This document shows positions 1-64,000 of a stretch of 64,000 bases of DNA, piece after piece. A program made the translations under genes and the position numbers. Source of the stretch: Cymbomonas tetramitiformis (Eukaryota > Chlorophyta > Pyramimonadophyceae > Pyramimonadales > Pyramimonadaceae); NCBI GenBank assembly GCA_001247695.2, contig LGRX02030584.1:1-64000 (forward strand). The letters are read 5' to 3'. The stretch's first letter is position 1. The number at the start of each line of letters is the position of its first letter. The notes beneath the pieces are model-generated. The model did no database searches. It saw only the letters and a program-made list of their open reading frames with translations, and was not told where the DNA came from.

Positions 1-61
1 GTACGCGTGCGGTGATTTTCCCATAGGGGGTACGCGTGCTTTGGTTTTCCCATAAGGGGGT
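1..61. repeat. Minisatellite array, left remnant
   Basis: Two units of a roughly 29-bp repeat with core TACGCGTGCTGTG followed by ATTTTCCCATAGG. The same repeat resumes at 7596, so the retroelement at 62-7595 splits one array. The array probably continues left of the window. Confidence 0.9.
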
Positions 62-459
62 TTATTGTACGAAGCATGCACTCTCCCCCTCCCCCACAGA
101 GAGCACCGTACACAACAAGCAAGCAGAGGTCTTGGCAGATTCATATATTGCAATATATTAATTGCCACCGTCTGGCTTGTTCGGTCTCTCAGCATGTGGC
201 ATGAGTGTCTGTCTCCCTCTCCGTCAGGTGGAGCAGGTCTCTAAGAGTCTCGCGCACGAAGCTTCTAAGCTAGTTCCAGAAAGCTGCACTGTCACCTCTG
301 CTGCTCTGTCACCTCTGCTACTCTGTCACCTCTGCTGCTCTCTGGCAGCGGGTCTCTAGTAGCGGGTCTCTAGTAGCGGGTCTCTGGCAGCATACGCTCT
401 GGACTAGGTCCTCTGGCTCAGAAGCTTCCACGGTGCTACTCTTCTGAGACACTGCCGCC
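62..459 (-). repeat. Split direct repeat B2
   Basis: A 398-bp sequence matching 798-1195 with constant offset and very few differences. It forms the 3' terminus of the element on the minus strand. It contains a short internal run of CTCTGTCACCTCTGCTG-type triplet-rich units. Confidence 0.92.
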
Positions 460-515
460 ACCTGCCACCAAACAACAACCCAATGCATCATCCCTTGCAG
501 GTGTGGGTGGGTGGG

Positions 516-796
516 AAAAGAAAGGAAGAACAGTGATGGAGCGTTGCTCCTGAGGCTGAGATTCCGAAAAACTGCTTGACACTCCCTGAGAAAGTTGTTA
601 ACAACTAACTCCTCGTGTCAAGCCTCCAGACGTGTCACGCGTCATCGATCCAGTGATCGATGACTCCCCCCGTCCCGATGCCACAGACACGGTGTGGCAT
701 CGCTCTGGCAGACGGGCCTGGCGACCCTAAACTTAGGGTTCGCGCGCATTGCTTTTACAATAACCCAAATTATTATTTTTCAAATAATAATTGTCT
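516..796 (-). repeat. Split direct repeat A2
   Basis: A 281-bp sequence matching 7315-7595. It ends two bases before B1 begins. Bases 460-515 are a 56-bp spacer between A2 and B2. Confidence 0.92.
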
Positions 797-797
797 A

Positions 798-1195
798 TTA
801 TTGTACGAAGCATGCACTCTCCCCCTCCCCCACAGAGAGCACCGTACACAACAAGCAAGCAGAGGTCTTGGCAGATTCATATATTGCAATATATTAATTG
901 CCACCGTCTGGCTTGTTCGGTCTCTCAGCATGTGGCATGAGTGTCTGTCTCCCTCTCCGTCAGGTGGAGCAGGTCTCTAAGAGTCTCGCGCACGAAGCTT
1001 CTAAGCTAGTTCCAGAAAGCTGCACTGTCACCTCTGCTGCTCTGTCACCTCTGCTACTCTGTCACCTCTGCTGCTCTCTGGCAGCGGGTCTCTAGTAGCG
1101 GGTCTCTAGCAGCGGGTCTCTGGCAGCATACGCTCTGGACTAGGTCCTCTGGCTCAGAAGCTTCCACGGTGCTACTCTTCTGAGACACTGCCGCC
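798..1195 (-). repeat. Split direct repeat B1
   Basis: Copy of B2, placed between the recombinase ORF and A2. The 94 bp from 1196 to 1289 separate it from the recombinase stop codon. Confidence 0.92.
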
Positions 1196-1289
1196 CAATC
1201 TGCAAAGCAGCCGCTCACCTGACAGACCTAACAGGCACCCAAAGCCACATATGAAGGGGAGGGAATGTGCGAAGGAGCGTGCCGTCACC

Positions 1290-2372
1290 TCATGAGAGCT
1301 CCTTCGCGGCCTCCGCGAACGCGGCCGGAAGGATGAGCCGCTGCTCGTCGTCCAGCTCGCAGTACCTCTCCCAGCAGTCGGACTTCCAGTCCCCCTGCAG
1401 CTTGATGTAGAGCTTCTCCACCTTCAGCCGCATGGCTGCCGTGGCCCCGCCCCTACGGAGCGAGTGCCCGGCATACCGGGCTGGGTCCAGCCCCACCTGC
1501 ACCGCCAGGCTCTTCAGCCCGGCCACCAGCGCTGCGTGCGCCATGGGCACCAGCGCGCCCCGCTTGCCCCTCCCCTCCACCTGGAAGAGGGGCGCCTCCT
1601 CCGGCAATCCCTCCGTGGCCAGCATGAGCCGGCGGAGGGCCTCCACCGGGCACAGCCTCGCCCCCGGCACCGCCACCAGTGGCACCCAGTGGTAGCGCTC
1701 CCCGCACTGGATGGTCTTCGAGTGTCGCACTCGGATCCACACCACCTCTCCATCCTCTGCAAAGAGCACATCCTCCCTCACCAGCGCACCTCTGGCGTTC
1801 CACGCCTGGGACTTCCCCGTGGTGAGGTTGTCCTTGCGGAACAAGCCGTAGAACCCCACCAGAATGGCCGCCCACAGCGCCAAGCCCGTGATCGACTCCA
1901 TGTCCGCGAACTCCGCCATGCGCGCCAAATCTCGCAGAGTGATGGGCATCACCGGCTTAGCCGGCCGGTCCCACTGCCTGCGCACTCCCTGCAGAGCTGC
2001 CGCCACCCAGTACCTGTGAGCCACCGGCGTCCACTCCACCCCCTGCTGCAAATGAAGGGACCGCACACCCGCCAGGTAGGACTTGATCGTCCCTGGCTGC
2101 ACGAACCACGCTGAGAACGCAATGAAGCGCGCTAACGTGGCATCTGACGCCGGCAGCAATGGCTCCAGCGTGCCCAAGCACGCGAAGCGCACGCAGAAAG
2201 TGAGGAAGGCCTTGACCCCCGTGTCGTAGGACCTCTGCGTGCTCTCGGCGTACGCCCCATCCTGGTAGTGCTCCACCGCCACTGCCAGCTCCTCCAGCAG
2301 CTCCTCTGCGCCCCGATCACACCCAGTCAGGCAACTCCACCGGCTCCAGCGGCACGCGCACCACCAGCACAT
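1290..2372 (-). CDS. Tyrosine recombinase (integrase) of the PAT-like element
   Basis: A 360-residue site-specific recombinase expected to insert the circular cDNA. The catalytic pattern of the tyrosine recombinase family is visible: first Arg in LFRKDN (about residues 174-179), the H-x-x-R box as GHSLRRGG (about 299-306), Trp in GDW, and the Tyr nucleophile in ERYCEL (about 334-338). The N-terminal half contains a SAM-like core-binding region. The ATG at 2372 lies inside the 3' end of the RT gene (56-bp overlap, different frame). The stop is TGA. A second open recombinase of the same type, broken by a frameshift, is at 45514-46574. Confidence 0.92.
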   Translation of the reverse strand: MCWWCACRWSRWSCLTGCDRGAEELLEELAVAVEHYQDGAYAESTQRSYDTGVKAFLTFCVRFACLGTLEPLLPASDATLARFIAFSAWFVQPGTIKSYLAGVRSLHLQQGVEWTPVAHRYWVAAALQGVRRQWDRPAKPVMPITLRDLARMAEFADMESITGLALWAAILVGFYGLFRKDNLTTGKSQAWNARGALVREDVLFAEDGEVVWIRVRHSKTIQCGERYHWVPLVAVPGARLCPVEALRRLMLATEGLPEEAPLFQVEGRGKRGALVPMAHAALVAGLKSLAVQVGLDPARYAGHSLRRGGATAAMRLKVEKLYIKLQGDWKSDCWERYCELDDEQRLILPAAFAEAAKELS

Positions 2373-4833
2373 CCCACCGAGTGGGCCCCCACTCTGAGCG
2401 GCCCTTGCCGTCCAGCGCCGGCGCTGTGAAGAGCATCGTGCCCGCCCGGTACTTGCGCACCGGGCGGAACACCTCGCGCATCCCCGACACCAGCTCGTAC
2501 GCCTCGTCCCCCTCCCACACCGGCACCAGGAAGCACCCGCCTGTGCCCATCTGCTGCCTGCGCTTGCACTTCAAGAAGTTGCGCAGGATCTCGTACATCA
2601 CCGAGAAGGGGAGGTTCGCCCACGTGTTGAGCCCGTCGAAGCTCTTCACGCGCGCGTCATCCTCCGCGCTCCAGCTCCGCACGCAGAAAGCGTTCGCCCG
2701 CGAGGACGCCACGCACGCGTCCAGAGTGAACGGGCCGAACTCCTCGTCCATCTCCGCGAACAGGACCGGGGAGAACTGCCAGTCGTCCCGGTCCTGCCTC
2801 CACAGCACCTCCCGCTTGCGCATCGCCCACCGCATGTGGAACTCCTCGAGCTTCAGTCGCGAGAGCAAGTCCGCCAGAAGGTTGTCCTTGGACGAGATGT
2901 ACTTTGGGCGCAGCCGGATGTCGTGCTGCGCGCAGAGGTAGAAGATCTTCCTCAGCAGCGGGATGTACTCGACCGGCCCCCAGAACTTGTCCACTTGCGT
3001 GAGCGCGCACTGGTTGTCGATCCTCACCACCAAAGTCCACCCCGACAGTCTGTGTGCCCACAGCGCCAGCGCCCACCACACGGCGAAGAGCTCGAGGTAG
3101 TTAATGTGGGACTTCGCCTTGCTCGTGAACGGGTAGAAGTCGCGCTGCGGCATCTCCGCCAAGTCCTCCCACGAGATGAGGAAGTAGTCAGGCTGGCAGT
3201 GCCCACCCATCCCTTTCCTCAACGACGCGTCCGTCGCGAAGGCGTCCTCGTGCACATCCTCCTTGTGCAACACCACCTTGCGCCCGTTGTAGAGCCGGAT
3301 GACGCGCTCCACCACCTTCAGGTCTTGCATGACGCCGGTGTTCACCGTCACGCGCGACCTTCCGGCTGTCGCCGCGACGAGCGCGAAGCCCTGCCGCGTG
3401 TAGAGCGACAGGCCCCACACCACCTGCGAGCAAAACGCCAGCAACCCGAGAAGCGACTCGAGCTTGCGCCTACGCACCGGTCCCTTCGCTGCCTCCGCGC
3501 GCATCTCCCGCAGCTTGCCCGTCACCTGCTGCACGCGCTCCTCGTCGATCGACGCCGTACATGTCTCGCCGTCAGTGCACAACAACACGCCGAGGAACTC
3601 CATGCGTCGCGCTGGACCCTCACACTTAGCTCGATTCACCTTAAAGCCCAGCATGGTCACAAACTCGATCATGAGGTCCATCATCTCCTGAGCTTCAGCT
3701 GCCGTGCGCGCCACCATGAAGAAGTCATCTAAGTAACCGACGCACGGCACTCCCTGCGCCTGCATCCACGCCACAATCGCCCGCGTGTAGCGCATGAAGA
3801 TGCCCGGTAACGCGCGGTTCCCGAAGGGGCTGCGCGTGTCCATGTACCGCCTGCCGCTCCACTGGAAGCACTGCGCTGCCCAGTACTGCGACGCGACAGG
3901 CAACGACCTGTACGCCTCCTCCAGGTCCACCTTCACCATGTACATGCCCGGTCGTAGCAGCGCGTACGCGTCCTTGACTGACGTGAACTCGTCCTTTTGG
4001 AGCTCGATCCAGTCGTTGACGCCGACGAACGAAGGTCGCGAGTAATCCCACACGGGACGGTACTTGAGCTTCCCCTTGCGGAGTCGCTCCACCATCCCGA
4101 GGGCCGACACGCCCCGCGGTAGCCAATCGCGAGCGTCGAAGATCCTCCCCGCGGCCATCTCCTTCACGAGCTCCGCGGTCATCGCCTCCGCGTGCTCGTC
4201 TCCAACGTAATTCTGCACGACGTACGGCTCGTCCGGCTCCTCGCCTGCAAAGGGGAAACCGACGCCACATGCCGCACCTCGCACCAGGAAAGCCACGTCT
4301 GGCCAATCCTTCAGCGCCTCTGCTAGGAGGTGCGCTCTCTCCGACATCAGCGGCACCTGCGCCCCCACATCGCGCACCTCCTGCTGGAAGCGAGCGCGCT
4401 CCTTCTCCGTCGTGCCCGTACCGGAAAGGCCCCGCGCCTTGGCGCCCTCCACGATCGCTGCACGCAGGGCCGGCCACCTCGCCGACCTCGACTCCGCCAC
4501 CGCCGGGTAGTGCTCACCGCACCCGGTACCCGCCGGGGACACCGCCGGCACCGGCGCCGCAGCCGGCATCGCCGGTAACGGTGCCCCCGCTGCATCCCAC
4601 ACCGGCGCTACCAGCAGCCTCCGAAGCCGTGCCCACCACGGCTCCGCGTCCTCCACCTGCATCTCGCACACCTCGTCCGCAGGCTCGGGCTCCCGATCGC
4701 CGCTCGCCATCGCCACGCCATCCGCGCGCTCCTCCTCCGGCTCCACGACAATCTCCCCCTCTGGCGCCCCCTGCGCCCCTCCGCCACCTTCCGGCTCCCC
4801 CGGGGGCGTGGCCTCCCCCGGGCTCCACTGCAT
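2317..4833 (-). CDS. Reverse transcriptase, RNase H and Dam-like methyltransferase polyprotein
   Basis: An 838-residue ORF starting with ATG at 4833, nine bases beyond the gag stop. Order: a Pro/Glu-rich leader of about 130 residues, then the reverse transcriptase with catalytic YLDDFF at about residues 364-369, then RNase H with TDASL at about 530, LELFAVWWAL, the Asp in RIDNQ and DNLLADLLSR, then a C-terminal domain of the phage Dam-like N6-adenine methyltransferase type with FGPFTLDAC (about 698) and NLPF (about 738) in place of the usual NPPF. This order is typical of DIRS-group elements. The NLPF variant may mean that the methyltransferase is not catalytic. No internal stop. Confidence 0.93.
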   Translation of the reverse strand: MQWSPGEATPPGEPEGGGGAQGAPEGEIVVEPEEERADGVAMASGDREPEPADEVCEMQVEDAEPWWARLRRLLVAPVWDAAGAPLPAMPAAAPVPAVSPAGTGCGEHYPAVAESRSARWPALRAAIVEGAKARGLSGTGTTEKERARFQQEVRDVGAQVPLMSERAHLLAEALKDWPDVAFLVRGAACGVGFPFAGEEPDEPYVVQNYVGDEHAEAMTAELVKEMAAGRIFDARDWLPRGVSALGMVERLRKGKLKYRPVWDYSRPSFVGVNDWIELQKDEFTSVKDAYALLRPGMYMVKVDLEEAYRSLPVASQYWAAQCFQWSGRRYMDTRSPFGNRALPGIFMRYTRAIVAWMQAQGVPCVGYLDDFFMVARTAAEAQEMMDLMIEFVTMLGFKVNRAKCEGPARRMEFLGVLLCTDGETCTASIDEERVQQVTGKLREMRAEAAKGPVRRRKLESLLGLLAFCSQVVWGLSLYTRQGFALVAATAGRSRVTVNTGVMQDLKVVERVIRLYNGRKVVLHKEDVHEDAFATDASLRKGMGGHCQPDYFLISWEDLAEMPQRDFYPFTSKAKSHINYLELFAVWWALALWAHRLSGWTLVVRIDNQCALTQVDKFWGPVEYIPLLRKIFYLCAQHDIRLRPKYISSKDNLLADLLSRLKLEEFHMRWAMRKREVLWRQDRDDWQFSPVLFAEMDEEFGPFTLDACVASSRANAFCVRSWSAEDDARVKSFDGLNTWANLPFSVMYEILRNFLKCKRRQQMGTGGCFLVPVWEGDEAYELVSGMREVFRPVRKYRAGTMLFTAPALDGKGRSEWGPTRWDVLVVRVPLEPVELPDWV

Positions 4834-4839
4834 GTCCCG

Positions 4840-6495
4840 TCAGCGGCCACCCGCAGGCGCCGTGCACTCGTGCCCATCGTAGTGCGCGTGGCCCTTGTCG
4901 CCGCACTTCGAGCACTTGTGCGTGAACTTGCACTTCCTGCGGTCGCACCCTGCAGCAGAGTTGAACGAGAAGCACGCACCCGACTTGATGGCATCACGCC
5001 CTTTGCTACCGTCCCCACCTCCGCGGTGCTGCTGCGCGCCCTCCTTCGGCTCGGCGTCCGCTGATGGGCTATGCGTCTTGCGGGAGTACCTACTCCCGCC
5101 TCCTCCCCAGCTGCCGCCTCCGCTGCCGCTGCCTCCGCTGCCCGCGCCCTTCGCCTTAATGCCCTTGTCGCGCTTGTACATCTCCCAGTGGGCGGTGTAC
5201 GACACGAGCTCGAAGGTCGTGGAGGCCTCCTTCTCCATCCGTACGCAGAGGTAGTCGTAGAATTTGCGGAGGTGATCCCACGCGAAGTCGAGCGACATCA
5301 AGCGCATCCACTTCCTGAACTGCAAGAGTAGGTCCCGTGCGTCCTCGGGGGCCTTACACGCCAGCACCGTGAAGTTCTCGTCCCACTCGTCGAAACTCCG
5401 GCAGTGCTTCGCCTTGGCCTCCAGCACCAGGCCCTTCTTGGCGTCCAATCGCCACTCCGCTGCCCCTTCCTCGTAGTCGCCCCCGGGACGAGACACTCGG
5501 ATGTCCATCCCCTTCAGCGCACCACCTGCGGGGAGGAAGGGTCTGGCAGGCACGGCAATCTCACCTGGCGGGCGCGTGATGTCCTTCACCGCCAGGCTGC
5601 CATGCAGTGCTCGTCGCAGCTCCTCGTCAGTCGCCGTGCGGAGGGAGCCGAACCGCGCCTTCGCTGCCGCCCGCTTGCGCTCCTCACTCTCGCTGTCCTC
5701 GCCATCCGACTCGACGTGCTGCTTCACCGCCCTCCGCTTCTTGCTCTTCGCAGCTGCTGCCGCCCACTCCTCGTCGAAGGCCGGCTGCGCGATCCCTGGC
5801 ACTCTTGCCAACGGCTGCTGCATGTCCGCCAGCTCCTTCAGCGCGAGGTCGATGTACGCGTAGAGATGCCTCGTGCGCACCCCCGCGCGCTCTGGGAGCT
5901 CCTCCAGCCCGCACTGCTCCTCCTTGCACGCGGGAAACTTGCTGTCCACCAGCTCGAACTCCCACGGCTCCACTCGCCTCGCTGGGTGTCGCCCGAAGCT
6001 GTGCTTCACCCGCGCAAGATCGGCTGCCTGACGCGCCGCAGCCACTCTGATCTCGGTGATCACGCGCTCGCACTCCGCCCATGACCACCCCTTGCGCTTC
6101 CCCGCCGACGCCCGCGCCAACTCTCGCAATGACGCGGGAGGATCCTGCTTCCGGCTGCCGCCCTGACCGCTCACACCGCGCCCCGCCAGCGCCGCCGCGA
6201 CCGCCGCGTCCACCATGCGTTGCACCTCCTCCTCCGTGCGCAGCACTCCCTTGGGCGAGGGCCCCGAAGACCCGGGGCTGCCACTCCCGTTCGGAGATGC
6301 CTGCGATCCGGGCCTCACCTCCTGCTGCATGTCACTCGCGGCTGTAGCCCACGCCAAGACCCTGCGCCTGTCCTTCGCCGCCACCCCACGCAGGGCCTCC
6401 CACCTGGCTCCTGGCTCCCCCAAGGGCCACTCACCTCGCACCACCCGCCGATCCGTACCCAAGAGCCCCACCTCCACCAGATCGTCGGTGGGACC
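4840..6495 (-). CDS. Gag-like protein with CCCH and CCHC-type zinc motifs
   Basis: The open frame covers up to 545 residues; the first in-frame ATG is at 6330. The central part is rich in charged helices and the following region is Gly/Ser-rich. The C-terminus holds two putative zinc motifs: C-x8-C-x4-C-x3-H and directly after it C-x2-C-x4-H-x7-C. Such motifs fit nucleic-acid binding by Gag. The upstream frame continues in phase but is closed by a TAG at 6496-6498, so the N-terminal part is separate (next entry). The stop is TGA, six bases before the RT start codon. Confidence 0.8.
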   Translation of the reverse strand, partial: GPTDDLVEVGLLGTDRRVVRGEWPLGEPGARWEALRGVAAKDRRRVLAWATAASDMQQEVRPGSQASPNGSGSPGSSGPSPKGVLRTEEEVQRMVDAAVAAALAGRGVSGQGGSRKQDPPASLRELARASAGKRKGWSWAECERVITEIRVAAARQAADLARVKHSFGRHPARRVEPWEFELVDSKFPACKEEQCGLEELPERAGVRTRHLYAYIDLALKELADMQQPLARVPGIAQPAFDEEWAAAAAKSKKRRAVKQHVESDGEDSESEERKRAAAKARFGSLRTATDEELRRALHGSLAVKDITRPPGEIAVPARPFLPAGGALKGMDIRVSRPGGDYEEGAAEWRLDAKKGLVLEAKAKHCRSFDEWDENFTVLACKAPEDARDLLLQFRKWMRLMSLDFAWDHLRKFYDYLCVRMEKEASTTFELVSYTAHWEMYKRDKGIKAKGAGSGGSGSGGGSWGGGGSRYSRKTHSPSADAEPKEGAQQHRGGGDGSKGRDAIKSGACFSFNSAAGCDRRKCKFTHKCSKCGDKGHAHYDGHECTAPAGGR

Positions 6496-7239
6496 CTACA
6501 AGTCCCGCGGCATGTCCTCCACGATCGCGTCCTCCAGCCGCTGGAACTCGATCAACATGTCCTTGCGATCCTCCAACACCTCGACCTTCGTGGTTGCCCT
6601 GGACGGCTGTGCCAGCTCCATCAGCTTCGCCACCGCCGCGATCCTGGTTCGGGTGCACCAGACCGCTGCCCGCCGGTACTGATCTAGCGTGCGGGTCACC
6701 TCCGGCGATGACATCCTCCGACTCCCTCCTGCTCCTCGCTGGCCCGTCATGCTTCCCGATCTCCTCTCGCAGCCCAAAACTTACTCCTCTCCCGACAGGG
6801 AACCAAACGCTGTCGGAGTCTGCCTCCCACACCTGCTCCGCGCAATTCGCGCAGAGGTTGGTTTTAACGAACGCGCGCCTGTCTCTACGGCGCAGCGGGT
6901 TCAGGATCGGCTCCCAAGTCTGCCACTGGGCGTGAGAGAATACGTCACCTTCCCAGCACACGAAGCACGGAAAAGACGAATTAGCCTCCGGCACCTCCAG
7001 CTCGATCACCGGTACCCGTGCGTACGGTAAACGTACCCCTTGTACGGCTCACGCGGATCCCAGTACGGGCAGTCGAATCTGCACTTGCAGGGCACGAAGA
7101 CCGGGTGCGACCAGTTCCTCCTGTCTGTACGGTCCTCCAAAGTCGCGCCTACCCCCGAGATGTCGGTCTGCGTCCCCGCGTCTTTCTCTGTGGGCTGCCC
7201 GTACGATCCTCTCGGTCCAGCTTTCAGCTGCCCAGACAT
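6496..7239 (-). pseudogene. Broken N-terminal part of gag
   Basis: Three coding-like pieces lie in series. An ATG at 7239 opens an 77-residue frame with a Cys-rich patch (PCKCRFDCPYW). It ends at a TGA (7006-7008) that overlaps the next frame, which carries CFVCW and CANC pairs and runs to about 6780. The third piece (from 6777) is in phase with the main gag frame but ends at TAG 6496. Read together they suggest a longer ancestral Gag with two frameshifts and one nonsense change, or else introns. The four Cys pairs suggest a zinc-binding N-terminus. Confidence 0.55.
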
Positions 7240-7314
7240 CCGCGTCAACAGAGCGAAATATGTGATACTCGCTGCGCGATATCTAAAATATTTGCGAATA
7301 CGCTTTCGGTATCA

Positions 7315-7595
7315 AAAAGAAAGGAAGAACAGTGATGGAGCGTTGCTCCTGAGGCTGAGATTCCGAAACACTGCTTGACACTCCCTGAGAAAGTTGTTAA
7401 CAACTAACTTCTCGTGTCAAGCCTCCAGACGTGTCACGTGTCACCGATCCAGTGATCGATGACTCCCCCCGTCCCGATGCCACAGACACGGTGTGGCATC
7501 GCTCTGGCAGACGGGCCTGGCGACCCTAAACTTAGGGTTCGCGCGCATTGCTTCTACAATAACCCAAATTATTATTTTTCAAATAATAATTGTCT
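7315..7595 (-). repeat. Split direct repeat A1
   Basis: The 5' terminus of the element on the minus strand, a near-exact copy of 516-796. It ends directly against the resumed minisatellite. It contains CCTAAACTTAGGG, a short palindrome, and a TATTATTTTTCAAATAATA hairpin near the outer end. Confidence 0.92.
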
Positions 7596-8482
7596 GATGC
7601 GTGCTGTGATTTTCCCATAGGGGGTACGCGTGCTTTGGTTTCCCATAAGGGAGACGTGCGTTAATTTTCCCATAGGGGGTACGCGTGCTGTGATTTTCCC
7701 ACTTAGAGTGTACGCGTGCTGTGACTTTCCCATAGGTACGCGTGCTGTGATTTTCCCATAAGGTATGCGTACTGTGAATTTTCCTGGGGATACGCGTGCT
7801 GTGATTTCCCCTTAGGGGCACGCGTGCTGTGATTTCCCCATAGGTACGCGTGCTGTGTTATAGAGTACGCGTGCTGTGATTTTCCCATAGGGAATACGCG
7901 TGCTTTGATTACCCCATAAGGGAGTGGGGGGTGGCCGTCAGGATGGCGGTTGGGGCAGTGCCAGTTTTTCCATAGGGGGTACGCGTGCAATGATTTTCCC
8001 ATAAGGGTATGCGTGCTGTGATTTTCCCATAAGGGTATGCGTGATGTGACTTTCCCATAGGGGTATGCGTGCTGTGACTTTCCCCATAGGGGTATGCGTG
8101 CTATGATTTTCCCATAGAGGGGGTATGCGTGTGACTTTCCCACTTAGGCGTACGCGTGCTGTGATTTCCCCATAGGGGGTACGCGTGCTGTGATTTTCCC
8201 ACATAAGGAGTACCGCGTGCTGTGATTTTCTTATAGGGAATGCCGCGTGCTGTGATTTTCCCATAGAGTGCCGCGTGCTGTGATTTTCCCATAAGGGGTA
8301 TGCGTGCTGTGATTTTCCCATGGGGGTATGCGTGATGTGACTTTCCCATAGAGGGCTATGCGTGCTGTGATTTTCCCACTAAAATTCGTGATGTGACTTT
8401 CCCATAGGGTATGCGTGCTGTGATTTTCCCATAGGGGGTACGCGTGCTGTGATTTTCCCATAGGGGGTACGCGTGCTGTGAT
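7596..8482. repeat. 29-bp minisatellite, about 30 units
   Basis: Tandem copies of TACGCGTGCTGTG plus ATTTTCCCATAGG-like sequence, with one-base variants and deletions (TATGCGTG, ATGTGACTTTCCC). About 60 bp near 7921-7970 are degenerate. The repeat is open in several frames and so gives long spurious ORFs; I do not consider it coding. It ends 35 bp before the splice acceptor at 8515-8517. Confidence 0.93.
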
Positions 8483-8517
8483 TTGCGCTTTCCACTGAGC
8501 GGACGCGCGCTTCGCAG

Positions 8518-11002
8518 GTGGAGCAACTGACAGAGTCCGCCCGAGCGGCTGTGAATGAGGTCTCCCAACAGCCCGCCTCCCCCATGCGGGCCCCAGGATC
8601 ACGCTGCCTGAGTGGGAGATGCACACGCCTTGCGCCGCCTGCTCACTTCCATGCGGTTCTTCCGTTTTCGCCGCGTGACTGCGGCAGGGCACCGGGGCAC
8701 GCTACAGCTCTGCTTCCGACCGCCCTTCAATGCGCCCCCCAAGCGTGGCAGCTCTGATTGGGTGTTCTTCCGCTACCGAGCCTCGGAAACGATCCAGTGT
8801 CCGCCAAGGGGTCACCGCGGCACAGCCCTGCCGGAGGGGCCACCGCGGAGCAAGTGCAACTGAGGGAGCTGTGCGCAGGTAGTGCGGCGAGGCGTGGCAG
8901 ACCCGGCACGCGTGGCAGTTGGGGGGCACTCCTACGGCGCCTTCATGGTGACCTTATTTGCCATCTTTGGCCCTCCTCCCATTGGCTCTACACCGCACGC
9001 GGGTGCTTCCAGGCAGCGCGTGCGTCCAGCGATCTTCGTACCACCGACGATACACGCAAGATGCATTGGAGCACCATTCTGCGCACATCCCACGGGCGGT
9101 TGGCGTTCTGTGCGACTTGAGGGCACTGCGCCTGTGTATGTCCTCTCCAGCCTGTGGGTGAGACATTGGCAGAGCATGGCAGCCGCTTGTAAAACCGCTT
9201 CCAAACCAGATTCACATCCTAGATCACGGTTCCGGGCACGGCCATGCGTGCATGAGGATGGGGACGAGCATACCTCTCCGTCCAATCCCCATCCCCGCCT
9301 CGTCCTCCTCCGCCTCAACCTACCCTTTGCGCTGCCGTGTGGGGTGAACAGACGGCGAACTTATTGGCGCGTTGCCCGGAGCTGTTTTGCTGCGGCATCG
9401 CTTGCAGTGGGGCATACAACCGCACCCTCACCCCCTTTGGCTTCCAGGTGACCATTCGACTCTCAGCCTAGCTTGCCACGCCCATAGGCAAGAACAGCAG
9501 AGCACCGCTAGCCTCAATGCCACGTGGCACACGCGCGGACTCAGGCCCGCAATCGAGCAAGGCGGGCCCAAGACGTGTCGCCCAGTAGACGGCACGCGCC
9601 GTATTCCACGCGGCGGTTATGCCAGCGTGCTCGTGCTCGTGTTGCACTGCCCTGCTCCCTGCCTGTGTTACACAGCTCGGCTTTCTGCATGATCTGACCC
9701 TTGAATCACGGCTTTCTGCATGATCTGACCCTTGAATCACGGCTTTCTGCATGATCTGACCCTTGAATCAGGGCGTTCTGCGTGATCTGACCCTTGAATC
9801 ACGGCTTTCTGCGTGATCTGACCCTTTAATCACGGCTTTCTGCATGATCTGACCCTTGAATCACGGCTTTCTGCATGATCTGACCCTTGAATCACGGCTT
9901 TCTGCATGATCTGACCCGTGAATCACTGCGTTCTCCGCGTGATCTGACCTGTAAATCGCGGCTTGCCTGCGTGATCTGACCCGTGACTCAGTTCCTGCGG
10001 CGCGCCATTCTCCCCATTGCATCCCGCACTGCCCCCCAGGGCTCTGTGTGGCATGCGGTGCCGTAGAAGAGATGGCGGAGGCCCCAGTAACGTACAGCCT
10101 GTCAGCAGGGGAGCGCGCGTAGTGGGGGGTTACAGGAATGTTCACCTTAACTTGTGGGCTGGGAATGCGGAGAACAGGCGGAGGAGCGCACGTTGTGGGA
10201 GGCCTTGGAGACATATACCTTGATGAGTCCATTTATGCTGGCTGACACCATCACCCGCCCGCTTCTGCTCGTGCATGGCGAAGATGACAACAACCCAGGC
10301 AGGACCCGTGTGGCAGATCGCAGCAGCAGAGCGCTGTGGGCGACATCGCCTGGAGTGGTTGTACTCCCCGTGCTCTCCGTCGCCTGTCGGCGTGCCCCTG
10401 ACCGGACGTCCATGCAGGAGCCAATTGCGAAACAGTTTCGGAAGGCGGGAGGTGATCGAATCGAGATGATTGTCCATGCCTAGCAGTATCTTTTTGCGGC
10501 CACAATTCGGATGGATAAGTCTCTGTCCATCGCATGGACACGATGCGCCAACGTGGCTCGATTTTTCCGAGTGCCCCATACGTGGTGTGGATGACGCGCT
10601 GCGCTCCACATTTACAATTGGAGTTTGGAGAATTTCAGTAATTGGGGGTGAAGGGCCACGCAGGCACCTTCCCGATGCAGTCCGAGCGCTTTTATGCTGC
10701 ACTGAAGGTGCCTAACATCCCCGACTTCTTGCGCATCATCCTGGTTCAAGTTGCGATGTGAAAAATATCCATGTGCACCTTCAAGGAGATGCTTTTCGAT
10801 GTTGCATTCATTGACAAGAAACGGGTGGGAGGGGTGATCTTAGGGTCATGGGGTGCCATCCCGTTTAGTGCTGCTCCCACACGAGAGCCATGGTTACCGT
10901 GGGAAGGAGTCTGTGCAACACTACCTCCACGAGATCTGCGAATGGTTGGATACCTACACCGGAGGTCCGCAGAAAGACATTCATGACCCAGTGGCCGAGT
11001 AG
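8518..11002 (+). CDS. Glutamyl endopeptidase (S9 prolyl oligopeptidase family), 3' exons
   Basis: Six exons can be joined in frame: 8518-8559, 8879-8947, 9352-9447, 10178-10298, 10664-10707, 10844-11002 (stop TAG). They give about 176 C-terminal residues of a serine peptidase closely resembling the plant chloroplast glutamyl endopeptidase. The catalytic triad is complete: Ser in GGHSYGAF (exon 2), Asp in HGEDDNNPG (exon 4), His in PHESHGY (exon 6). Exon 3 carries LFCCGIACSGAYNRTLTPF, a signature of this subgroup. Introns are GT-AG except the fourth, which begins GC at 10299; GC-AG keeps the spacing between NNPG and MQSERF the same as in plant relatives. Upstream exons should lie left of position 1, beyond the minisatellite and retroelement. 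In plants the enzyme cleaves after Glu in the stroma; the targeting region is not in this window. Confidence 0.9.
9678..9991. repeat. 31-bp minisatellite inside an intron
   Basis: About ten copies of a 31-bp unit containing TTTCTGCATGATCTGACCC and TTGAATCACGG. Copies are adjacent with no spacers and slight drift at the right end. It lies in the 730-bp intron between exons 3 and 4 of the endopeptidase gene. Confidence 0.92.
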
Positions 11003-12184
11003 ATTACCGGACAAGATAGGTTATGCTGGCAGGCATGATATTCGTGGTGCACATACCTGCTGCCAGAGCCCAACATTTGTGAAGTGGCTCAGTGCACCCA
11101 TACGGAACTTGTGAGTGATGGGAGCCTTCCCACTCTATTGTTCGGGGGCGGGAATGCCCAAGCAAGAAGCTGAGAGGCAGGTCGCCGGATTAGCAGTGTT
11201 ACCATAGTTCCTTTAGTGATGCTCCCGCTGGAGAGTTTTTTTGCAACCACTCGCATGGTGTATCCTGGCATTAATTAGCGATCATTGTGTGTTGCTCTAT
11301 ATGAGTAATATGGTAGGTGGCACATCGATTCAAGTCGAGGGTGCGCTGAGTTCACCACTGGGCGAAGAAAGCCTATAAATTCAACTCAACTTACAAGGCA
11401 AGATAATGTCCTGTCCTATCTCAAGTGTCAAGTGGGCACACCTCTATGAATCCGTGAGTCACACTTTCTCATTGTATTCGAAGAACGAAACATCCCTGTA
11501 GAAATATATAATGTCAATACCATAACATATATATGCACATCCGTTCAAAACTTGAGTTTGTATGTATACTTCTATATTATGATATATACATTGCTGAGTA
11601 ACAATGCAGCGAGTTCCCGGCGGAGTTCAGGCACCTTTTGTACATACTAGTGCGTTGTGGTGAGCCTGGGTTTATTTAAGCAGTTTTGGTGCATACCACC
11701 CTCATACTTTGGTTACATGGCACTCGCATAAAGCTAGTGTGTGTGGAGATTAATGTTCAGATGTGCTCTGAAATAGTTAAAAAGTCGGTCATAACTTAAA
11801 ATTCTTATGCCGGTGGGTGCTCAACATAAAATGTGAGAGTGGATCATCATGAATAAATCACCAATGTTGCCTGTGATTCAATGTGTTTCGCCGGAAGCCG
11901 GCGGGCAGTGGCTATTCGTGAAATTCCCTGGCTTTCAACCGCGAGATGTGTGTTTGAACGTAGTGATAATCAACCATGTTTTACCACAACGCACACCTGA
12001 ACCCTAAATATCCGACAGACCATCCCAATTTTCATCACGGATGAAGGTCACGTAGGCTTACCCCGGGCAAGGCCGGCTGTGCCCCCCAAACAACTTATGT
12101 TTTTATGTTCCCCCCCTTTATATAGTTATTTTCGGTAGAGCTCCCGTAAAATACGATCTTCATCTTGTTTACATGAGCACGATA
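11003..12184. other. Intergenic, AT-rich
   Basis: No coding frame with recognisable content. It should hold the 3' UTR and terminator of the endopeptidase gene. Composition drops from GC-rich to AT-rich after about 11.4 kb. Confidence 0.6.
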
Positions 12185-12851
12185 GAGAGGTTCCGCAAAG
12201 TGGACAGAGAGTTAAGCGCGGAGAGTTAAGGGCATATCGTGTCATAGATTCCGTCGAACGCGATGGTCATGCGTCATAACTCGTCCACACTTCTTAACTC
12301 TTAACTCTCCGCGATTTCTCAACTCTCTGCCCCCACTGTTAAGCTTCTCTTAACTCTCCGCCCGATGAACGACGAAGAGCTAAGGTAGACGTCCTAATCG
12401 GAAACTGGCTGGATGTAATCGATCTGGAATATTCTAGAATTCCGTTTGATCCTGCGTTCCCGCGTGGCCGACGAACTGTTTCTCCAGAAAACAAGAAAGC
12501 GTGAATTAAGGGTAGGGTGCACTTGGGTTTTCATTTTCGATGTTCTGTGACAAAACTGTATAACTACCGCGAATCAGAATTTCTTGTTAGGCATATGGCA
12601 TACTTTGATGCGAATTTGCGTATTCTTATTGGATATATTACCCCCACATATGCTATATCCCTGTGTAGGCCTGCTCAAGGAGCGCCCAACGGTATCGAGA
12701 AATTCGGGTCGCGGAGATCGAGACGAAAATTTTGACTGGTCACACGATGCTGAACGCTCTTCATTCATGCTCTTTCACGAGAGCGTTTCGCTTTGTCGGC
12801 TGCAGAACTCGGGGAAAAGTGCTTACAGAGCTGCTGTATGCCTTCTTATAC

Positions 12852-13089
12852 ATGTCTGAAAATAAAAGAAAGCGTGATAACGACGAGCTTTCGGACTTCC
12901 CTGCACCTAAGGACCTTAGTGAGCCGCTCGCGACGCTGGTAGCTTACGCAGAGCTTTGTCCGATCCTGGAAAAACCTTCAACCCTGGAGGTTCAAGAGAT
13001 AATAAATGATGTTCGCGCTAGGGATCTGCCTGGGGACTGGGCGCGTCGAAATGTGTTCTACAAACAAATAGTTCACCGGAGAAAAGTGG
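12852..13089 (+). CDS. Hypothetical first exon in the TTAA element
   Basis: An ATG at 12852 opens a frame beginning MSENKRKRDNDELSDF with a basic, NLS-like start and helical, charged residues up to VFYKQIVHRRK, followed by GTGGTG that could be a splice donor at about 13090. After that the frame turns into low-quality sequence. No family recognised. Confidence 0.45.
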
Positions 13090-13254
13090 TGTGTTCTTTC
13101 CCCTTTGCATGCTTCCTCTCATGGTTTGCTCTCTATGTGATTATGTGAAGCTAATGAGAGCTGTCGGTGCATCTTCCTTTTGCTGTTGAGCAGCGTGGCA
13201 AGGGGAATCGCTCGCCTCATCCTGCGTGGGTTGTCGATGCTGTGCGTGAAATAT

Positions 13255-13431
13255 GTGCTGGAAATGACAGCCTGACTACTTCGTACAGTCAGATGTCATA
13301 TCCAGTGTGTCATTTTCGGTGTACAGCTAGTGACCTAGACTCAGTATTTATGTCCATCTATACGAGTCTAGTGATCCGTTTGTTCACCGTCGGCTGCGGA
13401 TCCCCACTGCCTGTTTCAGCTGTTTCTAGCA
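13255..13431 (+). repeat. Internal direct repeat, copy 1
   Basis: 177 bp matching 15142-15333 at high identity; the second copy differs by small insertions. Both lie inside the TTAA element. Confidence 0.88.
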
Positions 13432-13655
13432 GGTTATGGACCCCTTCACGCTTGCGTGAACTGATTTTTGGCGTTGGATTTTATTTCTTTATTGCTCTAT
13501 CTTCACATTGAGCGTGCCCTTCCCTCTTGGGGCACTAGGAATCTGATTCCCGTCTCTCGCTTAGATTCAGTTGGTTTCGGCTTTGGGCAGTTACGGCGAG
13601 GTGGTGCTCCACGATTTCTCTTGAGTGGATTTCTTATTCGTATTCGCTTTCTTAT

Positions 13656-14606
13656 ATGGAGTTCACTCAGATTTCTTCGAGCGATGAGCTCACAGCTCTT
13701 CTGGCTTCCATTGATGGCAAGTTGGCGAACCTGGACTCGCTGAACCGCTCGCGCACTGTGTCGCTCATTTCTTCTATGGCTCGCGCTCTATCGCACTTTC
13801 GGAGCTCAGATCTTTCGGCCGCATCGTCGGAGGTTTCATCACCTATTATTTTGCAGGTAGTTATCTCTGACAGTGGCACAGTGATGGGTGGTGCTCAGAC
13901 CGGCGGGTCTCATTTCATGTGTTCCGGGAAATCAGCGGTTTCGTTTTGTGAGATGGGAGTTGGCGACGAGCCCGCGATTTTGGGTGTCCGATCAGTTCAT
14001 TCCCAGGTTACCACCACTAGACCCTCCCCTAGTATCCCTGGGGCGAGTAGCGCGCACGCACAGGCCCCTCCTGTGAGTCGCGAAGTTCATTATATTCATG
14101 CGCCCCCTACTGTGACGCCTCCCTATATGGGCTCTGGGGCGGTACGCACTTTTGAGGAGTTTGATTCTGATGAAGAGGAAGATGAATCGGAGTACCCTGA
14201 TGGGTATTTCGATGATTCTGAAGACAGTTTGGAAGAGGAAGACATGGATTATGGCCACTTGGCCCCTCCGCTATTTTCAGATTCTCGATTGGAACAGGGT
14301 TCTTCGCCGGACACAGGTCTCCAGCTGGAATCTTATGGCGGAGTTTTGCAACCCTCGATCGAGGAGGACTTTTTACCGCAACGCGAGTTTTCTGTGGGCA
14401 CAGTTTCATTCCGTGAGCCAGACACAGAAGAATTTGAAAACGATAATTTTCCGGAGGCAGCTTTCGCTGAAGGAGAAGAGCACAATGGTGATTATGCCCC
14501 AGAGGAGTGGGCAGCCTGGGACGCGGGGGCCTACGAATCTCACGAGTATGGTGGTGCGTCAGGGGAGTTCGCTGAGCATTTTGACGAGTATGGTGACGAC
14601 GAGTAG
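13656..14606 (+). CDS. Acidic hypothetical protein in the TTAA element
   Basis: An ATG at 13656 starts 316 residues. The N-terminal 70 residues look like a helical, Ser-rich domain (SSDELTALLASIDGKLANL). The middle is Pro/Ser-rich. From about residue 165 it becomes strongly acidic, with runs such as EEDESEYPDGYFDD and SLEEEDMDYG. The stop lies inside a 15-bp tandem repeat (GTGACGACGAGTAGG, about four copies, 14584-14650) in which each further copy repeats the stop. No homology recognised; an acidic trans-activating or chaperone-like role would be guesswork. Confidence 0.55.
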   Translation: MEFTQISSSDELTALLASIDGKLANLDSLNRSRTVSLISSMARALSHFRSSDLSAASSEVSSPIILQVVISDSGTVMGGAQTGGSHFMCSGKSAVSFCEMGVGDEPAILGVRSVHSQVTTTRPSPSIPGASSAHAQAPPVSREVHYIHAPPTVTPPYMGSGAVRTFEEFDSDEEEDESEYPDGYFDDSEDSLEEEDMDYGHLAPPLFSDSRLEQGSSPDTGLQLESYGGVLQPSIEEDFLPQREFSVGTVSFREPDTEEFENDNFPEAAFAEGEEHNGDYAPEEWAAWDAGAYESHEYGGASGEFAEHFDEYGDDE

Positions 14607-14650
14607 GGTGACGACGAGTAGGGTGACGACGAGTAGGGTGACGACGAGTA
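14584..14650. repeat. 15-bp tandem repeat carrying the stop codon
   Basis: About four copies of GTGACGACGAGTAGG at the 3' end of the acidic ORF. Expansion has multiplied the in-frame TAG. Confidence 0.85.
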
Positions 14651-15141
14651 TTACTCCGATGATTATTGATTTCTTTGCATTGACCGGCGGGGCGTCACTT
14701 GGGAGCCAGCCACTTGCTGTAGTTGGGATTGGATATTACTTTAGCATCTTTTATACTATCCTAGCGAGCCACTTGCGAGCAGCGTTTGTTTTCTTTATGG
14801 CACGTTATCCATGGGCGGAGATCCCCTTTCAAAGTGCAACAGACAGCAAAGCTACATCGACCGGCAGGATTTTCTTAGCTGCTTAATCCAACATGCAGAC
14901 CGGCGGTTTCTCTTGCACGTTACCCAGCCACTTGCGGGCAAGGAGGATTAAGAGATCGGAGAAGTGTTGATTTTATCTCGTTGCTCACAACTCATCCTAG
15001 CATGTAATTTATGCTTTAGCACTCAACCACATCTTGAGACCTAGCTAGCTCCTAGAGTTGACCACTTACATTTTTTTTTCAGTAAACTCTAGTAGCTAGG
15101 GTGGTGTGCTGTCACAAGCTGTGCACCTCAAATGAGGTGGT

Positions 15142-15333
15142 GTGCTGGGAATGACAGCCTGACTACTTCGTACAGTCAGGTGTCATATCCAGTGTGTAGA
15201 CAAGTGTGTCATTCTCGGTGTACAGCTAGTGACCTAGACTCAGTATTATTTATGTCCATCTATACGAGTCTAGTGATCCGTTTGTTCACCGTCGGCTGCG
15301 GATCCCCACTGCCTGTTTCAGCTGTTTCTAGCA
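15142..15333 (+). repeat. Internal direct repeat, copy 2
   Basis: Partner of 13255-13431, with about 10 bp and 4 bp insertions. Downstream (15534-15690 and 15890-15974) there are short exon-like frames after TTGGCAG and TTGCAG, ending in DYVDIIYE; no family recognised. Confidence 0.85.
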
Positions 15334-16643
15334 ATATGGCCCGCCATCGATCCCAGCAAGGGTGCTTTACTTGGGCTTTAAGTCCCAGTAGACTCAACCC
15401 GACAGGTCCGTGTTCTATCCCTGCTGTACATCACATTTGTTTCCCATATCCCTTTGCGTGCTCCCCGACATTTTCCTATTGTATTGCGCGCAAGTAAATG
15501 TATTGTGTGTTTTTTTCGCTTGGCAGAATCATAGAGATGCCTTTTACAACAAAAGGCGCGCAAAGGAGGGCTGCAACGATACAAAAACACATCAATGATG
15601 CCCCTCCAACAACACAAGCGACAGCCTCTGCTACTGTCTCAGCACCTGAGCGTGAGATGCCCACACCTAGACAATTGTGCGACACATTTTAGAACGAATC
15701 TCCGCCTAGGGAGACACCACAACACGCCGTATCGCCCGCTGTGAACGCCCGACTGCTGGGTGAGCGTTCTCGCCCTACACCAGAGGTACGCACGCACTTC
15801 CGTTTCTGTTTCAGTTCCGATTGCACTTTCCGATTGCAACATGCACAAAAGCACATCCTCACTCAACTTGTGCATCCTTCTATTACCTTGCAGGATGAAT
15901 CCCGAGATGTTGAAGAGGAAAACCCGCGAGCACTAGACACAGGAAACGACTACGTGGATATAATATATGAGTAAGGGTCCTCATTCTCGGGGTACAAGAA
16001 AAGTTAACGTGCAGATTGGTCAAGATGGCCGAAATATATTTCAAAAATCAAAATCTGGTACCCCCTGGTACTATTCGCATGGTACACGTCGATCCACACG
16101 TTAACTTTTCCTCTAGTATTTTTTTTAATGAAAGCGATTTCATAATGTTGAAGCATGAGCGAATAAAAAAATGGGGGCCATGTTGCGTTTTTGAGAGCTA
16201 GGAGTGCATATGTGGGGCAGCGGGCCCACTGGCATATGCACTTTATGAACTAATGTATCGATAAAATATACCCTAATTAGGGGTGTTACATGACATTTAT
16301 AATTTTTATCCGAAAATATACCTCTTAAGGAACAACTTCCGCGAAATAGATCGTGAAAATTCAAAATACTCAATTAATAATGATTTTTTACATTAAATGC
16401 CATTTAATTGAATAAAATGGGTGCACCCTACCCTTAAAAATTGACGTTTAACGAGCACCGAAATCGAGAATCACAAATTCGTCGTTCGTCGTTTGTCGTT
16501 CGTCGTTCATCGTTCATGACTGCGGAAGCGATTTTGCCAAATCGTGAAATGAGCAGAGAGTTAAGCGCGGAGAGCTACGCGCGATGACTGTCATCATCGA
16601 TAACTCTCCGCGCTTAACTCTCCACAGCCTTGCGGAACCTCTC

Positions 16644-17053
16644 TAATGTGCCCGTCGCGTGCGCGCGCCTTGCCAACCATAGATCAAGCGTTGCAACAAA
16701 CTAAGAAAAGATCGTATGTTAATGACGTTACAATGAGGACTGATGACGAATATCCACGTCATACTCGAAGATTTTCTCGACGGCATCGCATCATCATCAC
16801 TTATCAACAACGGAATCGGAGCGAGCGGAGGGACACAGCACGTCGATGGCTGACATCCGATGTCGGATGTGCGGTCAGCCCTAATGGCCCTAACCCAAAG
16901 AGTGAGTTCTGAGCTGCACCCATCGCATGCTGCACCTGAACTTGCGCTTGGAGTCTGCCTGAAACAGTAACAACAAACACCAAGAACGAAAGAGTCCCCG
17001 AGGCAGCACCACGCAAAGCACGACTTGCCTCGCTGCGATATTCTAAATCGCAG
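16644..17053. other. Region between TIR element and DUF3444-like exon
   Basis: Contains a short open frame 16646-16912 rich in Arg with no recognised domain. A splice acceptor closes the interval at 17051-17053. Possibly 5' UTR or intron of the following gene. Confidence 0.35.
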
Positions 17054-17265
17054 GCATGAATGGAAAGGTAGATGTTGACAGCCTGCAACAACAGCTGGAT
17101 ATGGAGGAGGAGAGGGAACATCTCCGCAGGTTACAGGGCTGTCAGGCAGGCACCATATGGGCAATGTACGACGAGTTTCAGCTTCCGCGAGTTTACGCTT
17201 TTGTGGTCTCTAGAACGGATTCATCGGCAGAAACATTCGAAGTATACTTGAAATGGTTAGAGCCG
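17054..17265 (+). CDS. DUF3444-like exon 1
   Basis: After an acceptor (AAATCGCAG) the frame encodes a coiled region (LQQQLDMEEEREHLRRL) and then GTIWAMYDEFQLPRVYAF and FEVYLKWLEP. This matches the opening of DUF3444, a domain known from plant DnaJ-like proteins, where IWA-YD...PRYYA...WLEP is conserved. A donor GTATGC follows at 17266. Phase 0 at the donor. Confidence 0.65.
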
Positions 17266-17478
17266 GTATGCGAAACCTCGCGATCACCAAAAGCACCACA
17301 AGTTGTTCCTCGCATGTAATAAGTTCTGCATCCTGTGTCCCTTCAGTTAGCTATGCGTTGCTCGAAGGACGCACAGCAATATCGGGACGGACATTCTGCA
17401 GTGCAGATGGTGCGGATGAGAATATGCTCTCGTCCTCGGAAGTTGTGACAAGTACCGAAGAGCCTGCACACCTCGCAG

Positions 17479-17697
17479 GTTCCCGATCTCCACCGAACCT
17501 TCGAGGCCGTCGGCGAGGAAGAAAAGTTCACTAAAGAAGACATGCCCGGCTTCTCCCACCAAGTTCCTTGCACCCTCGTACCACAGTCTGGGGAGGAACA
17601 CGTGGAGGAGGAGGAGGAGAAGGAGGAAGTGGAGATTTTGTGTCAAATACTTCCACGTGTAAACGATATCTGGTGCATGCGGAAGGTTCTGGAGCAG
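17479..17697 (+). CDS. DUF3444-like exon 2
   Basis: After the acceptor CCTCGCAG the frame reads PDLHRTF, then DMPGFSHQV, an acidic run of Glu, and LPRVNDIWCMRK. This resembles the middle of DUF3444 (FSH motif, then PRKGEVWALYK). A donor GTGCCG follows. The link to exon 1 is inferred; the 17266-17478 interval does not give an unbroken frame, so a small exon may be missed. Confidence 0.45.
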
Positions 17698-18544
17698 GTG
17701 CCGCTCCCCGTCGCACAAAGTGACAAAGCCGAGCTTGCGCCTTACGTCATGCTTGCGAAGTGTCGTTACCGTCACAGCCTTTCTTCGAGCTCGTGTCTCT
17801 TTCGATGCAAACGCTACACACGGCTGCTCAACTGAATCTGTCCCCTTGCAAGGAAGCTACGTGCCACCTAGGATAGCGAGCGCGCAGGTGTGGCGCGTTG
17901 CTCACTCCCAACCTAAGAGTGCAGGGTTGCTGAGAACTCGTGGCTTTCGCCGCGTTCCAGGCGCGCGACACCAGGCTGAGGCATCGCGCGGTTCCACACA
18001 CCACCACAAGCGACAAAAGCGAGAATCTGGTGGTGGTGAAAGCTGTCTCCTTTTCAGGTATGAGCTTGTTTACAAGAATAGAAACTTTCGTCGCGTTGAG
18101 TCGCCTCTCAGCGTGTCCTTGGCCTGCACAAAGGGAACCTGGTCCAGGAAGCCGAGTCACAATGGGCACTTCGCGCAAGCACCGCATAAATGGACGCTGC
18201 TACCTCTGCATCGAACCGACATCCTACACATATTCCAGAACCGGAAGAATTCGGAGCCTTTATCCAAGACCGACACAACCGAGATAAAGCGCCACGGGAG
18301 CACCCGCAGGGTTCGACCTGCAAGTCATGTGCCAGTCACAAGTGACGCGCTTTGGATCTTGTTCATCCTTGTTCGTAAGTGGAACTCACCTTCGCCCGGG
18401 AAGCTGTTTATGCGGCGTACAGTACTCTACCGTTTGAAAAACACAGAGAGCCAAATAAACACCTTGAGCACACGCCTTGCTGAAAGTCCAACGTATTCTG
18501 AATAGTCAGAAGAGAGAAACTCTTTCACTCCCCGGGACTCACAG
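17698..18544. other. Intronic or unresolved coding region
   Basis: Several short open frames on the plus strand (for example 17720-18505) with possible donors and acceptors (TTTTCAG at about 18056). I could not build a convincing exon. It ends at the acceptor ACTCACAG at 18544. Confidence 0.35.
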
Positions 18545-20726
18545 CGGGCCGCAGCCAAATCGATTTGGCGGGAGAGGTTGGTGAGGGGAACCACAGGGGA
18601 GCGCTGGCAGTATGTCGTCTCGAGACTCAGAAAAACCTCCGAGCTGCAGCAGCAGCAGGGCGGCGGCGTCCCCGCCGGAGAGCAAGGCAGCAGCAGCAGC
18701 TTGCAGAAGTTTGTAACCTACGGGAAGGAAGTGCAGAACGTGGCTCTGGAGGAGTTCGATTTCCACGTACCAGTCCTACCAAGTGCAGGAAGCCGCCCGC
18801 CTTCTCAGACAACTCCCTCACTCCTGGAGGAATCCTTTCTTGTGGAGGAGGAGGCCATAACCCCAGCCGCCCATCCCGTCTCCGACTTTCAGCCAGCTCC
18901 CGTTACCCCCCATATTTCAGTGGATCACTGCATGCAAGACACTCTCGGAGTGCTCGACGCGAACGCCGAGCCTTCCGAAGACTCCGAGGAGGAAAACCGT
19001 ATCGGTTATGGCAAACGTGCACGCGGCAACCGGAAGGCTTCCTCCGCGCTCCCTCAGCGTAAGCGAGCACGCGTGTGGAAGAAGCGCCAGTGGGGAGATG
19101 ATCCCCTTTGTGTGCAGTGCGGTCTACGGGACCACCACGAGAAAGACTGGCTGCTAAACTGCCGCCAGTGTCGCAAGGTAAACCCGCTGCAGTGGTTAGA
19201 CCACTCTGCCTGCCGGTATAGCCGACTCGGCGTGCAGGAAAAACAAATTATTCTCAGATTTCTTGTCCATTTAGGATATCTAAACTAATACTGAATTCAC
19301 GACATCCGATATTCACTCACGTGCGGATTCAAAAGATAAAGACGGAAACCAAATGAAGGATCTGAGGTAATCGGTTCGTTTCATCACATATGAGAGATCT
19401 AGGGTGCGTCGCACAGTCCCCACTTCACTCTACACGCAATTGTCCAGGTCAATGACACGCCAACTAGCAAACTCTATCTGGTGTTGTTCCTATTCGAATA
19501 CTGACACTTTCTCTTCTGCAAAAGGCAGATAATTATATTGACTCGCAGAACTTCACAGAACGCTGCGGTCGATCTCATCTGCTTTCATCCAATGAGGGGC
19601 AAGCATGTTCCTCTTTCTGTGGGTAGCGAGCTCGAAGATCATTTGATCGCTTACCCTGTGAAACATACAATGGCTTGGATAGTGATTAAGATGAGCATTG
19701 CGTAGTGGCAGGTCAGGGAAGCTGATCCGTTGACCGAAACGGAGGCAAGAAAGGGTTGATGACGACGCTTTGTTTTTGGTTTCGATGCCCTATGTTCTGG
19801 CATGATGCGCAGGATGCGCTGCATTGACTCATGCAACCACTTGTAAGTTGTAACAAGGCTCTGCATATCCTTATGGATATCTACATATCCTACAACTCCC
19901 TGTAGGGGTCTGAAACTATCACAGATTCTCTCATGCAAAGGCAATCAACCAACTATTCACATCATCATTGGGTTGGCAGCTTCAACTGTGAGAAACTGAG
20001 CTGCGTCTGCTGGTTTTCCTTTTCGATCCTGCTGCTCTTTCCTAGCCATCTGGTTGCTCTAGCTCTCGTCAAGGGACTTTTGAGTCCTGGCCTGGGCAGA
20101 TTTCCCGGAGGGATGGACTGAATCGTATGAATCTGACTTGGCCTGGCCCGTGCCTTATGCATCGTTATGATTTTGTTTGAGAGATCAAAGTGAATCCGAG
20201 AAGCGACGTAAAAAGTTAATGTGCTAAACAGAAAAAGGGACGGAATTGACCTCCCCACAAATCGTTGGGAATATCAGACTATTGTATTGTATCCCTCTCG
20301 AAGCTGTCCCAAGGTCCCAGCTCGATCGGAATCGATCAGAAATCCCCGAACATCTCAAAGAGAGCAAGATGATCCATGAGAAGTTCAATTGGCTAGAGAC
20401 TTTGCCTTCTAACTTGTTTCTATTTTCCCCCTCGATGATCACTTTTTTAACCCTCCCCTTGAAACCGGCGTTATCCTGCTGATGAATTTTCCGGGAGGTT
20501 TCAGAGTTGGCATGCAGCGTGCGTGCTGGGAGGCTATCCCGACAGCCACGACTTCCTGGGGAAGTGGATCTGCGGCGCCTGCTCAGGAGACGACCACAGC
20601 AGCGCCATCAGTGCTGCAGAAGGTGTCGCCCTGAAGCGCTTCAGGCATGCCATTCTTCCAAGTCTGACAGTCGAGAGCTGGAGGAAGTCGGCCGCACTCG
20701 ACTTGTCTTTGGAGTACATTTGGCGG
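18545..20726 (+). CDS. PHD-finger protein, two exons
   Basis: Exon A 18545-19177 and exon B 20505 to about 20726. Exon A encodes a helical start (KSIWRERLVRGTTGERW), a short polyGln run, acidic linkers, and a basic NLS-like stretch (GKRARGNRK and QRKRARVWKKRQW). It then gives the first two Cys pairs of a PHD finger (CVQCG ... NCRQCRK). A donor AAG-GTAAAC at 19178 and an acceptor TTTCAG at 20504 join it in phase 0 to exon B. Exon B supplies SWHAACV (H-x2-C) and KWICGAC (W-x-C-x2-C), completing the C4HC3 finger across the intron. PHD fingers read histone H3 tails, so a nuclear chromatin role is likely. The reading through 19288 without splicing is open but loses the finger. It may be the same gene as the DUF3444-like exons. 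The 3' end of exon B is approximate. Confidence 0.75.
19178..20504. other. Large AT-rich intron of the PHD gene
   Basis: 1.3 kb between a good donor and acceptor. No coding content recognised; contains short inverted ATATCC-type repeats around 19860-19890. Confidence 0.6.
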
Positions 20727-21093
20727 TATCTTTGCATTAGGATCTTTGTTTCTCTAACCTACAACCGCCAGGTCGGAAGCATGCACTCCAGGCTTCGAAC
20801 AGATGTCCGCTCATGCGTACTGGAGTACGAACCGCTCGATGAGGCAACGTTAGCTCCTGGTTCTGACGTCACAATTGCGTCTCTGACACGACTGCGCCCG
20901 TGCAGTGCCTGGAATATGCCCTCAGAGTTTCACAAGGGAACTGGTGGAGGTGGGGTGGCAAGAACGCAGCGACGGACGACGGCGCCCACATTGTAGCGAT
21001 ACAGGATGTTCGTCTAAATGCCCAAGGTGAGCGCGGACTTTGACCTGCCCCTGCCAACATGTGGGTGGACTGTCCGTTCACCAACAGCTGGGC

Positions 21094-21390
21094 AGAACCG
21101 CTTCTGGTCGTCCGATCCATGTGTGCTACTTGCAGAACGGCTGCTGGTCGAGGCCAGGGAGGAGCTGATTGGTCTGTGGGCCACTCTCTGGTGGAGGCCT
21201 TTGTGCTACCAACATGGCGCTGGAGGTACACCGTCAGATCGGCGAAATCGGTGGTCTGGGGCAAGGGAGGTGAAGGAGGGGCCTACGTGGATATGTTGTC
21301 GCGCACAAAGAGCACACAGTCAGCTCACGCCAGCCCATGTGTGCTACTTGCAGAACGGCTGCTGGTCGTCCGATCCATGTCTGCTAATTG
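21094..21390. repeat. Dispersed short repeat within unresolved region
   Basis: The phrase CTGGTCGTCCGATCCATGT and the linked CTACTTGCAGAACGGCTGC occur two to three times (21094-21150 and 21337-21390). Each contains TTGCAG, a possible acceptor-like signal. Confidence 0.65.
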
Positions 21391-21670
21391 CGAACCAGCA
21401 CTTGCCCTGCCCTTTTACTGTCGCTCTCGGAGCCCAGCTCGATCGGTGCCAATTTTCTAAGTTTTGCGGGCCGTTTGGAGTGAGTACTCCTCCAAACCAT
21501 CGAGCTCTCCACTCGTCGAGCTCGCCCCGGGCTGCAGGAGCTCGCGCAGCAGCCCCAGCCCCCTCCAGTGAATGGACAGCCCCGGTCCTAGCGGAGATCA
21601 GGGTGTCACATCAGAGAATTGTGAAATACTCCTGGTTATTAGGCACGTATCAAAGCACCCACATACAGAC

Positions 21671-21704
21671 AACGACAATAATAACAACAACAACAACAAC
21701 AAGA
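21671..21704. repeat. AAC/AAT trinucleotide microsatellite
   Basis: A run of about eleven AAT/AAC triplets. On the plus frame it gives polyAsn. Confidence 0.9.
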
Positions 21705-21880
21705 GTTCCGTTGTCCCGGGCTGTGCAGGCGAGACGGAGGCGCTGGTGGAGTACGTCTGCACGGCGCACGAGGAGCCACGCACCCCGAGAAAGGTGTGGG
21801 CGCTGCTGGAACGAGTGCGGCTCCGCACGGCATCGCGGCCCCAGCTGCTGGTGTGCCCACCGCTTCCTTTGGTGCCCTGA
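21705..21880 (+). CDS. Possible exon, hypothetical
   Basis: A GC-rich frame following the microsatellite encodes GETEALVEYVCTAHEEP and VWALLERVRLRTAS, with balanced composition, then a stop. No domain recognised. Could be a further exon of the upstream gene or a chance open frame in GC-rich DNA. Confidence 0.3.
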
Positions 21881-22035
21881 CGACCAATCAGTCTCCGGCC
21901 TTCCGCAATGTCTGTTGCCGAAATGGGGCACGCATGGCAGAACGTCTCCTGGGACCCAACTACTTCAAAATTCTTGTATCTTTCCTCCGGTAGTTTTTTG
22001 CTCTGCAGTTTTTCGGCAGAAAAAAACTGCATTCA

Positions 22036-22255
22036 TCGTCACATTTCGAGATGCTGTCTCTGGGCACCTCGCATTGTCACACCTCGAGGAATGCTGTGTC
22101 TGTGCACCTCTCATCGTCACACCTCGAGGAATGCTGTGTCCATGCACTTCTCATCGCCACACCTCGAGGAATGCTGTGTCCATGCACTTCTCATTGTCAC
22201 ACCTCGAGGAATGCTGTGTCCATGCACCCCTCGTCGTCACACCTCGAGGAATGCC
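22036..22255. repeat. 40-bp tandem repeat, about five copies
   Basis: Units start CACACCTCGAGGAATGCTGT at 22078, 22118, 22158, 22198 and 22238, with a partial copy upstream. Spacing is exactly 40 bp. Open in several frames by chance because the unit lacks stops. Confidence 0.92.
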
Positions 22256-23307
22256 ACCAATGCTTTACTGCTAACTCGGCCTTCATTAGCCGTCATTCAC
22301 GTCACTTCAACGTTGCGAGCTATGGCGTCATCTGCCAAAGTGGCGTCCAAAGACCAACGATGTTATGGCAGCGCACGCTGTATAGCTGCTGTACAGAAGC
22401 GGCAAGGTGCATGACTGCAAGTGGCCAGCAAGTGTCAGGCCCAGCTGGGCGGAGCGCATCACGCACGTCCTCGGGTTTCACTTGCCGCTGCGGACTTCCC
22501 CACACCGCAGGCCAGCTACGTCCACTTTGTTCGCCCCACACACACATCCTCTTCATCATTTGCAAGTGCTGCTTCAGATTTTTCTCACTCCGTGCACTTC
22601 CCTACGCTGCGCCGTGCCTTCCTTTAAAACCCCGTAGCAATGCCTGTTCCTCTTCCCTTAGCATCTATTATTTGCCCCCTCATTGCCCGGCAGAACTCGT
22701 TGATACGCAGATGGCTATCATTTTTGTATGCGCCCATCTAAAGACATAGATACCAATGGCGCTGAAGAATCCCCGTGTCAAGACCCTCCTTATACTCGCC
22801 TGTCGTTCATGGCCACTTCTGTGCCCAATAGACGGGTCTGAGTCCATCCTATTTAAAGCCCTACTACATATTTCACGCACTGGCACCTATGGCTGCGCAG
22901 GCCGACTTTTTCTCCTCGTCAGCTTTCCACGATTTGATCAAGTAAGGGCCCCCTCTCGCCCGGCTGGAAGCACGGGATCGCATGCATCGAGGGTTCGCAT
23001 TTGCAGACTTGGCGACTTGCGGACTGTTTTCTGGCAAGGGGGGTCTGTGGGCTCTCGAGACCGCGTCAGTTGATTATGTCTCGAGAGTATATATGCTACC
23101 TTACGAGGTGCGACGAAGGCAGCATCCACGTTGCGAGCGGGTGGAAGCTCGGTGGCGGCCATCCAGCTAGGCCCATTGCACCGGGGTTCTGTGCGGTCAT
23201 CGTCGTCGGTTAGGACACGCCAAAAATGAAGGCTTGATGACGGCATAAGGGGTTGCATGTGAGATGTGCTCGCTCTGCACACAGCACGGCGAAACGAACA
23301 TGTATGC
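22256..23307. other. No gene recognised
   Basis: Short open frames on both strands only. Base composition is mixed. A fragment at 23040-23100 contains CTCGAGA twice, flanking a short stretch. Confidence 0.4.
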
Positions 23308-23445
23308 TCATCAGACACATCCAAGTCTGCTTTCAACTGCGTCTGAAGTGTGCCGAAGGACCGGATGTTTGCAGGAATTCTTTCATAAACTGCATTTGTG
23401 TGCTGCAAATTGCCAAAAAACTTTGTCGCACATGCAAATAAATTT
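23308..23445 (-). repeat. Left arm of inverted repeat flanking the second DIRS-like element
   Basis: About 138 bp, the inverted counterpart of 28510-28643 at roughly 85-90 percent identity by eye. On the minus strand it encodes a coding-like segment with QLKADLDVSDE near its outer end. Confidence 0.85.
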
Positions 23446-23456
23446 AGAATCCGACA

Positions 23457-23486
23457 ATTTCTTTTGCTCTTCACATCTCATTGCCA
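23457..23486 (-). repeat. B2 of the second DIRS-like element
   Basis: ATTTCTTTTGCTCTTCACAT plus CTCATTGCCA, repeated at 23838-23867. Both copies are followed by AGGCACACTGC (23489-23499 and 23884-23894); B1 has about 16 extra bases before it. Confidence 0.8.
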
Positions 23487-23668
23487 ACAGGCACACTGCA
23501 TAGCATTTCATTAAAAATAGCTTTCTTCTTACATGCTTTTAAGTGTGTGAGATAAAATCTCTTTTTAGAATGTCTTCTCTAGGCTGATTCACAGCTTCAA
23601 ATGCTTTTTAGGCTGATGCACAGCTTCTAAGGCAAAATGTTTAGAGTCTTCTGGGTTGGGTGGGTAGG

Positions 23669-23837
23669 GAAGGCAAAAGAACAGAGCTGTGGATTCCCAC
23701 GGGCGGAACTCCTAAATACTGTCGTGTGTAAAGCCTTTAGATCTAACTCAGCTGCTGATTTGATCTAACGACTCAGGAAACTCTGATCGATCTACCGGCA
23801 CAGAAACCTCTAAAATTCCGCAGGCTCCAATTCAACC
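23669..23837 (-). repeat. A2 of the second DIRS-like element
   Basis: About 165 bp matching 28303-28471 in the same orientation with constant offset 4634 and only a few substitutions. Confidence 0.9.
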
Positions 23838-23867
23838 ATTTCTTTTGCTCTTCACATCTCATTGCCA
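23838..23867 (-). repeat. B1 of the second DIRS-like element
   Basis: Copy of B2, directly adjoining A2 and ending just before the recombinase stop codon at 23882. Confidence 0.8.
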
Positions 23868-23881
23868 TGTAACAGAGATCA

Positions 23882-25230
23882 TTAGGCACACTGCTCTGTG
23901 CCAGGCTGCCGCTGCTGCTGCTGCCGCCATCTCGGAGTGGTCCACCCGAAGTGCTTCTCCATGTACTCGCCGGGAACAGCTGCCGGGTAAATGTAGGAGT
24001 GGATGGCAGAGGACAGCTGAGACCAGCCGCCCAGGAAGCAGCACTTCTCAAGCGCCGCGACCACAACCCTGGCACAGGTACAAGCCCCCTTGCGGGTGCT
24101 GTGGCCAGAGAAGTGTCCCCCTTCCGGAGGGACACACCCCAGCCACCCCAATGCCAACTGCACCCAGCCATTAGCTTGCGCCGACTGGAGCTTCCCTTGC
24201 TCCCACGGCAGCCTCCAGTAGCTGCCCTGCACTTCCGAGCCCGTCACCGGGCGCTGCCCCCAACAGGAATCCCGCACCTGCTGCCAGTGCTGCAGGAGCT
24301 GCACAAGCTCCGCCACCCCCGCTGCGGGGATGGTGAGCCTCCTCCTGAGGCGCACGTGCCCCCTGCCTTTCTCCTTGTGGAGAACCACGGAGATGTCATC
24401 ACCTGTGATGCTGATGTGCTCCCTGCGCATGGAGACGCCCATCTCTGGCCGGCCGAAGGTGACGAAGGCAGACACCACGTAGGTGCACGCCCTGAGCAGC
24501 TCCGTAGCTGCCCGGCCCACCGGCTCCAGCCCCAGCCCGTGCTCATGGACCGCCGAGACATGCCTGGCAGGCAGCCAGGTCCGCACCGTCTGCTCCTCAC
24601 CCGCGGCTTCAGCCGCCTGCACCTGGAGGCGGGACATGCCCTTCACTGCTCTGGAGATCGCCCGGCCCTTGGCAGGCCCGGGGAACCCCATGTCCTCGTG
24701 GTAGTTGTTGATGGCGGACAGGTAGGGCTGCATGTTGGACGCCTGCACCGTGCCCTTGTCCAGCATGTGAGCAATGTACAGCCTCACCGTGGCCCCCGTT
24801 GCCGGAAGCCACTGCCTGCTCTCCGCCTCACAGAACGCCATGAAGGCCCGAGCCTTTGGCCGGTAGTTGCCCACCGTCTTGTCGCCCAATGCTGCCCCCT
24901 GCATCTGCACTGCCAGCTCAGTGAGGGAGCTGTCCCCCAGCTCCCCTCTCCAGCGCTCCTGAAGCGCCGCATCCCAGCCAGCCACCTCCTGCACCGCTGC
25001 CGGGAGCACCTCATATCTCTCCTTGCTCATATCCAGGTCCTCCTTGTCACCATCCTCGTAGGCAATGTGGGTTAGGCCGTCCGACCCCGTGTCACCCACG
25101 GTGCCGGTGTACCAGGCATCATCCTGGGGCCAATACACCTTCCCCTTGAGGCCACTCGCCAGCCCCGCCTGCGGAGCCCGCCCGGCTGCCCGCCTCCCAT
25201 CCTGCAGGTAATGGCTCACCGGGAGGCGGA
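23882..25230 (-). CDS. Tyrosine recombinase with N-terminal Tudor-like domain
   Basis: The frame is open from 25600, but the part beyond about 25216 overlaps the preceding ORF and is probably not used; no convincing ATG is visible, so the start is unresolved. At about 25150-25010 the protein reads GKVYWPQDDAWYTGTVGD, then YEDGDKEDLDMSKERYEVL, the pattern of a Tudor or related Royal-family reader (W-x-D-x-x-WY-x-G ... Y-x-DGD-x-E). A SAM-like core-binding region follows. Catalytic recombinase residues: Arg in FGRPEMG (about 24460), H-x-x-R as GHSTRKG (about 24100), Tyr in HSYIYP (about 23995). Stop TAA. A polyGln-rich tail ends the protein. Confidence 0.85.
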
Positions 25231-27270
25231 GATGAGGAACATGATGCCGTCCCAGCTTGAGGCCCCGAGCAGCTCGGACCCTCCCAGCCGGCTGGGAGTA
25301 AAGAGGTCCCTGCCCCGGGGCAAGATCACCACCTCGTCGGCCATGGCCTCCAGCTGCTGGAACCACATCTGCCTGGGCCAGTAGGGCGCTACCACCGTGG
25401 CGGCGCACTTCTCCTCCCGCAGCTTGTGCGCCACCTCGTCGAGGAGGGACCACGGGGGGTTGACCCAATTGACCTCTCCTAGCCAGGAAAAGGCCAAAGA
25501 GTCCACGCCCTCGCACCCCGGGTCGTGCCACTGTGCGTAGTAGCGCGGCAGCTGGGCGGAGAGCTCCGAGGCGAAGCGGTCCACGGTGTGCTGGTGCCAT
25601 TCCCGCTCCACTGAAACCACCTGCGGTTCAGCCGCCAGTCGTCCAGGTCCCGGTCCCGAGACAAGCGGTCGGCCCACTCGTTTGCCTCGCTTCTGATGTA
25701 CCTCGCCTAGAGCTCGATGTCGTTTAAGTCCAGCAGGATCCACAGGCGCCGCATCCGCCGCATCAGCTCCGGGTTTCGCGACGTGAAGTGCGAGAGCATG
25801 GCCACCACCGCCTGGTTGTTGCAGTAGAGGCGCACCACCTTGCCGGTGAGCTCTCTCAGGAAGGATTGCACCGTTTTGTACACGGCCTCCAACTCCAGGT
25901 GGGTGATGTGTAGATACCGTAGCTCGTCGGACCAGAATCCTCTTGCCGCGTGCTTCAGGTTCAACACCCCGTCCCATGCGAACAGAGACGCGTCGGTGTG
26001 CACCTTCGCTCTCGTGGGGCTGCGCCAGATCTTGCGACCGTTCCACCGGCTCTGAGCCGGCAGCCTGAGCCACCACTCGATGTCGCTCCACGCCTGCCGT
26101 GTGAGCTTCACCTTCGCGCCCCATCCCCGCCTCGTGGAGAGCACGAAGTGGAGCTCCCTGAGATACAATCTCGCCGGAGGGACTGCCAGATACACAGACT
26201 GGCAGAGCCCCGTGAACGCTGCCAGCTTCCGAGCTGGGAGCCACCTCCGCTGTCGCGACGCCTCGCTGAGAAGCGCCTTGGACTGCAGGTGATTCTTCTG
26301 CAGCCTCGCCGGTGTCACGCGGAACTGTCCCGCCTTGAGGTCCACCTCGAGCCCGAGGTGCTCCACCAGCTGCGTCGGCTCCCATTGCCCCTTCTTCTCG
26401 TTGCGCGACAATCCGAGTCTCACCAAGACCCGAGATGTCAACTCGCGCGCCCTGAGCGCCTCGATCCTGCTGCTTAGCAGCAGCAGGAAGTCGTCCATGT
26501 AAGGGAGCACCCGCGCCCCCTGCTGATGCTCCTCGCGGCCGCATCCTCCAGCTCGTCTGCGAACTGCCCAACGTCGTCGCACCTTGCTTCCGCTTTGCAG
26601 CTTCCGCACTTCCCACCGATCCTCCGCGGATCTCGGAGAACGCAAGCACTCCACGAGCACCTTCATGACCTTGACGAAGATTCGTGGCGAGTCGTTCCAG
26701 CCGAAGGGAAGGGCGCCGCACTGAAATAATTCCCCCCGCACGTCGAACTGCATGTACTCCTGGAAGGCGGGGTCGATCCCCGCGACGTGGTATCCGTCCT
26801 GGAGGTCGAAGCTGATGCACCAGTCGTTCGGCTTGGCGAGCCGTCGCAGCTTCTTGAGCGTCTCCATCTTGCAGCGCGACTTGACGCAATGCGAGTTCAA
26901 CCAGCGGAAGTCCACCACTAGACGCCACTTGTTCGTCCCCGGCTTCGGCACCAGGAACACTCGGGATACATGTCGTCGCCTCCTCGCTCGTTCCCATGCG
27001 CCCGTCTTGAGACACCGCTCGGTCTCTGCGGCCATCCACTCCAGCTGCGGAGGGGTGGCGTCGCCCAACGACACTCCGTGATCGAAAGGCAAAGGCCCCT
27101 TGTCGACCCAGCACATCCTTGCCCCTTTGCTGATCCACTGCATGACCTCGGAATTTGCGCCAGCTGCGCGCCATGCCCCCCTTCTGCTCCGCACCCTTTC
27201 CTGCAGGGTGGGCTCTTTCCGTTGGACGCCCCGAGGGGCGGAAGGCGTCCAACCTTTCCGTGATCGGAAA
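25216..27270 (-). pseudogene. RT, RNase H and C-terminal Dam-like domain, disrupted
   Basis: The RT frame is open down to a TAG at 25707-25709. RT signatures: FLVPKPGTNKWRLVVDFR, FDLQDGYH and catalytic YMDD in PYMDDFLLLL (about 26500). RNase H: VHTDASLFAWDG, LELEAVY and YCNNQA. The TAG falls just before RYIRSEANEWADRLSRD, the last RNase H motif, which is otherwise in frame. A frameshift near 25610 then leads into a third piece with HTVDRFASE, VNWVNPPWSLL and VVAPYWPRQMWF. That domain regularly follows RNase H in DIRS-like elements and has an NPPW version of the methyltransferase motif. Stop TGA at 25216. Confidence 0.85.
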
Positions 27271-27271
27271 G

Positions 27272-28184
27272 TTAGGTCTGAGCTTGGGCGCCTCGCCCAA
27301 ACCCTGACCCTTTACCTCCCTTGCCGCTGCCGCGGCCACCTTCACCTTTTCCAGCGCCACCGCCCGCTGCGCCTTTGCCTTTGCCTCCTTGACGGTCACG
27401 AAAAGTCAAAACTTTGGCGCTGGCCTTGGCGTGCGTGTTCATCACGGCCTTCGCCTTCGTGGTGTCGAACTCCTTTAACCACTTCGTGAGCACTGAGTCG
27501 CTCACCAGCCCGTCGCTGCCTGCGTACACCTTCTCCTCGATGAAGGCCAACTTCGCCCGCAACGCCTCAGCTCCGCCGTGCGATGTTGCGTCAGACTCCA
27601 TGCTCGCTCTGAGCTGCAACATGGTGTATCGGTTGTTCAGGAGCGAAAAAACGCCCTTAAACGTGTTGTGCGCTGCGAAAACACGCTCACTCAATTCCTC
27701 CACCGTTGGGAGATCTTTTTCATCTTGACACCAGTCCAAGGTCACCTCAGAAAACGCGATCGCATCGTGCATGTACGAAAGCGCAGGGGCAAGCACCAAC
27801 TGCTCGTAACGCATAGACGAGTTGGTGCGTTTGGAGAGGGCGCCGTAGGTCTTGTCGTTGTACAGGTCGTACATCTGCGGCATATCGGTCTCCAGTGTCG
27901 CAGGTCTCGCAGGGAACGGATTCCCTTCAACGTGTGGGACATACGGGAGTTTTTTCAATGCCTCCAACTCCGCGTCTCCGCTCTGAGCGGAACCACCAGC
28001 CTGCGAAGCGGCTTTCGCTGCCGCCTCCTCCGCGACTTCAACTCTCGCTGCGAGAGTCTCCATCTGCTTCATCATGAGCTGCGCCCTGTTGCTCCAACAG
28101 GACTTCCATCCCGGACTTCGCCGCCGGTTGTTCAGCCGCGCCAGAATTGTTCTCCGACGCGCTTTGCTCACCGTCTTGACTCAT
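27272..28184 (-). pseudogene. Gag-like protein, one frameshift
   Basis: The likely ATG is at 28184 (MSQDGEQSASENNSG). That frame gives about 30 residues ending near MEVLLEQQ. From about 28095 the neighbouring frame takes over with QLMMKQMETLAARVEV and stays open to 27272. The body is helical (GVFSLLNNRYTMLQLRASM) and the C-terminus is a Gly/Lys/Arg-rich nucleic-acid binding tail (GKGKGAAGGGAGKGEGG). No zinc knuckle. The shift suggests a single indel in an otherwise preserved gene. Confidence 0.72.
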
Positions 28185-28302
28185 TGTCGTAAGTCGTCAA
28201 GGGTTTAGACTTCCACAGTAACGTTAAAATGTGGGGTAAAATTTGCAGTGTGCCGCACTAAGAATTTCTCCGCGAGGAAAATTTCTTGTGAAGTTCTTTT
28301 GC

Positions 28303-28471
28303 GAAGGCAAAAGAACAGAGCTGCGGATTCCCACGGGCGGAACTCCTAAATACTGTCGTGTGTAAAGCCTTTAGATCTAACTCAGCTGCTGATTTGATCT
28401 AACGGCTCAGGAAACTCTGATCGATCTACCGGCACAGAAACCTCTAAAATTCCGCAGGCTCCAATTTCACC
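28303..28471 (-). repeat. A1 of the second DIRS-like element
   Basis: Partner of 23669-23837; it forms the 5' end of the element on the minus strand, about 120 bp before the gag ATG. Confidence 0.9.
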
Positions 28472-28509
28472 AGAATTCTAATCACATAAATCGACAGTTT
28501 GAGCTACAA

Positions 28510-28643
28510 AAATTTATTTGTATGTGCGAAAAAGCTTTTGGCGATTTGCAGCACGCAAATGCGGTTTATGAAAACATTCCTGCAAATATCCGGTTCGGCA
28601 TATTTCAGACGCAGTTGAAAGCAGATTTGGATGTGTCTGATGA
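28510..28643 (+). repeat. Right arm of inverted repeat flanking the second DIRS-like element
   Basis: Inverted copy of 23308-23445. On the plus strand it reads FICMCEKAFGDLQHANAVYE and continues in frame to a stop, ending DLDVSDE. The same peptide pattern is encoded outward on the other arm, so the arms probably derive from one exon. Confidence 0.85.
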
Positions 28644-28770
28644 GTAACTCTCGCTCTAGCTTGGCAGATAATTGGTACACACTGGTGCAGGGTCCCCGTG
28701 CTGTTTATGCCTGGCAGACAGCGGAATGAAAGTGCTGTATGCAGTAACAACTGCTGGTGTGCTGCTGCAG

Positions 28771-29035
28771 GGGCCGGCAATCCAACGCTGGGCTAGTGTA
28801 CAAGGAAGAGGACCTGCCAGGTGGTGGGCGGTGCCGCGTGTACCGGTTTGCCTGCCACGGAGGTTATTTTGGGGTCACTCAGCTCATTGCGGTGCCCCAT
28901 ATCATCTCTCGCTTGCGGCACTGGGAGGCTGAGGTGGATGCGACCTTGGCAGCCGCAGATGAAGGCCTGATCAAATATCCCACGGTCCAGTACGCATTTG
29001 CTGGAAAGAAGGCGAAGCTACCTCACAGAGCACCG
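28771..29035 (+). CDS. Hypothetical exon
   Basis: Bounded by an acceptor (GCTGCTGCAG, 28770) and a strong donor (GTAAGG, 29036). It encodes about 88 residues with good composition: YKEEDLPGGGRCRVYRFACH, then GGYFGVTQLIAVPHI and AFAGKKAKLPHRAP. I do not recognise the family. Flanking exons were not found. Confidence 0.55.
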
Positions 29036-31033
29036 GTAAGGTTCGCGCAGATAGAAGTAGCCAAACAGTGCAGACCCGAGATTCTCTGCGTTCTCGAGAA
29101 TGCCGATGGTATCGGCAGGCGATAGATGTGTCACGTGCTGCAGTTGCGGTGAAAAAAACGTAGACTCCTGATATGGGTCAGCCGCTGGTTTCACGATCTG
29201 CACGCCTATTTGGATGTCACCCTCTGCGCTGCATGGGTCAGTTTTAAGCGCCACATTCTGCGCTAAGCGCCATGCGCACGTGGAGGCATCCAAGTGCGTG
29301 TGTGCGCCTTCGTGTGGCCGCCGCTCTCCCACTTAATCTGACTGAAGCCGAAGCGCCCATGCATCATTACAAGGACAGTGCAAAACTGCTGGAAGATTCG
29401 TGAGTACTGGTTAGGGAGAATCGGACATGCGAGATGAGTATCGGCAGAATAAGATTTGTGCCCTGATTGTAGACCCGGCTCGGCTTCCCATGATGCCCGC
29501 GTGGCTGCTGCTCCCCGGCTTCGCTCGGTTGTGGGCTGGCACGATAGCAAATGATCGCACTAGCTAGGAGCACTAGACTGGAGGTATATAATTTGTGATT
29601 CGCAGAAATGGCCACGAACGTCTCCTCAGGAACCTGGCCGCTTAACGCTCCTGCCTGTGAAGTGCAATCTCGGGCGAGGCATCCCTGCGTAACTGTTTTG
29701 CACATCGCTGTGGTCCGCGGCCAATCATGGGATGCGTGTCTCAGCTCTTAGGCGATGCTATCACCACCACTGCAGTTTTCTCTGACATGTATAGCGATGC
29801 ATAGCCCTCAAGATCTGCCCATGAACCCGCGTGTTTCTAGCATGCACACGCTGCAGAAAACTCTGTGTGGCGAGCACCAAGCGGCGCTCCGGGAACCGCA
29901 AGTCTGACATGGAATACACACAAATATTGGAACTGCAACATCCACATGTGCATGATCTGCTTTGAAGCCGTGTGCTTGGCCCCTATGCCACCTCATGGAA
30001 TGCTTGAATCCGACAGTCTTGTATTGAGAGTTCTAAAAAGCATCCACGTGGCTGCTGCAGATCCCATCAACGCCAGCTGGTACCGAGGCGTGCACCGAGG
30101 CGAACGCATCCCTTCCAGCATCTGCAGTGCCACCTACTCCCGGGGTGCCGGTAGTATTCCTCCAAGATCTCATTTGCACTGACGTTTGCCTTTTTGTCGT
30201 GGTTAAGAGCCGCTTTGTTTGGGGATGACGTGCGGGCATGACGTGGCAGGCTGGTCCCATGAGTGGATCCTCGGCCTTCCCTTGCCGGCGCCTTCCTTCG
30301 AGGCTTGTGGGATACCGTCAGACTGCTGTGGCTAGCGGAGTCTGGGCAGGAGGTAGATATAAGAACAAACGGGGCAGAGCTCGCGAGACCACTCGGCACC
30401 CAAACCTGCCTGAAAGTAAAAGAAATAGCAGCAGGTGGGCAGGTGGGCAGGTGGGCAGGTGGGCAGGTGGGGTAGGTGGCCTTTCATTTTCACACAGCAC
30501 CCTGGCGCAATCTATCAGGCGTGATGTGAGTAGGCTGCTGTATGCAGCCATACCAAATCAGCATCCGTTTGAGCACGTCCCCTTCTGCCAGGGCGCCGGC
30601 AAGCTTGGTGAAGATTAGATCATAAGCTGATGCGCGCGTTCGGGGAAATGGGGAGCGGACACCTTGTGGCAGGTGCAAGCAGGGGCACAGTCCAACGCTG
30701 CCGGAATCGATTCAAATAATGCGGCACAAGACGGTGAGGTCGGCGGGATTGAGCCGCGAATGAACGCTTCCATCGGTGCGGCAGATTTGGACACCGTTGT
30801 AGAGGAAGGAGTTACCAACGGCAGGGACGAGCCGCCATCACAGCGCAAGGGCGGCGATGGCACTCCAAGGACAAAGGTGTGCCTGATGTAGACGATTTTG
30901 TTGATGCGTATTTCTGTGAGCGCCCATATCTCGACCTGCAGCCTTAATGTGCTTCGCTTTGACATTGAGGCTCCCAAAGCATTCCCATTATGGTGCACAA
31001 TGTACCCAGCCCCCGGCACCAAAAGCTTCAGCT
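29036..31033. other. Mostly non-coding, one exon-like stretch
   Basis: No clear gene. An exon-like frame at 30674-30880 (SNAAGIDSNNAAQDGEVGG, ending at a GTGTGCC donor-like site) is the best candidate. Elsewhere only short open frames. Confidence 0.4.
30431..30473. repeat. 8-bp tandem repeat GCAGGTGG
   Basis: About five copies of GCAGGTGG in direct succession. It contains GCAG-GTGG, resembling a repeated splice junction. Confidence 0.9.
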
Positions 31034-31086
31034 CACTTTTAGGGTTTACCCTAGATAAACCCTAAATAAACCCTAAAACCCTAAAA
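31034..31086. repeat. Interstitial telomere-like tract
   Basis: Degenerate tandem TTTAGGG/CCCTAAA motifs: TTTTAGGGTTTACCCTAGA, then AAACCCTAAATAAACCCTAA, then AACCCTAAA. The first part is in the opposite orientation to the rest, giving a short palindrome. Confidence 0.8.
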
Positions 31087-31670
31087 ATATGACATCTATC
31101 CGGCGGGGCTTCCGTAAATACTGTATATTGACCAGCGTGTCTCGCGCCGCTCAATCACAGTATGCAACGACCCTTTATTCCTGTTTCTGGATGTGGACCC
31201 TTCTTTTCAAGTGCCGCCATCAGCGGCGGGGTGCTCGGTTCCTGCATGGCGCCTCGGGCGCCTGCATGGCGAGGCCGTGTGGTGACATGTACGCAACACA
31301 TCAACAAATTCGCTGTCCGGAGGATGTGATGACACGTGGCGCCTCGACACAACGATGCCATGTTCTGCAGCAATTACCCTGCGGAGGCAAGGGCGGGCTG
31401 CACACTGCTGGCTTCACCATCCCGCGCTTTCCGCCCAGCGCTCGCATCAGTTTCGCATCGGACCCGTGAACTACTGCATTGCAACCAGGCGTCTCCACAC
31501 ATTTATCTCCAGCAATGTGATATAGCTTCGGCCCCCTACCCCCAAGCACCATGATTCCCTCCTGTAAGATAATGGGTTGAATAGGCCAGGGGTCTCTGTG
31601 GACGGAGGTTCCGCGGGTCATTCAGAATGCAGGGAGAGACAGCGGGCTCGGGGCGCCCGCGGCAAGCCAG

Positions 31671-31919
31671 CATCTTCGCACAAAACTCTTTTTCGGACAC
31701 CGGTATTATGACTACGACACAGCGAACGCGGAGCACACGGTTCCCAAACTTGCTGCGGACGTCGAGCCCAAGCCAGCGTTTGTGCACGCCATTGAGCAGG
31801 CCGTGCGCCACGCGGCTGAAGGCGCTCAGCGCCTGCTCCCAACAAAGGCGACCGACATGGCAGGTCGCCCATCAGTCGCCTTGTCCATTCGCACCCATGT
31901 TGACGCTCCCTCCCGCTGA
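31671..31919 (+). CDS. Hypothetical terminal exon
   Basis: A frame following CAAGCCAG encodes LFFGHRYYDYDTANAEHTV, then PAFVHAIEQAVRHAAEGAQ, and ends with TGA at 31917-31919. Composition is protein-like and amphipathic, unlike the neighbouring frames. No family recognised; exon start is a guess. Confidence 0.4.
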   Translation, partial: HLRTKLFFGHRYYDYDTANAEHTVPKLAADVEPKPAFVHAIEQAVRHAAEGAQRLLPTKATDMAGRPSVALSIRTHVDAPSR

Positions 31920-33734
31920 TTGCCTGGGAAGGGGGTTCTATTGCAAGAATCTAGGGGTTGGGTTGGTCACAACGAATTTTGGGGTTGGGTTGTCACAACG
32001 AAGGGCTTCGCAACAGGATGTATGTTTACGCAGGAATAGATGGCTTTGCCGGAGAGCTCGCGAGGTCTGTGTAAACGAAGCGCGCATGCAATTTGAGATC
32101 TGTCTGCAGGTGGCCGGATAGGATGATAGGCTGATGGGAAAGGGAGGCGAAATATGTACTAGATCGGCGGAGGTGGAGGGCTGGGCACGTGCATGTGTGA
32201 CGCAGTTATGAACGTGTACCACCAACACGGAGTTTCGCTGAGCACGCACCGCGATGCCCCGGAGCTATTTCTTCGCCCAGTCATTTCTCTCCGGCTCTTT
32301 TCCTCCAGCGTGTTGTCGTTTGGCTGCAAGGTAAGAACGGCGGATTGCAGTAAACGCTGGCGTTCTCTTCGGCAAATACCTGCAGCCTGCCCTCTCACAT
32401 ACTATGATGACATGAATCCATAAACAGCAATTTACATGAATCCTATTTGATAACACGTGAACAGCCAGTTGATACTGAGGATCAACCCAAGAAGTGCATG
32501 GTCGCCGCAATCATGCGCTTCAAAGTGACCAAAGCGCTGCAACACCTGGGAAATAAAGCAGTCCGCGGGTGAATTATTGAGGCAAACATGAAACACTTTT
32601 GTGCAATGGCTCACAGCATGTATGATGCGCAGTATTGAACATTCTCACTGCAGCATAGCGAATGCCTTGTGCTGATGGCGTGCTGGTGATGTAGTGTTTC
32701 CATTTTATTTGGGGTTCAGTGTCGGTGCAATAGCGTATGCAAATAGCATATTCACACAGAGGTATGTGTGCCGCTTGCTAGCTCTTATGCAAACGTTTTT
32801 GTTTGTCATGTATTTGTCTTTGGTCGCTTTTCTAGTCGTACAACCTTGCCTGGGATGCCCACCATGCGTGTTGTGTGCGGCTTGTGCGGCGGTGTTCACG
32901 AGTCTTTCGACTAAAATCGTGTCCTGCTGGGCGGATAGTTCCGTGGTTAGGATGCCCGAAGGGGGGAGTAGGAACCTGGACATTTTTCGAAGTTTTGAAT
33001 CGCCGCCTGGGGCTGATAGCATGGCATGAGCGATTAGTTCCATAGCGCGTGTTGTCGTATGCTTGATATGGTGGTTGGGCCTTTGACCGCTCCTAGCATC
33101 TATCCATTGCTTATTTGCTGCTTGTCATTCTGTGCCAACCCTAGGTTTTGGGGCGGTGGCTGTACCCATTACCCCATTCACTTTCCATTTCCTGACCACG
33201 GGATATATTTCAACGTCCGTGGCCCAACATTGGGGCACCCAGAGCAAGAAGGCGAAACGCTGATATTGAAGTGAAGTGCAATTGCGATTCCCTCGGATTT
33301 CCTTCAGAATTTTCTGGCCGGAACAAGAATAGCCCCATGGCACCTATGGTAGATCGGAGACGTAGAGTGCAGCACTGAAAAAGCTTCCATTGGCCCCACA
33401 CTTGACTTTAAGGCCGTTTGTGGCACCGTAGCACAGCCCATGCATTTGCATGATGCTTCTCGCATCCATTGTGGATTACTGCAGGTTGGGCTTGGTTCGC
33501 GTGCCTTACACCATTCAGTGCTTAACTCTTAATTTGGTGCTTGATGTGGCCATCATCCGGTGATTGTCACCTGAATCTCTCAGTTTAGTTCCATAACATC
33601 GCCTTGCGTTACTTTTATTCACTGGCGGGGTTCTGATAGGCTGTTCTTGGTTGCCATGCCTCACACCATGCGGTGTGTCGGGTAGAAATCCAATAGTTGC
33701 TACCTGCTTCCTTTTCTTTCACCATCTTTCACAA
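31920..33734. other. No gene recognised
   Basis: AT-rich with short frames only. A short duplicated phrase GGTTGGGTTG-GTCACAACGAA occurs twice at 31957-32000. A donor-like GTAAGA at 32331 follows an open stretch from 32200, but no partner exon is evident. Confidence 0.4.
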
Positions 33735-34175
33735 ATGCAAGCGCAGACTGCCAACTGCCATCAGAAGCCCAAACAGTCACGCTCTAGAGAGCAAATATTA
33801 ATCATCTATGATAGTTGTACTACAACTTCAGATATGGTAGCAGATATTTTAATTGAAAATAGGGTGGGTGTGGAACAGGGTCAAGGACTTCACTCGCGTC
33901 TACATGCCATCCCACTTGAGCGAGGAACAGTAACCATCATGGAGGGCTATGCTGCAGATATGCTGATGCATGGTATCCGTGGTAAGGATATCAAAAGTAA
34001 GTCGGCGTCTATTATGTTGCGATGGCTCACAGATTCCTCTTTGGCATCGTTACATTCTGCTGTGAGAACACACCATGATGATGCTGATATGGATAACACC
34101 ACGCGCACGCCTACAAAGGAATCCAGCATCGAGGCCTCTCGCCGAGCTTTGTTCTCTTCTCCGGAATCACCATGA
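33735..34175 (+). CDS. Hypothetical exon
   Basis: Frame with ILIIYDSCTTTSDMVADIL, then VTIMEGYAADMLMHGIRGK and SASIMLRWLTDSSLASLHS, ending in a Ser/Thr-rich tail and stop. An ATG occurs at 33735 (MQAQTAN). Composition is good but I cannot name a family. Confidence 0.45.
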   Translation: MQAQTANCHQKPKQSRSREQILIIYDSCTTTSDMVADILIENRVGVEQGQGLHSRLHAIPLERGTVTIMEGYAADMLMHGIRGKDIKSKSASIMLRWLTDSSLASLHSAVRTHHDDADMDNTTRTPTKESSIEASRRALFSSPESP

Positions 34176-36131
34176 GAAAAGTGTTAATGAAACTCTTGGA
34201 ATCTGCAATGACCTGTGAAGAACTGCCTGCATGTTTAAGAACCTGCGTTGTCCGCCATCTAAAGTTTAGAGTGTGAGCACAGACCTCGCTGCTAGACCTG
34301 CAATATACTAAGATGAAGATGATGAAGTGTGGTGCACTTCTGCACTTCAACTATGATTATCAACCACCCAATATCGAGGAGAATTGGCTATCTGAGTCTA
34401 CACGGGACAATAATTGCAATCTAAGTTTACCCGAAACGAATGTGAAATAAACAGTCTACACCATAATCCAACCTATCAGTTTGGCCAACCACAAACCTCA
34501 GCTCCTCGGATGCACCGACGAGGTACCTGTATTTTTGGTATTTCTGCATCACCTTGCTTTGTTGAAAGTTTGGCAGGTTGCCGATGCTGACCTCCGTATT
34601 TATCTCAAAGGTTCCCTCCCCTATTCAAAGCTCGCAAATTTGTTGTTGATGCTCACGACCTCCATGAGGCTGTCGCACTCCTCTCCAGGAACATTTGTAC
34701 ATACAAAGATTGGGTGCACACTTTTGTTGATAGGTGTGAGCAGCCGGAAATGCGCAGAACATTCGAAGGAACGTAGTTAGAAAAAATCAGCACCTTCATA
34801 TAAAGCATGATGCAAGATATGCCACAACAGAGCCGTCTGCGGATACTCAAGTGAAGAATCGGATATATACAAGGCATAAGCCACAACTAATATACTCGTT
34901 ATTCAGCGGAGCGGCGGGCGGTCTAGGCTCTAAGTTTCTGGCTCGGCAAGGTAGCTGACTACCGCGGGGAGGACACAGAACTGGTGGTGACTCCCGCACA
35001 CCACCTCGGCTGACAACAGTAAGTACGTATAGGTAGAGGACACGACACTGAAACAACGATATACACTCTCGGAAACAGTGGACACAATGTTCGGCCAAGC
35101 CGGGAGGCCTGCCTAATCGGCCAGGGTTGTCCCGCGGTTCTGCAGCAGGGCATAGTTCCTACTGTGTAATTCTGATAGTCGCCCTGCACATCTAGTTGCT
35201 AAAACTCTGTCGCAATATAGGTTGACGCACTGACAAGTGTAAGGAGGCGGCATGAAGGCGAGACGGAAAAACAAGGAAAAGGCGATGCGACATGCTCTGC
35301 CAATTACAGTGCTTTAGTATTTGTTAATAACGGTGTTGCCGGTTATGTACGTACATTGTTAAAATACCAGAGCATCAATATATATTTTAAAAAAAGCCGA
35401 GTCGTGTGGTTGGGGGCGGGGGGTGCACGTTATAACAGCATTAGTATTATTGTCATCCTAGGTCACATCTAGGCAGGTCTGCTCGAACAACCTCTAGCCA
35501 CTCGTTTGTTCCGAAGCGAATGGCAAATGTTGTTTGAAGATGTCCGAGTTGGTGGCAATGAGGGATCGTCGATCGTAGATGGCCCCTGTGTCATGGAAGA
35601 TAAAGCGCGAGAACTAGGGCTCTGGCAATAATTGGAGGGCACAAGTGGCCGTCCACCGCTGCCGTGTAAGGCACCGCCAGATCCCGCGGCCCACGGTGGG
35701 TACATATGCATATGTATCATCTATCATGTAAGTGAACATAAGAGTTTAAAGTTTACAGATGATAACATTGATATTCATTTGAGTTCCCCTTCTCGTTCTG
35801 AAGCCGACTCATTCGACATTGAGCCGGCGCAAAAGATCCATTTGAAGTTATATATCAAGATTTATAGAATCCTGGGCAACCAATGGCGATCTGGGATCTA
35901 TTTAATTATCATCATTATATGGGCCTATAATGATGCTATCATTAAGCCTTATTATAATGCGAACGTTAGCATTATAAGCCCTTATAATGATACTATCATT
36001 ACAACCGATACAGTAGGGAGTCGCTATAGCTATAATGCTATATTATCATTATAAGGGCTGCCAAATTGGTGGTCACGGTTGGGTATCATCATATGACTAC
36101 TGTCATTGTATGACTTATGATTATAGGACTA
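34176..36131. other. No gene recognised; AT-rich palindromic tract
   Basis: Only short frames. Around 35918-36056 repeated ATTATAAGG/CCTTATAAT and TGATGCTATCATTA-type words form several overlapping hairpins. Confidence 0.5.
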
Positions 36132-36409
36132 CGGGTGCTCCACCGAATATAAGAAACTGGACGGACTCGTTAAAACCGGAAATGGACGGAAGGTTTTTTA
36201 TTTCCTGGCGCGCTAGATTGCGCTAAAATACGGCAGGTAGCGCTAACTGCCATGTAACCGTTAGATCGTGGGCTAAAAACAAAAGTGTCAAAATTTTGAA
36301 AACCTAGATTGCGCCAAATTACGGTAATTAGCGCTAAGTATCAATTGAACATGCGTGACCATCCTTCAAGTTTCTTATTCAGCGTCCCTTATATTCGGTG
36401 GAGCACCCG
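36132..36409. mobile_element. 278-bp MITE with 22-bp TIRs and TA duplication
   Basis: Perfect inverted repeats 36132-36153 and 36388-36409 starting CGGGTGCTCCACCGAATATA. TA is present at 36130-36131 and 36410-36411. The interior is non-coding with two copies of a GATTGCGC(T/C)AAA-TACGG phrase. TA duplication fits a Tc1/mariner-type derivative. Confidence 0.88.
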
Positions 36410-36887
36410 TACACACGGACATCTGAAATAGTGTACCAAAATCGCATTGATCTTCGCAATGGGGAGCTGTAATCGAGATGACGGTGCAACATCGCTGGAA
36501 TCGATAGACCGTCATTCTATAACGTCGATTCTTTTTTTACATTCCCGTTACGTGACACTTTGTTCTCGCGTTTCCCAAAATACAGTTTTTTCCGTGACCC
36601 GCAAGGTTCGACGAGGATAGTCTCCTGCATGTTTGACCTTGCATATATGAAGCATTTGCACGCGTTTATGTCTGTTTATATCTTATATTCTCGGGAGTGT
36701 TGGTAATAAGTAAGTACCAACAATCCCGGGATCAAGTGGGCCAATCTTGACATTCTTGGATGTGGTTCGGGTTGGAGATCACGAAGAGGCTGCTTCCTCG
36801 AGTTCTTCGACCCCTTGGGAACTACGAGGAGCTATGCGCCATCTACTTCGACTCCAAACTCGACCCCGATCCGTTGATTAAGAATTT

Positions 36888-37120
36888 CGACGCCTGTGTG
36901 TGCGTAGTCTATGCGTGACGTGTGTGCCTAGTCTGTTCGTAGTGTACATAGCGTGATGTGTCCGTGACACGTCACGCACACACATCACGCTCATCCGCGT
37001 AGTGTGTTCGTGACGCAGTACGTGACCGAAATCCCGCACAGACTACGCACACGCTACGCACACACTACGCGGTACACCCTACTACGAACACATCACGCAC
37101 ACACTACGCGAAATGTGTCA
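36888..37120. repeat. Degenerate repeat of CACACACTACGCG-like words
   Basis: Interleaved GTGTGCGTAGTCT, GTGATGTGT and their complements CACACACTACGC recur on both strands, giving a hairpin-prone tract. Confidence 0.7.
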
Positions 37121-37206
37121 GACTGTAGGGTTTTGAAATGTCTATTATGTTGGAATATTTGAAATATGGAATTGCAGTGTACAAATTGGCACACTTTGAG
37201 CATATT

Positions 37207-37209
<3 letters not shown>

Positions 37210-37238
<29 letters not shown>
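37210..37238. repeat. (TG)n microsatellite
   Basis: About 14 TG dinucleotides. Confidence 0.95.
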
Positions 37239-37242
<4 letters not shown>

Positions 37243-37245
37243 AAG

Positions 37246-38172
37246 CTATGCAAAAGTAACTGTATAAATGTTTGGACTATTAAGGGACCAGGGACTATAC
37301 GAGCTTTGAGAAATTGCTAAAACAAAATTCTCCTGTGTCACTCCAACACTACTGGCGGGAAGTGGAATGAGCCGAGTAAATTTTGGAGGTACCCTACTAG
37401 AGAGCGCACACATGTATGTTCCTGTGGTTTCACCTATGGCACCTCCGTCACACATTCGTCCCTGATCTGCCACAATAAAATAAGACGAAGTCATTGCAAG
37501 CCGAGGAGTGCAGCCCTCGTGGCCTCCGCCAAAGTGACTTCCATCAGGTTTCAGCACATTTTGTTGAAAAACAACCTCGAAGTTTTCCGGATTTATGTAG
37601 GGCACGTTGACTGAAGAGGAATAGCAACACGAACCTGATGTAACGACTATCGACAGATGTGTATCGGTTACACAGTAGGCCTCTTGCGTGCCATAGTCAG
37701 TTTTTATGTTCGAAACACTAATCGTTGTCAAGAGAGAAGGACCTTGATTTGGGCGCTGAGAAAATATAGATATTGGGGTTTGTCTTACAAAGTTGCCATT
37801 GACAAATTATTTTTCGGATGCTGCAATATGTCGCCTCTAGAAGCTGCATATGTGATGTGTGCTTGAAGAGTGTCGACAAGTGAAGTCTGCTGACCAGACA
37901 ATGCGTACACCCAAGTTCGTCCAACGTTAGGGACAGTACCATAGACATGCGAAGATGGCAGGGCGAGCACACGAGAGAAATGATCACACTCCACTTGACT
38001 TATACTGCCACAGTTTGTAGGGGATAGTCTTTGGATGAAGGAAAACGTTCCGTTATGATTCATGGAGTAAACAAAAACAGTCCAAATTCCTCTACGTAGA
38101 GCATCGTTGCGTCCTGTGAAAACCAAGTGCGTATCCGATATTTCCATATCTCCGACGGAGTCATCTATTGCG
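37246..38172 (-). pseudogene. Fragment of a hypothetical beta-propeller-like protein
   Basis: Two minus-strand frames (37785-38172 and 37246-37731) are separated by about 50 bp that could be an intron or a frameshift. Both are rich in short beta-strand-like motifs: MEISDTHLVFTGRND, GIWTVFVYSMNHNGTFSFI, TWVYALSGQQTSL, SYFIVADQGRMC and TYMCALSS. A repeated pattern of hydrophobic strands and turns suggests a propeller of FG-GAP or NHL-like type, but I see no diagnostic motif. The 5' end is cut off at about 38173, where integrase sequence begins. Confidence 0.5.
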
Positions 38173-38610
38173 TAGCCGATATTATTGGCCAGGAATGACG
38201 ATGGCAGCCATTCAGTACATTCGGGAGTGCCCCGTGTGTCAACACCAGAAAACGAGGAGACACAAACCTTATGGCCAGTCACATATACGATATTGTGTGC
38301 CTAAGACAAAATGGCTTGATGTATCTCTTGACTGGATTACTGACCTGCCTATCACTACTAATGGGCACGACAGTATATTTGTGGTAATGTGCCAATTCCC
38401 TCATCGTTCTCATCTCATTCCTTTCAGCATGACCTAGACTGCTCAGCGTACTGCTTCAATATGTATGCAGCATATCTTCAAGCTCCATGGTCTTCCGAGG
38501 AACATCATCTCAGATCGAGACCCCAGATTTACTTCTACATTCTGGCAAACACTGTGGAAATCTACTGGTACGAGATTGTCTATGACGTCTTCACACCATC
38601 CACAGTCGAA
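38173..38610 (+). pseudogene. Ty3/gypsy integrase fragment, copy 1
   Basis: Closely matches 41106-41545 in the second copy. Contains the C-x2-C half of the zinc finger (ECPVCQHQK), LDWITDLP with the first catalytic Asp, and SDRDPRF with the second. A TGG of the sister copy is TAG here (38435-38437). It stops abruptly at about 38610 before the catalytic Glu. Both ends are abrupt junctions with unrelated sequence. Confidence 0.88.
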
Positions 38611-38616
38611 TAAGAA

Positions 38617-39070
38617 CGACCTGAAGTCGCGAGGAGCACAATCATTTGCTGTCCAGTTATTGGATGCGGTGCTCCGGGGTGCAAACTTTGAGGTCGCAGA
38701 GGAAGGCGAGACGCAGGCAGATTTGGAACTCCCGGAACGGGCTTCAGCGTTTCTTGAGGATCTTGGCAGCGTTGTGAAAGATTTGAAAAATGAATTCTCT
38801 GAGGTTCCCACTGAGACTGTCCCCCCGGGGATGGGGATTCCTGAAGGCTCGAAGGCCTCTTCTTCGGAGCTGGCGGCGCACAGTTTATGCTCCAGTTCAA
38901 GACGGCACTGGAAGGCTCGGCTGGTAAGGAAAACAATAAACGTTTGGCCCAGTTTGAAATGAAGGAAAGAGCGAAGTCGAAGGTTAGGAAGCAGATGGTG
39001 GAGGGCCCTGATGGCACGATTATCACACAGGTGGTGCCTAGGCTGTCACGTGCGTTCGGATTGGCTTGAT
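38617..39070 (+). CDS. Hypothetical coding pieces, possibly retroelement gag
   Basis: Two consecutive frames. The first (to about 38900) reads LKSRGAQSFAVQLLDAV, then ELPERASAFLEDLGSVV. The second (38887-39069) reads FKTALEGSAGKENNKRLAQF and a Lys-rich region. Helical, charged composition resembles a Gag or coiled-coil protein, but no family is identified. A frame change separates them. Confidence 0.4.
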
Positions 39071-39099
39071 CAGGCTTGGGAACAGTCCTAGCTGCAATT

Positions 39100-39325
39100 T
39101 CTGCTGGCGGGCGCGAGCTTGGCTCGCGCCGGGAAAATCAGGGATTCGGCGGAGGAAAATCAGGGATTCGGGCCCGAAGGGCCTGAACCCCTGATATTAT
39201 GGTGATTTTGGCCCGGAGGGCCAAATTAGAATTTCAGGGATTTTGGCCAGGGCCAAGCAATTCAGGGATTTGGCCCGCAGGCCAGCCGAGGGTCGAAGGC
39301 GACGCCACTCATTCAGGGATTTTAC
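39100..39325. repeat. GC-rich imperfect repeats of AATCAGGGATT
   Basis: AATCAGGGATTCGG, TCAGGGATTTTGGCC and TCAGGGATTTGGCCC recur about seven times, mixed with palindromic GGCCCGAAGGGCC and GGCCCGGAGGGCC. Confidence 0.75.
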
Positions 39326-39570
39326 TGCAAGAAACGAGGTAAAGGAAAACTGATGCCTTTGCATGTGGCCGTGCCAGTTGATCGGTGGCCGTCGGTGTCA
39401 GTGGCCGTGTCAGTCGAGTGGCCGTGTCTGTGGCCGTGTTGTGTGGCCGTGTAGTGCGGTTTCCTGTGTCAGTGGTTGCTCGTCTGTGTCACGGGTACGG
39501 GTATCACCAAGCATAAGCCGAAAACTCTTATTCTAAGCGACACGGTCTCAGTGTCACTGCGTAACGAAGG

Positions 39571-40310
39571 ATGTCACTTCAATTATTTAAATGCCGCTTC
39601 TGCCCGCAGTCTTTTTCTCGGAAGGATAATATGAAGGATCGTATTTCTCGGAAGCACAAAGCGGATCTCGCAGCAGAGACCCCTTCGCTGCTGTCCTTAT
39701 TTAAAGCACCAGCTAGCGAACAAGGTGTTGTGCCAGCTTCCGAACCTCAAGCTGCGAACGTTTCTGGAAATTTGAGTACCGATGCCGGCGAAGAAATAGT
39801 CGAAGATGTCGACGAAGATGCTGAGGACGCATCTCCGAAGCGGCAGCGCACACATCTCGCAACGCCTACAGTTCGTGGGGAGCACGCAAGCCGACGAGGA
39901 TCGGGTGTACGGAAAGGTGGGTGTATTCTAGTGGCGTAACAGTGATGGCGGATATGTTGACTAAGCCCAAGTTGTATGAGGGTGTACATGATTGGATGTT
40001 TCTTTTCCGACATTGTGCTTTGAAAACGCAGAATGAGGCCGTGGTGGAGAGCGAGGGTTCTTGTATTAATAAGCATGCAATTGGTGGTCGGCATTTGAGC
40101 CAGGAAGCCCTAGTAATGGAGAGTGTGGTGCATTGGAATGCCCCTGCTCCGCACAAGGCTGATGATTTTATTCGGGACGCCTTAAATCATCACTTTGGTG
40201 GTTCTGCTTGGCACTTCACTACCACCGACAGCAGAGCCAAGGTGCATACTGTTTCTGGGGTCATCGACCGCCTGTTGAAGGATGATAGCAAATTATCTTT
40301 TATGGAGTAG
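39571..40310 (+). CDS. Degenerate C2H2 zinc-finger protein, probably transposon-derived
   Basis: ATG at 39571. The N-terminus reads FKCRFCPQSFSRKDNM, a C2H2/BED-like finger whose first expected His is Arg (KDRISRKH). It is followed by an acidic region (EEIVEDVDEDAEDASPKRQR). The first frame ends near 39939; the second (from about 39921) reads MADMLTKPKLYEGVHDWMF, then HHFGGSAWHF and VIDRLLKDDSKLSFME. A frameshift or small intron near 39915 would join them. Zinc finger plus this layout suggests a domesticated or decayed transposase, without certainty. Confidence 0.45.
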
Positions 40311-40689
40311 GAACGATAGTCTAATCAACCTGACAATCCCTAACTCTCAGTACACATCGCTTTCTCGCTTCTCCCATATATGGAACATGGTATATCATTA
40401 TTTTGGTGCACTGCAGTATTCATTTTTCTTCATATCTTGATATCTAGTTCATGAAGCTTCGTTGTGTATGTAGGAAGTCAACTATATTTGAAATGTGAGT
40501 TGAAACAAAGTCATGTGTATGGCATTAAGGAATATTCTGAGTGGACTATTAAGACCTAATTTCTCTTTAAGGAATGTATAAAAATTCGAAAAGGAATATT
40601 CCCTATTTTCAAAATTTTCGCCTGCGGCGGCCATTTTGGGATTTCCAGGCAAATGCCATGCCGGCTCGCGCCGGCATTTCCATAAATTG

Positions 40690-40920
40690 CAACTAGGGGA
40701 ACAGTATGACAGCATTGGCAGTGATGATGACAGGAGCACATACAAAGAGTATGTGACTTGGATCCTGAGTTTGGATGAGCGTTACGCTTGGGTTGATGTG
40801 TATGATTTTGACACTGAAGTGCGCGAACACATGAAGGAAGGCAAGTTGACTTCTTGGAAGCCGTCGGAGCTCCTGTATCGGCTGGACATGAAGGCGTTTA
40901 AGGAGAAGGACGCCCCCTTT
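40690..40920 (+). pseudogene. Gag-like segment fused upstream of integrase
   Basis: In the same frame as the integrase, this part reads YKEYVTWILSLDERYAWVDV then YDFDTEVREH and SWKPSELLYRLDM. The W-x-x-VYDFD-x-x-R pattern resembles the gag of DIRS-like elements rather than a Ty3 RNase H end. The chimera begins to look like integrase at about 40925 (GLIYRKTIFGRQLY). Confidence 0.4.
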
Positions 40921-42199
40921 ACGGGGGGTCGTCAGGGGTTGATCTATCGTAAGACCATATTTGGCAGACAGCTGTACATTCCACCAACAGCTAAAGTCCC
41001 CACAGCTGACGGTGAGATCACACAGCTTCGCCACATTCTCCTTGATGAGTGCCACTCAGCCACTATTTCTGGTCATGTAGGCAAAAATCGCATGCTTCAT
41101 CTTCTGCGTAGCCGGTATTATTGGCCAGGAATGACAACGGCAGCCATCAAGTGCATTCGGGAGTGCCCCGTTTGTCAGCGCCAGAAAACGAGGCGACACA
41201 AGCCTTATGGTCAGGCACATATACGATATTCCGTGCCTAAGACAAAATGGCTAGATGTATCTCTTGATTGGATCACTGACCTGCCTATCACCACTAATGG
41301 GCACGACAGTATATTTGTGGTAATGTGCCAATTCTCTCATCGTTGTCATCTCATCCCCTTCAGCATGACCTGGACAGCTCAGCATACTGCTTCTATCTAT
41401 ATGCAGCATATCTTCAAGCTCCATGGTCTTCCGAGGAACATCATCTCAGATCGAGACCCCAGATTCACCTCTACATTCTGGCAGACACTGTGGAAATCTA
41501 CTGGTACGAGATTGTCCATGACGTCATCACACCATCCACAATCGAATGCTGCCAATGAGAGGAGCCATGCCTTCATAGAGGACATCCTCAGGTATTTTTC
41601 AAATTGTTGATTCATGATTTGATTTCACCATCCTCTGGTTTACAAACTGATTAAGTAGAATTTTTTTCATCCTCAGGTGTTGTTGCAATGATACTTCAGC
41701 CAATTCGTGGGAGGACAAGTTGCCTCTGGTGGAGTTTGCAATTAACAATACCGTTTCTGCATCAACTGGTTATTCACCATTTTATCTCGACTCGATGGCG
41801 CAACCACTTTCGCCTCATGACCTGGTCATCACTATTCCGCCAGAAGCTCCTGTTCCAATACAAAGAGCTATTCGAGATCATTTTGACCAGTACTCGACTG
41901 TTCATGCCAACGCGGTAGACAACATTTCCCGAGCAGCAGAAATTAGCCAAGCCAGATTCAATAAAACTCACATGCCTCGACAGTTTGCAGTTGGGCAGAA
42001 AGTTCTTTTACGGACTGAGTTTATTCAATGGACTGGTTTGACAGAGGCAGGCAGGCACTTTAAGCAGCCATATATTGGGCCGTTCACTATATCCAAAGTG
42101 CTTAGCCATGGGCGTGCATACGCGTTAGATTTCGGAAACCTCGATATCCGTATTCATCCAGTACAGCCTGTATCCAGATTAGAGTATGTTGTACAATGA
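40921..42199 (+). pseudogene. Ty3/gypsy integrase, copy 2, with intron-like insert
   Basis: H2C2 zinc finger (CHSATISGHVG ... CPVCQRQK), core with Asp in LDWITDLP, Asp in SDRDPRF and Glu in NERSHAFIEDIL, completing DD35E. At 41592-41676 an 85-bp insert with GT and AG ends interrupts the frame; removing it restores a typical integrase continuation (SWEDKLPLVEFAINN). The C-terminal part (RFNKTHMPRQFAVGQKVLL) ends with TGA at 42199, and a frameshift near 42185 separates it from the chromodomain. Upstream RT and gag of this element are missing. Confidence 0.88.
41592..41676 (+). other. 85-bp spliceosomal-type intron in a retrotransposon integrase
   Basis: Starts GTATTT, ends TTTTTTTCATCCTCAG with a clear polypyrimidine tract. 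Phase 2. An exact 11-bp direct repeat CATCCTCAGGT spans both borders (41583-41593 and 41668-41678). Confidence 0.75.
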
Positions 42200-42410
42200 C
42201 TCGATCCAAGCACCTTTGCCTCTGCCACAGATGATCACCGAAGAAGGGCAACCACTGTTTGAGATATCACATATACTCTCGGATAAGTTCACTAGAGGTG
42301 TCAAATACTATTTAGTGCGATATGCAGGCTACGGCCCTGAGCATGACACCTGGGTCAAAGCCACAGAGCTGACCAATGCAGCAGACATTATAGCTGCCTA
42401 TGAAGGCTAG
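42190..42410 (+). pseudogene. Chromodomain of the Ty3 element
   Basis: Reads FEISHILSDKFTRGVKYYLV then RYAGYGPEHDTWVKATEL and ends with TAG. This is the chromodomain pattern (E-x-I-L ... YLVRW-GY ... TWE-x-EL) of chromovirus integrases, with Tyr-Ala in place of the usual Lys-Trp and D-TWV in place of TWE, so methyl-lysine binding may be weakened. Out of frame with the integrase. Confidence 0.82.
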
Positions 42411-43399
42411 ACATTATATTAAGCCTTATGCCCTTACTTCTTGTAATATATACTAATACATGTCGATCATCTATAACCTTGCTCTTAATGTTTTATCATT
42501 ATGTTGCATAGAAGCGGGAATTGATCCTTCCTTGCTAAAGGTGTAGTGAGCCTTGTTCAAAATCATACCCTTGCACAGATACGCATACATGCGAGATATC
42601 ATATCTGTGGATAAATAAAAAGTGCTATATGCTACCTTTGCCAAAGCCGTGGTTTGTCATCGGATTCTTGGCCAGTCATCCGAAGCTACCGGGAACGGGA
42701 TTGAGGTAGACGGAGTTGTGATCCTAAGTTGTGCTTGACAAACATAACTAAAGAAATTTCACATTAGTACGTGGCGAATCCATTCTCACTCATCGCGATA
42801 GATGTTCGTCAAAGCGTGCGTACTGGACCATATCAGGAGTTTGGCAGACGGGTGAGGATTTAAAGTGGACTTATAAAGACCCTCCGATATCTCGTAAGCA
42901 GGGCCTTCTCCGCTTTGCATTAAAACAAGCCCCAAAATCGGGCTCCCCATCGCTACCTATGATCCTCCAAAGTAGCTTAAGGCGGGGAGGAAGGGTTGGG
43001 TGCACCATATCAGGCCGAGAATCGTTCGATTATAAATCGTGGGATCATCGTTCGCAAAAGCGTCGACGGCTAGCGCAAATAATCCGTAACGTAGACTTCG
43101 GATGCTTTGAATCGTCACTCTGACGCACGATACGTGTGGATCAATCAGTAATCCATCGTCAATCTGCATCACGAAACGCAATTCATTGAACCTTCAAAGG
43201 TGGGCTACATCCTGAGAACTGTAAGGTGAGGGACTAAAGTGGACTCAGTTCCCCCCAATAACCTAAAAACACCATGAGGGACGCCTCAAATCGGTGTAAG
43301 AAGACTGGTACCAGCAAGAAGCGACAACAACAAAGACATCATAGACATATACAAAGGTATGCCCGTTGTGAGGTCACAACTCTTTTAAGAGGGGAGATC
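42411..43399 (+). other. 3' untranslated region and polypurine tract of the Ty3 element
   Basis: No coding content apart from short frames. It ends with TTTTAAGAGGGGAGATC at 43383-43399, a typical polypurine tract immediately before the LTR. Confidence 0.75.
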
Positions 43400-44020
43400 T
43401 GTCAGGGTCATGACCGATGACATATGTGTCATTCATGTCATACGTGTCATACATGTCAGACATGTCATACCATGTCATGTCATGTCGTGTCATATATTAT
43501 TATGACAGTCGACAGTACGGTCGACCATGACTGTACATGTCGATTCGCGTCATATATTGTTATGACAGTCGTCAGTACGGTCGACGATGACTGTACATGT
43601 CGCCAGATGATAATGTCACATCATCTGTCATTATTCAAGGAAAGACTTGAATGACCTTGTCATCGAGAGTTCGTACGTCGAACTCGAAGATGGCAAAGCA
43701 AAGATACATCTTGAAATACAAACAAGAACCATATTCGCTTTTAGCATGTGCGGAACACGCATGCGCAGCATGAACGAAGTAGTCGTTACCACAATGCTGG
43801 TCGTTCAACCTATGTCTCGGGTTCACAACCCAATGGCGGTACTATCTATGATGATAGGAGACATATGGTATAAAGTGAGGAAGCGTTGGGCTTCAGCAGA
43901 TCTTCATACAGAGATTGCACTCACAACCCGCTATACTATTACACTTGTGTGTGCCGTTCAACAGCACAGTGTTTATTTGATATTGTATAATATTTGTGGG
44001 CTCGCATATCAGCCCTAACA
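43400..44020 (+). repeat. 3' LTR of a Ty3/gypsy chromovirus
   Basis: 621 bp from TGTCAGGG to CCCTAACA, giving inverted ends TGTYAGGG. It is preceded by the polypurine tract and contains TATA-like ATATATTATTATGA tracts and an imperfect 56-bp duplication (43494-43603) with GACAGTCG(A/T)CAGTACGG. No matching 5' LTR occurs in the window, so the element is 5'-truncated. It lies directly against the DIRS methyltransferase sequence. Confidence 0.8.
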
Positions 44021-44147
44021 TTTCGGCACCTGAATAGGTGGCAGTGTGCGGAGCATTTCCTCTTAGACAGGGATGATTGGAAGATCGTGGACCCGGTGTT
44101 TGATCGGATTGAGCAGAAGTTGGGTCTGTTTGATCTTTGATGTCGAG

Positions 44148-44155
44148 GCGTGTGC
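44148..44155. repeat. Left 8-bp target duplication
   Basis: GCGTGTGC, repeated exactly at 45117-45124. Confidence 0.92.
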
Positions 44156-45116
44156 CAAGGCACGGTATCGGTTGCAACCGATATCCGATGTATCGATATA
44201 TCGGCGATATTGCTATCAATCGATAACTTTTTTAAGAGTTATCGGAATATCAATATCGACTAATTGCTAATTATGTAACATCGGTATCAACCAATACCAC
44301 GCCATATCATATCGGCATCGACTAATACCAAATCAGTGTCATATCGGGAAAGATATCGGAATATCGAAATATCGGAAGCGATCCTTCGGCTGCAAGAGAA
44401 GTGGCGTCCCAAGGACCAAGCGTCTTGCACCGACGCGCTTGCGTATGAGAGCACCGCCCAACGTGACACGCCCAATGCCAAGAAGTCCATTATTTCCAAC
44501 ACGAAAACCATATTTGCAAGATGGTGTTTTCAGATAGTGATAGTGAAGTTGTATGAATATGAACCCGCTACAGCAGTGCCACGGGGCAATAAAAATGATG
44601 ACGAGTTTGACTTGTATCTTGCAGAGTGGTGGAAGACTCAGGGGGGAGGGATTCCCTTTTATTGCGATGTTCAAGATGACCAGACCACACCGTTCCTTGT
44701 TGCGCCTGCGAGCACAACCGGTGTTCGTAGAGCGAGCTTTTAGCGCTTGCATCTAGATGCATAGCGACTTAAGAAAAAGTCTGAATGAAGGGACCATTGA
44801 GCATTCCCTAATAATGGTTGCAATGAACTAGATATGTAGATAGGTAGGAATCATGTGCCGAAGAGCTGAACTAGATAGGTAGGAGTAGGCAGAATTCGTA
44901 TGCTTGCTAGGAACCGATATATAAGGACATTATGATATCGGTATTACCTAATAGTTTTTTTTTTCACATATCGGAAAATCGGTATCAACTAATACCCAAT
45001 TAGTTGATATCGGTATCGACTAATAACTTTAACACACTATTGGTATCGCCTGATATATCTTTTATACATATCGGTATCGACTAATAACACCTTGGACCAA
45101 CCGATACCGTGCCTTG
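44156..45116 (+). mobile_element. 961-bp non-autonomous hAT transposon
   Basis: Perfect 19-bp inverted ends CAAGGCACGGTATCGGTTG at 44156-44174 and 45098-45116, flanked by GCGTGTGC duplications. Both subterminal regions are full of TATCGGTATCGACTAATA-like repeats in both orientations, which is common in hAT elements. Internal coding remains only of the transposase C-terminus. Confidence 0.93.
44380..44830 (+). pseudogene. hAT transposase C-terminal remnant
   Basis: Reads DDEFDLYLAEWW, then FLVAPASTTGVRRASF, and in a shifted frame MHSDLRKSLNEG followed by IEHSLIMVAMN. This matches the hAT dimerisation domain (P-AS-T-x-x-ER-FS, then R-SL). Stop codons and a shift show decay. The RNase H-like catalytic core is deleted. 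Confidence 0.85.
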
Positions 45117-45124
45117 GCGTGTGC
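45117..45124. repeat. Right 8-bp target duplication
   Basis: Second copy of GCGTGTGC. Confidence 0.92.
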
Positions 45125-45513
45125 GGATGTGCATGGGGCTAACGCCCACTTGAGACACTTCTGGTCAGTGCGGGATGATTGCCGGCGGCAGGCCAGGAGA
45201 GGGAAGCATGTGTTTTGCAACCCGCCTTTCTCGATGATCCTTGAAATACTGAAACATTTTTTGGAAGAAAAGCGGGCACAACCGCTGGACACAGCAGCAG
45301 TGTTTGTGCTGCCGTTTTGGATTGATTACCCGTTCTGGCGGTTTGTGTTGAAGTACCCGGGCGTGTTCCAAGTGCAGCATGACTTTCGGTTTCCGGCGGG
45401 ATCGAGATTGTTTACCTCGCCCACGGGAAAGTTGGGAGAGAGACGGGATTGCGGGCCGACCCGGTGGGCGGTTGTAGTGGTGAGATGTCCCTTCGGCATG
45501 GTGCCGGGACTCT

Positions 45514-46574
45514 TTGATTGAAAACATTTGTGTGCTCATAGGTGTGTCAGCCGTGATGTGGGAGATGCTGAGAAAGGTGCAAGAGCTATACATCAAAGAG
45601 GGCACGGCAAAAGGCCAGAAGACAGGCAGAACAACCTTTGAAAAGTTCATGAGTTTGATGGGAGTAGCTGAACCGTTTATAAAGCCCGTAACTGATGATT
45701 ATATTGCAGCATTCTGTGTTTATGGGTGTGTAGTGAAGCAGTGGAAAGTTAGCACTGTTAAGCAATACTTGCAAGGGGTGCGGGCCAAGCACGAGGACTT
45801 GGGCATGCAGTTTGTTCCCCTGAGGCAAAGAGTTGCTGTGTATCGAGCACTTCGGGGATTAGAGCGCATCTTTGTTTGTTTGGGAAGCATGTGAGTCAGA
45901 AACAAGCTATGACTTGTGAGATCTTGCTGTTATTGTGGGCCGTTATGGACTTCTCTGATGTGAATATGGTCACCTTGTGGGCCGTTATGTTGGTGGCATT
46001 GTTCGGGATGCTCCGAAAAGACAATGTCACAGTAGGTAAGGAGGGAGCCTTCAACCCCTTCCGGAACCTCACTCGGGAGGATTTTGTCCGGGATGGCCAG
46101 TTAAAGGTCCTTTGGGTGATTATTAAGTCAGCTAAGACTATTCAGTTCTTTGAAAGGGAGCACCGAGTGCCCCTGGTAGAGACTGGTTGTACTTTGTGCC
46201 CGGTAACTGCGGTGGACAATTGCTTTAAAGCGACACCTCAGGGGCCACAGTCTCCAGCTTTTGTGTGGAAGAAGGAGGGGGGGGGCGTGGTGCCCCTCAC
46301 TCATGCCACGTTTGTAAAGAATGTGAAGATGTTAATCCGAAAGGCCGGTATGGACCCTTCAAAATTCTCGGGGCACAGCTTCCGTAGGGGGGGTGCCACA
46401 ATGGCCTTTAAGTTGGGGGTGGACCACACCTTAATAAAGATGTTGGGTGACTGGATGTCAGATGCCTATCAGAGGTATGAAGAACTGTCCAGAGAACGCA
46501 GACTGGAGTTGCCTCTGCTCATGGCCCAGGCTGCACTGAAGCTGGGCAATGCTCAGAGCCGTGGGGTAGTCTAA
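45514..46574 (+). pseudogene. Tyrosine recombinase of the third DIRS-like element
   Basis: Two overlapping frames. The first (to 45894) holds the core-binding domain (FEKFMSLMGVAEPFI, TVKQYLQGVRAKHEDLG). The second (45876-46574) holds the catalytic domain with FGMLRKDNV (46003-46030), GHSFRRGG (46371-46394), GDW and the Tyr in YQRYEEL (46467-46490). A single frameshift near 45870 separates them. Stop TAA. All catalytic residues are intact. Confidence 0.9.
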
Positions 46575-47036
46575 GCCAGCCTGCATTTGGTGTAGGAGGT
46601 AGGCTGCAGCTTCTGGGAAGCTGCAGCGGGCTAGACTGACTTAGACTTTCGGGTCACTCCCTCCATTCTGAGTTAGTGAGAATAACATTAGTGCTGAATT
46701 GGAAACAAGTTATTAACTTGGTATATATTTGTGTGGAGAAATATTCTTGTAAGTGTACGGCAAATAGTAATTGCAATTAACAATTTAATTTGCTAGTCTG
46801 GGTACCCCACTTCGGAGGGGGGAGAGTTTATGCGAGAAATGGCCGTAGCGGCAGCGCTATTTCTCGGGAAACTCGGAGGAGGTCGAACACTGTCATCAGT
46901 GATGACAGACCGGTCGACAGGTTCCTGAGTGCTGCCCAGGTGGACAATGTCCACGGCTTTTCTAAGACGAAAGTTCGCAAAAAGTAGAGTAGACAAAGCG
47001 ACAGAGCCTGGTGCAGGTTTGCACACGGTAGGTGTG
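46575..47036. other. Junction between third DIRS-like element and LTR element
   Basis: AT-rich 3' end of the DIRS-like element up to about 46790, then a GC-richer stretch with a short open frame (46790-46987). No family recognised. A copy of the DIRS terminal repeats was not identified. Confidence 0.4.
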
Positions 47037-48079
47037 TGCCAGGGAACACTAGCCATGCCAAACTATTCGATTGGCATATTGTATTTACGCGTACTGGAGC
47101 AGTGAAATGGCAATGGGCTCGGAAGGGGACTCCCGAGCCATTGACTTCGTACTATGGGGAGCGAAAGCCTGGACTGGATTATAGCTGGCAGCATATTATC
47201 GTCCACCCTTCGGGTGCTCTACGCCGCTGGGAGCGTAATAGGGGCGGCGGCTGGTTTCTGGAAGACGCCACTCAGTTGAAGGCGCCGGTAGCGCCATTCT
47301 CATTACCGATCAGCAGCATGGGGCGCGGGAATCCGACGATTGTGATTGACGATGACGAATATCGTGGAATTCCCTACACGGGGCGTAAGCCTGTACACTC
47401 AGAGCCTACAGACAGTGACGATTCGGGTACAGGCGCTGTGTCCTGGAGTAAAGAGAAGTTACCGGATTCTGATGACAATGATGACGCGGGTGTCACTAAC
47501 AGTAAGGAGAAGCTACCAGGTTCGGATGACAACGATGACGCGGGTGTCACATATGACATGGACACTGCCAGTCCGAAATGGGAGCCAGCCTCGCCCGAAT
47601 ACGATGACACTGAGGATGACGTCAGCGAGTTCGATGACTTGGTAGCTGACGATGCTGAAGAACAAGCTGAAGCTCGAAGGTTGAAGAGACTGGGACTGCA
47701 ATTGATCATGGATGAGAAGGGTGAACTTATCTGGGTGCCAAAGGGCACATCCCCGACCTCACCTGTTCAGCCAGAGGATCCGCCTATCACCGAGCAGGAG
47801 TCTGAGGCCATATCTGAGGATGCCCCAGCCTCTGTGGTGGAGACTGTTCATGCACCACCAAAGAAACCTTATGGGTCAGATACTGGATTGACTTCAATGG
47901 GTGAGAATAAGGCTGGGGTGTCTGAAGAGACGAAGAGGCAACCTAGGAAATATCCGAGATGTTGGACACATGAGTATATAACTCAATTGAAATGCTCCAT
48001 AAGCAGTGACAGTGATGAAGAAGAAGTGCTTGACGTGGCTCCTCGTAGGAAGAAAGCAAAGATCAGCAAGGGACAATGA
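47037..48079 (+). CDS. LTR-embedded ORF, hypothetical 347-codon protein
   Basis: Open from the first bases of the LTR; no ATG occurs before about residue 94 (MGRGNPTIVIDDDEY), so either the long frame is entered by readthrough or splicing, or a protein of about 250 residues is made. The N-terminal part is rich in aromatic and basic residues (FDWHIVFTRTGAVKWQWARK, WQHIIVHPSGALRRWERN). The middle holds a 2-fold repeat of KLP-SDDNDDAGVT and strongly acidic stretches. The C-terminus is basic with an NLS-like PRRKKAKISKGQ. All three LTR copies keep the frame. No homology recognised. Confidence 0.55.
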
Positions 48080-48353
48080 AATCAACTGTCTTGATTAGGA
48101 TTGTCCAAATGCAGATTCTCTCATTAGGATTTGTATAGGTGGCAGATGAGGATATGCCAGCCGACATGGGACAGATCGATTAGAGATATGAACTGCGCGA
48201 CTTGAAACTATAAGACTTGAATATTGCCCATTTGGAGGCTGTTCTAACTTGAAGTAACTATTTGGAGGAGCTGTTGCTCAACCTGTTAATTTACTGGTCA
48301 ATCTTTCCTGCCATAAAGATATTGCAATTGCTTGAATTGTAGCCTTGTTCAAC
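47037..48353 (+). repeat. LTR, copy 1
   Basis: About 1.3 kb starting TGCCAGGGAACACT and ending CCTTGTTCA(ACT). Boundaries come from comparison with the minus-strand LTR at 54541-55862, where a polypurine tract AAGAGGGGAGGAG directly precedes it. Confidence 0.85.
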
Positions 48354-48552
48354 TGTTTATCTAGAACATTGCAATTTTGTACACTGCAAAATTGCCGACT
48401 ACGGACCTGTGCCCCAAGATTGAAGCAGATTAACCTCTGACTGACCCTTGAGCTTTGGCTCGGATACAGTCACGTGCTCAAGAAGTCTGCACTTGGAAGT
48501 GATTTGACTTCCCCAACGGTCAGATTTACACTTTTCCACTCCTAATTTCGAC
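48354..48552 (+). other. Leader of the LTR element
   Basis: 199 bp between LTR and gag ATG. The primer binding site should lie at its start (ACTGTTTATCTAGAACATTG), but I could not match it to a tRNA. Confidence 0.5.
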
Positions 48553-51500
48553 ATGATGCAGAACGCCAACACTGGACGCTCCCCTCCAACGTCGCCCACG
48601 TCGACTCCCAGGCGTACAAGGGGACGGCAGGCCAGTCAGCGCAGTACGAGAGGTGCTGCAGCCACTGGAACCACTGGCAAGGGGGCGAAGGGCACCTACA
48701 AGGCGCCCTCTCCGGGTCAGCCGCCGCAAGCTGCGACAGCAGCAGGGCGAAACATGAGAGCGACTCCCCAGCGGTATGTCAACTCAACCTCTCCTTTCCC
48801 TGGCATCCTGCGACTGTCCGGAAGCCGCGACCTGAGCCCTCCAGCTCCGCGCCAGCGAAGCCCGCCTCGGACTCGAGACCGGACCCCGCCACCGCCGCGC
48901 TGCAGGAGCCCACCGCGGACGCGCGACATGAGTCCTCCAGCTCCAAGACCGCGAAGCCCTTTGACATCCTACAGGACTCCACATACTTGGTCTGGAGCTA
49001 CGGTGATGACCTCCCCGCACGGCCAGCTGCCCACGCCATTCCTCGAGAACGCGCTTCAGGCTGAGTCCGCGGGAGCAGCCTCTGCGGGACCATCTCTACC
49101 TGCTGACCGACCACCTCGCGACTCGATCGCTGCGCGCGAAATGACCGAGGTCAACATTGCAGCACTTGAGCAGGACATGCAGAATGAGGCGAACGAGCAG
49201 AGACCAGGACTTCGCCAATTTCCCTCCCGCTCCGATGTGGCCAACTGGCGAAAGCGCCAGCAGCAGGGTGAGAATCTCACCTGGACTCCGCGCCCTAACC
49301 AAGGGGGTGTGGGGGCAGCGGGGAGGTCAGAAGACATGCACCAACGCATTGCTGGCGAACCCATGGCACACTCAATGCATCCAACTCCCTCCTCAACAAG
49401 CAACGGGGAGGTGAGGGCAGCGGGGAGGACAGGTGGCTCCGGCTTGACAGGTGGCCCACGCCACATAAGCATAGCATGTTCTGGGCATTCGCTGACATCG
49501 CCGCTTACGGAGAAGGTGAACGGTGACTCTCTGACCTCACCGATTACCGATACCGTTACGGAACCTAAGATGATCGGTGACTCTATGGCAAGGTTATCGG
49601 TGACTTTCGAGTCCGAGAAAGACAGCGAGGCAACTTCATTGACGCCTTCACTGACTCAGGCGACTACGGAGGCAGCTACGGTTACGGATATGCTCGAGTC
49701 CCTGTTGAACAGCGAGTCCAGACCTTTGACTACCTCGCTGACCTCAACAACTACGGATATGCCCGAGTCCCTGTTGAACCGCGAGTCCAGACCTTTGACT
49801 ACCTCGCTGACCTCAACAACTACGGAGCAGCCAGTCAGCACAGTCAGCTCAGTCAGTTACGCCGACCTCGCACTCAGGCGTGGCGTTGGACTCGCAGCCT
49901 ACCAGCCGCCTCCTCTTCCAGTCATCGAACCCCCTTCTCAAGCAGATGTCCTCAGCAGAATTCCAGTCAGAAATTTACCTCTGAACCAGCTTTCTCGCCG
50001 GGAGAGGCGCCATCAGCGATGGGAACAGAATCAGCAGCGCCTGGCAGAACAGCGCAGAGCGCTCTTCTCTGACCCCGCCTCAGCCAGAACGCCCTCAGAT
50101 GCCTCGGTCCCCGCGCTGAACCATCAGCATCAATCCCTAATGCAGAATCAGATGATGTTAGAAGTATCAGAGTACATGCAAAATCTACATCAGCAAGTGC
50201 TCCAACACTATCCTCATCTGACTTCGGTTCTACCAGCGGTGGGCGCTCCACCTATGACGCCCTACCAGCACACCTTAGGATGGGCGAGCGGTTTACCAGG
50301 TGCACCGGCGCCAGCTGCTGGATCAGGTCCTTGGCTGGTACCAGCACCGGCTCAACCGGTTCCCGCACCGGCTCAACCGGCTCCAGCACCGGCTCAACCG
50401 GCTCCGGCACCGGCTCATCCGGCGCCGGCACCATTTCAGCCAGATCCACCGGCTACCGGCGCATCGCCTTCTGACTCCGCTGAGCCTGATCATCCGTCAC
50501 CAGGAAACTCGCCCCCGCCTTCAGACAATGGTGAACCACGACACAGGCGTCTAGATGTGTTGTTATGGACTTTAGAAGGAGCCTCCTTCTGGTTGAGAAA
50601 TCACCTGTCCTCTTCCTCCGCAGTGACTGTCAGCCACGGCGCTGAGGCACAATATTCTTACCGACTGCCAACCATGCCTGGAAGCGCCAGTCACTTCATA
50701 ACCGATACAAATCGGATTTGGATGACTATGCGACACATCGGAGTGGACATCCAAGACCTGGCGCAGCATGGGTCAGTGCATACTCCTGTGCGCCTGACTG
50801 AGATTGAGGACAGTGACGCTTTCACTCTGGAAGTGGAGAAAACGCAAGTGGATGAAGCGCGGCGTTGCGCGGAAAGCCGTACTGGAACTCAGCAGAGACG
50901 CCTGCCATTGTACTCTGGGTGACCATCGCGGAAAATGCCTTAGAGTCCGAGTTGACAGAATTTGACCCCCTGGGACTCCAAATTTGGGCAGCATTTTCAT
51001 CCTCCGAGGCGTACTTGTTTCGAGGAATGGCGACTGGCCACCAACCAACTCCCGCCACAGTACCAGCTAGACTGGGCGTCAACCGGTTTCCCTCTGGTGT
51101 TCCCAGCGCAGAAGAGTACAGATCACCTGGAAATTCCTTGCCAGCGGCCCCGGGACTCCTGCCAGTGGACCAGCGCCTTTCTCAATTTCCAGGGCACCAC
51201 GATCTTATGGGAGCGGCTTCTCCAGGCGATGTCTACCGTGAATCCAAGACAGTGGCTGATGTGCTCAAGCTGATCAGAGACATTCCTATGTACCCCTCCT
51301 CCGCTGAGCTAATCACCACTGACGCTGACATTGCCGCACTTCCACCTTTTTCTGAAGCGCTGGTCAATTTTCTGTCAATGGGCGTAGTCACCTTCGCCCT
51401 GGGTCGCATGAGTGCTTATCGCCTAGACCTGACCATGATCACCATGCCGGAGATCTTGAAGGAAGTGGCGCAACGCAAACTGCAACCGCGATCCCTGACT

Positions 51501-52376
51501 TTTCTCAAGCAAGGTGGTATGTTGAACTCGGAGGCCTGGAACCGGCGTTACGCCACTTTGGCGCCTTTCCTGGCCGACGTAGCCAGGAGCGTACTGGATG
51601 ACATCGCGCTGGTAGGACTAGCGGGGACCGTGATGCGCATGGCGCAACGACGCGAAGAGACTGCGCGTTTGTTCGCCACTCGTCTGGTATCCTGGCACGA
51701 GGTAGTGCAGTTATTGGCAGACGCCATGCCCAACTGCCACGCCATCAGCCAGCAGCAGCTATTGTATCAGTTCTGGTCTGGACTGCGACTGAAGCAAGCT
51801 GTGATGGATCGCCTCATTGAGGATCGGTTGGATCTGCAAAGTCCAGCGAATTGGGAGAGCAATCATCCCGGATCCACCGCGCTGCAGCATATCATCACTG
51901 TGGCCACCAAATTGGAGCGCAGTGAAGCTCTAACCGCAGCGCGAACCTCTCCCGCCTCGGCACCTGCGAACCGAAGTCCTGCCTGGAGGAATGGTCGCTC
52001 GTCCTCCAGACTTAACGCCGTGCAGGACGCTGGGGAGGAAGACACTACTGACCTCGACCCCGCCGACCTCAGGGTGCAGCATGCCGTGCCGCCCAGCCCG
52101 GCGGGATTGACCAGGCCGCCACGCCGATGCTACGTCTGCAACTCTGACTCCCATTTATGGGCTAACTGCCCCGACGAGGCCAAAAAACGAGCCTGGATTG
52201 CTGACGCCCCAGCTCGTTTGGCACGCCGCCGCGCTGCAAATGAATCTCATATCGCAGCGCTGGAGACAGAATGGGAGGATTTGGAAGATGAAGCGGAAGC
52301 GCTGGAGTATTTTCAGAACGAGGAATCGGCCGCAGCGTCCTCCTCGGGTCAGCAATCTGCGGAAGAGGAGGACTGA
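48553..52376 (+). CDS. Gag polyprotein with zinc knuckle, frame change near 50870
   Basis: ATG at 48553. The first frame (to 50922, 789 residues) is Pro/Ser/Arg-rich with internal repeats: a 21-bp unit coding PAPAQPA (about 50335-50430) and a 69-bp duplication with PESLLN and SRPLTTSLTSTTT (49685-49825). The second frame (50865-52376, about 500 residues) has no early ATG and holds the structured capsid-like part (helical, with LMGAASPGDVYRESKTVADV) and a zinc knuckle C-x2-C-x4-H-x4-C in CYVCNSDSHLWANC (about 52132-52173). A minus-one shift in the 58-bp overlap would fuse them; this could be programmed or a mutation. Copy 2 has lost this region. Confidence 0.78.
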
Positions 52377-52414
52377 GTGTCCTCCCGCCGGTGGGACGCC
52401 GGCGACAGGGCGGT

Positions 52415-54535
52415 ATGGGTAACCGCCCCTGGGCAAGAAGTACAGCCTTCGCCCACAACCGAGGGAATATCCAGCAGGATCCTCCGCCACCCCCCAACCC
52501 TCTGGCCGCTCGAGGATATGGATTCACCTGGTCTGCCGATCAGAGGCGACAACGCCATCTCGACAGAACCAGAACCCTACGGGATGAACCCTCGTTGTCC
52601 AGTACCGCTGTTTACACAGCAAACCTTTCCACTGAGCAGAGCCGGCGAGAACATCACTTGGTTTCCCGGCGCCATCAGCGGTCGCCACGAAGGTCACCCA
52701 CTTCGTCGCCTGAGCGCTCGAAGCCTCCCGTTATGTTCAGTGTAGATCGCTCCCTTGGAACTGGTGATCGCAATCCAGCTCCACGACGCGAGCGTGGCGA
52801 AACGCCCCGCGTTGACCCCACAGACCTTGGGGATAACCCTAACCCTAACCCTAACCCTAACCCTAACCCTGAGACATCAGTACTGGCAGCACGGGATGAG
52901 GATGATGGTCAGGAGGAGGAGACCCAGTGGACCTTCAACCCACTCAACACCCCCTGGCGGCAAACTCCTCGGCAGCGAGTACCGAGGAAAGCTCCGGTGG
53001 AGAGGATGCGAGCCTTGAGGCAGCGGATCCAGGATGTAACGCTACCCGCTGTTTCACACCCTCTGGACGACAGTGGGGAGGAAGGGGGTGGAACTTCAAA
53101 AACTGGCCCAGCTTCCGAACCCCCACCTTTTAAACTTCGACCTGAGGTGTTTCCTTCGACGTCTCGACCAGCAGCGTGTCCAACCTGGGCAGAAAGGGCG
53201 TCAACCCCAAGCGCAGAGCGCCCTACGAGCGCAGCGCGCAAGCGCACTGGAAAACCTCGCAGCAGAATTCCGAGGACTGTACGAGACCGACTGCAGCATG
53301 AGGCAGAGGTTACGAGGTTGGGAGAGGAACCCCCAGGACTTCGAGCGGAGTCACTGGCGGATCGCACGCGCGCTTGGAGAGAGATGACGCACCCGGAGCA
53401 CATGGCCGCGGCAGCGCTGGTAAAGGAGAATGAGAAATGGAGAGATGCATGGGTACCCGAAGGGTGGCGCAGATATCGCCGCCGCTGGTACAGATGGCAT
53501 GGGAAGGTCACCCCTGACCTGACGATAACCGAAGGAGCAGTTCAGCTATCTCTGGAGACCGAGTGCGGTACTATCCCAGGTTCTGGTGGAGATGTAGGAA
53601 TTCCAGACGCCTGGTGCAGTCTATACCGGGTGCACCAATGGAACCAGCGAGAAAGGGAAGCTGCGGAAGAGGCGGCTCACCTGACCCTACCATCAACAGC
53701 AAGTGATTCATTCTCCCTGGACTCAGCGGAACCATCAGAGGCGAATCCAGCGACAACTCTGGATTTAACCTTATCTCCATCCAGTTCGCAGCCCGCAACT
53801 TCTGGGGACATTTCAGACCTCGAGGACTCCCAGCGGTCGCTCAACTTCACGCAGCAGTTGATGGAGCGACAGCTGGCCATCGCCAGATCGGAGAACAATC
53901 CAAGTGTGCTGACAACGGTGACAGAAGGAGTGGAGCCGACTCCCCTGAAAACCATCCAGGAGGAAACCCACCTGGAACTGCTACTAACCATTCAGAAACA
54001 GCAACGCCATCGTCTGCGGCCGATCCTGGAAGGTAATGAAGCAGTGGCAGCACCAGCGAACGTCACCGACGCTCAGGCGGCACCGCGGGAAGAAGAAACC
54101 CCCTCTTTCACTCCAAAGTCCGAACCAGAAGATAGCTCTGGGGAGGAAGAGGAGGAAGAGATTTCCATCCAACCTCTTCGCTCTTACCCTCTGGAAAGCC
54201 GCACGCAGAGCCGCGCCAGACGACGCGCTCAAGGACAGGAGCGACGCGCCAAGGAGCGACAGCTACAAGCAGATCGCGAACTGGAAGGTGGATGGTACTT
54301 TGGTCCGGATCATCGTTCTCAGCCTGCACCACCGCGCACAAGACCTATCCGGTCTAAGCAGCGCGTACCTTTGCATCACCCAGTACGAGCAGCCATCTGT
54401 GCACATCTGCGACGCGATGGTCAAGTAATGTGGAACCAGGACAGTCAGCTAACTGCGATTCGGGACAAAGAGGGAACGCTGCTATTGGTGTTCTGGGCCT
54501 TGCTGAAGGGACAGCGAGTGCGCGTGCTGGTGGAT
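52415..54535 (+). pseudogene. Pol N-terminal part, truncated at the protease
   Basis: ATG at 52415 (MGNRPWARSTAF). The long disordered leader contains a DNPNPNPNP run encoded by CCCTAA repeats. Acidic and basic patches follow. It ends in the aspartic protease approach RVRVLVDS, where the sequence breaks before the expected G of DSG. Identical in outline to 61385-63282 on the minus strand. Confidence 0.85.
52835..52870. repeat. (CCCTAA)n tract inside pol, copy 1
   Basis: Six tandem CCCTAA hexamers in frame, coding Asn-Pro repeats. Confidence 0.93.
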
Positions 54536-54540
54536 TCAAG

Positions 54541-55862
54541 TTAGTTGAACAAGGCTACAATTCAAGCAATTGCAATATCTTTATGGCAGGAAAGATTGAC
54601 CAGTAAATTAACAGGTTGAGCAACAGCTCCTCCAAATAGTTACTTCAAGTTAGAACAGCCTCCAAATGGGCAATATTCAAGTCTTATAGTTTCAAGTCGC
54701 GCAGTTCATATCTCTAATCGATCTGTCCCATGTCGGCTGGCATATCCTCATCTGCCACCTATACAAATCCTAATGAGAGAATCTGCATTTGGACAATCCT
54801 AATCAAGACAGTTGATTTCATTGTCCCTTGCTGATCTTTGCTTTCTTCCTACGAGGAGCCACGTCAAGCACTTCTTCTTCATCACTGTCACTGCTTATGG
54901 AGCATTTCAATTGAGTTATATACTCATGTGTCCAACATCTCGGATATTTCCTAGGTTGCCTCTTCGTCTCTTCAGACACCCCAGCCTTATTCTCACCCAT
55001 TGAAGTCAATCCAGTATCTGACCCATAAGGTTTCTTTGGTGGTGCATGAACAGTCTCCACCACAGAGGCTGGGGCATCCTCAGATATGGCCTCAGACTCC
55101 TGCTCGGTGATAGGCGGATCCTCTGGCTGAACAGGTGAGGTCGGGGATGTGCCCTTTGGCACCCAGATAAGTTCACCCTTCTCATCCATGATCAATTGCA
55201 GTCCCAGTCTCTTCAACCTTCGAGCTTCAGCTTGTTCTTCAGCATCGTCAGCTACCAAGTCATCGAACTCGCTGACGTCATCCTCAGTGTCATCGTATTC
55301 GGGCGAGGCTGGCTCCCATTTCGGACTGGCAGTGTCCATGTCATATGTGACACCCGCGTCATCGTTGTCATCCGAACCTGGTAGCTTCTCCTTACTGTTA
55401 GTGACACCCGCGTCATCATTGTCATCAGAATCCGGTAACTTCTCTTTACTCCAGGACACAGCGCCTGTACCCGAATCGTCACTGTCTGTAGGCTCTGAGT
55501 GTACAGGCTTACGCCCCGTGTAGGGAATTCCACGATATTCGTCATCGTCAATCACAATCGTCGGATTCCCGCGCCCCATGCTGCTGATCGGTAATGAGAA
55601 TGGCGCTACCGGCGCCTTCAACTGAGTGGCGTCTTCCAGAAACCAGCCGCCGCCCCTATTACGCTCCCAGCGGCGTAGAGCACCCGAAGGGTGGACGATA
55701 ATATGCTGCCAGCTATAATCCAGTCCAGGCTTTCGCTCCCCATAGTACGAAGTCAATGGCTCGGGAGTCCCCTTCCGAGCCCATTGCCATTTCACTGCTC
55801 CAGTACGCGTAAATACAATATGCCAATCGAATAGTTTGGCATGGCTAGTGTTCCCTGGCACA
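54541..55862 (-). repeat. LTR, copy 2 (3' LTR)
   Basis: Full-length counterpart of 47037-48353 on the opposite strand, apparently identical in the coding part. A polypurine tract (AAGAGGGGAGGAG on the minus strand, about 55865-55880) precedes it. Confidence 0.88.
54818..55861 (-). CDS. LTR-embedded ORF, second copy
   Basis: Same 347-codon frame as at 47037-48079, with identical translation. Same reservations about the start. Confidence 0.55.
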   Translation of the reverse strand: MPGNTSHAKLFDWHIVFTRTGAVKWQWARKGTPEPLTSYYGERKPGLDYSWQHIIVHPSGALRRWERNRGGGWFLEDATQLKAPVAPFSLPISSMGRGNPTIVIDDDEYRGIPYTGRKPVHSEPTDSDDSGTGAVSWSKEKLPDSDDNDDAGVTNSKEKLPGSDDNDDAGVTYDMDTASPKWEPASPEYDDTEDDVSEFDDLVADDAEEQAEARRLKRLGLQLIMDEKGELIWVPKGTSPTSPVQPEDPPITEQESEAISEDAPASVVETVHAPPKKPYGSDTGLTSMGENKAGVSEETKRQPRKYPRCWTHEYITQLKCSISSDSDEEEVLDVAPRRKKAKISKGQ

Positions 55863-55942
55863 ACTCCTCCCCTCTTAGCTTGTTAGTACAAAGAGATGAT
55901 AACTCAGAGTCATTTGTACAGCAGCTAAGATCCAGACACAGA

Positions 55943-58900
55943 TCAGCCATGCTTATGGATGCGTGATATGCTTTTCTGATCGAACAGGTGCTCGAAGAGT
56001 TGGCGAAGCAATCCAGAGGGCAGAGGGTATACAGCAGCGGAGACTCCCGCTCCTTGTTGCCCAGGATGAGGCCCCAGTTGAGCAGTTTCCGGATGTGATC
56101 CCAGCGTCTGTTGGTGAAGGCAAGGAGTATCCATCGTACAGTACCGCAGGTCCACTGGAGGAGGCGACTGTGTCCAGATGCAAGTAGGCTTGCGGTAGCC
56201 AGTGCCATACATACAGTAAGAGCAATACAACGGAGTGGGTAACCGACGAACTACAGGTCGAAATCGCAGCGCAAAGGGAAACCTGCCCATCGGATTTTCC
56301 ATAAACCAGTGCTTGGGTTTGAGGAAGTCGAAGATTTGGAGCGTACGGCGTACACAGGCATCAGCCTGTCGCAGTTGTCGCACCCCTGTGGTCTTAGCCT
56401 GACTGTATTCAGTGCACGGTGGGCTAGCCCAGATGACGTCAAAGTAACCAGGCGCGTAACGCTTGAAGTCCCAGTCCTGAACCTTCTCAGCGTAGGTAGG
56501 TTGCCAGCGAGGATCATGATCTACGGTGACCACGGTACTCTTCGGATAACATGACAGGAAACTTCTCTCCACACTACCTGTACCACTGAAAAGTACTAGT
56601 AGTCGCAACTCGCGTGTCGAGACCACAGAGTCCAGAAGAGCCAGATGCGTCACAAAGGCGTCAGAGGAGCGACAGTATTGTTCCCAAGGTAGGCAGTTGT
56701 CCAGAGAAAGAGGTTCCCCTTCATCAGCGGTGTCCAGGAAGGTTAAAGCTCTGGCGCGTTCCCGCCTTTGCTTCCGCTGCATTCTGACCTCCTGTAAGGC
56801 TTTTTCGCGGGCTTGTCCTTCTCGGGATAGTCTCAGTTGTTCAAACTCTGTGAGCTGTTCGAGTTCACCCCCGTAGTTCAACGACTCGCGAGTCTTCCAG
56901 GAGTCATGAGCATTAGAGTACCCAGTCCAGCGAACCAGAAATTCTTCTACTTCCTTACCTCCTCTCGCAGGTTTCACTCTTCGAGCCAGAATCTTAGACA
57001 CATGTGTCTGGGATTGTCCATCCACGAGAACCTTGGCAGGAGTAGGGGTTTGCTGACGCAGCGCAAAAGCTTCATCTGCAGTGCGGTATTCCTTGAGGCG
57101 ATGCTGCGCAAAAACATCGTGAATACGCCATTTAGGGGGTAACTTGAGCCGATAAGCTACCGGAGCACCTCTGTCAATTTCGGGTAGCTCTCGCTGCTGG
57201 TCACTGAAGAACCTCTCGGTGATGGGTAAGGGCCCGTGCCAGCGAGGTCCCAGCTTCCTGAAGGATTCGCGGTTCATGATATTTTCCGTGAGATGCTTGG
57301 CATCTACCCAGACCAAGTCTCCCAACTGAAAGGATTTGGCGGTGTGACGCTGGTCAAACTGATGTCGCTGGCGTTGCTGTGCCAGTTCTAGCTTAGTGCG
57401 GGCGTCCTCTAGTTGAGCCGCGAATTTACTAGCCATCTCGTGGGCAGTACCTTCTCCACCCTTGCGCCTGGAGTGTTGTCCAGCAGCGGCTTGCAGGAAC
57501 AAATCCAGTTGCGACATAGGCGAGTGCCCCAAGACCAACTCGAAAGGGGTAAAGCCGGTTACATCGCTCCGCGTATCGTTTATGGCGAACTCCACGTTGG
57601 CACACCACAAATCCCAGTCCTCTGGATTGCTGCCTACGAAGGACCTCAGCATGTCTTCTACCACGCGGTTGGTATGTTCAGCTTGTCCGTCCGAACGAGG
57701 GTTATAAGGCGTAGTGGAGGCCACTTTGGTTCCCATAAGTCTCATCAATTCCTTCCACATAGCATCCTGAAAACGAGGGTCGCGGTCAGAGACAATCTTC
57801 ATAGGGGTGCCATGTAGTTTCCAGATGTGGTCGAAGTAGATTCGAGCTATAACCTCAGCGGAGCTGTCCTGGAAGTTCAACGGGATGATGTGAACCATTT
57901 TGCTGAGCTTACACGTGAAAGTAGCAAAGGCATCGTGATTCCGCGCCGTGACTGGCAGTCCAGTAACAAAGTCCACACTGACCACTTGCCATAGTCGCGT
58001 AGGAATAGTGTGTGGGTTCAGCAATCCATCCGGGTAAGAATTTCTCGGTCGCACCGCTTGACAGATAGCACAAGATGAAACCCAGCGTCCCACATCTTCT
58101 GCTGCCCCTTTCCACCAGAAGCGTCGCAGGACTCGTTCCAGAGTTTTGTCCCTGCCCGCGTGTCCAGCGGAAACAGAGGCGTGCGCCTCTTGCAGCACTA
58201 CCTCACGGAGTGGTGAATCTTCTCCCAGTACCAACTGATAGCGTCCAGCGCTCACCTTCCACAACACATTTCCCACCACGCAGAAGTCACGAGTGCGTTG
58301 ATGCGGAGCTTCTTGGATTTCTTTCCTTAAAGTCTGTAGGGGGCCAGGTCGCCCATATTCCGCTTGCAGCGCTTTGAGAAACTGACCTCCTGATATCTGC
58401 TGATGCAGGTCTCGAACGCTGGCCGCTTCTCCCGTACGCACGATAGGAGGAGGGGAACTCGTCTTCCTTTCCCGCTTGACACGCTGTCGAGCTGGCGGAG
58501 CGTACACCACTAGCAGGGGCCAAGGGAGATCCAGAAGGACTCCATCCGGGGCAGCGAACATCTGCACAGGTTCTCCTTGAGCGTCATGGGTAGGAATAAT
58601 GTACTCCACTCTCATTCCCGCAGATCTGAACAACTGCCGCCACTGTGGCATGCGAGACTGAAAGTCAGGAAGGACAAAGAGAGCTGAAGTATTCTCAGGG
58701 TCCAGACGCCATTCTTCCACATATCTCCTCAGTACGGCCTCGATGGTCAAATGGTTGGAGGAGAAGGGAGGATTGCACCAGACGTTCAACCCTCGCCAGT
58801 TTTCCTTCAAGCAGTCCGTCCAGTAGCGGTTGACCTGACGATTCTTTCCTCCCAAGTCGCAACAGGCGTCCACCTCGAAAGGTCCATATTCTTGACTCAA

Positions 58901-61900
58901 GAAGTCGAACATGTCCGCACGGAACTTCCAGTCCTGTCGGTCGCTGGGCTCCAGGAGTCTGGTTGAGGCCTCGCTGCACTTTGGCGTTGCTGAGTAGTCA
59001 ACAGGGGTCTTCCTGGGAGAAGGAGGCGAGGATGCTGTCAGTTTGCCAGAGCGCGTCTGAACTGCCAGGGTTGCTTCCTCGTACCCGGTTTCGGCCAGCT
59101 GCAGGGTATGTAAGGCGTCCATCCAGAGTTGAGGGGAGTCCATCCAGGTGAGAGTCCCACTGTACGCGAGAACTGGTTCCGGATCTTTGGTCTTGGCGCT
59201 GTTGGACTTGCGCTCCTTCAACTTGTTGGGATCTACCACTCCCAGGGGCGCACGTCCTTGGCGAGACTCTTTACCAGCGGCAGGTCGAAACTTGTTGGCA
59301 GTGTCTGCGGCTGAAGGAGGTCGCTGCGGTTTCCCAGTAACCGGGTGCACAAAGCCAGCTTCTACCAGTCCTTCTCTCGCGGAAATTTCCTTGTAGTCGG
59401 GTCGCCTGGACAGAGCGTCTGGAACCCAGAGTAGCGCCCCAGGAATGTACTCCATCTCGGGTACCCCTACCTCCACTAGATCCATGTACCATCGGGCTTG
59501 GCGTCGGCTGAGAGGTTGTCCGGGTGCCATTAACCAGACTAGGGGCTTATGGTCACCCTGCAATTGGAACTCGGTCCAGATGAGGTAGTGTCGCCAAGTT
59601 TGAGTAGTGCAGTGATGGAGAGCGCAGAGTTCTCTTTCGCCAGCATGGTAGTTCTGCTCGGCTCCATTAAACTGTCTGCTTTCAAAGGCGATGGGTTGCA
59701 ATCCATTTCCTACGTCTTGCATCAGTACTCCCCCCAGCGCCACTCCACTGGCGTCAGTTTGTACCACGAAAGGATGCCGTCCTTCGGCCGCCGCTTTCAT
59801 ATCGGGTAGCGCCAGAGTGGGTGAAGAACATAGCGCCTTCTTAATCTCCTCGAAGGCCCAACGCTGCATGGGTCCCCATAGCCAAGCGACATCCCCTTTG
59901 GTGAGCTGAGTCAAGGGTTGTGCTACTTCAGAGAAGCCCAGCATGTACCGCCGGTAGTACCCAGCCAACCCCAAAAATTGGCGCACATGCGTGGCGTTTT
60001 CCAGAGCGGGCCAGTCCCTGATGGCGGCCAACTTGTCATGTTGAGGTTGACTTCCTTCCCGTGAGATAACGTGCCCCAGAAAGCGTATCTGGGTCTGCAG
60101 TAGTTGACACTTAGACTCCTTGAGGTAGATGCCCTGGTTCTCACAGACTTCGAGAAATTGCTGGAGATGGGAAAGATGCTCCTCCAAGGTGTTGCTGAAG
60201 AGGATACAATCGTCCAGGAATATTCTTACAAAAGGAAGATGTCCCAGAGCTCGCTGCATGCGTCTCTGATAGCAAGAAGGACTGTTGGTCAACCCCATGG
60301 GCATCACCAACCACTCATACGAGCCATAGGGAGAAGTGAACGCCGTCTTTTCCACATCCTCAGACGCCATAGCCATCTGCCAGAACCCATCTACTGCATC
60401 GAAGGAGGAGAAGTACTTGGCCCCATGCATGGAGTCGAACAACTGCTGAATGTCGGGAAGTGGATATTTGTCCTTGACGGTCAGGCTGTTGATGGCTCGG
60501 AAGTCGCAGACCATTCTGAGTACTTCAGGTTTCCCTGGCTTGGGAACCATCAGCACTGGTGCAGCGAACGGACTTGAGGAAGGCCTGATGTAGCCCTTAC
60601 TCAGGAGTTCATCCAGGCGTTCTCGCAGTTGAGTCAGCTCCACCATGGACATCTTATAGGGCCTCTTAGCGGGCGCGATACCATTCCATCCCTCTTGCAG
60701 TCTCACATGGGCCACTTCATCTTTTCGCAGGGCGTCAAAGTTGGGCAGCGCTTCGCGAATTACTCGAGGTGAAAAGGACTCGATCAGCTTTTGAAACTTC
60801 TTTCTCCACTCGGGGGAGATTGAAGGGTCCTCCAAACTCTCGCTGGTGGCCATCGCTGATAACATCGAAGTCCCTACCAAAGGTGTCGCATAGGCCACTA
60901 AGATGTCGTGGGGTGTCGCGGCACTGTCCATTCCCGCATATCTGCGCCGATAGGCTTTGATCTCCTTGGTCGCTTGGGCCGCAGATAACATTACCATCGG
61001 TTCCAGAGCCATCGCGGTTCTCTCGCCTTTGCGTGTGGAGCTACGCCCCGGCGAACATCCCTGTATCCGCACGGATTTGCCATGATGGCGAAACTTGACT
61101 GATCCCCACCCATCATAGTCCAGCGTGACCGGCGAGAGGTGTCTCAACCACCTTCCTCCGAGTACAATGTCCACCTTGATGCCCAGAGGAAGTACTCGCA
61201 TCTTGATGACCTCGGAGTAAGTCCCCTCTGAAGTCTCGGCGGTCAGCTTGCCGTAAGCGACTTGCGCAGAGGTCTGCACTGACCCATCCGCCAGGGTAAC
61301 GTTCAGCGGCATTCCATTAGTGCGAACTGTGAGGTTCAATCTCTTGACGCACTCACTGGAGATGAATTCATCCGAGGCCCCAGAATCCACCAGCACGCGC
61401 ACTCGCTGTCCCTTCAGCAAGGCCCAGAACACCAATAGCAGCGTTCCCTCTTTGTCCCGAATCGCAGTTAGCTGACTGTCCTGGTTCCACATTACTTGAC
61501 CATCGCGTCGCAGATGTGCACAGATGGCTGCTCGCACTGGGTGATGCAAAGGTACGCGCTGCTTAGACCGGATAGGTCTTGTGCGCGGTGGTGCAGGCTG
61601 AGAACGATGATCCGGACCAAAGTACCATCCACCTTCCAGTTCGCGATCTGCTTGTAGCTGTCGCTCCTTGGCGCGTCGCTCCTGTCCTTGAGCGCGTCGT
61701 CTGGCGCGGCTCTGCGTGCGGCTTTCCAGAGGGTAAGAGCGAAGAGGTTGGATGGAAATCTCTTCCTCCTCTTCCTCCCCAGAGCTATCTTCTGGTTCGG
61801 ACTTTGGAGTGAAAGAGGGGGTTTCTTCTTCCCGCGGTGCCGCCTGAGCGTCGGTGACGTTCGCTGGTGCTGCCACTGCTTCATTACCTTCCAGGATCGG

Positions 61901-63282
61901 CCGCAGACGATGGCGTTGCTGTTTCTGAATGGTTAGTAGCAGTTCCAGGTGGGTTTCCTCCTGGATGGTTTTCAGGGGAGTCGGCTCCACTCCTTCTGTC
62001 ACCGTTGTCAGCACACTTGGATTGTTCTCCGATCTGGCGATGGCCAGCTGTCGCTCCATCAACTGCTGCGTGAAGTTGAGCGACCGCTGGGAGTCCTCGA
62101 GGTCTGAAATGTCCCCAGAAGTTGCGGGCTGCGAACTGGATGGAGATAAGGTTAAATCCAGAGTTGTCGCTGGATTCGCCTCTGATGGTTCCGCTGAGTC
62201 CAGGGAGAATGAATCACTTGCTGTTGATGGTAGGGTCAGGTGAGCCGCCTCTTCCGCAGCTTCCCTTTCTCGCTGGTTCCATTGGTGCACCCGGTATAGA
62301 CTGCACCAGGCGTCTGGAATTCCTACATCTCCACCAGAACCTGGGATAGTACCGCACTCGGTCTCCAGAGATAGCTGAACTGCTCCTTCGGTTATCGTCA
62401 GGTCAGGGGTGACCTTCCCATGCCATCTGTACCAGCGGCGGCGATATCTGCGCCACCCTTCGGGTACCCATGCATCTCTCCATTTCTCATTCTCCTTTAC
62501 CAGCGCTGCCGCGGCCATGTGCTCCGGGTGCGTCATCTCTCTCCAAGCGCGCGTGCGATCCGCCAGTGACTCCGCTCGAAGTCCTGGGGGTTCCTCTCCC
62601 AACCTCGTAACCTCTGCCTCATGCTGCAGTCGGTCTCGTACAGTCCTCGGAATTCTGCTGCGAGGTTTTCCAGTGCGCTTGCGCGCTGCGCTCGTAGGGC
62701 GCTCTGCGCTTGGGGTTGACGCCCTTTCTGCCCAGGTTGGACACGCTGCTGGTCGAGACGTCGAAGGAAACACCTCAGGTCGAAGTTTAAAAGGTGGGGG
62801 TTCGGAAGCTGGGCCAGTTTTTGAAGTTCCACCCCCTTCCTCCCCACTGTCGTCCAGAGGGTGTGAAACAGCGGGTAGCGTTACATCCTGGATCCGCTGC
62901 CTCAAGGCTCGCATCCTCTCCACCGGAGCTTTCCTCGGTACTCGCTGCCGAGGAGTTTGCCGCCAGGGGGTGTTGAGTGGGTTGAAGGTCCACTGGGTCT
63001 CCTCCTCCTGACCATCATCCTCATCCAGTGCTGCCAGTACTGATGTCTCAGGGTTAGGGTTAGGGTTAGGGTTAGGGTTAGGGTTAGGGTTAGGGTCATC
63101 CCCAAGGTCTGTGGGGTCAACGCGGGGCGTTTCGCCACGCTCGCGTCGTGGAGCTGGATTGCGATCACCAGTTCCAAGGGAGCGATCTACACTGAACATA
63201 ACGGGAGGCTTCGAGCGCTCAGGCGACGAAGTGGGTGACCTTCGTGGCGACCGCTGATGGCGCCGGGAAACCAAGTGATGTT
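55943..63282 (-). CDS. Pol polyprotein: PR, RT, RNase H, Dam-like MTase, integrase, chromodomain, C5-MTase
   Basis: One uninterrupted frame of about 2,440 codons (numbering from 63322). In order: disordered leader; aspartic protease LVDSGASDEF (about 646); RT with IFLDDCILFS (about 1034); RNase H with QTDASGVALGG (about 1189); Dam-like domain with FEVDACCD, VWCNPPFSS (about 1517) and ALFVLPDF; integrase H2C2 finger HASVSAGHAG ... CAICQ (about 1716-1754) and DDE core (SVDFVTG, SDRDPRF, AEHTNRV, about 1782-1881); chromodomain EEFLVRWTGYSNAHDSWK (about 2105-2155); cytosine-5 methyltransferase with motif I LLVLFSGTGSVERSF (about 2235), motif IV catalytic Cys in ASPPCTEYSQA (about 2300), ENP (about 2342) and YGTGYRKPTCIWT. 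Stop TGA. All catalytic signatures look intact. The native start is deleted and the first in-frame Met lies near residue 42. Confidence 0.93.
55946..56640 (-). other. Cytosine-5 DNA methyltransferase domain of Pol
   Basis: C-terminal 230 residues. The order of motifs (FSGTGS, PPC, ENP) is that of C5 methyltransferases; ENP replaces the more usual ENV. The region after ENP (LYCSYCMYGTGYRKPTCIWT) resembles small phage and algal forms. Expected product is 5-methylcytosine in DNA, target unknown. It is fused directly to the chromodomain through an Arg/Glu-rich helical linker (about 56870-56700). Confidence 0.88.
58480..58960 (-). other. Dam-like methyltransferase domain of Pol
   Basis: Lies between RNase H and integrase. 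FDFLSQEYGPFEVDACCD is followed by GLNVWCNPPFSSN and ALFVLPDF. The same arrangement of motifs occurs in the DIRS elements of this window (2.4-2.8 kb and 45.1-45.5 kb), here with intact NPPF. Confidence 0.82.
63051..63096. repeat. (TTAGGG)n tract inside pol, copy 2
   Basis: About eight GGGTTA hexamers, in frame on the minus strand (Asn-Pro repeats); two hexamers longer than copy 1. Confidence 0.93.
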
Positions 63283-63973
63283 CTGACCAGTAAATTAACA
63301 GGTTGAGCAACAGCTCCTCCAAATAGTTACTTCAAGTTAGAACAGCCTCCAAATGGGCAATATTCAAGTCTTATAGTTTCAAGTCGCGCAGTTCATATCT
63401 CTAATCGATCTGTCCCATGTCGGCTGGCATATCCTCATCTGCCACCTATACAAATCCTAATGAGAGAATCTGCATTTGGACAATCCTAATCAAGACAGTT
63501 GATTTCATTGTCCCTTGCTGATCTTTGCTTTCTTCCTACGAGGAGCCACGTCAAGCACTTCTTCTTCATCACTGTCACTGCTTATGGAGCATTTCAATTG
63601 AGTTATATACTCATGTGTCCAACATCTCGGATATTTCCTAGGTTGCCTCTTCGTCTCTTCAGACACCCCAGCCTTATTCTCACCCATTGAAGTCAATCCA
63701 GTATCTGACCCATAAGGTTTCTTTGGTGGTGCATGAACAGTCTCCATCACAGAGGCTGGGGCATCCTCAGATATGGCCTCAGACTCCTGCTCGGTGATAG
63801 GCGGATCCTCTGGCTGAACAGGTGAGGTCGGGGATGTGCCCTTTGGCACCCAGATAAGTTCACCCTTCTCATCCATGATCAATTGCAGTCCCAGTCTCTT
63901 CAACCTTCGAGCTTCAGCTTGTTCTTCAGCATCGTCAGCTACCAAGTCATCGAACTCGCTGACGTCATCCTCA
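63283..63973 (-). repeat. LTR, copy 3 (truncated 5' LTR)
   Basis: Matches the 3' half of the other two LTRs, including the C-terminal 140 codons of the embedded ORF (63505-63945), with one amino acid change seen. Broken at both ends. Confidence 0.88.
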
Positions 63974-64000
63974 TGCCTATTCTAAAAATATTACGGTGGG
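63974..64000. other. Unrelated flank
   Basis: The LTR match ends after GACGTCATCCTCA; the last 27 bases are unrelated AT-rich sequence. Confidence 0.6.

Follow-up and report, generated by a model that had tools for sequence, protein, structure and literature searches.

The DNA analysed here (the window) comprises 64,000 nucleotides of a Cymbomonas tetramitiformis contig and carries, on its minus strand, a single open frame of 2462 codons (63331-55943 in the ORF list of the window) that encodes the Pol polyprotein of a retroelement, referred to below as copy B (Table 1). Pfam profile searches recovered protease, reverse transcriptase (RT), RNase H, Dam-like, integrase, chromodomain and cytosine-5 (C5) methyltransferase regions in that order, and the NPPF, FSGTGS, PPC and ENP motifs of the two methyltransferases are all intact. 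An earlier note on this DNA had placed the same set of domains in one frame, and the profile matches confirm it; the frame is indeed open, with its start at 63331 rather than at 63282. The Dam, chromodomain and H2C2 integrase families all matched, and the integrase core (rve) fell under its cut-off. The Pfam match of the aspartic protease covers residues 639-725 (2e-8), an SH3-like domain (SH3_Tf2-1, PF24626) lies at residues 2054-2083 (3e-8), and the chromodomain region also matches a 'Chromo domain protein 1' chain in the PDB (E 0.001). The top PDB matches of Pol were a Ty3 chain (7q5b, Gag-Pol) and an RT/RNase H chain (4ol8). A match to EutK_C (4e-4, under its cut-off) was taken as spurious.

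Table 1 Retroelement features in the window, with residue numbers referring to the Pol frame of copy B.
Feature	Position	Strand	Detail
Pol frame, copy B	55943..63331	-	2462 aa; residue n at 63331-3(n-1)
Aspartic protease, residues 639-731	61139..61417	-	PF13650, PF13975, PF08284
Reverse transcriptase, 929-1089	60065..60547	-	PF00078 (RVT_1) 8e-32
RNase H, 1186-1286	59474..59776	-	PF17917 2e-27
Dam-like N6-adenine methyltransferase domain, 1463-1615	58487..58945	-	PF05869 5e-9; NPPF 1520-1523
Integrase H2C2 zinc-binding domain (Integrase_H2C2), 1706-1763	58043..58216	-	PF17921 2e-18
Integrase core (rve), 1782-1878	57698..57988	-	PF00665 2e-5, under cut-off; PFV integrase chains 2e-15
Chromodomain, 2110-2154, behind SH3-like domain	56870..57004	-	PF00385 1e-6, over cut-off
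Compact C5 methyltransferase domain, 2241-2450	55982..56611	-	FSGTGS 2248-2253, PPC 2304-2306, ENP 2345-2347
Polypurine tract, immediately upstream of 3' LTR	55863..55875	-	AGAGGGGAGGAGT
3' LTR, copy B	54546..55862	-	1317 bp, TG...CA
5' LTR fragment, copy B	63284..63973	-	690 bp, fused straight to pol
5' LTR, copy A	47035..48351	+	identical to copy B 3' LTR
ORF-X, almost entirely within LTR	46988..48079	+	second copy 54818-55882 minus
gag region, copy A, two overlapping frames	48508..52376	+	48508-50922 and 50856-52376
pol first part, copy A	52292..54537	+	overlaps gag, stops inside protease (ORF list)
DIRS-type element with Dam-like domain	2317-4839		

The order of protease, RT, RNase H and integrase, the DDE-type integrase, the TG...CA LTR ends, the polypurine tract and a short target-site duplication are those of Ty3/Gypsy (Metaviridae-type) elements, and the chromodomain at the integrase C-terminus, over its Pfam cut-off, is that of a chromovirus. 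In place of the tyrosine recombinase of DIRS elements, the frame has the H2C2 and rve integrase matches. We consider it virtually certain that this is a Ty3-type, chromodomain-bearing element with Dam-like and C5 domains in one Pol.

A second copy (copy A) lies on the opposite strand and ends at 54537, next to the copy B LTR. Because the junction bases do not continue pol, a simple nested insertion does not explain this arrangement. In copy B, a deletion took gag, the end of the 5' LTR and the sequence that follows this end, in which a primer-binding site would be expected, so that copy B as assembled is defective outside pol; the bases of the Pol frame upstream of approximately 63284 are sequence of the LTR fragment. 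The GGGGAGGAGT end of the polypurine tract also precedes the 3' LTR in four other LTR pairs, and in one LTR pair the 5' LTR is followed by TGGTATCAGA, which we take to resemble an initiator-Met primer site. The gag frame at 50856-52376 has a weak CCHC match (PF21890, 0.004, under cut-off), and ORF-X has matches in P0011 (92% identical) and P0059 (39%). Rfam and tRNA scans of the 64-kb window found nothing. Observed and expected counts of GATC were judged unremarkable in the LTR (5 vs 5.0), gag (15 vs 14.0) and pol (20 vs 28.1).

The earlier note had allowed that the methyltransferase domains might be a chance fusion peculiar to this copy, with other genomic copies lacking them. A genome search with the whole protein, which scored the best full-length matches and did not reach truncated or domain-less copies, found both domains in all 19 scored copies (window copy included); these span residues 17-2462 at 97-100% identity, 16 of them have no stop, and the frame reaches up to 2577 aa in other copies. 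A second family, 72% identical to P0014, gave the same picture: six loci, that of P0014 itself and 5 among the family's 17, were scored for the domains, and all six carry both with intact motifs. On the evidence of these best-matching copies, a chance fusion and, for pol, an assembly artefact joining two genes were both rejected. Four LTR pairs, each on one contig and 15.2-16.5 kb end to end, were compared over their LTRs: within 1317 bp they show 0, 4, 5 and 7 substitutions, one of them with 3 gap columns besides, and three of the four have a 5-bp target-site duplication. These near-identical LTRs and duplications indicate that the family moved recently.

Both methyltransferase domains are under selection against amino-acid change. 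Across the 171 pairs formed by the 19 copies, pN/pS was 0.05 for C5, 0.09 for Dam, 0.07 for the integrase and 0.03 for RT-RNase H, against 0.30 for the N-terminal region and 0.44 for the chromodomain-C5 spacer, where constraint was weakest among the parts measured. The spacers flanking Dam are equally constrained (0.09 and 0.05), and selection on Dam is therefore not separable from that on its neighbours among these copies.

The C5 domain belongs to a compact family of about 210 residues, and has motif I (FxGxGS), motif IV (PC), motif VI (ENx) and an AdoMet-methyltransferase fold. Its match to DNA_methylase (PF00145, residues 2245-2346, 6e-4) scored 19.8 bits, just below the 22-bit cut-off that some relatives exceed (e.g., 27.8 bits in P0022). 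The domain is not doubtful despite this low score, given that a 226-residue piece matches PHROG 757 'DNA methyltransferase' (8e-17) as well as 896 similarly sized proteins, element fragments among them, and that the predicted structure has a methyltransferase fold (mean pLDDT 81.6) backed by Foldseek matches. The C5 assignment made in the earlier note thus stands on motifs, fold and PHROG match, and by PF00145 alone it falls short.

The same compact family also occurs as whole proteins of approximately 194-238 aa, 26 of which were aligned with it. The best viral-structure match, at 36% identity and TM 0.76/0.79, is to a Tetraselmis virus 1 protein, a putative cytosine DNA methyltransferase, and at least 589 viral-contig stretches, of which 80 were kept, encode C5 relatives. 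Scans of viral contigs with stand-alone C5 proteins gave 71 relatives for P0101 and no confirmed relative for P0068. By profile, the nearest solved relatives are DNMT2 (5e-5; one chain is named tRNA methyltransferase) and DNMT1, and a single-sequence search returned only DNMT2 chains (two matches, 0.37 and 0.56); DNMT3 is absent from these 22 profile and 2 single-sequence matches. Foldseek ranked DNMT3B, M.HaeIII and DNMT1 first; fold similarity alone does not separate C5 subfamilies. A Dnmt3-type origin is consequently not supported by sequence, and kinship with the known retroelement cytosine methyltransferases that the earlier note mentions found no support: judged from its sequence relatives, the domain is of the compact virus type, not Dnmt3. 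Another retroelement frame of this genome (L207) does have a DNMT3-like C5, with DNMT3 in 29 of 34 matches.

The Dam-like domain exceeds its Pfam cut-off (PF05869, residues 1463-1532, 36.5 bits vs 28.1), has an NPP[FY] motif in the form NPPF, and matches phrog_111 (2e-12) and TIGR01712 (5e-7, under its cut-off). It shares 33% identity over 95 aa (55.8 bits) with the domain of the DIRS-type element in the same window, and its best phage match scored 50 bits. From its phrog_111 and TIGR01712 matches we classify it as phage-type, with DIRS elements as another candidate source. The DIRS-type frame itself gave no C5 or DDE integrase match in the Pfam profile search.

Through the C5 domain we found 52 related long polyproteins, 7 of them named Cymbomonas; 44 of the 52 also carry Dam. 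Across these relatives and the query, PPC is intact in 53/53 rows and ENP in 52/52 covering rows, and mean identity in 14 chosen pairs was 57% for C5, 55% for Dam, 62% for RT, 63% for the integrase and 33-43% for spacers. Dam reads NPP[FY] in 32 of 45 rows and departs from it in 13, from which it follows that adenine methylation is not required in every lineage. A search with Dam returned 14 proteins, 4 of which (P0174-P0177) had no C5 match; none of these was accepted as a true loss of C5, since all four are Cymbomonas gene models of partial or chimeric appearance, two of them labelled partial.

We reconstructed a C5 tree from those retroelement rows that exceed 140 residues (49 of 53), 65 of the 120 similar-length proteins listed among the 896 matches (chosen by length and start) and the best-scoring 22 of 174 locus frames. 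The retroelement rows do not form one clade; there are 8 label changes, at least 4 of which are forced by starred branches, and many branches are weak. Some rows labelled stand-alone may be element fragments; among the 120 listed proteins, 17 match an SH3/chromodomain profile and 1 a Dam profile. The RT tree covered the query and its own relatives, with 49 of 53 rows, the rest lacking most of RT.

Dinoflagellates and one charophyte are already known to have retroelements that encode a cytosine methyltransferase, and DIRS elements to have Dam-like domains; the Ty3 Pol described here combines the two, in a recently moving multi-copy family whose pairing recurs in most relatives. Among the closest known systems is KnitGypsy-Dnmt3 of Klebsormidium nitens (de Mendoza et al. 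2018, PMC5890265), whose Gypsy/Ty3 Pol includes a cytosine-5 methyltransferase in frame, with purifying selection acting on it (Ka/Ks < 0.2). Its enzyme is Dnmt3-type, unlike the compact virus-type enzyme of copy B, and the available text of that study mentions no Dam or chromodomain and calls the repeat arrangement DIRS-like. SymbioDIRS-Dnmt3 and SymbioLINE-Dnmt of Symbiodinium likewise encode C5 enzymes, but belong to other retroelement classes, with Dnmt3 or Symbiodinium-specific enzymes and no Ty3 integrase in the same text, which reports de novo CpG methylation by SymbioDIRS copies in yeast. DIRS elements share a Dam-like domain behind RT but use a tyrosine recombinase (available text of PMC5890265). 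Chlamyvir-type chromoviruses of green algae, compared by description only, share the Ty3 Pol and chromodomain; the available text of PMC3350952 mentions no DNA methyltransferase for them. The Chlamyvir name is applied to a Cymbomonas retroelement in available text of PMC10675990, a paper with no word beginning 'methyl', and the available text of PMC12695648 and PMC9998398 has nothing on elements of this kind. The earlier note knew of no description of both domains in one Ty3 polyprotein, and our full-text literature searches likewise found none of the C5 and Dam pairing in one Ty3 Pol.

The explanation that we favour, giving it an even chance on the domain content and its conservation, is that the two enzymes modify the cDNA of the element itself or its insertion. 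They would be packaged with Pol, stay with the cDNA-integrase complex, and place methyl groups on the element's double-stranded cDNA, on the newly inserted copy, or on both; the mark would shield cDNA from nucleases that attack DNA lacking modification, or alter how the host reads the new copy. C5 would be the constant part and Dam an auxiliary, off its catalytic motif in some lineages. That DNA is the C5 substrate is an assumption, as the nearest solved relatives by profile are DNMT2, with one chain named tRNA methyltransferase, and DNMT1. Other retroelement C5 enzymes have likewise been suggested to methylate their own elements, and de novo CpG methylation in yeast was seen for two of them, whereas the KnitGypsy-Dnmt3 enzyme showed no activity there, a result its authors called inconclusive (available text of PMC5890265). 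The earlier note's suggestion that the element methylates its own copies finds no support in their private differences, which have no CpG excess (10/880 CpG bases vs 49/3185 other C/G, ratio 0.74, p=0.43), a lack of trace to be read with the youth of the copies in mind and with an enzyme that need not be CpG-specific. If the enzymes do target the DNA of the element itself, this would be a natural case of a retroelement making its own base modifications, one that nanopore reads could test, the alga having already been sequenced by that method; virus-to-retroelement gene transfer would then also bear on why mobile elements carry DNA-modifying enzymes.

Chlorovirus restriction-modification is the model for an alternative that we consider unlikely, in which the virus-derived enzymes protect cDNA from restriction-type endonucleases of giant viruses, co-resident or infecting, or of integrated viral elements, rather than setting a chromatin state. 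The stand-alone members of the compact C5 family, the phage-type Dam and the varied positions of C5 across element lineages, as expected of a portable protective function, are consistent with this, and a complete giant virus is integrated in the host, alongside many polinton-like viruses (available text of PMC10675990); the Tetraselmis virus 1 match, however, speaks to kinship and not to function. Less likely still is a manipulation of chromatin, in which the chromodomain would take Pol to a histone mark, C5 would methylate the target chromatin, and new copies would mimic or soften host silencing. C5 does follow the SH3/chromodomain region in 36 of 37 core-clade rows, and some relatives have a PHD finger (PF00628, 1e-10 in P0020). 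Three aromatic cage residues are the mark of CHD_I, however, and at the positions that we take from HP1 to form the cage only two of three are aromatic here (W2135, Y2138); the first is His (H2110), and Y or F occupies it in only 9 of 46 rows with a letter there. The reading of a chromatin state suggested in the earlier note is thus not supported, and the weakly constrained chromodomain-C5 spacer and the lack of a CpG deamination trace in the copies also count against such manipulation, although KnitGypsy copies carry CHH and CHG methylation (available text of PMC5890265). We regard it as improbable that a DNMT2-like C5 acts on RNA, for instance the genomic RNA of the element or a primer tRNA: the DNMT2 chains that lead the profile matches and alone answer the single-sequence search would fit, but their scores are weak and Foldseek places other enzymes first. 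A use of one or both domains as DNA-binding or scaffold parts without catalysis, which the retention of Dam where its motif departs might suggest, is the least probable given the intact PPC and ENP motifs of C5, the intact NPPF here and the low pN/pS of Dam.

Returning to self-modification, a broader form of it is speculative, and we would lean against it: a two-base toolkit (5mC plus 6mA or 4mC) of viral origin would be built into a large Ty3 lineage, which would use it to label its cDNA as protected in the course of reverse transcription and integration. The C5 part would be indispensable and Dam optional, and capture would have happened repeatedly and independently, at more than one site in Pol. 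If true, a eukaryotic retroelement would be using prokaryote- or virus-style modification.

Repeats with related content were reported in the first genome of the same host (Burns et al. 2015, PMC5741210), whose available text gives no element, Dam, domain order or C5 type; these repeats have homology to chromodomain, RNase H and cytosine DNA methyltransferase, and lie on three of the four scaffolds above 10,000x coverage, the most repeated.

The pol frame of copy B is a single open frame in which Pfam recovers, in order, protease, reverse transcriptase (RT), RNase H, a Dam-like adenine methyltransferase domain (Dam), integrase zinc finger, integrase core, an SH3-like domain, a chromodomain and a cytosine-5 methyltransferase domain (C5), a series that, apart from the zinc finger and the SH3-like domain, the earlier note had read from the sequence alone. 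The profile searches that it proposed bear out Dam and the chromodomain, as well as C5 through PHROG 757 ("DNA methyltransferase", 8e-17); taken alone, however, the C5 profile PF00145 (19.8 bits against a curated cut-off of 22) and rve (25.1 against 32.6) fall below threshold, and a match to EutK_C, also under its cut-off, is probably spurious. The identity of the C5 domain is nonetheless supported beyond the PF00145 score, both by 896 proteins of similar length that match it, some of them element fragments, and by an AlphaFold2 model (mean pLDDT 81.6). Against a viral structure library, this model best matches a putative cytosine DNA methyltransferase from Tetraselmis virus 1 (TM 0.76/0.79, 36% identity, E 9e-20); its top PDB matches are DNMT3B, M.HaeIII and DNMT1, with lower TM scores (0.46–0.55 by query length in the first eight).

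We searched the 2462-residue protein against the assembly that the window comes from (25,745 contigs, 851.7 Mb; the available text on a published long-read assembly gives 914.3 Mb in 35,945 scaffolds, PMC10675990), and at least 19 loci, including the window copy, were scored from 29,736 loose first-look candidates. Residues 17–2462 are present at 97–100% identity in all 19, and 16 are free of stop codons; the count is a lower bound because scoring was limited to the best matches and truncated copies would escape. The possibility that the methyltransferase parts are a chance fusion in one copy, which the earlier note tied to other copies lacking them, is ruled out by the presence of both domains in every scored copy. 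With the related protein P0014 as query, its own locus was recovered at 100%, 17 loci at 72% over almost the full length and two further loci in two pieces each; reading the P0014 locus together with five of these 17 loci showed both domains in all six, with WCNPPY, ASPPCTEYS and ENPRG.

Across 171 pairs drawn from the 19 copies, three of which have one stop codon, pN/pS was lowest in RT-RNase H (0.03), C5 (0.05), integrase (0.07) and Dam (0.09), followed by the SH3-chromodomain part (0.12) and protease (0.13), and highest in the N-terminal region (0.30) and the chromodomain-C5 spacer (0.44). The spacers flanking Dam are equally constrained over this short range (0.09 and 0.05), so that it is more distant comparisons that set Dam apart from its neighbours. 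Mean identity over 14 selected pairs was 55% for Dam, 57% for C5, 62% for RT and 63% for integrase, whereas the spacers reached 34.6% (RNase H-Dam), 42.5% (Dam-integrase) and 32.5% (chromodomain-C5).

The relatives comprise 52 proteins from a protein search with the C5 part that was confined to long proteins, such that C5 is present in all by design while Dam is not. Dam was found in 44 of these (45 of 53 rows counting the query, with local profiles made from the same rows), and the order protease-RT-RNase H-Dam-integrase-SH3/chromodomain-C5, in which one profile spans SH3 and chromodomain, in 36 of 53; the 11 other orders are due in some cases to partial gene models. P0011, a protein of Cymbomonas tetramitiformis, is 95.5% identical to Pol over 1477 aligned positions. 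Cymbomonas is the named source of seven of the 52 relatives, and Prorocentrum minimum of one shorter C5 match (P0118) among the matches listed, 120 of 896. An unrooted RT-RNase H tree of 49 rows, built with a quick method, has a core clade of 37 rows (SH-aLRT 100) in which Dam always lies between RNase H and integrase and C5 is C-terminal in 36, being N-terminal in P0022; in the remaining 12 rows C5 stands at the N-terminus, separates RNase H from integrase, or follows integrase. Since retroelement rows require eight label changes in a C5 tree of 136 rows, at least four of them forced by starred branches, C5 has likely been captured or exchanged repeatedly. Judged from its motifs, C5 is the constant component of the element design, because PPC (53/53 rows) and ENP (52/52 covered rows) are kept throughout whereas NPP[FY] occurs in only 32 of 45 Dam rows. 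In a locus filed under a Verrucomicrobia MAG (L081), profiles place integrase and C5 within one frame and inspection by eye adds Dam and a chromodomain; on account of these domains it is probably a mis-binned eukaryotic contig. Further domains were seen in single relatives: a PHD finger (1e-10, residues 1269–1313) between Dam and integrase in P0020, a NUDIX domain (2.5e-8, residues 79–174) ahead of C5 in P0046, and, in the Ty3-type polyprotein P0050, a histone-hairpin-binding (SLBP) RNA-binding domain (PF15247, 6e-23, residues 553–623) together with C5, a chromodomain and a Dam match just under cut-off.

The C5 belongs to a compact family, some 210 residues long, in which motif VIII is followed by a conserved C...C...H. 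Of 54 rows, which include a second partial match in P0022, 48 have the first C, 44 the second C and 43 the H; the others are gaps or different letters. Its nearest solved relatives by sequence are DNMT2, then DNMT1 and HaeIII, and DNMT3 is absent among them. In a retroelement frame elsewhere in the genome (L207, G000:C1905:53300-55300), by contrast, a C5 with DNMT3 in 29 of 34 PDB matches follows an RNase H that shares its Pfam family with the one here, in the position that Dam holds in the window element; we infer that this frame is Ty3-type, the integrase lying beyond the 2001 bases read. On these sequence matches, retroelement-borne C5 enzymes of two kinds thus seem to occur in the host genome. 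The PF00145 profile gave at least 124 genome matches, including a plateau of hits, from the best 123 of 6837 candidates, probably mostly of the DNMT3-like kind, of which one was read. A contig filed as Octadecabacter (L083) also has a compact C5 gene, next to one recombinase-type and one large replication-type protein, both so judged by eye, and resembles a small eukaryotic DNA virus.

The element has a 1317-bp LTR with TG...CA ends. Among the best 40 of 2297 LTR candidates scored, four pairs, each on one contig, span 15.2–16.5 kb end to end by LTR coordinates, with 0, 4, 5 and 7 substitutions within pairs (one pair also with three gap columns), 5-bp target-site duplications at three of the four and an identical or almost identical polypurine tract. 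Both window copies are incomplete as assembled, and a plain nested insertion fails to account for their junction because the intervening bases do not continue pol. The LTR also harbours an open frame, ORF-X, that runs for about 350 codons and has no match in Pfam; its identity is 92% in P0011 and 39% in P0059.

Features of the window, with positions, strand and content
Feature	Positions	Strand	Content
DIRS-like element	1290–6495	minus	RT; Dam-like domain (PF05869, 3e-8) with NLPF instead of NPPF
Recombinase frame of this element, by eye	1290–2570		No Pfam match
Second DIRS-like element	23882–28180	minus	RT (PF00078, 3e-14); NPPW in a weak Dam match (0.002); a frame that weakly matches Tudor-like (0.002) and phage-integrase SAM-like (0.003) domains
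Integrase fragment, other-element remnant	40582–41610	plus	H2C2 (6e-18), rve (3e-7)
Other-element remnant	45762–46574	plus	Weak tyrosine-recombinase match (PF00589, 1e-4)
ORF-X	46988–48079	plus	Within LTR
Copy A	47035–54537	plus	LTR, gag, start of pol
Junction of copies A and B	54537–54546		Copy A breaks off within protease, adjoining opposite-strand copy B LTR
ORF-X	54818–55882	minus	Within LTR
Copy B		minus	690-bp LTR fragment, gag missing, whole pol, 3' LTR
Pol frame of copy B	63331–55943	minus	2462 codons

Because the two methyltransferase domains sit in the polyprotein, and since self-methylation has been proposed for other retroelement C5 enzymes (available text of PMC5890265), both enzymes may be packaged with Pol and would then act on the element cDNA or the new insertion. 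No trace of CpG self-methylation was found in 184 private differences among the 19 copies, with transitions at 10 of 880 CpG bases versus 49 of 3185 other C/G (ratio 0.74, p = 0.43); this is weak evidence against CpG self-methylation, as the copies are young and the enzyme's target site may not be CpG. At the aromatic cage positions, placed after HP1, one of the three aromatics is missing from the element chromodomain, which makes it only a possible reader of a histone mark.

The earlier note knew of no description of both enzymes in one Ty3 polyprotein, and we likewise found none in the open-licence full-text literature, a scope with subscription papers mostly and preprints wholly outside it. 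In their available portions, the 2015 Cymbomonas genome paper reports homology to chromodomain, RNase H and cytosine DNA methyltransferase on three of four scaffolds above 10,000x coverage (PMC5741210), and another source mentions Dam-/Dcm-encoding Ty3/Gypsy and DIRS elements as groups but not in a single protein (PMC6338049). Chromodomain and Tudor Gypsy elements are reported from Ectocarpus, where the methyltransferase protein described in the text available is of another kind and lies in a DNA transposon (PMC12477816).

When the Dam profile was run against the genome, 104 of the best 150 of 7257 candidates scored 51.0–51.1 bits, in frames of up to 3110 residues, and this shared score suggests one very numerous young family.
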